Translations under genes and position numbers: made by a program
Shown: positions 1 through 64,000 of the stretch, in pieces
Layout of the letters: each line of letters starts with the position of its first letter
How positions within the stretch are numbered: the first letter of the stretch is position 1
Notes under the pieces: generated by a model
What the model saw: only the letters and a program-made list of their open reading frames with translations
Told to the model about the DNA's origin: nothing
The model's database searches: none
Assembly: GCA_037892935.1 (NCBI GenBank)
Contig: JAYXKI010000014.1
Coordinates: 310,001-374,000 of the forward strand
Origin: Phlebopus portentosus
Taxonomy: Eukaryota > Basidiomycota > Agaricomycetes > Boletales > Boletinellaceae
Direction of reading: 5' to 3'
DNA length: 64,000 nucleotides

Positions 1-1510
1 TCATTTCGTGAAGGTGAGAGTGATCAGATGAGCGAGGTAGAAAAGTGGGTAGACGGAATGTATGGTTAGATCTGATCTAGAGGGAAGTCGGTAGAGCGCA
101 GTTCCCGATGAACCATAGGAGTCAAATGGACGAATCATGCATTTAAAAAAAAACAAAAAAGAAGTGCCAGCCGGCAACGATGTACGGTATACGTGTTTGT
201 CATATTCTGCAGAGTTCAGAGCTCTGGCTCTACGCGTTACGGTTGTGCATTTCTCATATTTGCGGCAGTTGTGAGGCACAGGTGCGCGACAAGATCCATG
301 GCTACGACGGTGACGATGAATATTGGATCGACATATGTATTCCGAAATCTTTTGGATGACAAGAGCAGGTGAAATTCAGATCCGATGTTGAGGCGAAGTT
401 AGTAGTAGTGTCTGCTTCGCGTCTGCCAGACGAAGCTTGAGGGTGACAGAACATGAAGACATGACGGTGAGAGGGAAAGTGCCGGGCCGTGACAAAGATT
501 CACCATGACTTCGCGTGACTCAGACACTTCCATAAACGGATTCTAAAGTCACCAGACAGGCACGTGCAGATTACCTCCGCTCGACAATAGCCGGTCTGCT
601 TCCCTCGTTCTTATTGTTCACCACTGAAAGAGTGAATAGTTCTAACTGGCCATGCTTCCGTTCTATCGGCCCATAATCAACAAAAGGAACTATTGCTGCT
701 GTAATTATTACTCACTCGTGTTCGCTTCTTCTGAAATCTTTGCCCTGGATAAACTTTCGCATCGTGTGCTGATCCTTGGGACCGCCCGAGTCGTCGCTGT
801 TCTCTTTGGCCTTATGGAAATATCAGGGGACCCTCAAAGCGTGTTTGACACTCATTGTTATTATCTAGGACTTTGCACTCACTCGTGGCAGGATGGAAGC
901 GAGGCTGATGAAGGCATCGAGAATCAGGCGGCACTTCAGGAATCAATTTGCGGGAAGGGCTGAAGAATGAAGATCATGCCGTCCTTTCTTCGCCTTCTAA
1001 ATTAGACCTGTCCGGCTGGCGTCCTTATTTTTCCTTTTCATGATTGGGGCTTTAGCCGCGCTATTATGTTCGCTCTCTTTCTCCATCCATCACATACGCA
1101 CTCACGCTACTGACTACACCAGTGTCGGACGGGCACTCCGCGTGTATCTGCAGGAGAGATCTGGGCCATCTGGCTCTTGTGTCCTCTCTCTCTTGCCCCT
1201 TGTTTCATATCCTCCTCCATATCCTATCTGCGTGCGTAGACGGACCGCTCTGGATCTGGTCTCTACCTTCTCATTCTGACTTGGAGAATTATTTGTCTCT
1301 GGCTGATTTTATATTCTTATTCTGAAGAGCGACTCATTTTCATTTAAACGTACGCGCAGGGTTCTCTTGTCCGTGCATGCTTCCTGCTGCTGATCTAGAA
1401 GCGATGCTCATTGTTAGCTCCTACTTAATAACTCACAGGTCTTGGGCTATTGTAACTTGACCGTTGCAACACCTCCCCACGCTGCCCGTCTCGTATCCCT
1501 GTTGTATACG
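1..1510. other. Left-edge intergenic sequence
   Basis: I see no gene I can support here. Short open frames on both strands (for example 652-963 plus and 1-279 minus) have no recognisable domain, no convincing splice pattern and no composition shift. The stretch just before 1511 probably holds the promoter and 5' leader of the CCCH gene. A C/T-rich run (about 1170-1260) would fit a fungal core promoter or leader, but this is inference. Confidence 0.4.
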
Positions 1511-3886
1511 ATGGCCATCATGTCCAAGAGCAACCGCAAGCGCCATAGTAAGTTCGCAGCTTCAAGCCCATTGTCGCATCGACGGTTATTGAGGGCATCA
1601 TTCTGTCAGCCAAACCGTGTCTATTTTTCCAGACAAATGATTGTCCGCTATCAGCCGATGAATGCGATTTTGCGCACATAATAGCGACGCCGGAGCAGTA
1701 TGAGACGCTGAAGAACCCGCAAGCTAACCTCCGGACGAAGCCGTGTCGGTTCTTTCTTGGCGGAAAATGTAGAGATGGGTATTGGTGTCGGTTCAAACAT
1801 CCTGCGCAGATGTTCGCTACGAGTAGAGAGTCATCGGATTTTAGTCTTCTTGAGGATGTTCCCGAGCTTGATTCGGATAAGGGCACGGACGACGATGTTG
1901 ATGTGAGAGATTTAGATGGCACATGGAAAGCGAAGCCGGAGGATCATCCGAAATATCGAAGTGAGTAGTCATCTTGCATTTGCGGATACCTTGCCTTTGT
2001 GCTGAGCGATGGAATGATTGCTAGCTCGCCCATGTCGGAACTTCATACTCGGAAAATGCATCTACGGTGAACGGTGTAGTTACCTTCACGTGCTACCTTC
2101 GCCTAAGACTCCCGCAAATGCAAACGATGCGGCTCTGGCTCCATCGCCAGTGATCTCGTCTTACTTCCCAACGACTCCACCACCTCATCGTGCACCTCCC
2201 TCAACTCCAGTAAATGGCTCCAAAGGCGAGTCAGACGCGGAAGAGTTTGATACTGAAGCATCCGAGATTAGGACACCAGTGCGCACGCGATTCAACATCG
2301 ATGGCTCCGATATGCAGACTCCTTCTACGGCGTCCTCAGGATTTTCAGAGGGACCTCCTGCGACTCCACTATCGCCTTGTGCAACGCCAGGAGTCGATGT
2401 GTACGGACACCCACCTATGCGCGGCAATATTCAGCCTCCTCCACCTCTTCCTCTTTCCCCACTATCTCCTCTATCGGCATACTCACATGCTCCTCGCGAC
2501 TATATGTCGGCCAAGATTCAGGCCCACAGTCCGCTGTCTCCTGGCTGTCTAAGCTTGAACATGCCATTCTCCCAGCGTCCGCCTAACTCGACGTCGATGT
2601 ATTCTCCTACGTCACCCGTACCCTTGCAAATCGTGCATGTTCCATTCGCAGTGCCTGTGTACCCTGAAAATCCGATAAGTACGGTGCAGAATCTGGCGAG
2701 ACGTATAAGCGTCAATACGCAAAAGAGTCAACCGGGTCGAGCGAGGGCCTCCTCCCAGCCTGATACATCTATCGATCCCATGTCTTCGGAGAGCCCACTA
2801 TATCGCAGTAAGTGCTTTCAAAACACATCTCTCGTCGCAAGACCTTAATGATACTTTGTGGAAAAGGCAAACCGTGTAAATATTTCTGCGAGACTGGAAA
2901 ATGTCAGAAAGGCGACAAATGCAACTTGTGCGTAACTTTTTTCTCCATACGTAGCTCCTGAATTCTGAGGAATCCAAATCGTTGACTTCGATACCGTAGC
3001 AGTCACTCACCCGCTTCACCTAGCCCTCCTTCTAAAAGGCCATCGACAGCTCGGAAAGATTCTGGCTCTATTAAACCTGAGAAAGAGCAGAAGACAATGA
3101 ATAGTTTTGATAAACCCGATATTCGAGGTAGTCAAAAATTGAGGCGAAGGAGACTAAACCCAAGACAAGCAATTTTTATCCAATTAATTGGCGCGTCGTC
3201 GGAGGCGGCGTGAAGATTGGTACTGAAAGTAAGTTTGCTCTCGAAATACTATCTTTGAATCTGACTGACATTCGTTCTTTGGACTTAGAATCTGAGCAGC
3301 GCCGTCATTCTGAGGATACATCTGCTCTCTTCTTGAGACGAACATCCTTCAAAAATCCTTTTGAGTCGAGTCAGTGAATCTTATACGTATGGTCGTATCT
3401 CTTTTAGGCTTATCCCTACTTTGATAGTCGGAGAGCGCATTCCGAATTCGGGAAAAGCTGGTCTTGCTGCTGCTGAAGTTCTGAAGAATAGAGCGCACTC
3501 TGCTTCGAGCATTTTACATGCAAATGATCAGACTAAACCGTTATTGTCAAGGAAAGGCGGAGACAAGATGCTCGCACTAAGTCTGCAAGCGTACAGTATT
3601 GCGGAGGCAACCAATACTGTTGACTCTGACATCAAGCGCCCTGAGAATGATATCTCTCCAGTCATCGTTGTACACGGAGATAGAGAGGATGGTGACAAGG
3701 ACGAGAAGAAGGGAATTGTGTTTGCTTCATCCTCTCGCCAAGACTTTGACGGTGCTCGCGCTAAGTCCTCTCCGTCTTCTCCTGTTAGCACGCCTCTGAG
3801 TCTGCCAGGCATGGTGCGTGTCCGCGTTCTGAGTTTTGTTACATATTCTAACAGCCCAATAGATCTTTTCCGCTGAATCGCCTTGA
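1511..3886 (+). CDS. CCCH-type zinc-finger protein, four fingers, about 632 aa
   Basis: Suggested exons are 1511-1547, 1610-1960, 2025-2807, 2867-2927, 3000-3127, 3205-3228, 3289-3373, 3408-3813 and 3863-3886; all phases agree and give 633 codons. Four CCCH fingers are visible. Finger 1 follows KPC at the start of exon 2 (CX7CX6CX3H), finger 2 lies within exon 2 (CX7CX5CX3H), finger 3 starts exon 3 (CX7CX5CX3H), and finger 4 starts exon 4 with its last Cys-His spacing completed across the 2928-2999 intron (CX8CX5CX3H). Each finger is preceded by (K/R)-P. The rest is Ser/Pro-rich and looks disordered. CCCH fingers normally bind single-stranded RNA, so a role in mRNA control is likely by family, not shown. 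Weak points are the intron 3128-3204, which avoids an in-frame stop but has a poor acceptor, and the 34-nt intron 3374-3407. ATG 1520 is an alternative start. Confidence 0.75.
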
Positions 3887-4750
3887 CAAAAAGCACGGAG
3901 CAGCCACGCCCGATGTTCTCTCGTTTCCTTGCGCATCTTATCCTGTCGCTGCTCATGTTGAACAGTAATGCATGTTTGTGCCCATGTATACTACTAGTAA
4001 CTTCGTCTGTCATTCTTGTAATTACTGCGCCTTTTCCTTCTTGGTTTCATTACCTCGCGTTTATAGATACGATAAATATACAAATCAATCGCGGTACCTA
4101 TTTCATCACCGTTTTCTTTCCGGGCACTTCCATTCTCTTGATTATTGTCCGTCTTGGCTCGTTAGGCGATTGTGATAATCACAGAACATCCTTGTTGTAT
4201 GAACAGTGATTCTCAAATACTCTTGTCCCGCATTACGTGAAGAATGCTGTGTACAATAAGGGGTCAGTTAAAGAACAATAATATTAATGTCTGATATTAT
4301 TGACACGCGAAAACACTTCACAAGCATGGGGAATGGACTGGCCCATCCAAAAATGAACTACGTATTTTTTTCCCCCGCTGACACTTGCCATCCTTTCGCC
4401 TGTTCCTTAATGCACGCCCAATGTCTCCTGCCTTCTTCGGTTTAAAATTAATTAGCATATGACTATGCAAAATGCATAGAAATGGTGGAGCTCTTAGGAC
4501 CTATAGGTTCTTCTGGACAGCCCAGGAGACCTTGTAAGTCCCTTCAGAAAGAACAAAACTTGTCAGTCAGAAACTTTTTCTTTTTTTTTTGGAAGCTCAC
4601 CGTTTCTCTTCGGAAGGTTTATGGCAAAATTGATATACCATTTATTACTTATCATTTCCTGATTACTCCACCTACAAGTGTCTCGGACGGAAAGTTAGAC
4701 TCGCGGCCTGAAGAATAATTCAAATAATTAGTTACGTAAACATCCCGTGC
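3887..4750. other. Intergenic sequence
   Basis: This is the 3' flank of the CCCH gene and the 5' flank of the kinase-like relic. It is moderately AT-rich. Nothing with coding or RNA-gene character was recognised. The short plus-strand frames 3883-4209 and 4482-4718 lack any recognisable motif. Confidence 0.4.
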
Positions 4751-6647
4751 TTGCCACGCATCGAAAGAAAAGAACACAAGCCACATATGTATTATGCTGG
4801 CAGAACTGTTCAATTTAGAATTTCGACCATGGTAGCCCTCAAGGAATATCTCAGGGAGAAAGCGAAGTTTCTTTCACCTGGGACTGGGATAAAGAACCCG
4901 AACCCAAGCTCAACAGACGTCAAAGTATTCGACTTGGACGCGCTTGACGAGAGGTGGAAGCCAGCTGGCATTCGGTATGATAATCAAATGGTCGATTCAC
5001 TGCTTGCGGTGCTGGATGAGCATCTGCAAGATACTCCTGTGGAACCCCAGGATTACGACTTCCTGTTTCAACCCGCCCTTGATGCGAATGGCAAAAAATC
5101 CTCATGGTCCATGAATAAGAATGAATACGATGTGGGTCTTATCTCATGGTATTGGGACCCTCACTAAATTTATTCATAACAAGGCTCGATTATGGTGCAT
5201 ACCGGTGCCGTGGATGCCCTGGTGTTTATAATGGCAGGCCTCGACCTTCAAGTGAGAATCGATCATGATACTAGACCACCGGATGATCAGTTTTCGTCTT
5301 TGGTCGATTTTGCTATTTACCGAACCGACGATGAAGGAAAGAGGGTGCTTCTTGAAGTCAAATCACCTGACGTATTCGACAGCTTGCTTACGCTCTTGTC
5401 GCGAGCGATGATAAATCCAATCTGCCCGAGACTGAGAACCTAGGAGACCGACATGTGAGACAGTAATCAACAAGGTCCAGCTAACGGACCCAATTGTCAA
5501 CAATTCTGATACCTGAATATCTCCTTTCTAGATGTGCCTTTATATGGCTTCGCATAAGGCTCGCTGGGGTGCAATAACATCTCATGAAAAATGGGTATTC
5601 ATCCGACTTCATCCTGGGGAGCAGCCTTTCATCACTTTCTCGTCTGTCGAGCTGCAGAAAACAACACAAGGCCATTCCGCGCTCTTCTTGCCATGATTCT
5701 TGCAGCCGAACTGGATCTCGAAGTTGAATCACTTGCCAATATGCAGTTAACACTCAAGACGATAGAAGATGAAGAAAGCGAATCCACTGAGAATTCATCG
5801 GAGGCAGCTGAAGAGCCTGACCTGATGGTGAGTTGAAATCTCTAGTACGTTCGCCCGACCTGTCCTGATTGAAGTCTTTTTTGCAGATCGGCTGGTCACA
5901 GCATACGGTAGCGAAGCCTCGTCGGCATGCATTTTATAAGCTCGGTGACTCGGACGCATTACTGTCGCTCGGTACCGGAACGATTGGACTTTCGTTACTC
6001 CGCCTGCTAGGCTCAGGCAGCACAGGCATCGTGTACCAGGCAACGCTTGATAGCGACCAGGTCGCCAAGGTGCTGAGTCGCGCTTGTACGCCGTGAAAAT
6101 TGTACAGAAGGACGCATATCATGAGAAGAACGGTTGCATTGCTCGCTTACATCATGAGTTCGAAGTCTATAGCAAGATCACACAACTGGGACTAGACATA
6201 AGTCCCAAATGTTATGGCTTGTATGAGTCAGCTTATATGCTCGCGCTAATTCTAGACTACGGAGGAGAGGCGCTTGCCCTGTTGCCGTGGTCATCCTACT
6301 CCATCGTGGACCGGTAAGTCTGTCCATCTTGCATTAGAGATGGTTCTGTGACAATGGAGTTTGTAGGCATCGGATATTCGAGCTTGTATCTGCCCTGCAC
6401 AAGATTGGGATTGTGCATTCAGACCTCGAGCCGCGCAATATCGTTCGAAATTCTACTGGTTCGCTCAGGATTATCGACTTCTCGCAAGCGGGATTTCATA
6501 AATGTCCGGGCATTACAGGAGTTTCCGAATGGTTCTTGTAGAGAAGTGGCCTGACTTACGCCACAGGTGCCCTGGAAAAGGAAACGTCGTGGAGGTGAAT
6601 GCGCCGAGCTCAAGTACATGTGGGAAGAATTGGTCGAGCAACAATAG
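4751..6647 (+). pseudogene. Protein-kinase-like gene, apparently frameshifted
   Basis: Pieces in several frames line up as one kinase-like protein. An N-terminal region (from 4751, or ATG 4829) carries the motif FLFQPALDANG and runs on past a frame break near 5165. The stretch EKWVFIRLHPGEQPF (about 5585-5630) changes frame near 5665. A glycine loop GSGSTGIVYQA (about 6010-6045) is followed, one frame off, by YAVKIV with the expected lysine (about 6085). After an intron (about 6315-6366) come HSDLEPRNIV, which matches the HxDxxxxN catalytic loop, and DFS in place of DFG. A last exon after about 6600 ends at TAG 6647. Such kinase-like genes are expanded in basidiomycetes. At least two frame changes (about 5665 and 6070) lack good introns, so decay or sequence errors are likely. 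No substrate can be inferred. Confidence 0.6.
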
Positions 6648-7615
6648 CTCATTTCTCGTGGGACACCATCTGCAAACTCTCACTGATCCCTCGGGAAAGC
6701 CATCAACATCAATGGATGGGGATGAATTATGTATACTGGTTGGTCTATAAATTATATAGTAAACTGGATATGGTGACTACCACGCTGATACTTCCTCAAA
6801 AGTTCAGTATTCAATTCACTGTCCCGTTTGTATAAAACTAAATCCATCTCTGATTAGTACCGTCTTTAGAGTGCAATTCTCGAGCCATTTAATGATGCAC
6901 GAGGCAACGTATTCATGCACTTCCCTTCTTTGCTATTGCAAGCTTCTTTTTGTGTGCAATGACTACGGTTTTGTTATACATTTGTGATTTTTGCTTATAG
7001 CCTTTTTCAAAAGTCTGTATCTATGAAATCTGAAGCAAAAATGTAGAAAATGCATTAAATACACAGCTCGCATTCTGTCCAACTGGGGAATTGGGAAAAT
7101 TGAGTAAACCACAACTGTTCCTTCCCGTGGAATGCAAAATTTATATTGCTCTCAACAGTAGTCCATTCTCTGACAAACTTGGAGCACATAAGAATCTACA
7201 AATGGTTATATATGTTAAAACAAGCACCAAAATACCCAGGAGTTAGATGCTTTGAATAAGAAGCCGCAGTCAATAACAGATTGCAGTTGCAGAAGTCCTA
7301 GGATGACCAATTGCACCTGAGTAGAGTTGTACGATCAATCACATCATTAACTAGCCACATCACAACATCTGGTGAGCTGGAAGTGACTGGATAGTTCTGA
7401 ATGGCAAGTTCAAATAGATAGGAAGAGCTCTTATCCTAGATAAGGGTGAGTCCGGCCGGTTGACTCAAGACTGGGTGGCTGGACTGCAGGGACGAATCGG
7501 AGTCAGAGTCAGGGCTCGACTTCAATTGATTTCCCTCGGAAATTGAACACGTAAGCTCTTGTCATCCCGCGTTCCTGTCCCGAAAAGGATAATCAGATAA
7601 GAGGGATCCCGCAAG
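6648..7615. other. Intergenic sequence upstream of heme oxygenase
   Basis: About 970 bp with no supported gene. The left part (6750-7250) is AT-rich. The part after 7440 is more GC-rich and probably contains the promoter of the heme oxygenase gene. Confidence 0.4.
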
Positions 7616-7906
7616 ATGAGATTTTCCGCCGCAACCGGTCGCCTTAGCTCTGCCTCCTTCTCGAATTTCACTCCCTTGTCGACTCACCATCACCATCACC
7701 ATCACCTCCTCATCACTTCGGATTTCTTCTCGAATACTCTAATTTCTGCTGATTTCTGGATATCACTGAAATATGACGGTGGCGAACGGGAACATAGACT
7801 ACACGCAGCCCCTCGCAACGCTTCTCAAGGTAGCGACGACTGCGGCGCACGAGCAGGCCGAGCACTCTCAAGGTGCTGGATGGCTCACCCGTGGCGAACT
7901 CGATAA
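7616..7906 (+). other. Upstream ORF overlapping the heme oxygenase start
   Basis: An ATG at 7616 opens a 96-codon frame that runs past the heme oxygenase ATG at 7773 in a different frame. It includes a (CAC/CAT)n run at about 7684-7706 that would read as polyhistidine. It could be a translation-dampening uORF, or lie upstream of the real transcription start. It has no known domain and is probably not a protein gene in its own right. Confidence 0.3.
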
Positions 7907-9003
7907 AGAGGAATACGTCCGTTTTCTCATGATGCTATATCATGTTTACGAGTGAGTACCGTGTATATTACTTGGCGCCACATCCTAGTCCTGCGGAAAG
8001 AGTGAAAGGGTGATGCTGACAACCGCGTAATGACGCGTCTCTTCGTGCTAATAGCGCCTTGGAAGCAGGACTGGAGAAACACAGCTCCCATACAGCGCTT
8101 TCGCCCACGTACAACCCCACGCTCCTCGCGCGTGCACCGAGCATCGCGTCCGACATCGCGCACCTGCTCTCCGTTCCCGAGGATGCCTGGGAATCCCATC
8201 CATTGCACCGGGCACTCATGAATTTCCCGCCTGAGCCGTTCACTGCATACGTGTCACGGATAAGGTACCTCTCGGACGAAGCAGCAGACCCGTCACCGCT
8301 CCTCGCACACGCATATGTCCGATACCTCGGGGATTTGAGTGGCGGGCAGGTCATCCGGCGGAGCATCGCGAAAGCGTATGGCACGAGCGAGGACGAGGAG
8401 GGCAAAGGCACGCAGTTCTACGCGTTCGGGAAGCTGGGCGGCGGCGGAGCTGCGAATGCGGGAGACATGCGCCGAATCAAGGACTGGTTCCGGGCTGGGA
8501 TGAATACTGGAGGAGGAGATGACGCGAGCAGGAAGCGTACGTAAGCCTTTCCTAATGGTTTCTCACGCTTGCTTAAGAATATACATACAGAGGCTATTGC
8601 GGAAGAAGCCATTTATGCATTCGAGCTGAACATGGGTCTGTTCAGTATCCTTCGTCCTCCCTCGAACGCCAAGTCAGCTTCTCAGGAACCAGCGCGGGCA
8701 CCGTTGGGAAATCCTTCTCTCCCGCCAACACCACCCCCAGAGAGCACTACGCATCCAAGTGGGAACGGTATCACAGCGTCGGATAAATATTCACCTCTAC
8801 AATCCAACCTGTCCATTCGACCTCAGAAGTTGACTGAGAAATCATTCTCCGTCTCCTCGGTCATCGCTATCGTCCTCGCTGCAACACTGACTCATTTCCT
8901 TTTGGTTACGAATGGGTTCACCGGTGCGAGTGGGTATGGGAAGCTCGAGGCTGTGTGGAAATGGATTGGAGAGCACATCTCGAGTATTTTGGGATCTCAC
9001 TGA
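7773..9003 (+). CDS. Heme oxygenase, membrane-anchored, about 357 aa
   Basis: Exons 7773-7951, 8055-8536 and 8591-9003 give 358 codons with matching phases. Heme oxygenases open heme to biliverdin, Fe2+ and CO, using NADPH-cytochrome P450 reductase as electron donor. The N-terminal helix AAHEQAEHS supplies the expected proximal histidine. The distal-helix signature GDLSGGQ lies in exon 2 (about 8330-8350), after a conserved RYL. The C terminus has a long polar linker and a hydrophobic segment (about 8858-8905) suited to a tail anchor, as in endoplasmic-reticulum forms. ATG 7773 fits the N-terminal length of the family. In fungi the enzyme is tied to iron recovery from heme and, in some species, to light signalling through bilins; which applies here is unknown. 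CDC37 follows in the same direction, but an operon is not implied. Confidence 0.9.
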
Positions 9004-9732
9004 GGTAATAATCTAATCTAATGGGCTATGCTCGGGGTTTGATCTGTTCATATTTGCGATCTCTACGGCACCGTTGTAGTTACGATCTATCTTTATCCGT
9101 AACTACAACGAGACCTTAGTTCTTCCTACTACCTGAACTTCCTACACATATAATCATCATGAAGCCTGTTACTCACATGCACGTATTTTACTTACACACG
9201 TGTATATCCATGGTTTCCCCGAGTCCACTAGATGGGACTTGTACAAATACACATTTAATTGCAAGAATTGAACCGGAAGAGTCAGCGCTTATCAACACAT
9301 TGTATACATGCGTATGGAATCTGGACAGGAACGTTTGCAAGCTATGCAGACAACGTTTCCTAGGACCTTATGATAAAGACGGGCCTGTGAAGGCAAGAAC
9401 TGGAAACAAAGGGAATAACAAATACTTGTATAAGCCAGCTTTGGTATTTATAGTGCATTGTATTATTCTAATCTTGTAGATAGAGCGCCAATCAAATCGT
9501 GATGCTGTTTCTCGAATCTTCTGCATACATAGCTTTATATGATCGGCGGGGACGAGCGCCGATCCGTGGCGACCCGTTTTTATACTCAACAACTCGACGC
9601 GTCGGACTTGGTCTGTGGTTTGAACATCGCCTCTCATCTCTGCTTCATCCATTCCTCATCTAATTTCTCAAAAATAAGGAAAATATCACTCTGGATATTT
9701 GATCAAAGGGAGAATACTGGAATTGAGTTAGG
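9004..9732. other. Intergenic sequence between heme oxygenase and CDC37
   Basis: AT-rich sequence with no supported gene. An imperfect inverted pair, GTTGTAGTTACG (9074-9085) and CGTAACTACAAC (9099-9110), can form a stem of about 12 bp with a 13-nt loop just after the heme oxygenase stop. It may belong to the 3' UTR. Confidence 0.4.
9074..9110. repeat. 12-bp inverted repeat in the heme oxygenase 3' flank
   Basis: The arms GTTGTAGTTACG and CGTAACTACAAC are perfect reverse complements separated by 13 nt, about 70 nt past the stop codon at 9001-9003. An RNA hairpin in the 3' UTR is possible. No function is known. Confidence 0.5.
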
Positions 9733-11498
9733 ATGCCGTTGAATTATTCAAAGTGGGATAAACTCGAGGTGCGTGTACCGCATACATCGACCAGTCATGC
9801 CCGATTAACCACTGGATGCTCGTTATATAGGTCTCAGACGACTCAGACATCGAGGGACACCCGAACGTCGACCACCGCTCCTTAGTCGCGTACGTCCGCT
9901 TTCCATCTTGCAGCCCGAGCTATCGATTATTAACAATCAAGCGGGCGCTTATAGCTGGAAACAACGAGACATCCGCGAAAGGCGTGCAGCACGGAATGCC
10001 AAAATCGCCCAACTCAAAGCTGAGATCGCATGTAATGAGGTCCTCCTCCCGCGTTTACGCACTGTTACGGAGGAGGTGCACGGTGCTCCGGACGGGCCGG
10101 CACATTTCTCCTCCATTGTCGAGCGTCTAAAGACAAACCCGTCCCCAGACGCCCCGCCGTCGAACGCGCCCAAGAAAATAACGTACGATGAGATGATTCT
10201 GAGTCTACTACTGAAGGTGTTTGAAGAGGCGAAGGAAAAGGGGTTGACGGCGCCTGGAGGAGGGAATGAAGAGCGCTTAAGAGAGAGCCTGGTGGCGAGC
10301 TTGAAGGGGCATGTAAGTAAGCTCGGTGACGAGACCGAGAGGCTTAAGAAGGAGCTTGAGAAGGAGGAGGCGGAGAAGTCGAAGAAGATCACGAGCGAGG
10401 ATATACATGAAGGTTTCGAGTCGCATGTAGGTGCTCTTCGAACTGGTCAAGCATTCTATGCTGAATTTGGTTCTCTAGTACGCCCCACCTATACCGGAGC
10501 CTCAGCCCGTCAAAGGCGCTCACAAAGACGGGAAGAAAAAAATAGAAACGAAGACAGACATCGAAGTCATCAACCCAAAGAGCGTCGAACACGCCCAAGT
10601 CGCCGCTCTCGCCTCGCAAAGCGCTCCTCCAGGCCCCTCTTCCACCTCTGGCGCCGCTGCAACGAAAGAAGATGACGAAGAGGAGGGTGTCCCCGAAGTG
10701 ACACCCTCGCTCGAAGCGTTCTCTCACCTCCCGCTGCGGGGGTACGAGGAGTCCTTCCACTTCATTCAGGAGCATCGCGACGTGTACGTCCCAGGCGCGT
10801 CCGACGCGCTGCTCATAGCCGGCTTCCGCGCCGAGCGCGAGGGGAGGCACGCATACGCCAAACAATGCGTGCACCAGGCGCTGCTCATCCAGTACTGCGA
10901 GCAGCTAGGCACGGACGGCGTGCGTCTGTTCTTCAAGCGCATGACCGCGGGCGACCCGCGCGCGGAGCGGGTGTTCCAGACGGACGTGGAGAACACGTAT
11001 CAGCACGTGAAGGGCCGCGCGGAGGCGACGCGTGCGGAGATGGACCGGGGTGGGGAGGAGCAGATCCAGCTCGTTGCGGAGGGCGACGGGACGCAGATCT
11101 CGTTCGTCATTCCGGACGGACCGCCCCCTGAGCACCTCGAGCTCGAAGGCCCCGGTACGGAGAACCTGGACATCGAACAGGTTAGAAGGGCGCTGCAGAT
11201 GCGGTGGGACGTCTTCAATGGTTTCCGGGACGACCTCAAGGAGGCGCTGAAGAGCCAGCAATTGCAAGAAGTGAACAAGGTGCTGGCGAGCATGACGGTG
11301 GAGGAGGCGGAGAAGGTGGTGCAGCTGTTGGACCAGACGGGGATTTTGAGCTTTGCGGAGGGTGGGATAAGGGATGAGACGGGCAGGAATAAAGCTGCTG
11401 ATGACGAGGAGGGAATGGAAGATGTACCGGAGTCGGGAGATGAGGCGGACGTGGAGGAGGTTAGGCTGCTGCTGCTACATAGGGACAGGCAGGCTTGA
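9733..11498 (+). CDS. CDC37: Hsp90 co-chaperone Cdc37, about 528 aa
   Basis: Exons 9733-9768, 9831-9889, 9955-10426 and 10479-11498 give 529 codons with agreeing phases. Cdc37 brings client protein kinases to Hsp90 and holds them in a partly unfolded state. The N terminus MPLNYSKWDKLE, then VSDDSDIE and HPNVDHRS, is the family hallmark and includes the serine that CK2 phosphorylates in other species. KKITSEDIHEGFESH and the EVINPKS segment follow. The middle Hsp90-binding part (FHFIQEHRDVY, then the YCEQLG and LFFKRM segments) and the acidic C-terminal tail lie in exon 4. The very short 36-nt first exon, ending at the conserved tryptophan region, is common in fungi. The protein is cytosolic. 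The last residues (LLLLHRDRQA) are not family-typical, so the stop or a missing last exon is slightly uncertain. Confidence 0.93.
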
Positions 11499-11797
11499 GG
11501 AAGGAGATTGACAATCGAGAACTTGAACTTCTCTGACCACGAATGAATTAGAAACTGGAATACCACGCCGCTTTGTACTGACTCGTCGATCTCAATACGC
11601 AAATGTATGTATAAATAACGAAATTGTCGCTGTCTGATTTGCTTTCGACATACATAATAAATGATTATTCACTGCTCGCAATCGTAGGAAAGCAGCGTCG
11701 TCACACTACCAAGTCCAAATGAACACTCGAAGTAACGTTGTAGACGTCCTATTCTTCCAGTCAAGAAATAACAGAGACTCAGAGACAGGAAGCCAGC
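11499..11797. other. Convergent 3' region between CDC37 and EBP2
   Basis: About 300 bp between the CDC37 stop and the likely EBP2 stop on the other strand. An AATAAA-like run ACATAATAAATG lies at about 11651-11662. No gene is seen. Confidence 0.4.
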
Positions 11798-13334
11798 CTA
11801 TCGACTCCTCATAGCCGCTCTCTTACTCTTCCCAGGTCTCTTCGACTTCACGCCCTTGTCCTTCCCTCCCTTCTTACCTTCCCACCAGCAGCATATTCAA
11901 ACTTCTCAGTACTCTCCCTCGTGTTCTGTTTATCCCTCCTCCCTTTCCCGCTACCGAATCCGAATTTGGTATCGCGCGCTTTTCGGGATAGTTTTCCTTT
12001 TGAGTTTTGTTGTTTCGACGAGGAGGAAGATTTGGGGCGTTTGGAAGGACGGTCGGCGATGGCGTCTTCCACCGCGACGTCGAAGGCTTCATCGTCGTTT
12101 CGGCCCGTTCCTGAGGGGAGAGCGTCTTTGTGTTCTATATAGCAATATAAAGTCAGTATAAACCGTCATCGAAAAGAAAAGCGCAGGAGAGCGAAGGAGA
12201 GACTACTCACTCCTCTTCAGTCCCCGCAACCTCTCCTCCATATCCTTCTTGCTCCTCTCCCGTTCCTTTATCTTCTCAATCTGGACTTGCTTTCCGTACT
12301 TCTTGCCTTCTCGTTCTTTACGCTTCGCCTCGGAGCGCTTGATCTGCGCGCTCTCGTCGAGGAGCTTTTGGCGGATGCGCTCCATGTGCGCGTCGGATTT
12401 GACCATCTCCGCGAAGTAGTCGGCGGGGCGGGTGAAGGGGAGGGAGTGCTGCGCCGCGAGTGCGCGGGCGGTGGTGGCGCCGTGGAGGGCTTGTTTGTAG
12501 CTGGGATGCCAGGACAGACACAGGGTCAGAAATTGAAAAAAAAGAGAGAATGGAGAAAAAGAAGAGAGGCGTACAATGCGAGCTCGCGGTTTAGGTCGTC
12601 ATTAACGTCCACATTGATCGTTTCGGGGTAAGTGACAGTCAGCGTCTCTGTCCAAGGTAATGAAGGATCCAGTTTGATGGTATCGCATATTCGCTCAAGG
12701 GCGATCTGATATCAATTCAGAGAGGGAAAAGAATATTAAATAAGTAATTGAACATGTCAGGAAGTCATAGAGCGCACCTTGTTGTTAGTTATGATCTTTT
12801 GTCGCGGTACCACGTCTTCGTCTACGGACTCTGCATCTTCGAGAGCGATTTCTTCGTCCGCACCTTCATCTTCGTCTTCGCCTTCGTCCTCTTCCCCAGT
12901 CTCCTCCTCAGCTTCAGAAGCACTTTTTCCTTTGTCTTGTCTTCGTCTCCTTCTTCTTCTTCGGCGTCATCTTCAACTTGGAGTGCTTCGAGCTGCATCC
13001 GACCGACGTCGTCCAGACCATCCTCTCCAAGAGCTGTCATGAGCTTCTTCATTCCTTCCTCGTCTACACGCCGTCCATCATCGTCATCGTCATCGTTCTC
13101 GTCAGTATCTTGATCACTACCGCTCTGCCCCTCGTCTTCGTCCTCGCCTGCTTGACTTTCTTCCTCTTCCTCTTCAGACTCGGACTTCGAACCGGATAAA
13201 GCAGGCTTTGGTACAGGATTTCGCGCTTCGTTCACTTTTGCTTTCACAGGCAGCGAACTAGCCACAGCGGCGGTAGAAGAATTCGTCGTGAATTGTTTTG
13301 ACGATCTTGTGTGAGCCTTAATTTTCGCAGGCAT
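11798..13334 (-). CDS. EBP2: rRNA-processing protein Ebp2, two apparent frameshifts
   Basis: Exons on the minus strand are 13334-12778, 12705-12575, 12500-12211 and 12134-11798 (or to 11848 if read without correction). Ebp2 is a nucleolar factor needed for 60S subunit assembly. After a long acidic stretch come the core segments: the QKIITNNK exon end, LERICDTIKLDP, NDDLNRELAFYKQAL (made by splicing), RPADYFAEMVKSDAHM and the basic KKYGKQVQIEKIKERE. The conserved tail with RPGKSKR follows. Two single-base shifts break the frame. One lies in an A5 run in the acidic region (about 12928-12932). The other is at AAGGTAAGAAGG (about 11870-11881), beyond which the RPGKSKR tail is one frame off. Both fit loss of one base in a homopolymer, so sequencing error is the simplest reading. 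Loss of function is the alternative. Confidence 0.85.
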
Positions 13335-16189
13335 TTTTTGAGTGACTTCTGGGATGGACGATACAGGAAGGAAAAGTATTTTGAAACTTGTCGATCTCTG
13401 CGCTTGGAAAATGAATATGGACTTGATTTCTCACGTTCAGCCTCTCCCTCCAATAACTTCTTCCCTTCTTACCATGACCATTTCTCATCCTTGAGTCAAC
13501 TACATTAATTTCTATGGATGATTTGACAATACCTTCGCTGAATCTATGACACGTAGTCGTTACTTGGAATGCTTACACCATTTATTTGGAAGAGATGCAT
13601 CTTACTTCTTTCACCGGAAGAATGAGCACTTGTTCATTTCAGTCACATCAGGAAATCAGTCCATTTAGGTTATTGATGGATAGTAAGTTATAACATCATA
13701 GTAGTTTATAGTAGTGTATAGTATATTATAGTAATATATAGTACATAGATATAAATAGCAGTTAATAATATTATATAGTCTGATATCTCTATATAAAGCC
13801 TGATAAACATTTATAGTTGATAGTTCAAAGAAGTATATAGCTATTTATAGTGGTGAGTGATTTATGACAGTATTTAGACAGCAATAGAGGTTAGTAATAT
13901 ATAGCTAATATATAACTAGTGATATATAGAAATATACAGATGCATATAGATAATATTCTATAGTAACATTAGTACATAGATCTGAATAGCAATTAATAAT
14001 AGCATATAGTCTAATATCTATATAAATTCTAATACTCTAGCAGATGAATGTGAAGTGATAAAGAAGGTATGTCACTTATAGACAGTAAACTTTTCTTCAT
14101 TTATCTAGGTTACTATAGGATGCAGCTTCACCATACAGCTATTTATATTATTATCATCACTCGACTCTAGCATAATCATGTTTAATTCTGCAGCTTAACG
14201 TATATGAGAGATCTATGAACTATCAGACTCTAGATGCTGGTAAAGCAGACTATTTTATGCTGCAAGGTCTTTGCAACTGTATTCTAGCTTAGGGATGTGT
14301 GAGAAAGTGAGTAAAACAGTTATACTTACTGAGCTATAAGGCCTGCAATCTCCTTATTAAGAACTTCTCACTACTGGTTCTGACTAACTTTTGATATAGT
14401 CAAGTCCACCTGAGCAGTCTCAGCTTAAACTGTCTTCTTATATAATAAAGCCTATACCTCACTAAGCTCCTTCTTAAAAGTGTCCATGACCTCAATTGAC
14501 TTAATATGAGCAACAATTTTATGAAAATATTTCTCTTTAGTAGCCTTTATACAGTGAATAAGTTCACTGATGCTCTTGACATCATAATAGATCTACTTTA
14601 GTATGCTGCATCTGCTTTTAGATCTCATTCTCATGAGATGTTTGATTAGTGCATAAGCTTATCTCAGTATTGGTGATATTAATAATTGTATCCTCCAGTA
14701 TCTTGTCCTAGTCACATTTCTTTCTGAGCATTTGCTGAAGCTTACTGTTTTGCATACTAAGTCAAGTGATCACATCCTACAGAGATGATATTTCTCCTCA
14801 AGCACCTTCCATTCAGCTTAAATATGATGCAGGCTCTCATATCTTGACTTTAGTAATCTGAGCTTTAGTTGACACCTTGTACTCATTATGGATTTGGGAC
14901 TTAAATCTTCTAAGTCTTCTCATATCACTTTCATTCACCTTGCCAATATCATTGTGCATTTTCTATATATTAGCATTCAAGTCTGCCATATGAGACCACT
15001 CTAGAGATAGGATTTCTATTAATTAGTCAAGTCTGCATGTTCTATGTCTCAAGTTAATATAAATCACAAGATGAGTTAATTAATGGCTACATATCTCCCA
15101 AGTCTTCTTTTTCACATGAAGGTTAGAGCATTTGTTCTGCAATTGCTTGATCTGAGTATTAGTAGATACAAACTCTTAGCAGCATAGTTGCATGTGATAT
15201 CCAGACATGTGTACTAATTGTGTGATTATTGGTTCTATTTCTGAAGATTTTGAGCTTATTACTTGTACATGATGTACTTACTGTTACTAAGCCATATAAT
15301 GCCACTCTAACCAAAGTAGTGGGCTTGACCCATTGAGGACACAAAGAGAATAAACTTACTTAATCCTTTGTGTCAGCCTTTGCAAGTGCTATACTCAACT
15401 GGCTGAATTCATGCTGGTACTGGAGAACTTCTTTATAATAGCACATACTGAGTGCACACTGATCGTGCATCTTATTTCTTCTTTAAAGAGATTACTTTAT
15501 ACATTTCTTACAGGACTTTACTTTTAATCTCTTTGTTTACCAAATCAGAATCTAAATCTCTATTGTTATTTCAAATATAGTTTAGCATTTGGCCAAGAAA
15601 CAAACATCAAATATATTATGTGCCTAAATGCATTATTAAATTACAAGTTTTGTTTGTCATCTAGTTATAAATTTGTCTTGGTTTTAGATAATAGTTTGCC
15701 TGCTGTACAACAGATGCATACACATCTGAGTTTTGGAAGACTTTCCCACAATCACATGATAGAGTTATATAATACCTTATAGTATGGTACAGTACTTTTT
15801 AGTTATGCTGACCTTCTGAGTTTGCTTTGTTTATATCAGGCAGTCTTAGAAAGTGTTATAATGATATAAATTCAGGTTCAATTTTATTAAGATTTATTTG
15901 TTATCATTGGGACTTGTGAACATGGGGAGCATCAATCTTGCCTTTTTAGTCTTACCTTTTTATTGCATGTGATAAAGTTGACTTACAGCTCGCAACTCAT
16001 ACCACAAGTCACTTCCCTCCATCCTTATCCTCCATCCTCACCTCCTTATGAACACAGCCAGGGAGACAAGATTATCTCTTCGGGCTTGTGACCTCCATCT
16101 ATCTTAAAGTTGCATTCTCAATCTGTTCTTCTTCCCTCACATCAACTCAAATGTACTGTAGAGAACTCTCGACTACCTCTTCTGCAACC
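13335..16189. other. AT-rich gene-free region
   Basis: Beyond the EBP2 promoter, composition drops sharply. From 13,680 to about 14,060 the sequence is a loose array of TATAGTA/TATATAG-like words. From 14,080 to 15,900 it is AT-rich and almost free of CpG. Minus-strand frames at about 14,700-15,050 read as lysine- and isoleucine-rich stretches broken by stops, so this may be an old mobile element worn beyond recognition. I could not assign a family. The minus frame 15159-15344 has no motif. Confidence 0.5.
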
Positions 16190-16389
16190 TCATGAATGAT
16201 GTATATATTTTTATATCCTTTCACTCTATCTCATTCTAAGAGGTGGCTTCATGGAGACTCAGACATTTGCCAGGGATTGCTCTCGAGCTGTACACAATGA
16301 TTTTACAATTCAGCAAGACAGTGGACCAATAACTATCGAGTCTCACGAATGATGTACATATTTTTATATCCTTTTACTCTATCTCATGT
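16190..16389. repeat. Diverged 47-bp direct repeat, spacing about 153 bp
   Basis: The words CATGAATGATGTATATATTT (from 16191) and CACGAATGATGTACATATTT (from 16344) begin two copies that continue through a shared ATATCCTTT(C/T)ACTCTATCTCAT. Most differences are C/T. A second small tandem repeat, GTACGACATACCTACATTA then GTATGACATATCTACATTT, follows at about 16387-16427. Confidence 0.6.
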
Positions 16390-16538
16390 ACGACATACCT
16401 ACATTATGTATGACATATCTACATTTGATCGAGCTTTGAAGATCCAGCAGCTTATGAACTGTGAGTCTCAACCTTATCATCAAGTTGTTGTCTAGATCTT
16501 TATGCCTGCAAAAGCTCTACTGTCTCTGAAGAAGTTCT

Positions 16539-17075
16539 GTGATGATCAAAGAGGAAAGGCTGAATCACCTAACAAATTGGAGATGTGTGTATATCATTGT
16601 CTTGGCCTCATTCATGACTAGCACGAACAAAATGACAGACCTCCACCACATATCGCTGCTGACCCAATCTTCAGCTTATATCTCATTTCCGCAGTGCTGC
16701 CACAGTCTGATCACGAAGATTTTGAAGCTCAGAGTCAATGGGGCTGCCATGCAAATGTTTGCCAAAGTAGCAACCACCACCGATAGTTGTCAGCATCATC
16801 CACTGCCCTTGTTTGATGGGCAGCCTCAGAAATATGCAAGTTCCAGTATTTTTATACAGCAACTCAAGAAACTATATAGGGGCATTTGAACTTAGGATCG
16901 TGTGCATCTAGGGTAAAACTGAGTCTGGCATCCCTTGCTATAAGTGACGTAAGTCAGCTTTGGCTTGTAATTCTTCAATTTGCTGAATGCTGACTTTGAC
17001 TGCTTGATCTCGGTGGCCATCTGAAATACTAGCATGGAGTATAAGATTGCATCCAGATAACATATCTGTGCCCTG
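16539..17075 (-). pseudogene. Decayed Argonaute fragment, PIWI part, left of element A
   Basis: Read on the minus strand, the 175 bp next to element A contain YKPKLTYVTYSKGCQTQFYP (about 16969-16908). This matches the PIWI-domain block usually read as NPKLTFVVxxKRHHxRFF. Just upstream, LYSMLVFQM is the worn equivalent of the strand before the conserved RDGVSEGQ. The same DNA words recur at 38640-38700 in the other Argonaute remnant, which shows common origin. The sequence from 16900 down to about 16539 is probably the same gene but is too damaged to align by eye. In-frame stops and frame changes show it is dead. Element A entered here, leaving CCCTG duplicates. Confidence 0.6.
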
Positions 17076-17534
17076 TGTAAGGACTTGAACATTTTCCTTT
17101 TCTTTTCTGACGTCATCATTTATTTTAATATTCCTTTTTCTTTTCTTTTATTTTTCTTATGCGCTTACTCATCCTTTTGCCGGAACTTTCCACAATGTTC
17201 TATCACGCTCACTAATCATCCCATTCCTTGTCATGTGACTTCCTATTAGAGTAGACCTTTCCCGTGCTCAAAGTCTATATAAGTAGATAGTTTGACTCTT
17301 TCGTTCCTTGTCTTTCTATTCTACTTACCTTCACTGCGACATAGGTATCTACTCTTGTATTATTAGTTTACTAAATTCTACTTACCTTCACTGCGACATA
17401 GCGTTCGACGGTCTGGACTTAAGCCTCGTCTTAGCTGTCTTGATCTGAGCGACGTGTTTGGAATTATCTCATTCACGCTTGTTTGTTGTTGTGTTGGCCT
17501 GCCTCGACTCAGTCCTTGAGCCGTCCGCCTAACA
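17076..17534 (+). repeat. 5' LTR of element A
   Basis: 459 bp, TG..CA ends, with a TATA-like CTATATAAGTAG at about 17274-17285 that would place transcription start roughly 30 bp downstream. Inside it the word TTCTACTTACCTTCACTGCGACATAG occurs twice (about 17317 and 17376). Confidence 0.93.
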
Positions 17535-17950
17535 TAATAGAAAGACCTACCTCTGGCTCACGCCCGATTCCGTTGTCGTCGAGTGCTCGCCTGTGACGTG
17601 TCCCCTGAAGTATATCTTCGAAGGACGACATCGAACGAAACCCGGCTCCTACCGTGCAGACAACAAACCCCTATCTTGCCCGTCGAAGTCCGATTGACTC
17701 CGACGTGACCCGATAGTACCCGAAGTATCAACCAATCACATCACCGTGGCGCTCCGAATCACCCTTCTCTGGAACTCCCATCAAACCTTCTCGTGGGTAA
17801 CGCATAGAGTCCAGTCGTCGACAAGTATCTCCTTCATTATCTACCTCGGAGCCTTTTGTTTAGTCATCAATTTCAAAGACGAGCCGGTTATCCGAAGTCG
17901 GTCCCGCCCGAATAGCATTCCGATCCCCGTTCCACCCCCAGCCTATCAAG

Positions 17951-19396
17951 GTGGAGCTAACTGACGAGCAACGAGCGGCCCTTCCTGCGAACTCTAGGTG
18001 GAGCGCCTCGCGAGGACATTATATCGTCAAAGCAGGAAACCAAGTCTTCGGCGCCTGGTGGGACGAGACTGCCAAGAGGTGGTACTCCCAGAGGGAAGGA
18101 AGGTCCATCCACTGGAGAGTGAAACAAGAAGGCGACGTAGACGAGCCCTCACCTCCCACTCCGACGCAACCAACGGCCCCCTTACCAGAACCATCGGGTT
18201 CAACCACTCAAGCATTGGCCCCCACTGTCGAGCCTTCTCCGGCGTTTGGAAAGTTCCGAGAACCAGCGCCGCTCATACCGAGTGAAGAAGACGAAGAAGA
18301 AGAAGAAGAACACGAGATGTCGTTGTCGAAGGAAGCGATGACTGATCTCGCAACGGCGGTCGCACTAGCGCTCCAAGCTGCAGGCGAAGGTGCGAACCAA
18401 GGATCAAAGGTGTCAAAGAAGGTCCACGTCGCCAAACCAAGAGACTTTGATGGTGAACACGATTATGTGGACTTCAAGCGAGAACTGCGCCTCTACATCT
18501 ACGCATCTGAGTCAGAGTTCAGGACGAACAAGAGTAAGATTATGTTCGCCCTGTCGTACATGAAGAGTGGTGCCGCGGCTCGCTGGGCGGAGAGTTACAC
18601 CAGTGGAGCAGTCGATGCAGATGGCAACTTGACGTTCACGGACGCCTGGGACGCCTTCTTAAAGAAGCTGGACACTTCATTCGACGACCCCGCCAGGTCT
18701 CAGAAAGCTTTCGAACGACTTGATGCGATGTACTAAGGAGACCTCAACGCCGATGAGTTCTTCAATAAGTTCGACATCTGTCGAGTGGACGCTGGTCTAG
18801 CGACGGAAGCGCATGACGAATGGTTGATGAGTCGCCTGAAGAGGGCACTAAACCCCAAGGTTGTCGAAGGCGTCATGAGATTGCCTAATGAACCGACGTC
18901 GTACGAAGAGTTCAAGAAGGCTGCCATCAAAGTCGACAGGGTTGAACGCCAAATCAGGGATCTGATGGCCGAACGACGGCGAAAGGCGACAAACTCGACT
19001 ATGACGAGGCCGGCTCCAGTACCACCACTGCGACGACCGGTGCCGCCTCAACAAGCGGCTCGTCCCTTTGTGCCCCCCGCCCAAGATCATCGTGACGCAA
19101 CGGGAGTGACGTATGGAGGCTTAGGACAGCCAATGGACGTGATGATGAACCAGGCGCGTCGTACACGTGCTTGTTACAAGTGTGGTCAGGTGGGCCACTA
19201 CATCAGGGAATGCCCGCGAGGCCGGGAAGCGATACGTGCCATCATCGCAGCCTTTGTTCCAGAAGACAGAGAAGCGCTCCTCGAAGAACTCGGTCAAGCG
19301 AAGGAATCCTCCTTCGAAGAGGTCGAGGTCCGAGCGGTGCCCACTGAGCTGGAAGAATTAGTGGACGGTGAGGGTTTTCTAGAAGACCAGGCGTAG
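17951..19396 (+). CDS. Gag of element A with one premature stop
   Basis: One frame runs through a retrotransposon Gag core (DYVDFKRELRLYIYASESEF, then the MKSGAAARW and NADEFFNKFD blocks) to a CCHC zinc knuckle CYKCGQVGHYIREC at about 19170-19212. TAA at 18734-18736 breaks it; the copy in element C has CAA there, so a single C-to-T change explains the stop. The frame opens on a GTG with no in-frame ATG nearby; the first internal ATG comes at about 18317. A spliced 5' leader or a non-AUG start is therefore likely. Gag would form the particle that packages element RNA. Confidence 0.85.
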
Positions 19397-19437
19397 ACGT
19401 CGGAACGACTGGTCGGTCTCCTAAAGGTCTCTTTTCG

Positions 19438-21306
19438 TTGGACTCGTTAAAATATAATCGTCCTGTTGTACAATATCAAGATGCGAATACCAGTGATGGT
19501 TTCATCCTTCGAAAGATCCTTACCGACGTACTGCCAGATGAATCTGAAGATGACAACGATGACTTCGAAGTCTATGAAGATTTATTTGTCAGAAGAACAG
19601 ATGCGCAAGCAGGCGAATTGAGAGAGGAAGAGTGGAATCAAACCGCTATAAAAAATGAGGTTGTGGCGGAAGCACCTTACCGCGAGAACGTTGTTGCTCA
19701 GGCGAACGTCACTGAAGCAGTGTGGGATGTAGTAGGCAGACGCGCGGCTGAGGTATGGCGCGAGGGCCTTGTGGACGCAGATCAGTTCGTGCGATGGGCG
19801 GGAGGAAAGGAGTTAGACGCCTTCGTTAGCATCGTACACCCAAAGGTAGCAGGTGATGACGAAGTAGACTTGTCGAACCCCCTACTCGAAGAGGAAAACT
19901 TCATTGATGCTCATGCACTGATCGACTCAGGGTGCACGGGCTCATGCATCGATGAAGGTTTTGTCAAACGGTATGGTTTCCCCACCCAAAGGTACATTCG
20001 GCCTAGACCAGTCTTCAATGCTGACGGAACAAGCAACGAGGCTGGATTGATCAAGGAATACGTAGTCGTACGAACGTTCTTTGGGAAACACGAGGAAGAG
20101 ATTCGACTGGCCATGACATCCTTAGCATCAAGCAACATCTTCCTTGGACATGACTGGTTGACGAAGCATAATCCTGAAATTGATTGGAGGTTAGGAACAG
20201 TTAAGTTCACTCGTTGCCCTGATGAATGTGAGTCGCCACTGTCGAGCGAAGAGATAGATGAAGAGTTTGTGAGAAATGTGCGGATGAAGGAAGCGGCAAA
20301 ATGGCCACCTTACCTGGAGGAATACGCCGACGTCTTTAGTGAGGAATCGTTCGAACGCTTACCAAACCACCGAACGTGGGACCACGCTATTGACCTGAAA
20401 CCGGATTTCAAACCCAGTGACTGCAAGGTTTACCCGTTATCGCCAAAAGAACAAGAAGCGATGAGAGAGTTCATTGAGGAAAACCTAGCGTCAGGACGTA
20501 TCCGACAGTCGAAGTCTCCAATGGCGTCACCATTCTTCTTTATCAAGAAAGAGGATGGGAGCTTACGAGCAATCCAAGACTATCGAAAGCTCAATGAAGG
20601 AACGGTCAAGAACAAATACCCATTGCCACTGATAAATGAGCTCATCGACAAGGTTAAGGATGCAAGGTACATCACGAAGCTCGACGTTCGTTGGGGATAC
20701 TACAACATCCGGATTCGCGAGGGAGACGAGTGGAAGGCAGCATTCCGGACAAATCTAGGCTTATTCGAACCCACAGTCATGTTCTTCGGCTTGTGTAATG
20801 TGCCAGCGACGTTCCAAGGCTTTATGAATGACATCTTTCGGGAGCTAATTCATGAGGGTATCGTCATCATTTACCTCGATGACATTCTCATCTTCTCGAA
20901 TAATCTAGAAGAACATCGCAGACGCACCAAACGAGTCTTTGAGATCCTTCGCCAAAACGGACTTTTCCTAAAGCCGCAGAAGTGCGAGTTCGAAGTTGAT
21001 ACAGTCAAGTACCTCGGGCACATTATTGGCAATGGCGAAGTTCGAATGGATCCCAAGAAGACAGCGGCAGTACAGGACTGGCCAGTTCCAAGGAACGTCC
21101 ACGAACTGCAACAATTCCTGGGACTAGGGAATTGGTTGCGACGTTTCATTAAGGATTACAGTTCAGTCGTCAAACCCTTGACTACACTGACGGGTAAGGT
21201 GGAATGGAAGTGGGGCGAAGATGAACAGGCAGCGTTCGAAGAATTAAAGCGTCGTTTGAGTAGTCCTCCCATGTTAGCGATACCCAACAACGAGGACCCT
21301 TTCCGT
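19438..21306 (+). pseudogene. Pol of element A, first part: protease and reverse transcriptase
   Basis: The frame is offset from Gag, so a frameshift or reinitiation would be needed. The aspartic protease is marked by ALIDSGCTGSCIDEGF (about 19915-19960) and FLGHDWL. Reverse transcriptase follows with FFIKKEDGSLRAIQDYR, GLCNVPATFQGFMND and the catalytic YLDDILIF (about 20870-20895), then FLGLGNWLRRFI. The frame is cut at 21306 by the LTR of element B, inside DPF(R). It resumes at 35800 after the 4-bp duplication CCGT. Confidence 0.9.
21303..21306. repeat. Target-site duplication CCGT of element B, left copy
   Basis: CCGT here and again at 35796-35799. The uninterrupted site is seen in element C at about 46300 (TTTCCGTGTAGAAG). 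Confidence 0.9.
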
Positions 21307-23021
21307 TGTAGACTATTAGACTCTCCTAGACAGGGACAAAGGCGGCGGCGGCGGCGTTCGACCACAGGGAGGCGATGTCAAAGGTGTCGAGAGGAAAAAG
21401 GGGAGGTCCTACCAGATCTACAGACTACCTACAGGCTTTCAGAAGCGACACTCAGCTCAGATGTACAAAGATCTGGCCGTTAGGGCAGATCCGCCGCGCC
21501 TTCGAATAACTCGCCGCGGCGATCCGGGACTCGGCGACTGTATAGAGATCGCCGAGTCCGACTGAACCGGCAAAGGGGTCGCAGCGGCGGACTGGGTGCG
21601 GGGCCGGCGGAAGTTCGCACCAGTGCAATTCCGCCTGGTAGTCGGGGAGATGACGTCGGAACGACACAGAGAAGATGCGGGAGAGAGAGAGTCGACACCA
21701 CTTAAAAGGGGAGTAGTGTCGGCGGTGGAACGACGCGGAGGCGGCGGAGGCGGCGAGAAGTGGGAGACTGGACTCAGTCTAAAAGGGGCGCCGGCGCCGA
21801 CGGTAGCGGTGAACACAAGAAGAGTGACAGCTGCGTCGAGGCGTCGACGAAGTATAACAGATCCCTAGAAGAGTGACGGCTGCGTCGAGGCGTTGAGGAA
21901 GAATCACAAATGTTCAGGGGCCGAGCGGCGGCGGAGGCTGGAGAGAGAGGGACGGCGATGCAGATATGAGTGGGAAGTCCCTGGAGCGATTACTAGACGA
22001 GTGACAGCTGCGCAGAGGGGAGACGACCAGGGCGGCGAATGAGCTCGGCGGCTTCTATCCTGTGGGATCCGGGGCCACGCCGTCAGGACGGGATCGGCGA
22101 GGGCACGTGACCGGGAGTTCGCCCGATCCGGCTGTCTGGTTCTCTGTATATACTGGTTTCTTGAAGGAGGCTTCTTTACTTGTGGTTGGTCTCTGGTAGC
22201 TGCGTTCTAGAGTGTATATCTGCTGCTTTTTAGGATACATACATGCTCTCTATATATACTATGAGTCCTTGGTAAGAAATATCACTTAAAGCGGCGGGCG
22301 GCGAGGCGTGACAGGCGCGCCGTGACGGCGGGGGCCGCCGCCGAGATGCGCCGCCAAGCCACCAAGACCTAGGGGCGCCCCAATCGGAACGGCGGAGTGC
22401 TGGTACGTCGTGTCGAATGTCGGGGCCGTTCGGATCGGTCAGGGCGCGCTCTATATAGATCTGAAACGCCAAGGGGTCGAATAAAACTAAAAAGGGGAAT
22501 ATACGGACGGCCGCCGGGCGCGCTACCGCGCTCGGCGTACAATGTGGGATGATAAGAATGTGAAACAATCAACGAAATGGACCTGAGATTGGCTATCGTT
22601 CACCCAGCCGGCGCGGCGGCGGGCATACACCTCCGCGATGGCGCGATATACATCCGCCGCAGCGTGTCCGGCCGCCGTGCGAGCACTTCCGAAGCCCGGA
22701 GTCACCGGATTCGGCGGAACCGTTCTTGAGAGAGGCTGGAGAAGGGGAACTAGGATTTGGTCGAAGGGAGGACAAGGTGCTCATAAGATAGGAGTGGAGG
22801 CGCCGCCGCCGGTTCGTATGGTCGGCGGCGGCGGCGGCTTGGATGCTGTTCCTAGGCCGCCGAAGGTCCGGCGGCCGCTGAGCAGGCTGTATTATGGGTA
22901 ACGGCGGCGAAGGCTGGTTTGCTGGCAATAGTACGCGGGGTGTCCTGGGTATGGCATAGGGGAGTACCGCCCTTACAGGCCTGTGCCGCTGGACCGGTAC
23001 AGGTTAGTGCGGCGCACTACA
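21307..23021 (-). repeat. 3' LTR of element B
   Basis: 1,715 bp, TGTAG..CTACA as read on either strand. Compared with the other LTR it shows a small indel and one substitution near 21570, a short indel near 22328, and a C/T change near 22802. A short purine run (AGAAGGAGA on the minus strand, 23030-23022) directly abuts it and fits the polypurine tract. Confidence 0.95.
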
Positions 23022-23145
23022 TCTCCTTCTGACGAAGTAAAAAAATGATTAAAAAAAATGCTGGGTAGTGTAGGGGAGGTATTTAGGCGAAGTTGAGCGG
23101 GGGTTGTGATGTAACTGGGTGGTATGTCTGTGACTTGCTCCTGGA

Positions 23146-24092
23146 TTAGTCTTCGGTTGTGAGATCGATCATCGGCGGATCGTGGATTGGTGCGGCGGTG
23201 TGCGGTGGAGGGTTGGCTCTGTCCGCCGCATCTTGTTGAGGTACGTTGTTGAGGTATGGGTGATGTTCAATGGATTCCCGAAGCTCGGCGAGGTGCTCTT
23301 CGATGTCCTGGGCGGCTGCGATTGCTGAGAGCGAATACTGTTGTGCTTGGAGTATAATGGCGATGACGTTGGCGGCGCAGTCGCGTATATCATCGTCGCC
23401 GCGCTCGTCGAAGAGGCGTAAGACTTGGATTATGGCATTGTGGGATAGGTCTGAGGCGGCGTCGGAGTAAATGACGGCGTTTTCGAGTGCAATAGGCCCT
23501 TCTCTGAGGATGGCGAGGGGGCATTGGGTAGTACGCCATCGCCGATAGGCGCGCCGAGAATTATGGGGATCGTAGTGAGGGCGCCGCCGATGCGGAGCGT
23601 TTCTCGGATGCGGCAAACGAGTGTCGCTTTGTTGGCAGGCGTCAGATGGTGTCTGGCGAAGAGTTCGGGGATGATCTGAAGCATCGCGGGGACGTGTCTG
23701 GCGGGGAACGGCATCGCCGCAGGAAACGCGTCGGCGAGGAGGTCGCAAAATGATCCCCAGTTTCCTCCGGAGAGGCGTGGGTCTTGACAGAGGAGTTGCT
23801 GGGCGTCCGGCGAGGCCCAAATGTACAGCAGGAAGATTAGAGTCGCCGTGTCGGGGCAGGGGTGATGAAAACTGCGAAGGGCGGCGATGAGAATATTTGG
23901 TAGAGCGGTGTAATCAGGGTGCCATGGGTAGAGGAGCATGGGGTGCCCGGGAAGTGTGATTAATTGGGCGAAGTTGAAATCTAAAAGGTGTTGGGCATGG
24001 CGGGGGAAGTGGACTGGGTGCGGGACTTGGAGTAGTGGTGTCGCCGGTGCGAATGGAAACGCTTCGGCGAGGCTGGGAACCAGCTGGGGCAT
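23146..24092 (-). CDS. Unknown sense-strand reading frame in element B, frameshifted or spliced
   Basis: Two overlapping minus-strand frames (24092-23430 and 23820-23146) look like one protein of roughly 310 aa. The first gives a proline- and histidine-rich protein with hydrophobic patches (TLIFLLYIWASPDAQQLL). The second supplies the likely C terminus (LENAVIYSDAASDLSHNAII, then a helical stretch and an acidic end MIDLTTED). The switch falls near 23,530, around ATGCCCCCTCGCC. No intron there keeps phase well, so a 1-nt indel in the C run is possible. I do not recognise the family. The position downstream of integrase is where env-like or accessory genes sit in some LTR elements, but there is no signal peptide or clear membrane anchor. 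Confidence 0.45.
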
Positions 24093-24295
24093 GTTGTAAG
24101 GAGCGCCGATGGTATTCGTAATCTGTAGGGTAGATGTTTTGGGGGCGGTGAGTAGTTCGCCGATCGCTTTATATATTTTCGGCGAGTGTTTTCCGGGTTG
24201 GCCGGAGGGTATGACGGCTTTTGGCGAGGTGAGGTTGCCAGTATTATAGTGTAGGGGCCAATATAGGCGAAAGCCGAAGTAGTGTTCTAATGGAA

Positions 24296-24650
24296 GGGGG
24301 CCTAGGCGAAGGTGTTTCGTGTAGGCGGATCGTCGGCGGGACGAGTAAGTGGGATGGGAGGCTAGCGGCGAGGCTGGTTCGCCGGTAGTTCGGGTATGGT
24401 GGCCTGTAGCGGCGTGGGGCGAAGCGAACTTCGAATGGGATGGGGGCCTGGGCGAAGGAATTTCGTATAGGCGGGTCGTCGGCGGGACGAGTGAGTGGGA
24501 TGGGGAGCTCGCGGCGAGGCTGGTTCGCCGGTAGTTCGGGTATGGTGGCCTGTAGTGGCGTGGGGCGAAGCGATCTTCGAATAGAAGGGGGCCTGGGCGA
24601 AGGAATTTCGTATAGGCGGGTCGTCGGCGGGACGAGCTTCGATTTAGAAG
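24296..24650. repeat. Tandem repeat, period about 146 bp, 2.4 copies
   Basis: Units begin with GGGGGCCTRGGCGAAGG at 24296, 24442 and 24587; the third is cut short after GGCGGGACGAG (about 24637). Units differ by scattered substitutions. On the minus strand they read as repeated proline/arginine-rich peptide, but a protein is doubtful. The repeat lies in the non-coding space between the two accessory genes of element B. Confidence 0.85.
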
Positions 24651-25233
24651 GGAGTTCGGAAGTAAAGTTTAAATGGTTAATCATGGAGGGTGTCGTCATA
24701 TCATGATCTTGATCTGGTACCAGATATGGATACAATGGCCTTGTAGTCAGGGGTAGTGGTACATCGGAAATACAATTCGGCGGGATTTTGGCGGTCCGGG
24801 AACCAGTCGGGGACGCCAGGTAGTTAACTAGGGCGGTGTAGGTCGTAGCATATAGGTTGAGGATTTGTTAATGGGTGTAGGTACGGCTAGGGTAGGGTGT
24901 GCGGCGATATTTGATGATCGGCGGTGGGGATCGGCGTAGAATGTTGTATCGGCCGGCTTGGCAGGGGTCTGGAAGGTTGGGGCTGTGTTGTGGCGGGGTT
25001 CGGCGGATTGTTCCAGCGAGTTTTGGAGGGGGGAGAGTCGCCGAGGGGTTTGTGGAATTTGAGTGGAGATTGCGGCGGAGCAGTGGGGAGGATTTGGTAA
25101 TTGATTGGTAAAAAGGGGGCGGGGAGGTCGCGTGTATGGAGGGCTGAAATCGGAGTTTGAATTGGGTGCGGCGAGGATATAGACGACGGGGACTCGTGTC
25201 TGAGTTCCCCGTTTCTCTTTTTCTCTTTCCACC

Positions 25234-26899
25234 ATGGCGCCGACAATTCTCAGCGTCAGCAGCAGCAGCGGCAGCGACAGCGACAGCAGCAGCAACAACA
25301 GCAGGGAGGGGTCGGAGGCTCCCTCCGACCAGATGGAGGTGGACGCCGGGGCGGCGACGGGGGCTCCTGCCGCGGGCGGGATGTCGCGGGCCCCCAGCGG
25401 GCAAGAGGTCCCGCCGGAGTCGCAGGGGGAGACGGAGGAGGAGGGTGGGGGGGGGGGGGGGGGGGGGGGGGGGGGAGAACTGGATGCGGCCGTGTGGGCG
25501 GCCATTACGGCGGTGAGGGGGTGGATCGAGCGGGCCCGAAACGATGAGGGGCCCGCTGCCGATGAGCTCGATGGGCTCTTGGTAAATTTGCGTTCCCTTG
25601 ATAATAACCGTGTGAGCTGACGATCTGGTTTACTTTTTCAGAAGGGGCTTGGGGAGCGCTTCCCCGCGCTATCCGACGACGCGAGGGCTGAAAAGCCCGA
25701 ATATTATTGCGCGGGGAGGTGGTTGGTGAACCGGGCGACGGTGGTGCGGATGGCCGCCGGGGAGGCTAAGGACGCCGCCGAGGCGTTGGACAAGGCCGCC
25801 CAGTCGGAGGTGAATCGCCTCCGACGCGTCGCGGAGAGGCTGGCCGAGCGCCGGGAGGAGGAGGCTCGTGAGGAGGCGAAGTGGAGCGCGGCGAAGGTGG
25901 CCGAGGAGGCGAAAGCCTCCTTCCTCAAGACGCTCGCCACCCTGCGAGTTGGGGGCCCGGAGGTCGTCGAGGCCTTCTGTAGGTCCTCAGGGCGCGATGA
26001 GGCGGGGAACCTGGTAAGTCGTTGTCTTGAATCTTGTTTTTTACTGTCTCTGATAATATCTTCTTAGGTCGCGGCGCCTAAAACGAGCACCAAAGCGAAG
26101 GTGCAGGCGCGTCCCGCGGCCAGGCCGGCGACGGGAAAGACGATTACTCTTCCTGGGTCGTCGATCCCTGGTCTTGAGGTGGCGGGTTCGTCCAGCGAGA
26201 CGCTCAAGGGGGAGAGTGGTCGAGTGACGCGAGGGGGACGCTCGGGGACGGTCACGGGAAAGACCATTACTCTTGAGGTTGAGTCTGATGAGGGGTCAAC
26301 GCGAGCGAAAAGGTCGAGAGGAAAGGAGGTATATGTCGATGTGTGTTTTATGTCCTGGATCTTATTCTTCACTGACATGTTTCGTTTCTAGGTGCCTCCC
26401 CTTCCGAAGCGCGTACGTGAGCCGGTGGTCGAGCCGCCGGCGAAACGAGCAAGAGCGCCGGGAGCGGCGGCCTCGGGTGGGGGCAGGGCGAAAGAGGAGG
26501 CGACAGGGAGACGGGACGGGGCGGTGAGTGCTGTCTTGAATTTTGTTCGTGACACTCTCTGACTATAATATTCAGAGGGAGGAGGGGGGTTGGGAGTTCG
26601 AGAGGGTCGGGCGGCTCCCCAGGGGTCAGAGCCGCCGCCTCCTCGAGTTCGTGTCGCCGGGGTGCGAGCAGTGCATCGGGCGTGGGGAGGTGTGCACGAG
26701 GCGCCCACCGGCGCTCCTGTGCCAGGCGTGCCGGGTATCGCACCACCGGTGCGATATCTTGGAGTCGGACGTGACCTTCCTGGCGCAGCAGGAGGTCCTC
26801 GCTCTCCGCCGGCAGCTGGAGGGGATGGAGTCGACGTTGGCGGGAGAGAGTGCGGGTGGGGGGGTGGAGGAAAAGGCCCAGGGTGAACGCCGTGGATAG
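25234..26899 (+). CDS. Antisense multi-exon gene of element B, Zn2Cys6-like cluster, about 478 aa
   Basis: It lies opposite to gag-pol. Exons 25234-25581, 25642-26013, 26068-26328, 26392-26523 and 26576-26899 give 479 codons; all four introns are phase 0 with GT..AG ends. The ATG sits in CACCATGG, a strong Kozak context. The N terminus is Ser/Asp-rich with a polyglycine run coded by 29 consecutive G. Exon 2 has an Arg/Glu/Ala-rich helix, probably a coiled coil. Exon 4 carries a basic patch (PPAKRARAPG) like a nuclear signal. Exon 5 has CX2CX6CX8CX2CX6C (from residue about 401), the spacing of GAL4-type binuclear zinc clusters, then a helical tail. It converges with pol (stop at 27341), 442 bp apart. 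Function is unknown; a DNA-binding regulator is inference. Element D carries a gene of the same plan. Confidence 0.8.
25447..25475. repeat. Homopolymer of 29 G
   Basis: The run codes polyglycine in exon 1 of the antisense gene. Such a run is unstable and hard to sequence; its length decides the frame of the exon, and at 29 it keeps the frame open. Confidence 0.9.
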
Positions 26900-27340
26900 G
26901 CGGCGAGCCAAACGACGCAAACGGCGTCGGCTCGCGGTCTTCGGCGACCATGAAGCGCCCTTGGGCCGAAAAAAAATATTAAAAAAAATAGGAAAAATAT
27001 AAAAGTACAAAAATATTGTATTTTTCTTTTTTCTTGTGTACTATAGTGGCTTGTAATAACAAGCCGAATGTTTTTCTTGTGAGGATGGTTCTTTGTGAGA
27101 TCAGGGAATGTAAGATTGAGATGGGCTGGAGTGAAATAGGGAGGATAGGCGCCCTAAAAATAGCGCCGGGGCCGAAAGAATGACTTGAGTAAGGTGAAAA
27201 TGTGGGAGGGGGTGACTCGGCGTCTCGCCGCAGTCGTTTGGGTGATGATTGGAGAGAGTGAAGATAGCGGCGGGTCCGAATAGGTGACTTAGGGAATGTG
27301 TATATAAGGGAGAGGGTGATTATGAGGCTTCGGCGGATCT

Positions 27341-30300
27341 TCATAAGTTGGATTCGGCGTCTAGGTCATCCGCCGCGGTCTCTTGTGCTAGGTTGTCGAG
27401 TTCCGGCGTGGATTTCTGAGTGAGGTCTTCGACTGAGTCGATGATTCGAGTGCGTGCGTGGTAGGGGATAACTCTGAATGCTGCGTAACGAAGTGCTGAA
27501 ATGGCGCCGTTTGCTTCGGCGAGAACGTAGGATCCTCCTTTGGTTCGCCGCACGACAATCATGGGCCCTAGGTACTTCGGCTTTGTCTTCCTGTTCAGCT
27601 CGTTTTCGATCTGGGAGTTCCGGACCAGCACAAGTGAGCCGGGGGCGAAATTGTAATCTTTAATTGTTGCGGCGTGGGTTTTCTCGAAGTCCTGTATGGA
27701 TTTGAAACGCCCCTGGATGACGGATTCCTTGACTCGTTGGAGGTCCTCGGGACGTTTCTGGAGTGCCCTTGCTCTCGCCGCGATGAGTTGTGCGTCGGAC
27801 ATCTTGGAGGTGACCGCCGGCGAGATGTACGTCTGTTCGGCGAGGTCGAAGGGGAGTACTGGTTCGACGCCGTGGGCCATAAAGTATGGGCTATAGCCTG
27901 TGCGGCGTTGAATCGTGATTCGTTCGGCCCAAATGGCGTGGTATATATGCTGGGACCACTTGTCTGGGCTTGCGTCGGCGAGCTTCATTAGGGTTTCTCT
28001 AAGGTCCCGGTGTCGCCGCTCAATGATTCCGTTGGCTCTTGAGTTGTACGGCGAGATTCGAATGTGCTGGACATTGTATTTGGCGAGAAGGCGGGGTAGG
28101 TCCTTGGAGAATGAGGCGCCGTTGTCGGTTACGATCTCCTCGACTCGTCCCCATCTTGACAAGATATCTTCAAAAACGAAGCGTGCTATCGAGGCGGCGT
28201 TATCTTTGCGCAGCGTTCGGAATTCGGGGTATCCGGTGAGGGAGTCTCGGGCCTGAACGATATACTTGAATCCGCCGGAGGGCGGCATTAACATGACGTC
28301 TATATGCACCCTGGAGAATAGCGGCGCGGGCGTCGGGCTTTGCGGCGTGGTATATATTTTCGTAAACTGCCTCGTTTGGCATTGGTGGCAGGTTCTGATA
28401 TACCATTTGATGTCCTGATGCATTCCTGGCCACCAGAATCGGTCTTGAATCGTTGTTCTGACAGAGAAGAAGCCTTTGTGGTCGAGTTCGTCGTGGGCAG
28501 TTCTGATAATGGAAATTCGGCGTTCCGGCGGAATAACGAGTGCGGCGTGACCTTTGTCGTTCTTTCTGTAGAGTTCGCCGTGCTGTAGGAAGAAACGAGT
28601 GGCTCGGCGTACGAACTGTTTGAATTGGGCGTCTGAAAAATCGGCGGGGCGGGATGGGGCGGCGAGAAATTTCTTGATACAATCGAGGTCTTTGAATCCT
28701 TTTTGTGAGGCTTTGTGATCGGGGAGTTGTACGGGTTCGCTGTTTGGGGTATAGGCCGTGTCGGAAAGGTCTTGGTTTAGGAAGGAGTATTGATGGTCGA
28801 TCCATTCTTCGAAGCCTTCGTCTCGCGGCGGATCGGTTTGTGCGGCGCCGCGGCGTGATAGGCCGTCTGGGCCGAGGTGTTTGGGCGCCGGCGTATGAAT
28901 GATCGTGAAATTGAAAAGTAAGATGCCGGCGATCCATCTATTGATAGTGGCGTTGGGTTGGAGGTCTGGGTTGTTAATCATGCCTTTAATATAGCTGGCG
29001 TCGACTTCGACGAAAAAGTGATCGATGCCGACGAGGTATATGCGCGCCTCATATAGAGCTCTGAAGAGGCCGAAGAGTTCTAGCTTCGCCTGGGAGTAGT
29101 TTCGTTCTCTGTTGTTCCAAGTTCCGGACATGAAACGGGATGGGACCCTTTCGCCGTTTTCGCCGAGCTGTAACAAGATGGCGCCGTAGCCATGAACGGA
29201 GGAGTCTACACAGAAATGAACAGGTTGTCCTGACTCGTAGTCAATAGAACGAATGGCGCCGGAGGATGCTACGGCGTGTTTTAGTAGATCCATAGATCGG
29301 CGGGCGTCTTCGTCGAATAGGAAGGGCTGGTCTTTGCAGAGTAGTTTGTTGAGACCGGCGGATAGTCTGGCGTAGTTCTTCACGAAGTGTCTAAGGACGC
29401 CGGCCGTACCTAAGAATGCCCGAACATCGTGGACATCCCGCGGCGGCGGCCAATCCATTATCGCCTTGACCCTGGATGCGTCTGGGACTCGGCCGGCGTA
29501 ATTACAGGTGTGTCCTACAATGACTGCTTCTGGTGCGGCGATGATGAGTTTCTTACCCGAGACAGTGGCGCCGACTACTTTGAGGCGTTGGAGGACGCGG
29601 TTGACGTCGTTGAGATGTTCCCAGATGAAGCGGCGGATGTTCGGGTTTCCCGGAATGGTTTCGTAGTTTCCGGCGGCGAGCTCGTATCGGGATTTAGGCC
29701 CTTTTACAGGAATATCGTCGATGTATGGGATACAGACGTGGGGTATCTCATCTTTGAGTACGAAGGTGACGTCGGCGTGCATAATTTGTTGCGAGTTGGT
29801 GTATCCCATAGGAATCGACGTGAGGCGAAACGCGCCGAGAGGTGTTTGGAATGTTGTGAGGTCGCGGGATCGTACGTCGAGCTTTCTCTGGTCGAAGGCG
29901 ACGAATAGATCGAGTGTGGTGTAGCAGGCATGGCCGCCGAAGGTCTCGGCGATGTGTTCTGTGGGGTAAGGGACGGAGGGGTCGCGTATGGAGACTTTGT
30001 TGAGTGGCTGGAGGTCGTGTACAAGCCGAAGGGATTTTCCATCCTTTTTAACGACGCAGAACCATCGGGAGCGGTAAGAGGAATTGGACGGCTCGTAGAC
30101 GCCGGAGTTAATTTTGTCTTTGATTATGCGAACCACTTCGTTGAAGATGCCCGGCGGAATAGGGATGTTTTTCATTACCCACGGCGTATGGTCGACAGTA
30201 GGAATTAGAACCGGCGCGAAGTATTGATAGTCGAGGGAGCCCTTTTCTGTCTCGTCCCAAGCTAGGCCGTCTTCATGTTGTAGAAGGGTCCAGTAGGCGA

Positions 30301-30826
30301 GGTTCTTTTCTTCCTCACTGAGGAAGCCAGTTGGGTCGATGTCTAGGGCGTCGAAGCGCTCTTGTGTAAAGCGGCGTCCCGGAATGAACTCCGGCGGATC
30401 GATAGGGAGCTTCGGTAGATCTGTGAGCGGCTGCGGGTGTGATTTGCGTATGATGCGGTAGTCCTCTGGAAGGGTCGCCGATATAGGTTTGGTTCGTTGG
30501 GCGACCTTTTTGTACTTGTAGGCGTGCCCGGCCGGTTGAGCGGCCGTGGTATTAAGAGTGCTGTTGGAGCGGGGTATTCGGTTGCGTACGGGGAGTGATT
30601 CATCGTCGAAAATAGAGTTAATGAAGAAGGCTGGATGTTTTTGGGCTTTGTTCTGGGCTGTGAAACCCTTTTCGGCGGATCGATCAGAAAATGAGGTGGA
30701 GATATCTATGGTGCGGGGATTGAAGGCGATATCTACAGTCGCCGGGCCGTGATGGAGCACATATGCGTCGGGTATGGTTGGGGATATACGCCGCATATGT
30801 TCCGGCGGACGCCGCTGGGACGTCAT
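27341..30826 (-). CDS. Pol of element B: reverse transcriptase, RNase H, integrase (1161 aa)
   Basis: The ATG at 30826 overlaps the protease stop as ATGA. Reverse transcriptase shows LVHDLQPLNKVSIRD, IPMGYTNSQQ and the catalytic YIDD (about 29700). RNase H shows FCVDSSVHGYGA and the NYSQAKLELFGLF segment. Integrase has an HHCC zinc module ending TCHQCQ, then the DDE core: HIDVML, IVTDNGASF and SRANGIIERRHRDL. The C-terminal region (RKTKPKYLGPMIVVRRTKGG) is a GPY/F-like module; no chromodomain follows. There is no premature stop. This polyprotein would copy and insert the element, and together with intact Gag and protease it makes B a candidate active element. Confidence 0.95.
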   Translation of the reverse strand: MTSQRRPPEHMRRISPTIPDAYVLHHGPATVDIAFNPRTIDISTSFSDRSAEKGFTAQNKAQKHPAFFINSIFDDESLPVRNRIPRSNSTLNTTAAQPAGHAYKYKKVAQRTKPISATLPEDYRIIRKSHPQPLTDLPKLPIDPPEFIPGRRFTQERFDALDIDPTGFLSEEEKNLAYWTLLQHEDGLAWDETEKGSLDYQYFAPVLIPTVDHTPWVMKNIPIPPGIFNEVVRIIKDKINSGVYEPSNSSYRSRWFCVVKKDGKSLRLVHDLQPLNKVSIRDPSVPYPTEHIAETFGGHACYTTLDLFVAFDQRKLDVRSRDLTTFQTPLGAFRLTSIPMGYTNSQQIMHADVTFVLKDEIPHVCIPYIDDIPVKGPKSRYELAAGNYETIPGNPNIRRFIWEHLNDVNRVLQRLKVVGATVSGKKLIIAAPEAVIVGHTCNYAGRVPDASRVKAIMDWPPPRDVHDVRAFLGTAGVLRHFVKNYARLSAGLNKLLCKDQPFLFDEDARRSMDLLKHAVASSGAIRSIDYESGQPVHFCVDSSVHGYGAILLQLGENGERVPSRFMSGTWNNRERNYSQAKLELFGLFRALYEARIYLVGIDHFFVEVDASYIKGMINNPDLQPNATINRWIAGILLFNFTIIHTPAPKHLGPDGLSRRGAAQTDPPRDEGFEEWIDHQYSFLNQDLSDTAYTPNSEPVQLPDHKASQKGFKDLDCIKKFLAAPSRPADFSDAQFKQFVRRATRFFLQHGELYRKNDKGHAALVIPPERRISIIRTAHDELDHKGFFSVRTTIQDRFWWPGMHQDIKWYIRTCHQCQTRQFTKIYTTPQSPTPAPLFSRVHIDVMLMPPSGGFKYIVQARDSLTGYPEFRTLRKDNAASIARFVFEDILSRWGRVEEIVTDNGASFSKDLPRLLAKYNVQHIRISPYNSRANGIIERRHRDLRETLMKLADASPDKWSQHIYHAIWAERITIQRRTGYSPYFMAHGVEPVLPFDLAEQTYISPAVTSKMSDAQLIAARARALQKRPEDLQRVKESVIQGRFKSIQDFEKTHAATIKDYNFAPGSLVLVRNSQIENELNRKTKPKYLGPMIVVRRTKGGSYVLAEANGAISALRYAAFRVIPYHARTRIIDSVEDLTQKSTPELDNLAQETAADDLDAESNL

Positions 30827-31335
30827 TGTCTAGGGGGGCGCTGTTTTTCTGTCCCGGCGCCGCGCTGAATCGTCGGGATCGACATGGTTTCGTTCGTATC
30901 GGGATGAGTAAGGTATAGCGTCTGTTCGCCGTCGGCCTCGTCTATGACCTGCGCCCTAGTGTGTACGAAAAACGGCCGGCCTAATAGTAACTGAAAGGGG
31001 GCCTTTTCGACGACCTGGACTTGGACAACAATAGAGAAGGCGCCTATGGTGAGTCTGACGCGAGGGATGAGTCCCGCCGAGCGTGAGGTTTGTCTGTCGG
31101 CGGTTTCTACTGTGATTGCTTGGCTCATTATCGTCGGGGACCCGAGGTCCTTCCATATCTCTTTTGGCACGGCGATAAATGTCGACCCTGAGTCGAGCAA
31201 AGCTTTTACTTCGAATTTATCATCGAGCCAGACCTCGATTTCGCGGAGGGGAATGTTCGGCGGGGCGACGGAAGGATCTTCGTCGCCGAAGTTAACCGGC
31301 GAGGTGGGCCTCGGGATCGAGGCGTACATTGCCAT
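30823..31335 (-). CDS. Aspartic protease of element B as a separate reading frame (170 aa)
   Basis: The catalytic motif ALLDSGSTFIAVP lies about one third in, and FQLLLGRPFF is the second conserved block of retroviral-type proteases. The frame stays open upstream of its ATG (31335) back through the Gag stop at 31361-31359, so Gag-Pro fusion by frameshift is possible. Its TGA stop shares bases with the pol ATG (ATGA at 30826-30823), a layout suited to stop-and-restart translation. The same layout recurs in copy E (63453/63456). Confidence 0.9.
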   Translation of the reverse strand: MAMYASIPRPTSPVNFGDEDPSVAPPNIPLREIEVWLDDKFEVKALLDSGSTFIAVPKEIWKDLGSPTIMSQAITVETADRQTSRSAGLIPRVRLTIGAFSIVVQVQVVEKAPFQLLLGRPFFVHTRAQVIDEADGEQTLYLTHPDTNETMSIPTIQRGAGTEKQRPPRQ

Positions 31336-31358
31336 CTCGTGATCAGGATTTTCCCTAA

Positions 31359-34080
31359 TTAGTTCTCGGCGCCCCGTGACGAATTCTTTACACTTCTTTC
31401 TGATTTCGGGAGAGGCGGCGAGCAGGCTTCGGATCGGCAGGGTGACTTCCGAGTCCAGAATCTTGTCGAAAACGTTCGATACCGCGGCGTCATCGTATGC
31501 TGGTACGGTGGTTCGGTATTGTGGCTTCGGATCCGCCGCGTCATCCCTGTGTGGCGCCGAGGGCGTCGGCGGCGGGGCCGGGCGTTGTCCGGGTGGTTTC
31601 CCCTTCTTGCTGTTATCTCCCCATTTCGGGTTGGGGTCTCGAGGCGGCTTTCTGGTGGGGATTTCGATTCCGTCGAAAACTTCTCTGGGGCCTGGCCGTC
31701 TTCCGGCGGCGGCGAAGGCATTCTGCGGTTGTTCGGGGGATTCTTCTTGTTCAAAAAGGAGCGCGACTCCGTCGCAGGCATCGTCGTCTGGGGGTCTTCT
31801 GGGGTGATAGCCTCGAAGTAGTTCGATTCCTGGATTCGCGGCGGCAGGCCGTTTGGCGGATTTGTATTGTAGGCTAAGGGAGGCGGTGCCCGGTTGAGGC
31901 CCTGGTACATAGATTCCTGTGATGGAGGGTGTGACTGATACATGGATTGTTGAGTCGGCGGTTGTCCCTGATATGTGGGATCCTGCCTCGGCGGAGCGAT
32001 CCTTGGCGGCGTGTCGGATACGGGCTGAATGGGGAGCTGGACGCCAACTGGTGCGTAGTTTGGATTCTCTATGAAGAGCTTATTAATCCTGTCCAGTACT
32101 GACATCCCCGGTTCCCCCTGAGGAAGTCGGCCATTGGAGGGGTACAAGTACCCTTTGGCGTCGGCGAGCATGATTCCCCTCTGGATCAGGGAGATCTTGG
32201 TGGGACAGTCGCGGGTAGAGTGCGTTACACTGGCGCATACGGCGCATTTTCCGTTAAATCTGGCTTGTCGGGGCTGCGGCGGGGCTCCTGCGGTTGGCGG
32301 CGGAGCGCGGCGGTTTGACTTCTCGGTGGCTTCACGGAGGGCGCGCATTTCCTGGATTAGGAGGGACACCCACAGTTCTTCTTGCTTGACCTGGGGTTGG
32401 TTGATGACTCCGTAGGCCGGAGCACCGGGTTGCGGCGGCGGCGTGTACGTCGTAACTTGTGTATAGGTGGGCATGGCCGCTGTCGCCGCATACATCAGTG
32501 GTTGGTCGGCGGTTGTGAGGCGGCCGCCGGTTAGGATGCGTTCTAGTTCTCTTACAACTGTGTCGATGTCCCAGGGCACGCCGGTAGGGTGGTCGTGCTT
32601 GACAAACCGCAAATTAAGATCCAGCTCTCTGTTTAGCGTCGGGTGGAGGCCTTCTCTGAACATACGCTTCTGTTCGAACTCCGATAGCATGCCGGCGTCG
32701 ATAAGATACGAGGAGACGGTGATAAAGTTCCTATGGTATTCGCCGAGGGCGGCGGTGTTCAGCATAATTTGGTTGCGGCTTATGTTAATAAGGTTGTGGA
32801 GGTCGCCGAGTGTGTACTGGGTCGTAGCGTTTGGGTAGTACTTTAGGATAGCGTCTTTGAATGCCATAAAGTCGTTTCCTCTCGTTTCGGGCCTTTTGCA
32901 CCATAGCTGATCGTCTTTAGCGTCGGCGTAGCATCTTGCCCAAGCGATCATTTGTGCATCTGTTAGGCCGGCGCTTCGTCCAAATAGCCGGACTCTGTTA
33001 AAGAAGATGGGGATTTCCGCGGGGTCGCCGGAGGCGTTGAACTTCGGCGCGCGGCGGTCTCCCGGGTAGGGCATTGTAGCTCCTGGCACTGGTGGGTTGG
33101 GACCACTTAATGGATGGGTATCTGGGTCACTGAGGTCTGGGAGAGGGGGAAAGGCGCCCGCGGGGGGTGGTGCTGGTGCGGCATAGGCTGGTGCGGCGGG
33201 GGACGGCTGTTGGGGGGGCGGCGGGGTCGATCCTGAGGCTGCGGGGGGCGCGGCGGGAATGCCGGTATGGGTGCTGGTCATTGTTGGTATCGAGGCCGTC
33301 TTAGGAGGTGTACTGGGGGTGGGTGGTTGGGCGTTGTCAATTGGGGAGAGCCGCGGCCTCTGAGCTGGTGTCGGCGGCGTAAGGGGGGGGGGTGGGGAGA
33401 GCCTCGCCGATCGCTCTTCTTCGACGGGGGATAGTGGAGAGTCGGGGGTGATTGCGTGGCCGTGTACGAGGGAGTCGGGGACGTAAAGGTCGTCGTCCTC
33501 CTGTTCTTCTGCGGCGGAGTATAACTGTAGGCCGGTGCGGCGGTGGAGATCTGGGGGGTTGTCTATGTCGGAAAAGAGGTCGGTTTCGATGGGGCCGGTG
33601 GCTGGAGGTTCCTGGAGGGATATTGACAGGTCCTCGATGCCGCCGGGGACACGAACGTGAGTACTGGGGCGAATTTCGGATTCGCGGAGGTCTTTAGGAA
33701 CGTGGATGAAACGAGGGGGAATTATAGGCGATATAGGGTGTGCGGCGGCGGTGCTTGCGCTTTCGCCGGGCGGTGGGTTACGTGTAAAAGGAGTGATAGA
33801 TGCTCTTCTGGGACGCCGGGTGGGTGGGTCGTCTGCGGCGATGGACGCGCGTCGACGGTTCGGCGCGGACGGAGATCTGGGTGCGGTGGGACGGGGTTCT
33901 TCTGTTCGGCCTCTTGTAAAGAGTGTGGAATAATGGTATGGTTGGCCGGCGGTTGTGGCTGAGGCTGTTTGACTGTTTTCCGCCCTTCTTTGCAGCCTTA
34001 GTGAGTATCGCGTGCCCTTGGAAGGGCCTGAGATCGGTTGGAACGACACCTTTTTACCTCCCTCGCGGTGGGCTCCAAAA
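31359..34080 (-). CDS. Gag of element B, about 900 aa
   Basis: A long proline-rich N-terminal region is followed by a Gag core with RRAPKFNASGDPAEIPIFFN and EYHRNFITVSSYLIDAGMLS. A CCHC zinc knuckle CAVCASVTHSTRDC lies at about 32250-32210. The C terminus is Pro/Gln-rich. The frame is open from inside the LTR across the presumed primer site. It has no ATG until deep in the protein (MTSTHTGIP, about 33281), so the true start (spliced leader, non-AUG or internal) is unclear. The 24 nt between its TAA and the protease ATG make reinitiation or frameshift plausible. Confidence 0.85.
34057..34080 (-). other. Candidate primer-binding site of element B
   Basis: Directly inside the 5' LTR, the minus strand reads TTT then TGGAGCCCACCGCGAGGG. 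The TGG start fits pairing to a tRNA CCA end. Element D has TGGAGCCCCCGGCGAGGG in the equivalent place (about 59753). The tRNA was not identified. Confidence 0.6.
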
Positions 34081-35795
34081 TGTAGACTATTAGACTCTCC
34101 TAGACAGGGACAAAGGCGGCGGCGGCGGCGTTCGACCACAGGGAGGCGATGTCAAAGGTGTCGAGAGGAAAAAGGGGAGGTCCTACCAGATCTACAGACT
34201 ACCTACAGGCTTTCAGAAGCGACACTCAGCTCAGATGTACAAAGATCTGGCCGTTAGGGCAGATCCGCCGCGCCTTCGAATAACTCGCCGCGGCGATCCG
34301 GGACTCGGCGACTGTATAGAGATCGCCGAGTCCGACTGAACCGGCGAAGGCGGTCGCAGCGGCGGACTGGGTGCGGGGCCGGCGGAAGTTCGCACCAGTG
34401 CAATTCCGCCTGGTAGTCGGGGAGATGACGTCGGAACGACACAGAGAAGATGCGGGAGAGAGAGAGTCGACACCACTTAAAAGGGGAGTAGTGTCGGCGG
34501 TGGAACGACGCGGAGGCGGCGGAGGCGGCGAGAAGTGGGAGACTGGACTCAGTCTAAAAGGGGCGCCGGCGCCGACGGTAGCGGTGAACACAAGAAGAGT
34601 GACAGCTGCGTCGAGGCGTCGACGAAGTATAACAGATCCCTAGAAGAGTGACGGCTGCGTCGAGGCGTTGAGGAAGAATCACAAATGTTCAGGGGCCGAG
34701 CGGCGGCGGAGGCTGGAGAGAGAGGGACGGCGATGCAGATATGAGTGGGAAGTCCCTGGAGCGATTACTAGACGAGTGACAGCTGCGCAGAGGGGAGACG
34801 ACCAGGGCGGCGAATGAGCTCGGCGGCTTCTATCCTGTGGGATCCGGGGCCACGCCGTCAGGACGGGATCGGCGAGGGCACGTGACCGGGAGTTCGCCCG
34901 ATCCGGCTGTCTGGTTCTCTGTATATACTGGTTTCTTGAAGGAGGCTTCTTTACTTGTGGTTGGTCTCTGGTAGCTGCGTTCTAGAGTGTATATCTGCTG
35001 CTTTTTAGGATACATACATGCTCTCTATATATACTATGAGTCCTTGGTAAGAAATATCACTTAAAGCGGCGGGCGGCGAGGCGTGACAGGCGCGCCGCGC
35101 GGCGGGGGCCGCCGCCGAGATGCGCCGCCAAGCCACCAAGACCTAGGGGCGCCCCAATCGGAACGGCGGAGTGCTGGTACGTCGTGTCGAATGTCGGGGC
35201 CGTTCGGATCGGTCAGGGCGCGCTCTATATAGATCTGAAACGCCAAGGGGTCGAATAAAACTAAAAAGGGGAATATACGGACGGCCGCCGGGCGCGCTAC
35301 CGCGCTCGGCGTACAATGTGGGATGATAAGAATGTGAAACAATCAACGAAATGGACCTGAGATTGGCTATCGTTCACCCAGCCGGCGCGGCGGCGGGCAT
35401 ACACCTCCGCGATGGCGCGATATACATCCGCCGCAGCGTGTCCGGCCGCCGTGCGAGCACTTCCGAAGCCCGGAGTCACCGGATTCGGCGGAACCGTTCT
35501 TGAGAGAGGCTGGAGAAGGGGAACTAGGATTTGGTCGAAGGGAGGACAAGGTGCTCATAAGATAGGAGTGGAGGCGTCGCCGCCGGTTCGTATGGTCGGC
35601 GGCGGCGGCGGCTTGGATGCTGTTCCTAGGCCGCCGAAGGTCCGGCGGCCGCTGAGCAGGCTGTATTATGGGTAACGGCGGCGAAGGCTGGTTTGCTGGC
35701 AATAGTACGCGGGGTGTCCTGGGTATGGCATAGGGGAGTACCGCCCTTACAGGCCTGTGCCGCTGGACCGGTACAGGTTAGTGCGGCGCACTACA
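34081..35795 (-). repeat. 5' LTR of element B
   Basis: 1,715 bp, nearly identical to the 3' LTR at 21307-23021. It is followed on the plus-strand side by the CCGT duplication at 35796-35799 and the rest of element A pol. Confidence 0.95.
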
Positions 35796-35799
35796 CCGT

Positions 35800-37755
35800 G
35801 TAGAAGCAGATGCGTCGGACTTTGCGACTGGTGGAGTCCTTCTCCAGAAACAAGACGGTAAATGGAAGGTGATCGCTTATCGGTCGTCAACATTCCTAGA
35901 GGCAGAGTGAAACTATGAGATTTACGACAAGGAAATGCTCGCCATTGTTCAAGCCCTAAAGGAATGGCGACAATATCTCCAGGGAGCTAACCAACCTTTT
36001 GAGGTATGGACAGACCATGCAAATCTAACGTACTTCCGATCGCCGCAGAAGTTAAATCGTCGACAAGCTCGTTGGCGACTCGATTTAGCTGAGTTCGATT
36101 TCACGCTAGTCCATAAACCAGGAAAGACATTGGGAAAAGCTGATCTGTTGTCACGCCGGGCGGATTATGACAAGGGCGAGCGCGATAATGAGAACGTGAC
36201 TTTCATCAAGAAGGAATGGCTGGTTAGAGGAATGGTTCAGATGTCAAGAGAAGTACTCATTGAAAAGGTCGTGGAAGCGCAAAGACAAGAGGACGAGGGA
36301 GTGAGGCCAAAGGACGTCGAGAAGAGAGGGGACATGTGGAGAAAGGGCCGCCGACTATATGTACCAGCGAGCATCAGAGAGGACATCATGAAGAAACACC
36401 ACGACTCGACCCTGGCAGGACATCCAGGAGCAACAAAGACGATCCAGCTGATAGCACGCAGGTACTGGTGGCCGAGGATGAGTGCAGATGTGCGGGTGTA
36501 TGTGCGGGGGTGTGATCGTTGTCAGCGGACGAAGGCTCTAAGGACAACGAGAGCAAAGGTTTTGCACCCTAACGAGGTGCCGGAGGCACCATGGCAGATT
36601 GTCACGGTTGACCTAATCGGAGAGTTGCCAGAATCGAATGGGTTCAATGCGATTTGCGTAGTGGTCGATCGCTTTAGCAAACAAATCCATGCAATTCCAA
36701 CAACGACAAAGTTAACGGCGGAAGGCATGGCTAGGATCTACAGAGACCACGTCTTCCGATTACATGGACTACCGCGGAAGATCATTCATGACCGAGGGGT
36801 GCAATTCGATGCAAAGATGATGAAGGAGTTGTACAAGCTCCTCCACATTGAAGGCAACCCATCGACAGCGTATCACCCACAAACTGACGGACAGACAGAG
36901 CGGGTTAATCAGGAACTAGAACAATACCTGCGGCTATACGTCAACCATCGGCAGTCGGACTGGGCGGACTGGCTGGCTCTCGCAGAATTCGCATACAACA
37001 ACCGTGAACATTCAGCGACGAAGCTATCTCCCTTCTTCGTCAATACGGGAATGCACCCCTTAGACTTCACGGGGGTTGGAACGGCATCATCGAACCTGTC
37101 AGCAGAAGAATTTGCCAAGCATGTCAAGGAGGTGCACGAACTCGCTCAAGGTAACCTAACCCAAGCAAACAAAGACATGAAGCGTTTCTACGACCGCCAT
37201 GCTGGGAAGTCCGTTACCTATGAAGCAGGGCAGAAAGTCTTCTTAGATGGACGAAATATCAAGACGATCCGACCGACGAAGAAGATGGATGATAAATGGT
37301 TCGGTCCCTTCGAGGTAGTGGAAAAGGTTGGCGCAAGCGCATACAGACTCAAACTACCGAAGACCTGGAAGAAGGTTCATCCAGTTTTCAATGAGATCTT
37401 GCTCAAACCAGCCGTCCAACCGTCCTTTGAATCGCAGAAGAAACCACCTCCACCACCGCCAGTGATCATTGATGAGCAGGAAGAGTACGAGGTTGAAGAA
37501 ATACTCGACTCACGTCTGCATCGAGGCAAGCTCCAATTCTTGGTCAAGTGGATTGGATATGAGGAAGCGACTTGGCAGCCAGAATCTGACGTCGAGGATA
37601 ATGCGCAGGAGTCAATTCAAGAATTCTACCGCAAACATCCTGGAGCTCCAAGGAAGTTAATGATACCTCGACAAAGCCTGCGAGCGCTGTACAAGTTCAC
37701 GTCCTCAGAAGGCTTATGTGGTTGGTCGGGACGCCCAACCTTGAAGGGGGGGTGA
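35800..37755 (+). pseudogene. Pol of element A, second part: RNase H, integrase, chromodomain
   Basis: The frame resumes with VEADASDFATGGVLL (RNase H) and meets TGA at 35908-35910, where element C has CAA. RNase H continues with EVWTDHANLTYF. Integrase shows the zinc module (HHDSTLAGHPGA, then RGCDRCQRTKA) and the core VTVDLIGEL, IIHDRGVQFDA and TAYHPQTDGQTERVNQ. The C terminus has a GPF module and a chromodomain (EYEVEEILDSR, FLVKWIGYEEATWQPE), which in chromoviruses guides insertion into heterochromatin by reading histone marks. The TGA stop at 37753-37755 touches the 3' LTR, so the polypurine tract GAAGGGGGGG is inside the coding sequence. Confidence 0.92.
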
Positions 37756-38214
37756 TGTAAGGACTTGAACATTTTCCTTTTCTTTTCTGACGTCATCATT
37801 TATTTTAATATTCCTTTTTCTTTTCTTTTATTTTTCTTATGCGCTTACTCATCCTTTTGCCGGAACTTTCCACAATGTTCTATCACGCTCACTAATCATC
37901 CCATTCCTTGTCATGTGACTTCCTATTAGAGTAGACCTTTCCCGTGCTCAAAGTCTATATAAGTAGATAGTTTGACTCTTTCGTTCCTTGTCTTTCTATT
38001 CTACTTACCTTCACTGTGACATAGGTATCTACTCTTGTATTATTAGTTTACTGAATTCTACTTACCTTCACTGCGACATAGCGTTCGACGGTCTGGACTT
38101 AAGCCTCGTCTTAGCTGTCTTGATCTGAGCGACGTGTTTGGGATTATCTCATTCACACTTGTTTGTTGTTGTATTGGCCTGCCTCGACTCAGTCCTTGAG
38201 CCGTCCGCCTAACA
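37756..38214 (+). repeat. 3' LTR of element A
   Basis: 459 bp. Differences from the 5' LTR that I could see are C/T at the GCGAC word, A/G at AAATT and GGAAT, and G/A at ACGCT and GTGTT. It is followed by CCCTG (38215-38219). Confidence 0.93.
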
Positions 38215-40454
38215 CCCTGACCATACTCCCTCATATACCTGTATCTCGAGTAAGCTGTCGGACTCTTCTATGTCTCTTCCTTCAAAACTACAATAGCAAG
38301 GCATTTCAGCTTTGTGGGCTTTGCGAACTGGATGCCTCGCATTGTTCATGATCTATTGATGACTCATGCAGCCTGAAGGATGAACCACCAATAGTGCAGG
38401 TGGAATGCAAGCTGTAACAACAGCCATACTTGCCAAAGTTTTGATACCAAAGCTGGCCATTAGAAGTGCGCCCTCCTAAGCCTAGGAGATGGAGGTTCTT
38501 CACGGTGATTGTTTGTGTGATCAGCTAGTGTCTTGTTGTTTACAGCACATAAGGCTGTACTCTCCCTAGACTTGAGCCCACCCACGAAAAGGTTCTTGGG
38601 ATAATCTTACACAGCTCAGCTGGCATGAACATGTCCTTACCCACGCATGCTGGCCATCCAAAATACCGGCATGGAATATAAGGATGCATTCAGAGAATAA
38701 GTCCATGCTCTGATGGTCTCTTCTTTTACTCCCTGAAGGGAGACACTTGCATGGTACTGGGTGAAGTTCATGTTGCATGATGCTGCAACTATTGCGATAC
38801 CAGGTGTGCCCTTGACTGCATTCCCACCCGGCTTAATCACATTGAACCCAACCACCATCATGTTTGCCAGCTATTTCAGAGAAGCAGGCTCCAGCTGATA
38901 GTTGACCCTGCTGAGCTTTGTGTTAATCTTGAGTGTAGGATTCACCAGATACTGATCATGGCCCTCCTTGTTGAGTATGTTCTCGATGAGGCCAATCATG
39001 GACCGAAGGCTCTGGCCAATGTCAAAGTACTGGTGGAGTCTCGCATAGATGTGCTGTTTGACATGAGGGTGAGAACTATCTGGGGCCTGCCTAGCAGGGA
39101 TTTGAACAACCATGATACTTTGTCCACATCCTCATCGTGGTATGGATCCTCTCGACTCGGATGGCGGAGCTGCAGGACCTGCATGATGAAGTCGAGTTGA
39201 TGTTCATTCCATGTGCATGACATTTTCTGATCAGAGCCTTCACCGCCTCACGCACCTACACCTCAAGTGAGCTGTTGGACTCTTCTATATTCCCATCCTT
39301 TAAGACTACAACTGCAAGGTGTTTAAGCTCTGCAAGCCTCGCGAACTGAATGCCATGCGCTGTCCAAGATCTATTGACAATTTGTGCATGGCCCAAAGGA
39401 TAAATCACCAATAGTGCAGGGAGAACACAAGCTGCGACAACAGCCATATTTGTCAAGATTTTGATTCCAAAGCTGGCCATCAGAGGTGTGCCCTCCTCGA
39501 AGCCTAGGAGATGGAGACCCTTGATAGTGATTGTCTGTGTATAACCGGCTGGCATCTTGTTGTTTGTAGCACACAGGGCCGCGCTCTCCCCAGACTTCAG
39601 CTCACCCGCAAAAAGGGTCCCTGGTACAATCTTGCACAGCTTGGCTGATATAAAAATGTCCTTGCCCTCTTTCTCAACATTCACCATGGGCAGGTCATCT
39701 GCATGGTGGAGTGTGATGTGGAACTCTGTGCAATAGTCAGCACATTTTCTATTTGATCCACGGATGACTTACTTTTCTAGAAATATTCCTCCACTGTGAT
39801 ATTGCCAAATTTTTCACTCTAGATCTTTGTCCGTCCTGCCGTACTGGGTCCAATTGCCTTTATGGTGTTGCGCCTATTGTACCTGAGGTAACTTGTAACT
39901 ACCCTCATATTACTGAAGAATTTCTGAGATATGGCACTGTGAGATTACTGCATAAACTCGCGCAGCGCATTGGCCATGCTTTGCAGGATGTGAAATGCAC
40001 TCATGTACATATTCACGCTGACCATAAGGGACTTGTGAACTGGACAGACGGAAGCAAAGAAGCTATTGACGACCTTGATGCCAGGGCAAGTAGGCACGCC
40101 CATATCCGCATTGGGGTCGAAATAGTATGCATTCTTGATGAGTGCATGAAAACCAGTGTGAGTGGCATGCGCCATAATGATCAGGTTGAAGGCTGAGACG
40201 ATAGGTGCAGGATCGTAGTCGGGATTCTCACCACATAGGTACCTGTTGAAGAAAGAAGTCAGTATCACTATTAGATTACAGTCAAAGGGCAAGCCTTATC
40301 CAGTGAGGTTCGCTGATTTAAGAGGATTAGGTCTGACAAGTGTGACAAAGTACAGGATATCATGCATGCGTGCACCCAGTTCCTCGGATGACGGGGCTGG
40401 TGCCATCACCATGACCTGAAAGTTTTTCGGCAGCAGCAGCTTTATGACAAGGTG
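38215..40454 (-). pseudogene. Decayed Argonaute remnant between elements A and C
   Basis: On the minus strand the domains appear in Argonaute order. The N-terminal/L1 part (40292-39945) has SAFNLIIMAHATH and, after a stop, SNMRVVTSYLRYNRRNTIKA. PAZ (39687-39256) has FISAKLCKIVPGTLFAGEL, then FGIKILTNMAVVA as in the PAZ-to-Mid linker. The Mid-PIWI start (about 39113-38640) has QYLVNPTLKINTKL, QLEPASLK and MVVGFNVIKPG, then GTPGIAIVAASCNMNFTQYHAS. The block normally read GADVTHPG has Asn in place of the first catalytic Asp. A second, worse PAZ copy lies at 38560-38220. Stops and frame changes show it is not functional. CpG is scarce throughout. Confidence 0.75.
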
Positions 40455-40913
40455 TGTAAGGACTCGAACATTTTCCTTTTCTTTTCTGACATCATCATTT
40501 ATTTTAATATTCTTTTCCTTTTCTTTTTCTTTTTCTTATGCGCTTATTCATCCTTTTGCCGGAACATTCCACAATGTTCTATCACGCTCACTAATCATCC
40601 CATTCCTTGTCATGTGACTTCCCATTAGAGTAGACCTTTCCCATGCCCAAAGTCTATATAAGTAGATAGTTTGACTCTTTCGTTCCTTGTCTTTCTATTC
40701 TACTTACCTTCACTGCGACCTAGGTATCTACTCTTGTATTATTAGTTTGCTAAATTCTACTTACCTTTACTGCGACCTAGCGTTCGACGGTCTGGACTTA
40801 AGCCTCGTCTTAGCTGTCTTGACCTGAGCAACATGTTTGGGATTATCTCATTTATGCTTGTTTGTTGTTGTGTTGGCCTGCCTTGACTCAGTCCTTGAGC
40901 CGTCCGCCTAACA
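40455..40913 (+). repeat. 5' LTR of element C
   Basis: 459 bp, TG..CA. It differs from the A-family LTRs in reading GCGACCTAG where A has GCGACATAG, and in scattered C/T changes. A TATA-like CTATATAAGTAG lies at about 40653. Confidence 0.92.
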
Positions 40914-41329
40914 TAATAGAAAGACCTACCTCTGGCTCACGCCCGATTCCGTTGTCGTCAAGCGCTCGCCTGTGACGTGTCCCCTGAAGTATATCTTCGA
41001 AGGACGACATCGAACGAAACCCGGTTCCTACTGTGCAGACAACAAACCCCTATCTTGCCCGTCGAAGTCCGATTGACTCCGACGTGACCCGATAGTACCC
41101 GAAGTATCAACCAATCATATCACCGTGGCACTCCGAATCACCCTCCTCTGGAACTCCCATCAAACCTTCTCATGGGTAATGCATAGAGTCCAGTCGTCGA
41201 CTAGTATCTCCTTCATTATCTACCTCGGAGCCTTTCATTTAGTCGTCAATTTCAAAGACAAGCTGGTTATCCGAAGTCGGTCCCGCCCGAACAGCATCCC
41301 AATCCCCATTCCACCCCCAGCCTATCAAG

Positions 41330-42502
41330 GTGGAGCTAACTGACGAGCAACGAGTGGCCCTCCCTGCGAACTCTAGGTGGAGCGCTTCGCGAGGACATTA
41401 CATTGTCAAAGCAGGAAATCAAGTCTTCGGCACTTGGTGGGACGAGACTGCCAAGAGGTGGTACTCCCAGAGGGAAGGAAAGTCCCTCCACTGGAGAGTG
41501 AAACAAGAAGGCGACGTAGATGAGCCCTCACCCCCTACTCCGACGCAATCAACGGCCCCCTTACCAGACCCATCGGGTTCGACCACTCAAGCGTTGCCCC
41601 CCCCTGTCGAGCCTTCACCGGCGTTTGGAAAATTTCGAGAACCAGCGCCGCTTATACCGAGTGAAGAAGACGAAGAAGAAGAAGAAGAACACGAGATGTC
41701 ATTGTCAAAGGAAGCGATGACTGATCTCGCGACGGCAGTCGCACTAGCGCTCCAAGCTGCAGGCGAAGGTGCGAACCAAGGATCAAAGGTGTCGAAGAAG
41801 GTCCACGTCACCAAATCAAGAGACTTCGATGGCGAACACAATTACGTGGACTTCAAGCGAGAGCTGCGCCTCTACATCTACGCATCTGAGTCAGAGTTCA
41901 GGACGAACAAGAGTAAGATTATGTTTGCCCTGTCGTACATGAAGAGTGGTGCTGCGGCTCGCTGGGCAGAAAGTTACACCAGTGGAGCAGTCGATGAAGA
42001 TGGCAACCTGACATTCACGGACGGCTGGGACACCTTCTTGAAGAAGCTGGACACATCGTTTGATGACCCCGCCAGATCCCGGAAAGCCTTCGAACGACTA
42101 GACGCGATGTACCAAGGAGACCTCAACGCCGATGAGTTCTTCAACAAGTTTGACATTTGCCGAGTGGATGCTGGCCTAGCAACAGAGGCACACGACAAAT
42201 GGTTGATAAGTCGTCTGAAGAGGGCGCTAAACCCAAAGGTTGTTGAAGGTTTTATGAGATTGCCCAATGAACCAACGTCGTACGAAGAGTTCAAGAAGGC
42301 CGCCATCAAGGTCGACAGGGTCGAGCGCCAAATCAGGGACCTGATGGCTGAACGTCGGAGAAAGACAATTAGTTCGACAGCGATGAAACCAGCTCCGGCA
42401 CCACTAATGAGACGTTTTATGCCGCCTCAACAAGCAGCCCGTCCTTTCATACCCCCCGCTCAAGATTGTCGTGATGCTACGGGAGTAACATATGGAGGCT
42501 TA
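41330..42502 (+). pseudogene. Gag of element C, first part
   Basis: Same Gag core as element A (YVDFKRELRLYIYASESEF, then MKSGAAARWAESYTSG), here without the TAA of copy A. It is cut after TYGG(L) by element G at 42503. The frame again opens on GTG without a nearby ATG. Confidence 0.88.
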
Positions 42503-44107
42503 TGTTAGGACCGGTGTTTTCGGACGAGGTGGTCAGTCCGAGCGTACCGGAACAAGTCCCTGCTTCCTCCTTCTGACAACGTATAATTGGAGAGTAGAGT
42601 AGCGAAGGTTAGATGTACTACTAAGAAGCGAGCTATAGGCTCAAGCTTAACTTAGCAGTAGAGCAGAGGTTCAATCAAAGGGGTACAGTTATGATTGAGA
42701 GTACAAAATAATTTTGCTGAGGGACAACACCCCGCTCAACTGGCGCCTTAAATAAAGTTTCTACTGAATACTACCGACTACCAAATACTACCGACCATGC
42801 CTCGCCATTGGTTAGGACAATGTGTTTCAGCTGGTGTCACCACTACTTTCCTGAGTCTGCGGTACCACTGACAACTCTAGTGGTGCTACCGAAACTCCTG
42901 GTTGCACCACCGACTACTTCTTTCCCTATTAGGCAGGCCCTTCTCTACCTTCGATCCGAAGAAGCTTTCCCCAGGCTTCTATCGATCTCGGTTCCTATCA
43001 CATGTTAATCCTTAACGCCAATCCTCCCACGAGAGACTTCTTCCATGTGCCGCGATCTCACTTCGCCGGCGCTCCGTTACTCCGGCCGAGCTTCTGCCGT
43101 TAGTCTTCCATCATGGGGCTGACCGTTATCTCAGGATTCGGAATCGGCAACCCCTGCCGATCCTCGGAGATTAACATTGGCGGCTGTGTAAATTTAGCAG
43201 ACACCCTTCTGTGCCTAGCCGCGATATCGATGTCGGAGAATTGTAGTCCGGTACCCGACGTTAACCTGTATCTTCTTCCCAGGTGATTCGTCCCGCGCCA
43301 TTCGTCGACTGTAATAACCCCTTCTTCCGATCGTTCCCATGCTTCTAGCATTCGATCCGTTGCTTCTTCGATAAGACTTTCGACGTCCGATGGCGCCCTG
43401 TAATAGATTGGCCAATCGACTTCCACTGCAGTGTTTCGACACAAGGTCTGGTGACGATGCTGATTGATCCAAGCTCTCACGCCAACCTTCAGTGCATAGA
43501 TATCCCTATCGCCGAGCCATACAGATACCTCGTGGTCGTATGCACTCATTCCGCGGTTTGGTAATGGTTGGTCAAACATTCGTTCTGAGGGTCTGGGTTT
43601 ATGCCGAATCTTGACATCGGCCCCTTCCCTAGTTACTAAGCGTTCCACGAAGTTCTTGAGGAGCCACTCCGAAAGAACCCAACTCCTTTGGTATGCCAAA
43701 TAGCAGTTTGTACAAACCAGGCTTTCATGAACAAAGCATCTGGTTGCACTATGTCGATATCGTCTCTTCTGCAGGAGTTCCACATATCTTGCGATGTTCC
43801 GTTCTTCCATGTCCACGTAGCTTCACTCGGGTGGAGGAGTATGTCCAATATGCATTCCAGCTAGTCCTTGCTGTAAATCGTATGGGTCCTCCCTTTGGTC
43901 ACGTTCGTCCTCGTAATATCGTCGATCGGGTTCCTCTTGAATATATTCCACAGTGACCTCCCCAGGTCCTTGCTGTACTAGTGGGCGAGAATCGCCTCCA
44001 CTATTCTGTCCTTGAAGCCTTTCGAAATGCTCTGGATTGGGCTGCATAATTCGGTGTGTAAAGTGTCTGATACCACGCCGCATTGTATATCCACAATTTT
44101 CGTAACA
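42503..44107 (-). mobile_element. Element G: 1,605-bp TG..CA insertion with its own ORF, 5-bp duplication GCTTA
   Basis: It interrupts the Gag gene of element C. GCTTA is duplicated at 42498-42502 and 44108-44112; the empty site is seen in element A near 19120. The ends are TGTTAGGACC and, on the other strand, TGTTACGAAA, so it starts TG and ends CA like an LTR. No inverted terminal repeat beyond TGTTA is seen. It is most likely a solo LTR of another retrotransposon family, unusual in containing a 328-codon frame with a single stop. A non-autonomous single-ORF element is the alternative. Confidence 0.75.
43100..44083 (-). pseudogene. Unknown ORF inside element G, one in-frame TGA
   Basis: The ATG at 44083 is only 24 nt inside the element end. 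One frame runs from there to 43100 (327 codons before the stop), broken by a single TGA at about 43823. The first part is acidic and Gln/Arg-rich. The second has CTNCYLAYQRSWVLSEW and WPIYYRAPSDVESLIEEAT. There are three or four cysteines near the start of the second part (RCFVHESLVCTNC). No known domain was recognised. It could be a gag-like remnant, but this is not supported by any motif. Confidence 0.45.
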
Positions 44108-44394
44108 GCTTAGGACAACCCATGGATGTGATGATGAACCAGGCGCGTCGTATACGTGCTTGTTACAAGTGTGGTCAGGTGGGCCACTACATCAGGGAAT
44201 GCCCACGAGGTCGTGAAGCGATACGTGCCATCATCGCAGCCTTCGTCCCAGCAGACAGAAAGGCGCTCTTTGAGGAACTCGGCCAAGCAAAGGAATCCTC
44301 CTTCGAAGAGGACGACAACGACGATGTACGAGCGGTACCCGCTGAGCTGGAAGAACTCATAGAAGGTGAGGGTTTTCCAGAAGACCAGGCGTAG
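44108..44394 (+). pseudogene. Gag of element C, last part with zinc knuckle
   Basis: After the second GCTTA the Gag frame resumes (GQPMDVMMNQARR) and carries the CCHC knuckle CYKCGQVGHYIREC at about 44159-44200, ending with TAG at 44394. Pol follows in another frame. Confidence 0.88.
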
Positions 44395-44402
44395 ACATCG
44401 GA

Positions 44403-47400
44403 ATGACTGGTTGGTCTCCTAAAGGACTCTTTTCGTTGGACTCATTAAGATATAATCGTCCTGTTGTACAATATCAAGATGCGAATACCAGTGACAGTTT
44501 CATCCTTCAAAAGATCCTTACCGACGTGCTGCCAGATGAATCTGAAGATGACAACGATGACTTCGAAGTCTATGAAGATTCATTTGTCAGAAGAACAGAT
44601 GCGCAAGCAGGCGAATTGAGAGAGGAAGAGCGGAATCAAACCGCTATAAAAAATGAGGTTGTGGCGGAAGCACCTTACCGCGAGAACGTTGTTGCTCAGG
44701 CGAACGTCACTGAAGCAGTGTGGGATGTAGTAGGCAGATGCGCGGCTGAGGTATGGCGCGAGGGCATTGTGGACGCAGATCAGTTCGTGCGACGGGCGGG
44801 AGGAAAGGAGTTGGACACCTTCGTTAGCATTGTACACCCAAAGGTAGCAGGTGATGACGAAGTAGACTTGTCAAACCCCCTACTCAAAGAGAAAAACTTC
44901 ATTGATGCTCATGCACTGATCGACTCAGGGTGCATGGGCTCATGCATCGACGAAGGTTTTGTCAAATGGTATGGTTTCCCCACCCAAAGGTACATTCGGC
45001 CTAGACCAGTCTTCAATGCTGACAGAACAAGCAACGAGGCTGGATTGATCAAGGAATACGTAGTCGTACGAATGTTCTTTGGGAAACATGAGGAAGAGAT
45101 TCAACTGGCAGTGACATCCTTAGCGTCAAGCAACATCTTCCTCGGACATGACTGGTTGACGAAGCATAATCCTGAGATTGATTGGAGGTTAGGAACAGTT
45201 AAGTTCACCCGTTGCCCTGATGAATGTGAGTCGCCACTGTCGAGCGAGGAGATAGATGAAGAGTTTGTGAGGAATGTGCGGATGAAGGAAGCAGCAAAAT
45301 GGCCACCTTACCTGGAGGAATACGCTGACGTCTTTAGTGAGGAATCGTTCGAACGCTTACCAAACCACCGAACATGGGACCACGCTATTGACCTGAAACC
45401 AGATTTCAAACCCAGCGACTGCAAGGTTTACCTGTTATCGCCAAAAGAACAAGAAGCGATGAGGGAGTTCATTGAGGAAAACCTAGCGTCAGGACGTATC
45501 CGACAGTCGAAGTCTCCAATGGCGTCACCATTCTTCTTTATCAAGAAAGAGGATGGGAGCTTACGAGCAATCCAAGACTATCGAAAGCTCAACGAAGGGA
45601 CGGTCAAGAACAAATACCCGTTGCCGCTGATAAATGAGCTCATTGACAAGGTTAAGGATGCAAGGTACATCACGAAGCTCGACGTTCATTGGGGATACTA
45701 CAACATCTGGATTCACGAGGGAGATGAGTGGAAGGCAGCATTCCGGACAAATCTAGGCTTATTCGAACCTACAGTCATATTCTTCGGCTTGTGTAATGCG
45801 CCAGCAACGTTCCAAGGCTTTATGAATGACATCTTTCGGGAGCTAATTCATGAGGGTATCGTCATCATTTACCTCGATGACATTCTCATCTTCTCGAATG
45901 ATCTAGAAGAACATCGCAGACGCACCAAACGAGTCTTTGAGATCCTTCGCCAAAATGGACTTTTCCTAAAGCCGCAGAAGTGCGAGTTCGAAGTTGACAC
46001 AGTCAAGTACCTCGGACACATTATTGGCAATGGCGAAGTTCGAATGGATCCCAAGAAGACGACAGCAGTACAGGACTGGCCAGTTCCAGGGAACGTCCAC
46101 GAACTGCAACAATTCCTGGGATTAGGAAATTGGTTGCGACGTTTTGTTAAGGATTACAGTTCGGTCATCAAACCCTTGACTACCCTAACAGGTAAGGTGG
46201 AATGGAAATGGGGTGAAGATGAGCAGGCAGCGTTTGAGGAATTGAAGCATCGTTTGAGTAGTCCTCCCGTGTTAGCGATACCCAACAACAAGGACCCTTT
46301 CCGTGTAGAAGCAGATGCGTCGGACTTTGCGACTGGTGGAGTCCTTCTCCAGAAACAAGACGGCAAATGGAAGGTGATCGCTTATCGGTCGTCAACATTC
46401 CTAGAGGCAGAGCAAAATTATGAGATTTACGACAAGGAAATGCTCACCATCGTTCAAGCCCTAAAGGAATGACGACAATATCTCCAGGGAGCTAACCAAC
46501 CTTTTGAGGTATGGACAGACCATGCAAATCTAACGTACTTCCGATCACCGCAGAAGTTAAATCATCGACAAGCTTGTTGGCGACTCGATTTAGCTGAGTT
46601 CGATTTCACGCTAGTCCATAAACCCGGAAAGACGTTGGGAAAAGCTGATCTGTTGTCACGCCGGGCAGATTATGACAAGGGCGAGCGTGATAATGAGAAC
46701 GTGACTTTTGTCAAGAAGGAATGGCTGGTTAGAGGAATGGTTCAGATGTCAAGAGAAATACTCGTTGAAAAGGTCGTGGAAGCGCAGAGACAAGAGGATG
46801 AGGGAGTGAGGCTGAAGGACGTCGAGAAGAGAGGGGACATGTGGAGAAAGGGCCGCCGGCTATACATACCAGCGAGCATCAGAGAGGATGTCATGAAGGA
46901 ACACCATGACTCGACCCTAGCAGGACATCCAGGAGCAACAAAGACGATCCAGCTGATAGCACACAGGTACTGGTGGCCAAGGATGAGTGCAGATGTGTGG
47001 GTGTATGTGCAGGGGTGTGATCGTTGTCAGCAGACGAAGGCTCTAAGGACAACGAGAGCAAAGGTTTTGCACCCTAACGAGGTGCCAGAGGCACCATGGC
47101 AGATTGTCACGGTCGACCTAATCGGAGAGTTGCCAGAATTGAATGGGTTCAATGCGATTTGTGTAGTGGTCGATCGCTTTAGCAAACAAATCCATGCGAT
47201 TTCAACAACGACAAAGTTAACAGCGGAAGGCATGGCTAGGATCTACAGAGACCACGTCTTTCGATTACATGGACTACCACGGAAGATCATTCATGACCGA
47301 GGGGTGCAATTCGACGCGAAGATGATGAAGGAGTTGTACAAGCTCCTCCACATTGAAGGCAACCCATCGACAGCATATCATCCACAAACTGATGGACAGA

Positions 47401-48260
47401 CAGAGCGGGTTAATCAGGAACTGGAACAATACCTGCAGCTATACGTCAACCATCGGCAGTCAGACTGGGCGGACTGGCTGGCTCTCGCAGAATTCGCATA
47501 CAACAACCGCGAACATTCAGCGACGAAGCTATCTCCCTTCTTCATCAATACGGGAATGCACCCCTTAGACTTTACGGGAGTCAGAATGGCATCATCGAAC
47601 CTGTCACCAGAAGAATTTGCCAAGCATGTCAAGGAGGTGCACGAACTCGCTCAAGGTAACCTAACCCAAGCAAACGAAGACATGAAGCGTTTCTACGACC
47701 GCCATGCTGGGAAGTCCATTACCTATGAGGCAGGGCAGAAAGTCTTCTTAGATGGATGAAATATCAAGACGATCCGACCGACGAAGAAGATGGATGATAA
47801 ATGGTTTGGTCCCTTCGAGGTAGTGGAAAAGGTTAGTGCAAGCGCATACAGACTCAAACTACTGAAGACCTGGAAGAAGGTCCATCCAGTTTTCAATGAG
47901 ATCTTGCTCAAACCAGCCGTCCAACCATCCTTTGAATTGCAGAAGAAACCACCTCCACCACCGCCAGTGATCATTGATGAGCAGGAAGAGTACGAGGTTG
48001 AAGAAATACTCGACTCGCATCTGCATCGAGGCAAGCTCCAATTCTTGGTCAAGTGGGTTGGATATGAGGAAGCGACTTGGCAGCCAGAATCCGACGTCAA
48101 GGATAATGCACAGGAGTCAATTCAAGAATTCTACCGCAAACATCCTGGAGCTCCAAGGAAGTTAATAATACCTCGACAAAGCCTGCGAGCGCTGTACAAG
48201 TTCACGTCCTCAGAAGGCTTATGTGGTTGGTCGGGATGCCCAACCTTGAAGGGGGGGTGA
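44403..48260 (+). pseudogene. Pol of element C: protease, RT, RNase H, integrase, chromodomain, with two TGA stops
   Basis: A single frame from 44403 to 48260 holds all Pol domains. These are protease ALIDSGCMGSCIDEGF, RT with YLDDILIF, RNase H EADASDFATGG, the integrase zinc module and DDE core (IIHDRGVQFDA, TAYHPQTDGQTERVNQ), and a chromodomain (FLVKWVGYEEATWQPE). It is broken by TGA at 46470-46472, where copy A has TGG, and by TGA at 47757-47759, where copy A has CGA. Each is one G-to-A or C-to-T change. The zinc-module residue pattern is kept. The final stop abuts the 3' LTR at 48261. Confidence 0.92.
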
Positions 48261-48719
48261 TGTAAGGACTCGAACATTTTCCTTTTCTTTTCTGACATCA
48301 TCATTTATTTTAATATTCTTTTCCTTTTCTTTTTCTTTTTCTTATGCGCTTATTCATCCTTTTGCCGGAACATTCCACAATGTTCTATCACGCTCACTAA
48401 TCATCCCATTCCTTGTCATGTGACTTCCCATTAGAGTAGACCTTTCCCGCGCCCAAAGTCTATATAAGTAGATAGTTTGACTCTTTCGTTCCTTGTCTTT
48501 CTATTCTACTTACCTTCACTGCGACCTAGGTATCTACTCTTGTATTATTAGTTTGCTAAATTCTACTTACCTTCACTGCGACCTAGCGTTCAACGGTCTG
48601 GACTTAAGCCTCGTCTTAGCTGTCTTGACCTGAGCGACGTGTTTGGGATTATCTCATTCACGCTTGTTTGTTGTTATGTTGGCCTGCCTCGACTCAGTCC
48701 TTGAGCCGTCCACCTAACA
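48261..48719 (+). repeat. 3' LTR of element C
   Basis: 459 bp, followed by AGGTG (48720-48724). Compared with the 5' LTR of C it keeps more CpG (for example CCCGCGCCC against CCCATGCCC). Confidence 0.92.
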
Positions 48720-49030
48720 AGGTGACCGATGCCATCATGTGTGATGCTCTGCACAAACTGCGACAGTTCCTGAGACTGAGCAAATTCAGCAACAATATGC
48801 CTACACAAGTCGATGGCCTCCTAGGTATGGCACTGCAAGATTACTGCATGAACTCACACAGTGCATTGGCCATGCTGTGTGGGACATGGAATGCACTCAT
48901 GCACATCTTCAGGCTAGTGCTGAATGGACCTGTAAGGCAATTAGCTTCTTATGTTGAGCCACCGAATTGTGGATGTGTATGCATCCACATTCTGAACCAT
49001 CTCTCACCTTGCAGATTGCAATGGCTTTAG
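48720..49030 (-). pseudogene. Decayed Argonaute N-terminal fragment right of element C
   Basis: About 48824-48925 matches 39930-40025 of the middle remnant in the same orientation (shared word GGCACTG, then GATTACTGCAT). On the minus strand it reads MCMSAFHVPHSMANALCEFM against MYMSAFHILQSMANALREFM there. It therefore belongs to another copy of the Argonaute N/L1 region. The AGGTG duplication shows that element C entered this repeat. Confidence 0.6.
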
Positions 49031-49985
49031 GCCACTTCATTACCTTTCCTTTTAATTGTTGTTCTGGCTGTTGGGAGGTCTGTAGTTCTTGGACACCTCT
49101 GTCTCTGTCGTAGCGGGCAGCCTAGGTGTAGAGGCAGTATGTTGAGTGCTGCTGAACCTGTGCACTTAGCCAGGGCAGCACCTATTATACTGTGGCTGTT
49201 TGCCAGCCAGCTGGAGGTGTGCTATGCACTGCTGAACCTGTGCCACTTAGCTGGGGTGGTGCTAGTGCACTCTGACCTTGTGTTAACCAGTTTGAGCCTT
49301 GAAGCCAGTGGAAGTTCCTTTGTCCTGTCAACAGTGTTTAGTGTTAACACTTTTGACCATTTATTATCTCTGACAAGTAGCATTGGTCTATATTAGTATA
49401 GGTGCACATGAGTGTATGCCTAGCTTACATAGTTTCTATAGTAAGCTGTACATGTAAATAGTCACATGTGCTTATGAGTCTGTAAGTGATATACATAGAT
49501 ATATTGAAATTTGCTGTATTATATTTAAATTTAATAAAAATTAAATATATTTTCTGATATACCAGTGGTCTCTAATAAGTGCTATCTTCTATTTGTGATA
49601 ATAGACAACTATCTATATCTTTAATATGCTATGATAATATATCATCTATAAGAACCTATTAATTATAAGCATCTAATATCAGCTATAAACTTGTAGTAAT
49701 TACTATAAGACACTATACACTATGTGCTAGTAGTACTATAATCCTGTACCAGTTACTATAGGCTGCTATATATTATGCACTATTTATCTCTTTCTAGCAC
49801 TATGAAATATTGACTATATAACTATAGTGCCTATATACTGTTACAGTCCTCTCTATAGTAGGGGGGTCATGATAAATCACTATGGACTGCTAACCTACTA
49901 TAGGCTGCTATATAGCAGCCAATAGTGGTGAGTAGCAGAGAGTAGCAGGGAGTAGCAGTGGATATTTTGGACTGTTTTCCTGATG
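49031..49985. other. AT-rich, gene-free stretch
   Basis: Around 49140-49260 a 32-bp word GCTGAACCTGTGC(C)ACTTAGC with flanks occurs twice. From 49490 to 49870 the sequence is AT-rich with many CTATA and GCTATATA words, like the region at 13,680-14,060. The plus frame 49139-49396 has no motif. Confidence 0.5.
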
Positions 49986-50542
49986 AAGTGCAACCATGCT
50001 TTCCACCCAGAAATGCACGGCATACAGTGGCCACATCAAATTGATGGGCACCCACTTGGGCCAAAGGTCCTCAAGTCTCTTTCTAGCAGTCTATGAAATT
50101 TAAGAAGTCAGAACAGAACAAAGAGAATAGATGAAGACAGAAAAGAAGGTGCACCTGAATCTTACACATTTCCTCTGCCCTCTCAACGGACTGCGTAACG
50201 GTTATCCTCATGAACTGTCTCTGATCTACGTCCTTATATAAACACTTGATGATCTGGACCTGGTTTCTAACACTATAAAGCCACATGTCACTAAACACAA
50301 AGCCCTCTGCTGAGACAGGGATCTCATCAAACAGCAGCTGTTGATGCTGCTGTTGTTGCTGTTGCTGTTGTTGCTGTTGTTGCTATTGTTGTTGCTGTTG
50401 TTGGGACATAACAGAGAGAAGAGAGGATAGATGAACAGAACATATCACAAACCACATTTTACACGTCGAAAATTCGAGACACCAAGTCTAACTCTATTGG
50501 GAGTGTGACTGCAGATAGTTACAATTTCAAGAACCCGGGAGA
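49986..50542 (-). pseudogene. Inverted, decayed copy of the first exons of the element D antisense gene
   Basis: On the minus strand it repeats the promoter, poly-Gln start and exon 1 of the gene at 51041, then the first intron and part of exon 2, and stops matching near 49986. It reads FDEIPVSAEGFVFSDMWLYS against FDEIPVSAEGFVFSDTWLYG in the other arm. The poly-Gln tract contains a TAG where the other arm has CAG or CAA. Nearly every difference is C-to-T or G-to-A, mostly at CpG. Confidence 0.85.
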
Positions 50543-50906
50543 TGTAAGAAGCATTGACAAGCTAGGTCTGAGATTGTGCATGTGACATGTGTTCTGTGGT
50601 AATCTGCATCATAACAGCGGAACTCAGTGTAGATTGACTCAATTTAAAGTGGTACAGACTACTGTAGCCTCTCGCATTCGACTGCTGCTTAGGAAGAACT
50701 TTCGATGCTCGGAATCCACTAAGAGCAGCCGATCAGATGCTCGAGCTACCCAGTCAAAAACTTATAAAGGCTGACTTAGCTCGCCCATCTTACTAAAACT
50801 CAGGCACAAGAGGTAAATTGAAGGATCTGCAATTGGCCCCCGATGCCCTCAAGCTTCAACCTGATATGATGCGCTCTAGCTTTTCCCTTTTGAGTCCTAT
50901 ATGCGT

Positions 50907-51477
50907 TCTCCCGGTTTCTTGAAATTGTGACTGTCCGCAGTCACACTCCCAATAGGGTTAGACTCAGCGTCTCTAGATTCTCAACGCGTAAAACGCGGTT
51001 CGCGACGCATTCCGTTTATCTATCCTCTCTTCTCTCCGTCATGTCCCAACAACAGCAACAACAACAGCGACAACAGCAACAACAACAGCGACAACAGCGA
51101 CAACAGCAACAGCAGCAACAACAGCCACTGTTCGACGAGATCCCTGTCTCAGCGGAGGGCTTCGTGTTCAGTGACACGTGGCTTTACGGTGTTGGAAACC
51201 AGGTCCAGGTCATCGAGCGTTTGCACGAGGACGTGGATCAGAGACGGTTCGTGAGGATGACCGTTGCGCAGTCCGTTGAGAGGGCGGAGGAAATGCGTGA
51301 GATCCAGGTGCGCTTTCTTTTCTGTCTTCATCTATTCTCTTCATTCCGTTCCGACTTCCTGAACTTCATAGACTGCGAGAAAGAGACTCGAGGACCTTCG
51401 GCCCGAGTGGGTGCCTATCGATTTGATGTGGCCGCTGTATGCCGCGCGTTTCTGGGCGGAAAGTGTGGTTGCGCTTG
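50907..51477. repeat. Right arm of a 0.56-kb inverted repeat, spacer about 364 bp
   Basis: Pairs with 49986-50542. The two arms face away from each other, so the shared upstream sequences (CAGTCACACTCCCAATAG) flank a spacer at 50543-50906. The spacer has no recognisable gene. Confidence 0.85.
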
Positions 51478-52982
51478 CGGATCGTTGCGCAACCCTCAAC
51501 ATCAACTGCGACCAGCTCGATGCGCTCAAGGCTTCGTACCTCGAGGACGAAAAGCGTTCGAAGCCGGACACCGAAGTCTACGTTCAGCAATGGCGCGCGG
51601 GTTTGACCGGTCTAGAAGGGGCGATTGGTCGTCACCGCGATCTGCTACGGCCACTGGTTGGCCATTTTGACGAAAGGAAGGACGAGCTGGAGAATACGGT
51701 CATGAAGATCGATCTGGACCAGGTGAGTGCTCATTCTCGCTTCTTCTTCAAATCTTGCTAACTGTTGAACTTCTAGCTATGGCGGATGTTTTGGGTCGGT
51801 CGTCGTCCTCCCGGCACGGAGATTGATGACGTCTGGACCGAATTCGGGTGGCTCGCTTGGGCGGAGATCCGGGGAATCCTCCTCTCAGCGCCGCTGAAGA
51901 GTCACGTCCACGAGGCCCTGCGGTGCTGGACTGCGTATGAGGAGAAGTGCTGCCCGTGCTCGGTCAAAGCCACAGACGCCCTCGTTGCGCTGCGTTCCGA
52001 TGCGCATCTCGGCAGATCGGGCCCCTTTTCGTCGGGTATATCCGAATTGACCGAGTCTGCCCTCAGGACGCTGCTGGGTCGTCAAGACTTGAGTCAGGTG
52101 GAGCGGGAGTCCGTCATCAGCGAGCTGGAAGATCGTGCGGACCGAGTTTCGTACTTGAGCGAGCTGGAGAAGATGGCAAGCGTGGTCAGGGTTCCGTCGC
52201 CGTCTTCGGATCGCGAGGGAGATGAGAGGCCCACGAAGCGGCCTCGGATTGTCGATTATTCGAGCAACGAGGAGTCGGTAGAGGGGAACTGCAACAACAG
52301 CAGCAGCAACATTCCTTCTGCTGCCAACGGTTTCTCTTCAGGGGGTCCGGCTGGAGATGACGACTTTGGGGCTTTTGACGAAGCGCCCCTCTTTCTTCCG
52401 GATGGTGCTGTCAGCGAGAGCAACAGCAGCAACAGCAATCCTCCGGCTGTGAGCGAGTCTCCGAGTGCAGAACGAATGGAAGAGGATGAGGGAAGCCAAG
52501 GCGATGGCGGGGACGGTAGCAGCAGTAGCAGCAGCAGCAGCAATTTGTCTGCTGGTGGCTGGGTCGTGCATGATGAGGGGTGTGAGAGGTGCGCGAGGAC
52601 AGGCCGGGTCTGTGAGGGTTTCCCTGGGCAGGCCTGTGATTACTGCCGCACGAAGGCCAGGCGGCGATGCGAGCTGGCTATGCATGGGAGGGCTGCGCGT
52701 CGCCTGCGGAACGAGCAGGTGGAACGCAAGACGCGCGAAGCTCGTCAGCGCGCAATGGCGCAGGTGCTGAGGATGCTGGTTGCGCCTGTCCTCGAGGTGA
52801 GTGACATCAAGGAGTTGGTCACCGGGACGGAGGAGAGCGCCGTCCATTTCCGGATGGCGGCCTTGGAGAGGTGCGCGTGCGTGTTGTTCTGCGCTGCGGA
52901 TCAACTGCGCAACCTAGCGGAGGAGATGCTGGCCGAGACCAGTGCGCTAGAAAGGGTGGTAAGGGGTGAGGAGGAAGAGTAA
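51041..52982 (+). CDS. Antisense multi-exon gene of element D, Zn2Cys6-like cluster, about 607 aa
   Basis: Exons 51041-51307, 51372-51722 and 51777-52982 give 608 codons; both introns are phase 0 with GT..AG ends. The strand is opposite to the gag-pol of element D. An N-terminal Gln/Arg tract (residues about 4-29, CAA/CAG repeats) is followed by a folded-looking region (EDVDQRRFVRMTVAQSVERA), a helix-rich part in exon 2 and a basic patch (RPTKRPRIVD). Ser/Asn-rich stretches come next. The cluster CX2CX6CX7CX2CX6C starts at residue about 475 (CERCARTGRVC). A helical tail (LERCACVLFCAADQLRNLAE) ends in acid residues. No stop interrupts it although gag-pol next to it has five. The order low-complexity, basic patch, zinc cluster, helical tail is the same as in element B. 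A DNA-binding or RNA-related regulator is inference. Confidence 0.8.
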
Positions 52983-53059
52983 GGAGTAAGAGGAGTGAGG
53001 AGAGGGGGTAGAGTGCGTCAAAACGATGCTTTTTCGTCTAGTGTCCCCTCATGGGACGA

Positions 53060-53060
<1 letters not shown>

Positions 53061-53098
<38 letters not shown>
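53061..53098. repeat. Poly(A) run of about 38 nt after a short hairpin
   Basis: About 80 bp past the stop of the antisense gene the hairpin GTCCC-CTCAT-GGGAC (53041-53055) precedes GAATAAAAA and a long A run. It may mark the 3' end of the antisense transcript. A similar A-rich patch follows the element B gene at 26968-27003. Confidence 0.7.
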
Positions 53099-53100
<2 letters not shown>

Positions 53101-53585
53101 AAAAGAAGAAAAAGAAAAAAAATAATTTGAACTTTTGTATATATATAGTTTTTGTGCGTTTTTGAATGTTATGAATTTTTGTTTGCGGTTTTGACGTTTG
53201 GGGTGAAGGTAAATGAGGCGAGGTCGAAGAATAATGGAAGAATGAGGATTGAGATATGAGAAAATGAGAGATTAGAGAAAATAAGCGGTGATTATTGAGT
53301 CGAAAGGACTGAGAGAAAATAAGCTAGTTGCGCTGTTTTGCGCAGCGCTACGCCGGGTTGCGATTCGCAACTGAGCATATGAAGGTGAACACGCGGTTGA
53401 ACGCGTATCTCGGTTTGCGCGAACACTTTCCGAGGGTCTAAATGCGGTTGAGCGCGAATAATTCGAAGGAAGGAAAAATCGAGAGGAAAATCGGGAGAGG
53501 AATGAAATGAAACAAATAATCGAAAGGATCTAATAGAAGAAGAATGTCAGTGGTTTGCATGGAGGGCATCAGAACTGAATGGTGT
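53099..53585. other. Spacer between the antisense gene and pol of element D
   Basis: No gene is seen. The stretch is rich in GAAA/GAGA words, with GCGC-containing short palindromes at about 53330-53345. It probably holds the convergent 3' ends of both transcription units. Confidence 0.4.
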
Positions 53586-56500
53586 TTATAAGTTGAGGTT
53601 TTGAGATTCCGACTGGGCGTCGGAAACGTCGTCTTCTTCTGGTTTGATTGGGGGGTTGGCGTCGTCCTCGAGTTCGTCATCTGCTGCGTTTACGAGTTTA
53701 GTAACGGGTACAGAGAGATTCGAATGAGGAAAGTAAGGAATCAGGCGAAATGCAGCTACTCGGATCTTCGAGACTGATCCGTCGAGTTCCGCAATGACAT
53801 ATGAACCGGCCTTTGTTTTGCGTACTACCACGTAGGGTCCTAGGTATCGGGGCTTCGTCTTGCGATTAAGTTCCATTTTGATGCGCGTATTTCACAACAA
53901 AACGAGTCGTCCTGGCTGGAAGTCGTAGTCTTTGATTTTGGCCTTGTTGATCTCTTCGAATTGTCGTGCGTATGCATGCCGGGCATCGGAAACTAGTCTG
54001 GCGATTCGATCCAGTTCCTCAGGACGCTTCTGGAGCTGCTTCGCGCGGGTTGCGATGAGTTCCGCAGTTGGAACAGGTGTATCGACCGGGGGGGCTAAGT
54101 ACGTGGCTTCGGCGAGGTCAAAAGGTAGAATAGGCTCTACTCTGTGTACCATGTAATACGGGGACATTCCGGTCGCCTTCTGGATGGTGATTCTTTCTGC
54201 CCAAAATACTGAGTAAGCTTGGTCGCTCCATCATTTGTCATTACCGTCTACAGCCTTTATCAGGGCTTCCTGCACATCGTAGTGGCGTCTTTCTACAATT
54301 CTATTGGCGCGAGAGTTGTATGCTGAGATGCGTATGTGATTGATGTGATATCGATCCTTGAGGTAATCGAGTGCTGCGATGAACGGTTTCCCATTATCTG
54401 TTACGAGCTCGGGACAAGCGCCGTATCGGCAAAGGAGGTCTTGGAAAATGAACTGGGCTATCGCTTTGCCAGTTTCTTCACGCAAGAGTCAAAATTCGGG
54501 GTAACCAGATAAAGCGCATCGGGCTTGTACGATGTACCGGTATCCTTCAGACTTCGGCATTACCTTGGTGTCGATGTGTATGCGCTGGAAAATCGATGGT
54601 ATTGTTGGTACGACCGGAGGAATTAGAATGTTCTTCATCTGGCGAACTTGGCACTCATGACAGGTGCGCATGTAGTATTTGACGTCAGGACCGAGGGTAG
54701 GCCACCAAAATCGTTCCAGGAGTCGAATTCGAACAGAGTATACTCCCTTGTGGCCTAGATCGTCATGCGCTTGCTTTACGAGGTTCCATCTGCGTTCCAG
54801 TTCGATTACGACCTGGTGTCGTCCGTTCCGCACCTTCTTCCACAAATGTCCGTCTCTAGCGAAGAAATTTGCCGCGTACCTGATTAGTGCTGCATAGCCA
54901 CGATCGTCTAACTGATCCGGTCGCTTCTGGCCGATCAAGAAGCTCTTGACGTCATCCAAGCGAGCGTCTTTCGGGTTAGCTTTCTCGGAGCTGGGAAACA
55001 AGGTCAACGCGATGTCAGTCATCTTCGGAAAGTCAGAGCTGCCGTTTCCCTTCCGGTGTTTACTGTTCGATCTCTCGAGGTATCCTACTGATCCGAGAGT
55101 TGCTTGTGCATTTCCAGGGCTCGATGGGAGTCGTTTCGCTTGGTTGTGCGCACGTAAGTCTGCGCAATACGTCGTAACCGGGTTTTCGATGTAGAATCCA
55201 TACGTGTCATCTATCCACTCTTCGTATCCTTCGTCCGGAGGTGGATCTTCGGGTGCTGGGGGTCGTCGAGAAAGTCCGTCGGTGCATTTGAAGTCCGCCG
55301 CCGGGATGTGGCGAATCTTGAAGTCGAATAGAAGTATCCCGGCGATCCAGCGGTTGATCGTAGCATTTGGTTGTAAGTCCGGGTTGTTAATCATACCTTT
55401 GATGTATGCTGCGTCCATTTCTACGACAAGCTTGCACACTCCGATGAGATATAGTCGCATGGCGTGTAACGTACGAAATAGTCCGTAAAGTTCGATTTTC
55501 GGTTGGGAGTATGTTGCTTGCGTGGCATTCCAGTTTATGGAACCGAAGCGATTAATCCTTCTTCGTCCATCTACGTGTTCTTGACCCAAATACCATCCTA
55601 CTCCGATAATCGACGAATCCACCGCAAGTACAACTTCGAGTTCCGATTGATAGTCTATTGCGCATAGAGCTGGACACCTAATGACCGCTTCTTTCAACTC
55701 GTTCATTGATTCCTGTTCTTCGTCTGTCCAATCGAAAATGTTGTTCTTCCGAGTGAGTCGATTGAGGGGGCGTGCTATCTTGGCGAAATCCTTAATGAAA
55801 ATTCGCAGGACTCCCACTGTTCCGAGGAATCCTTTGACTTCGGTTACCGATCGGCATGGCGGCCAGTTACTGACCTTCTGGACTTTCGATTCATCTGGCT
55901 CTCGTCCATAATATGTCAGTTTGTGTCCGAGAAATACGATTGACTCGACGCCGATCTCCATTTTCTTTCCCGAGTACGTCCCTCCCACTGCCTTGACTCG
56001 CTGCAAAATTCGATTTACGTCGCATATATGCTCATAAATAAATCGCCTAATCCCTGGATTCTCTGGCAGGGTTTTGTAAGAGCCATCCGGGAGTTCGTAG
56101 CGCGTTTTGGGACCTAATCCGGGCGAATTGTCTGCATACGGATCGGTACAGTGCGGAATCTCGTCTTGTAGGATGAAAGCGACGTCATTGTGCATAATCT
56201 GAAGGGAATTCGTGTATCCCATCGGGAGAACCGTCATTCTGAACGTCCCCAAGGGAGTCTGAAATGTTGTGAGATCTCGAGAGCATTCGTCTAGAACTCG
56301 CTGGTCAAAAGCCACATAGAAATCGAGGCTCGAATAACAACTTCGTCCGCTGCAACGCTCCGCAATGGTCTCTATATTCGGCGGAATGGCTGAGTCTCGG
56401 ACGGAAATGCCATTCATGTCTTGCAGGTCGAGTATAAATCGAAGGGAGACTCCATCTTTCTTGACTAGGCAAAACTATCGTGATCGGTACGAGGAGTTAG

Positions 56501-57026
56501 ACGGTTCAATGGCTCCATTCTTGATTTTCTCGCGAATCAGGTTGATGGTACGCTCGAGAATACCCGGAGGAATAGGTATGTTCTTGTGTACCCACGGTAC
56601 ATGCGGTACCGTCGGGATGCGAATCGGATCGAAGTATTGCGCATCGAAACTACCCCGTTCCGCTTCCGTCCACGCTAGTGCTCCTTCCTGCAGCATAAGT
56701 AGGTTAGCAACTAGCAGCCTTTCTTCGGGCCATAAGAACTGATTCTCGTCAATCCTGAGGGCTTCAAACCGCTCCTTCGTAAGTCTGCCTATGGGCATAA
56801 ACGGTTTCGGTTTCTTTGGTATTTCGGGCAGTCCTTCGAGCGGGTTCGGATGCCTCCTTCGAACGATCCGAAATTCTTCTGGTAGTACCCCGGGGACGGG
56901 CCGTACTTTCTGAGCGACGTGTTTGTACATGAGTACCGCCGGGTCGTCGTCGTCCGGGGTCTCTAGAATACATGATCTATAAGGTCGATTTGAATAGTCA
57001 GTAGCGAAACGCATTGGGTCTTTCAT
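53586..57026 (-). pseudogene. Pol of element D with four premature stops
   Basis: One frame from 57026 to 53586 contains RT (SNSSYRSR, stop, FCLVKKDG; then LPMGYTNSLQ), RNase H (AVDSSIIGVGWYLG and YSQPKIELYGLF), the integrase zinc module (CHECQVRQ), the core HIDTKVM, LVTDNGKPF and SRANRIVERRHYDV, and a GPY/F-like end. Four stops break it, at 56475 (TAG for TGG), 54489 (TGA for CGA), 54231 (TGA for TGG) and 53892 (TGA for CGA), judged against the conserved sequence and element B. The RT active site reads YADN at about 56140 (YIDD in element B), so the last Asp of the YxDD motif has become Asn, again one G-to-A change. Confidence 0.9.
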
Positions 57027-57151
57027 CAGCTTCCGAAGCTGGTTACTAAATAGCGAGGTGAAAGTGTTGGAAACATCAATAGAATAGATAGAAAACGTAT
57101 TGTTGAGGCTTGAACATGAATAATCGCCTACGTCTCGCTGACGTCTTATTA

Positions 57152-59755
57152 TCAGTTCCTCGACGTCTGCTGAAAACCCTGTTGCGCAATGTTGCGCAAC
57201 ACGTTCCGAATTCCGGTCGCGACCTTACTATGTCGATTCCTGTCATTGGGGTCTGATAGCGTTATATGCTGGTCTCCCGAGGTATAATCCTTGGTTTCGC
57301 ATTCAGTTACTGCGAAGAAGGGTCGTCCGAGTAGCGCCTGGAACGGTGCCTGATGAACGACATGCACTTGCAGGGAAAGATCAATCCCGGCTATTGTAAA
57401 CTTGGCGTTCGGGATTAGTCCTACGGTGGCTGACTTCACTGTGTCCGCCATCTCGATGGTCGTGCTCTGGTCTGGTGATAGGGGCACTTGAAGTTTTTCC
57501 CAAACGTCTTCCCTAATCAGACACACTGCTGCGCCTTGATCGAGTACGCACTCCACTTCCATCGCGTCCTCCACTACGGCTGTAATCGTATGAAGGGGGA
57601 GAGTTGCTTCCGCGGTCACTCCCGACGTTCCGATGGACAGAATCGAGTCCTCAGGTTGTTGCGATGCGGTTCCGCACAGTTGCGTGGCGTAACTCGGCGA
57701 TTCAACGAGATTCACATCGGCAGCGTTATATCTCTTTGCGGTAGTGAGTTCCTTTAGTTGCTTTCGTAGTTCGGGGGCGATTGATAACAGTTCCCTTTGG
57801 CTAAGCGTAATGCTCGTGTCGAGCGTCCGAGTGAGCACGTTAGAGACAGCGTTAGAATCTTCAACGGGGACTATGTAGCGGTATTGGGGTTGGGGGTTCG
57901 AGGGTTTTCTAATATTATCCCGCTGCGGTGACGAACATGAAACCGCCGGGGACTTAGGAATAGGGGGTGGTGACTGCTGCGCCTTCGAAGCCCCTCTTCC
58001 CGGCGGTCCCACCTTAGTCGGAATGACTACTCCGTCGAACTTCTGCCTTTTACCAGTCGCCGCTTTCTTCTTTGCCTCGTTGAGCAAGATTTCTAAACGT
58101 TCCACTTCGTAATTGGTCTCTTCTGTCTGATCCTCGCCGATTTCCTGGAGCATAGCTGATGCTATCGGCTCGGCTGGGGTTCCCGGGTGCTCAGCGACTT
58201 CGATGATGTTGACTGGATGTGATGGGTTCGGCTTTAGCAAGTTGTCAATTCGCTCCATCAGGTTCCGGCCCGAAACCCTACTTGATACGAAGGCTCCGTT
58301 TGGCATGACTACTCGTCCGTTCGAGTCACGTAGACACTTTCCGGCCTGGATATACTCGAGTACCTTCGGGCACGACCTTATAAAGTGGCCGGGATCGCTG
58401 CAGAATGCACATCCGGGCGTGCGAGCCAATGGGGCCGGTTGCGGACCTGTTGCGATTCGAGGGCCCTGGCCTCTAGTGAGCGATTCCAGTGTTACCTGAA
58501 AACCCTTCAGCATTTCCCAAACTTTACTCAAGTCCATTTCTTCCTTCTTGACGGTCATTCCATGTCCTCCCGACGATGCGCTCATCGTTGTGCTCGTTCC
58601 GCCGCTCATCGGGTCGGATCCGATCTGATCGACTGCGGATCCCGAAAGAATGTACATAGCTGCGTTTGCTACTTTCTCAATGTCGTAGGGGTCGCCCCTC
58701 TCGTGGTCCGGGTCCTTGATTTCGAGCCTTTGCAGGATATCCTTCCTAGTCTGGCCCGAAATGCCTCAAAGAAACGCGAATTTCGAGTCGTTCTCGGTAA
58801 GTTTGTTGCTGGCAACTAGATACCTGGCTCTGCGTAGGAACTCGCGATGATAAGTGCCGAATTCATCTCTGGTGTGAATACCTTTTTCGGCCCATTCAGC
58901 GATGAACTGCTCCAACTCGCCCCTAGAGTATCTCTTGCCGTCTGCCAAACTTGGATAAAGCTTCTTGACGGCCGTTTTGAAATCTCCGATGCTCGCAGGG
59001 GTGGCAGAAACTTCGGGGAGGGTCTCCCATACTTCTGCAACGTCAGTCTTCGCATAGTACAGGTACCCACGTCTGATGGTAGTCAACGCATCCCAGTTGG
59101 AATCTATTGCGATCGCATCCACGTCGTCGAAGAAGCGGAACAGTTCCTTCGGATCGGAACCATCGAATACCGGTGCTCTCTTGTCACCTCGAAGAGGTGG
59201 TCTAACTGCAGCCATCTGGTTCGATATACGCTGCAACTGCTGATAATTGGTCTGAAGTTGGTTAAGGATCTGCAGGTTACTTCCCAGTCCTTGGAGGTGG
59301 TGAGCGAGAGTTAATCCGCTTGGTTGCGACTGTTGCGCAAGCGGATCGACTTGGATCGCTTGATCGGAGGTTTGAGGCTGTCTGAGCCTAGCGGGGTCTG
59401 GGTAATCGAGTCGAACAGTGATATCCTCAGGTGACGAGGATTCTTGCTCGGAGAATTCGGTAGGTAGATCAGTTTCTTGGAAACTAAAAGGAGACGATTC
59501 GGCCGACGGCTCGAACGATGGTAGGGTACTGGACTCGGTTAGGGGTGAAGGTTGAATTACTGAAGAACTTAGCGACGATGCTGTGGTGCTTCTAGCGCTT
59601 GCCCTCTGCCTAGGTGTCCAAGGTGTGACTTGGGGTAAGGCTTGGTGAACTACGGGGATACGGGCTGATTGGCTTCGGGTAGTCCGAGTACTACCTGGAG
59701 TTTGGTTACTCGTTTTGGATGAACAGTGAATTTCCCCCCTCGCCGGGGGCTCCAC
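57152..59755 (-). pseudogene. Gag-protease of element D with one premature stop
   Basis: A single frame runs from 59755 (GTG, no ATG) to 57152. The Gag core includes RGDKRAPVFDGSDPKELFRF. TGA at 58766-58768 follows KFAFL, where an arginine codon CGA is likely. The zinc knuckle CAFCSDPGHFIRSC lies at about 58413-58372. The protease has VECVLDQGAAVCLIR and FQALLGRPFF; the usual DSG or DTG reads DQG. Unlike in element B, protease is fused to Gag in one frame. Confidence 0.85.
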
Positions 59756-59756
59756 T
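59735..59756 (-). other. Candidate primer-binding site of element D
   Basis: On the minus strand TGGAGCCCCCGGCGAGGG lies just inside the LTR, close to TGGAGCCCACCGCGAGGG of element B. It helps fix the LTR edge. Confidence 0.55.
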
Positions 59757-60417
59757 TGATGGCCCTTACACGATAGTTCTGTCTCATACGCCTCGAGTCT
59801 CCTGCTCTGCAGTCGTACCCGAGCCCAGTGTGATCAGTTCAACCCGTGTTGAAGTCAGAGGCCCTCATCTCTCCCCCCCTACGCCTCTACGCAAGGTCTC
59901 ACTTGAGTCCCTTGCATATCGCTTCGTTCCGCGTCGTATCGCTTCGTTTCGTTTTGTAACCCACCGAAACCCGTCGTAACTCGTCGTAACCCGTTATATC
60001 GTGTCGGATCCTCGAAAGGATCACCTTCGTATCGTCAGCGCTTAGGGGAAGTCCTTCTCTAAGCTTCGTCTCATCGTCTTCCGCCTCCAGGGTTCGAATC
60101 CATCGAGGGATTACCTGTGAGGACATCAATTACCTTCGCACCGCCACCGCCGATCCCCCTTGCTTCGACTTCTCCCGCCTTGCTTCTTCGCCTATCTCCT
60201 TTAATCCAATCCCCCCCCCTCGCATACATCCAGCAGCCTTCAATCCCATTTCTCCTCCATCCCTTCCGGAACTGCTCCGGAACCCAGATCGACGCATCAG
60301 CGCTTCTCTAGTTTTCCCCCAAAGTCACCCTTCTCTTTCCCACTCATTTTTATCTTACCGAACAGCCCCCAAGAACTGTGACACTCCTCAGCTATCAGAC
60401 AGTGCACAGGAGTTTCA
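59757..60417 (-). repeat. Right-hand (5') LTR of element D
   Basis: It starts TGATGGCCC next to the candidate primer site and ends CAGGAGTTTCA at 60417. It contains many CGTTTCG/CGTCGTA words (59,920-60,000). The same last 11 bases end solo LTR F, which supports a shared lineage. At 661 bp it is much shorter than F (1,628 bp) or the LTRs of B, so an internal deletion is possible. Confidence 0.65.
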
Positions 60418-61529
60418 CCGAACATCGTGGACATCCCGCGGTGGCGGCCAATCCATTATTGCCTTGACCCTGGATGCATCTGGGACTCGGCCGACGTAAT
60501 TACAGGTGTGTCCTACAATGACTGCTTCTGGTGCGGCGATGATGAGTTTCTTACCCGAGACAGTGGCGCCGACTACTTTAAGGCATTGGAGGACGCGGTT
60601 GACATCATTGAGGTGTTCCCAGATGAAGCAGCGGATGTTTGGGTTCCCCGGAATGCTTTCGTATTTTCCGGCGGCAAGCTCGTATTGGGATTTAGGGCCT
60701 TTTACAGGAATATCGTCGATGTATGGGATACAGACGTGGGGTATCTCATCTTTGAGGACGAACGTGACGTCGGCGTGCATAATTTGTTGCGAGTTGGTGT
60801 ATCCCATAGGAATCGAGGTGAGGCGAAATGCGCCGAGAGGTGTTTGGAATGTTGTGAGATCGTGGGATCATACGTCGAGCTTTCTCTGGTCGAAGGCGAC
60901 GAATAGATCGAGTGTGGTGTAGCAGGCATGGCCACCGAAGGTCTCGGCGATGTGTTCTGTGGGGTAAGGGATGGAGGGGTCGCGTATGGAGACTTTGTTG
61001 AGTGGCTGGAGATCGTGTACAAGCCGAAGGGATTTTCCATCCTTTTTAATGACGCAGAACCATCGGGAGCGGTAAGAGGAATTGGACGGCTCGTAGACAC
61101 CGGAGTTAATTTTGTCTTTGATTATGCGGACCACTTCGTTGAAGATGCCCGGCAGAATAGGGATGTTTTTCATTACCCACGGCGTATGGTCGACAGTAGG
61201 AATTAGAACCGGCACGAAGTATTGATAGTCAAGGGAGCCCTTTTCTGTTTCGTCCCAAGCTAGGCCGTCTTCGTGTTGTAGAAGGGTCCAGTAGGCGAGG
61301 TTCTTTTCTTCCTCACTGAGGAAGCCTGTTGGGTCGATGTCTAGGACGTCAAAGCGTTCTTGTGTAAAGCGGCATCCTGGAATGAACTCCGGCGGATCGA
61401 TAGGGAGCTTCGGTAGATCTGTGAGCGGCTGCGGGTGTGATTTGCGTATGATGTGGTAGTCCTCTGGAAGGGTCGCCGATATAGGTTTGGTTCGTTGGGC
61501 GACCTTTTTGTACTTGTAGGCGTGCCCGG
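60418..61529 (-). pseudogene. Pol fragment of copy E (reverse transcriptase region)
   Basis: It includes SNSSYRSRWFCVIKKDGKSL, IPMGYTNSQQ and YIDDIPVKGP. TGA at 60868-60870 replaces the CGA of element B (LDV-R). It is cut on the left at DVHDV(R) by element D and on the right at PAG/GHAYKYKK by F. Confidence 0.9.
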
Positions 61530-63157
61530 TGAAGAGTAAGTCTGAAGCTTGGGAACGTACGGAGTCGTTACGACCAGTTCTGCGGTGTTCCGACTGGTTT
61601 CGCTCTGTTTCGACTGGTTTCGCTCGAACGAGTGAACTTAGCAAGAACACCATAGTCCAGATGGCACATGCACCGTTCTTTGATCGGCCATCAAGATGGG
61701 AGAATCACGGCATCGAGTTTGCACGCGTCGATCACAAGTCTCCGGACCTCGGATCCGCATTCCAGACAAAGAGATTTGACCCTGCAACCTTGTCCTCAGT
61801 CCCTCTCCTTTGTTAAACATCGCAGACTTACTTTGTCAGGCTAGCCAGAGCCCTTCCGAGTCGTTTCCCCGAGTTCCGCTTCGTTCCGCTCAAAGAGACC
61901 CGGTTCCGAAGGTTCCGCACATTTTCTGACCTTTCTATATGCGTCCCCTTTAATCCATTATGCTCTCGTTCCAGACATGCTTAGTATTGTTTCTTTTGAC
62001 CTATGTGTCCCTTAAACCATTCCTATGCGCTCCTCTCCTTGGTAGATAGTGATATGCGTTCCCTTTTCTTTATGACGTAGGTTCTCTGACCGCTGGGAGG
62101 CTCAGTCTTGGACGTTTAGTATAAATATAGCACGACTCTCGTAGTAGAGGGACAGCTTAGTCGGAGCTTAGTGGGAGCTTAGATTGCAGTTCTCACATCG
62201 TCTCAAAGCCTCTCGACCTCTAGTCTACTTGTTCGTTGTGGACTCTCTCGTCTCTATAGTCTAATATACGACATTTCGTGTTCTGTACAGTCGATCGGTG
62301 ATCTCTCTTCGCAGTAGAGCCGTTCGTGTGTTCGTATAGTTCGCCGTCATCGTATAAAGGCTTCTCTATCTCCTCTCACCCGAAACAAGACCCCCTCACG
62401 TGTTTCGATCCGTTTCGCCCGGTTTCGCTCGTAACTCAGTTACTCCGCATGCCGCTCGCATTTGGTCTCGCAACACCTTCTCCTCTCCATTGTCGTCGGG
62501 AAAGGACACCATATCACCCCTTTCCTCTTGACTTTCCACTCTCCGCTTCCTCAAGACCAGCCCAGTGCTATTCCGCATCGTTTCGATCGGAAACGGTCGG
62601 TTTTATCGTCCCACACGTATCCTTCGATTCTCTCAGTCCCCTTCCATCATCGTTTTGCACCTCCATTCCTCACATCACATTTCAACACACTCAGCAATTG
62701 TCCTTCGTCCATCGAATTGCATTTCGAATCGTTACGCCGCGTTCCGACACTTAAGACTACGAGTGAGATCGACTGCAGTCGCTTACCAGTGTGTTAGCAC
62801 AGTCGATTAGTCACGTTCGGGTTGGTGGTTTGACTAGCGTAGCTTAGTTAGTTTAGTTCTTGTGCCTTGGGTTAGTCGGCTTTAGTCCAGAGCTCGCAGT
62901 TGAGCCGGAGAGTCGATTTAGCCTTTGCACCGCCACCGTCAATCTCGGGAGAAGCCTACCCTCGGAATTCCTCCTCGAGCGCTTCCCTCATATCCCCGGT
63001 TCTCACCAAGCCCTTCCATTGTCTATCCATATTTCCCTCCACTCCTTCGTGCCCTTAGCTCGGGTGTAATTCTCTGCTGACCGTTTGAAGGTATTCTAGG
63101 GCAGCCCCTCGAACTATACACTCCCTGTCCGGCATCAGAACGTCTACAGGAGTTTCA
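61530..63157 (-). mobile_element. F: solo LTR, 1,628 bp, 4-bp duplication CCGG
   Basis: TGAAGAG..GTTTCA, flanked by CCGG at 61526-61529 and 63158-63161. Removing it and one CCGG restores the element B sequence exactly. It has no gag-pol inside. On the plus strand TATAAATATAG (about 62110) followed by GA-rich repeats looks like a core promoter, but the element family reads on the other strand, so this may be chance. Short frames inside it show no motif. It arose most likely by recombination between two LTRs of a D-like element. Confidence 0.85.
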
Positions 63158-63456
63158 CCGGCCGGTTGAGCGGCCTTGGTATTAAGAGTGCTGTTGGAGC
63201 GGGGTATTCGGTTGTGTACGGGAAGTGATTCATCGTCGAAAATAGAGTTAATGAAGAAGGCTGGATGTTTTTGGGCTTTGTTCTGGGCTGTGAAACCCTT
63301 TTCGGCGGATTGATCAGAAAATGAGGTGGAGATATCTATGGTGCAGGGATTGAAGGCGATATTTACAGTCGCCGGGCCATGATGGAGCACATATGCATCA
63401 GGTATGGTTGGGGGTATACGCCGCATATGTTCCGGCGGACACCGCTGGGACGTCAT
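63158..63456 (-). pseudogene. N-terminal pol fragment of copy E
   Basis: From ATG 63456 (sharing ATGA with the protease stop) it matches the start of element B pol (PPEHMRRI..DAYVLHHGPA, then PAFFINSIFDDESLPV) up to the F insertion. Confidence 0.9.
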
Positions 63457-63965
63457 TGTCTAGGGGGGCGCTGTTTTTCTGTCCCGGCGCCGCGCTGAAT
63501 CGTCAGGATCGACATGGTTTCATTCATATCGGAATGAGTAAGGTATAGCGTCTGTTCGCCGTCAGCCTCGTCTATGACCTGCGCCCTAGTGTGTACGAAA
63601 AACGGCCGGCCTAATAGTAACTGAAAGGGGGCCTTTTCGATGACCTGGACTTGGACAACAATAGAGAAGGCGCCTATGGTGAGTCTGACGCGAGGGATGA
63701 GTCCCACCGAGCGTGAGGTTTGTCTGTCGGCGGTTTCTACTGTGATTGCTTGGCTCATTATCGTTGGGGAGCCGAGGTCCTTCCATACCTCTTTTGGCAC
63801 AGCGATAAATGTCGACCCCGAGTCGAGCAAGGCCTTTACTTTGAATTTATCATCAAGCCAGACCTCGATTTCGCGGAGGGGGATGTTTGGCGGGGCGACG
63901 GATGGATCTTCATCGCCGAAGTTGACCGGCGAGGTGGGCTTTGGGATTGAGGCGTACATTGCCAT
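63453..63965 (-). CDS. Protease frame of copy E (170 aa)
   Basis: Same length and layout as in element B, with ALLDSGSTFIAVP and LLGRPFF. It is open throughout, and its stop overlaps the pol ATG. The rest of the element is broken, so it is probably unused. The gag end begins just beyond, near the right edge of the window. Confidence 0.85.
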   Translation of the reverse strand: MAMYASIPKPTSPVNFGDEDPSVAPPNIPLREIEVWLDDKFKVKALLDSGSTFIAVPKEVWKDLGSPTIMSQAITVETADRQTSRSVGLIPRVRLTIGAFSIVVQVQVIEKAPFQLLLGRPFFVHTRAQVIDEADGEQTLYLTHSDMNETMSILTIQRGAGTEKQRPPRQ

Positions 63966-64000
63966 CTCGTGATCAGGATTTTCCCTAATTAGTTCTCGGC

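Follow-up and report, generated by a model that had tools for sequence, protein, structure and literature searches.

How can an LTR retrotransposon keep a gene that contains introns? Retrotransposons cannot retain introns in sense genes. The question is raised by a 64,000-nucleotide stretch of Phlebopus portentosus DNA (the window; positions 310001–374000 of contig 14, in a 38.4-Mb genome of 23 contigs), where a Gypsy-type element, B, carries a five-exon gene on the strand opposite to gag-pol. The reading that we favor, with a probability of roughly 0.55, is that this gene encodes a zinc-cluster nuclear regulator kept by the element for its own use, with the antisense orientation protecting the introns.

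What kind of element is B? It spans 14.5 kb, and self-BLAST shows two 1.7-kb LTRs that are 99.7% identical to each other. The LTR pair, the flanking repeat, the protease, and the order of reverse transcriptase, RNase H, and integrase are those of a Ty3/Gypsy element. Its parts, in window coordinates, are as follows:

21307–35795, minus strand: Gypsy-type LTR retrotransposon B, delimited by self-BLAST, with a 4-bp flanking repeat, CCGT, at 21303–21306 and 35796–35799
34081–35795, minus strand: 5' LTR of B, followed by a primer-site-like TGGAGCCCACCGCGAGGG (read by eye, without a tRNA match)
31359–34151, minus strand: long open frame in the gag position, without a Pfam match
30823–32079, minus strand: frame with DUF4100 and an aspartyl protease (Pfam)
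27341–30829, minus strand: pol, with reverse transcriptase, RNase H, and integrase (Pfam; the rve match is just under the cut-off)
24285–24636, no strand assigned: tandem repeat with a 146-bp unit (2.4 copies), located upstream of the antisense gene
21307–23021, minus strand: 3' LTR of B, 99.7% identical to 34081–35795, with TG...CA ends

B is inserted into the first of two window copies of another type of Gypsy element, with LTRs of ~460 bp (17074–21312 plus 35796–38214, and 40451–48719). The pol of the copy at 40451–48719 is merely 24% identical to that of B, and this type has at most ~0.5 kb from the integrase frame to the LTR, insufficient for a comparable antisense gene. Elsewhere in the window, a B-like stretch at 60418–64000 (96%) is broken at 61530–63157, and a plus-strand frame with a CDC37 N-terminal domain (9809–10675) is probably a host gene. 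An Rfam scan of the window gave zero matches at the gathering score.

The antisense gene of B (25234–26899, plus strand) has five exons encoding 478 amino acids and sits between pol, which ends at 27341, and the 3' LTR, with its ATG 2.2 kb inward from that LTR:

25234–25581, plus strand: exon 1, with start context CCACCATGG; non-CpG dN/dS ~0.43
25642–26013, plus strand: exon 2; non-CpG dN/dS ~0.33
26068–26328, plus strand: exon 3; dN/dS ~1.10, constraint not seen
26392–26523, plus strand: exon 4; dN/dS ~0.27
26576–26899, plus strand: exon 5, with the zinc cluster and a predicted long helix; dN/dS ~0.66 (p 0.15)
26308–26457, plus strand: basic patches KRSRGK, PKRVR, and AKRARA, read off the translation, located where exon 3 ends and within exon 4 (intron 3 included in the span)
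26663–26752, plus strand: CX2CX6CX8CX2CX6C cluster, from translation and a motif scan

All five exon lengths are divisible by 3, and the four introns (60, 54, 63, and 52 bp) are each GT..AG and phase 0. GC content is 0.63–0.74 in the exons versus 0.31–0.40 in the introns, and third codon positions are the GC-richest (0.81). The cysteines of the cluster are residues 401, 404, 411, 420, 423, and 430. Thus, the gene described by the first-pass annotation, with its five antisense exons, four phase-0 GT..AG introns, and six-cysteine cluster between pol and the 3' LTR, is confirmed throughout. The basic patches are a possible nuclear localization signal. Exon 1 contains a poly-G run (25443–25475) of mostly glycine codons, and open frames are also present on the other strands of this GC-rich stretch. 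A 412-codon sense-strand open frame without a Pfam match (23430–24668, minus strand) also lies between pol and the 3' LTR.

Is the gene kept when the element copies itself? A DNA search with the B gene (40 candidates scored) gave at least 42 matches, of which at least 26 extend over all 1,666 bases with 95 to 100% identity; copy numbers here and below are lower bounds, with the best candidates alone scored in the searches. All 26 full-length copies found, the window copy included, retain the GT and AG of all four introns. Six of them are open from the ATG to the expected stop in the modeled form, and one more is open with ATA in place of ATG. Of the remaining 19, 11 are out of frame in exon 1, its length not being divisible by three, and the other 8 carry internal stops or differ by single bases in the length of another exon. 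The shifts in exon 1 may be real variation or sequencing error. Protein searches with exons 2, 4, and 5 revealed no separate host gene among the matches listed, the places coinciding by eye with the DNA copies. The gene is thus open, on the opposite strand, inside the LTRs, and kept across copies, as in an antisense accessory gene; the LTR pair was checked in the window copy only.

The same arrangement occurs in two further Gypsy families. Among the best 40 of 644 candidates, a search with B pol gave at least 31 places at 92% or more, two further pieces, and at least nine places at 52–53% identity that belong to a sister family outside the window. Behind one sister pol, the next 5.5 kb include an antisense frame of 522 codons whose cluster reads CX2CX6CX7CX2CX6C. 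A phase-0 intron of 47 bp is predicted ahead of this frame, and the start codon assigned to the gene is a candidate. The other family, family 3, is the second Gypsy family with such a gene in the window, and its pol is 48% identical to B pol over 661 residues. Its antisense gene encodes 607 amino acids in three predicted exons with two phase-0 introns:

51041–51307, plus strand: exon 1 of the family-3 antisense gene (prediction)
51372–51722, plus strand: exon 2 of the same gene (prediction)
51777–52982, plus strand: exon 3 of the same gene, with the cluster CX2CX6CX7CX2CX7C at 52581–52670
54489–58765, minus strand: family-3 frames, from pol (54489–56474) to DUF4100/protease (57152–58765) (Pfam)

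An inverted repeat (49986–50542 and 50907–51476; arms of ~560 bp, 84% alike) has one arm reaching into the 5' portion of the antisense gene of family 3 and another that resembles a diverged inverted copy of it. A genome search with the arm at 49986–50542 (40 of 59 candidates scored) gave no match above 88% besides itself. The sister family has a 232-bp tandem repeat (2.9 copies) upstream of its antisense gene, at 2428–3103 of copy L064, and window positions 13645–14034 are 79–89% similar to this region (L064 2341–3105), perhaps a sister-family remnant.

Downstream of pol, no more than 6 kb away, the opposite strand holds the gene, whole or in part, in 30 of 31 B copies, 40 of 45 sister copies, and 20 of 22 family-3 copies. 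Pooled over the three families, this is 90 of the 98 listed pol copies, with none of the 98 having such a gene on the same strand and 8 having no antisense gene within 6 kb. Of the gene matches, the count draws on 35 of 42 in B, 69 of 91 in the sister family, and 30 of 103 in family 3; those omitted are short pieces or, in family 3, mostly weak matches to sister genes. On the pol side, it uses 31 of the 42 matches of the B search (sister matches and the two pieces omitted), the 22 family-3 matches, and the first-segment match of each of the 45 sister copies.

Do the three antisense genes share descent? Around the cluster, the family-3 protein is homologous to the sister protein (E as low as 1.2e-8 in a genome search; 32% over 98 residues, E 6e-6, by direct comparison), with ~29% identity there. 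Their pols, compared for two copies, show 80% identity over one segment and 69% over another. B is grouped with these two because of position, strand, cysteine spacing, and the non-cysteine residues of the cluster, the last being significantly similar between B and family 3 (p 0.001) and not significantly so between B and the sister family (p 0.12). A profile of family 3 and the sister family ranks B exon 5 first after itself among 888 window frames, but only with E 0.46. Common descent is therefore likely for the B gene, although not proven by sequence alone. A loose six-cysteine pattern run over the six frames of the window matches twice, at 26663–26752 (B) and 52581–52670 (family 3), and has 0 matches in 30 Markov shuffles of the window. 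Scanning viral contigs with the cluster profile gave 600 pattern matches and no relative, and scanning them with pol gave zero matches.

Is the cluster of the Zn2Cys6 type? The PF00172 range is CX2CX6CX5-12CX2CX6-8C, and all three families fall within it (B, X2,X6,X8,X2,X6; sister, X2,X6,X7,X2,X6; family 3, X2,X6,X7,X2,X7). In native order, all three score below the gathering score of 21 bits: 12.0 for B (14.9 as a short peptide), 9.2 for family 3, and 12.1 for the sister family; the whole B protein has no match in Pfam. Swapping the two halves in silico, with linkers shortened by hand, raises B to 24.4 bits and family 3 to 19.4 and leaves the sister family at 12.3, while the same swap drops Gal4 from 46.4 to 31.8. 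In B and family 3, two of the three families, the halves thus appear to be swapped relative to Gal4, the second half being the one that resembles the first half of Gal4. The zinc-cluster assignment of the first-pass annotation therefore holds for the spacing, but the native sequence stays below the Pfam cut-off.

Structure prediction gives B a short helix in each cluster half and a long helix after the cluster, in a low-confidence model (pLDDT 55.7) that resembles HAP1, PPR1, and PUT3. A second model had matches to the long helix only and none to a zinc cluster, and a PDB sequence search gave a single weak match (E 1.1). B is like Gal4, HAP1, PPR1, and PUT3 (PF00172) in its six-cysteine spacing, its predicted helices, and its basic patches, and unlike them in scoring below the cut-off natively and in being retrotransposon-borne. 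In a genome search with PF00172, the places of the three antisense genes were absent, by eye, from the at least 60 places listed; one sub-cut-off place that was inspected looks like an ordinary host gene, intron-split and in canonical order.

Is the protein under selection? In the tests, each distinct change was counted once, and the expectation preserves the spectrum of changes. With all types of change included, the signal in the B exons is weak (ratio 0.77 among shared changes, 0.80 among single ones) because CpG decay masks it; the split into CpG and non-CpG changes was adopted as a test after this result had been seen. CpG transitions make up 267 of the 393 distinct exon changes among the B gene copies, and because this is about two thirds of them, the host appears to methylate these elements. 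Across 33 copies or pieces, CpG changes look neutral (ratio 0.97 over 262 changes), whereas 58 of 124 non-CpG changes are synonymous against 39.5 expected (dN/dS ~0.53, p 0.0005). By codon position, the non-CpG changes number 32, 33, and 59. Shifting the frame yields 1.54 and 1.25, and the opposite-strand frames give 1.32 in two and 0.59 (p 0.0025) in the one that shares wobble sites. The low value in this last frame is what geometry predicts, so the selection test fixes the frame and not, by itself, the strand, which is set by the predicted introns, the start context, and the cluster. In a 1,050-base stretch of pol (20 copies), the ratio is 0.18 among non-CpG changes and 1.09 among CpG changes. 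Non-CpG change per site is 0.074 in the introns of the B gene and 0.069, 0.071, and 0.127 at first, second, and third codon positions; an intron rate that matches first and second positions is unlike the simple expectation for neutral introns, and these rates are uncorrected for low intron GC.

The sister family gives a similar picture. In seven copies, 25 of 48 non-CpG changes are synonymous against 14.4 expected (ratio 0.39, p 0.0008), the shifted frames give 1.85 and 1.24, and six of the seven retain the six-cysteine pattern. The sample consists of L064 and six hand-picked copies, five of them without stops, and may lean toward conserved copies, although CpG changes in the same copies look neutral (1.19). 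The antisense protein is under purifying selection in both B and the sister family. The proposal that this is a lasting accessory gene is therefore well supported: the gene lies behind 30 of the 31 listed B pols, the design recurs in two diverged families, and non-CpG changes reveal purifying selection. Two findings named in advance as telling against it, a lack of conserved copies in other elements and a Ka/Ks near 1, were looked for, and neither occurred.

What would such a gene do? First, antisense placement would leave the introns unrecognized in the sense genomic RNA, so that they would survive reverse transcription and each new copy could give rise to a spliced mRNA made by the host. Second, the 2.2 kb that separate the gene from the 3' LTR could hold an antisense promoter from which the host transcribes that mRNA. 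Third, the protein would re-enter the nucleus, with the basic patches as a putative signal, where a dimer of it would bind DNA by means of the cluster and long helix. Fourth, its likeliest target would be its own element, at the LTR or the antisense promoter, where it might raise or time sense transcription or oppose silencing. As the first-pass annotation had ventured, the gene may act on the promoter of the element, on silencing, or on host genes. Candidate promoter or binding sites are the tandem repeats that precede the gene in B (146 bp) and in the sister family (232 bp). Classic Zn2Cys6 factors have CGG as their half-site; in the B LTR (21307–23021), CGG/CCG exceeds shuffles (z 2.7 for triplets, 1.7 for inverted, 3.3 for everted, and 3.9 for direct pairs), a weak signal given that several tests were made. 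Enrichment of CGG half-sites upstream of the B antisense gene was considered and rejected (z −0.3).

Antisense genes have precedents among LTR elements. One is HBZ of HTLV-1, a spliced antisense gene that encodes a nuclear regulator acting on the 5' LTR. The B gene shares the spliced antisense arrangement and, by inference, the nuclear-regulator role; the likeness is one of design, and homology is not part of the comparison. HBZ is a retroviral bZIP protein that starts at or near the 3' LTR, whereas B has a zinc cluster, belongs to a fungal Gypsy element, and has its ATG 2.2 kb inside. Plant Gypsy elements of the Tat lineage (Grande, Retand, and Ogre) have extra antisense ORFs between pol and the 3' LTR, and they resemble the three fungal families in keeping an antisense gene there across families, although their hosts are plants. 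We know of no Zn2Cys6 cluster or set of phase-0 introns in the plant ORFs and, to our knowledge, no spliced antisense zinc-cluster gene has been described in fungal Gypsy elements. VANC of VANDAL21 is a family-specific DNA-binding accessory protein of a plant transposon that opposes methylation. What we propose for B is similar, a family-specific DNA-binding accessory protein of a transposon that possibly opposes methylation; the two are likened by description and not by sequence, and VANDAL21, unlike B, is a DNA transposon. A more specific form of our reading, which we hold only tentatively, is that the gene is an ancient antisense regulator with a swapped-half zinc cluster, acting as a fast-evolving, family-specific switch for its own LTR or methylation, and an independently arisen fungal counterpart of HBZ or VANC.

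Other explanations differ in how well they survive. The protein could be an anti-silencing factor that, like VANC, binds the DNA of its own family and relieves cytosine methylation or repressive chromatin. The apparent methylation of the elements (267 of 393 distinct exon changes) would suit this role. So would the divergence of the antisense proteins of family 3 and the sister family (~29% identical around the cluster) far beyond that of their pols (80% and 69%), which may reflect family-specific recognition or a silencing arms race and would equally suit relaxed constraint. By analogy with VANC, this specific role is conceivable, but we consider it unlikely. The DNA-binding type of cluster and the basic patches would also serve a regulator of integration or another nuclear step that tethers the element's cDNA or integrase to chromatin; since a separate antisense message would not put the protein into the particle, such a role is quite improbable. 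We strongly disfavor a captured host gene that is copied along as a useless passenger. Such a gene could explain why most copies are not open over the whole modeled frame and why exon 3 is unconstrained, but place, strand, and cluster type are common to three families, two show purifying selection, and no separate host gene was among the places listed in the searches with exons 2, 4, and 5. It is very improbable that the antisense transcript matters and the protein does not, as a non-coding RNA that represses the sense RNA and has incidental frames: antisense RNA control is known from Ty1, but the codon-position pattern (32, 33, 59), the frame specificity, and the retention of the cluster across families argue for a protein. 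That frames and motif arose by chance in GC-rich exons, where other-strand frames are also open, is hardly credible given the absence of clusters from 30 shuffles, the three families, and the selection tests, which together argue strongly against an artifact.

What does a self-carried zinc-cluster regulator mean for these elements? A spliced antisense gene kept in three families of one genome, with selection seen in two of them, suggests that Gypsy elements in fungi can bring along spliced nuclear regulators of their own. If this is true, the gene would offer a direct test of how such elements control their expression or escape methylation, and it would add a swapped-order variant to the best-known DNA-binding domain of fungi.
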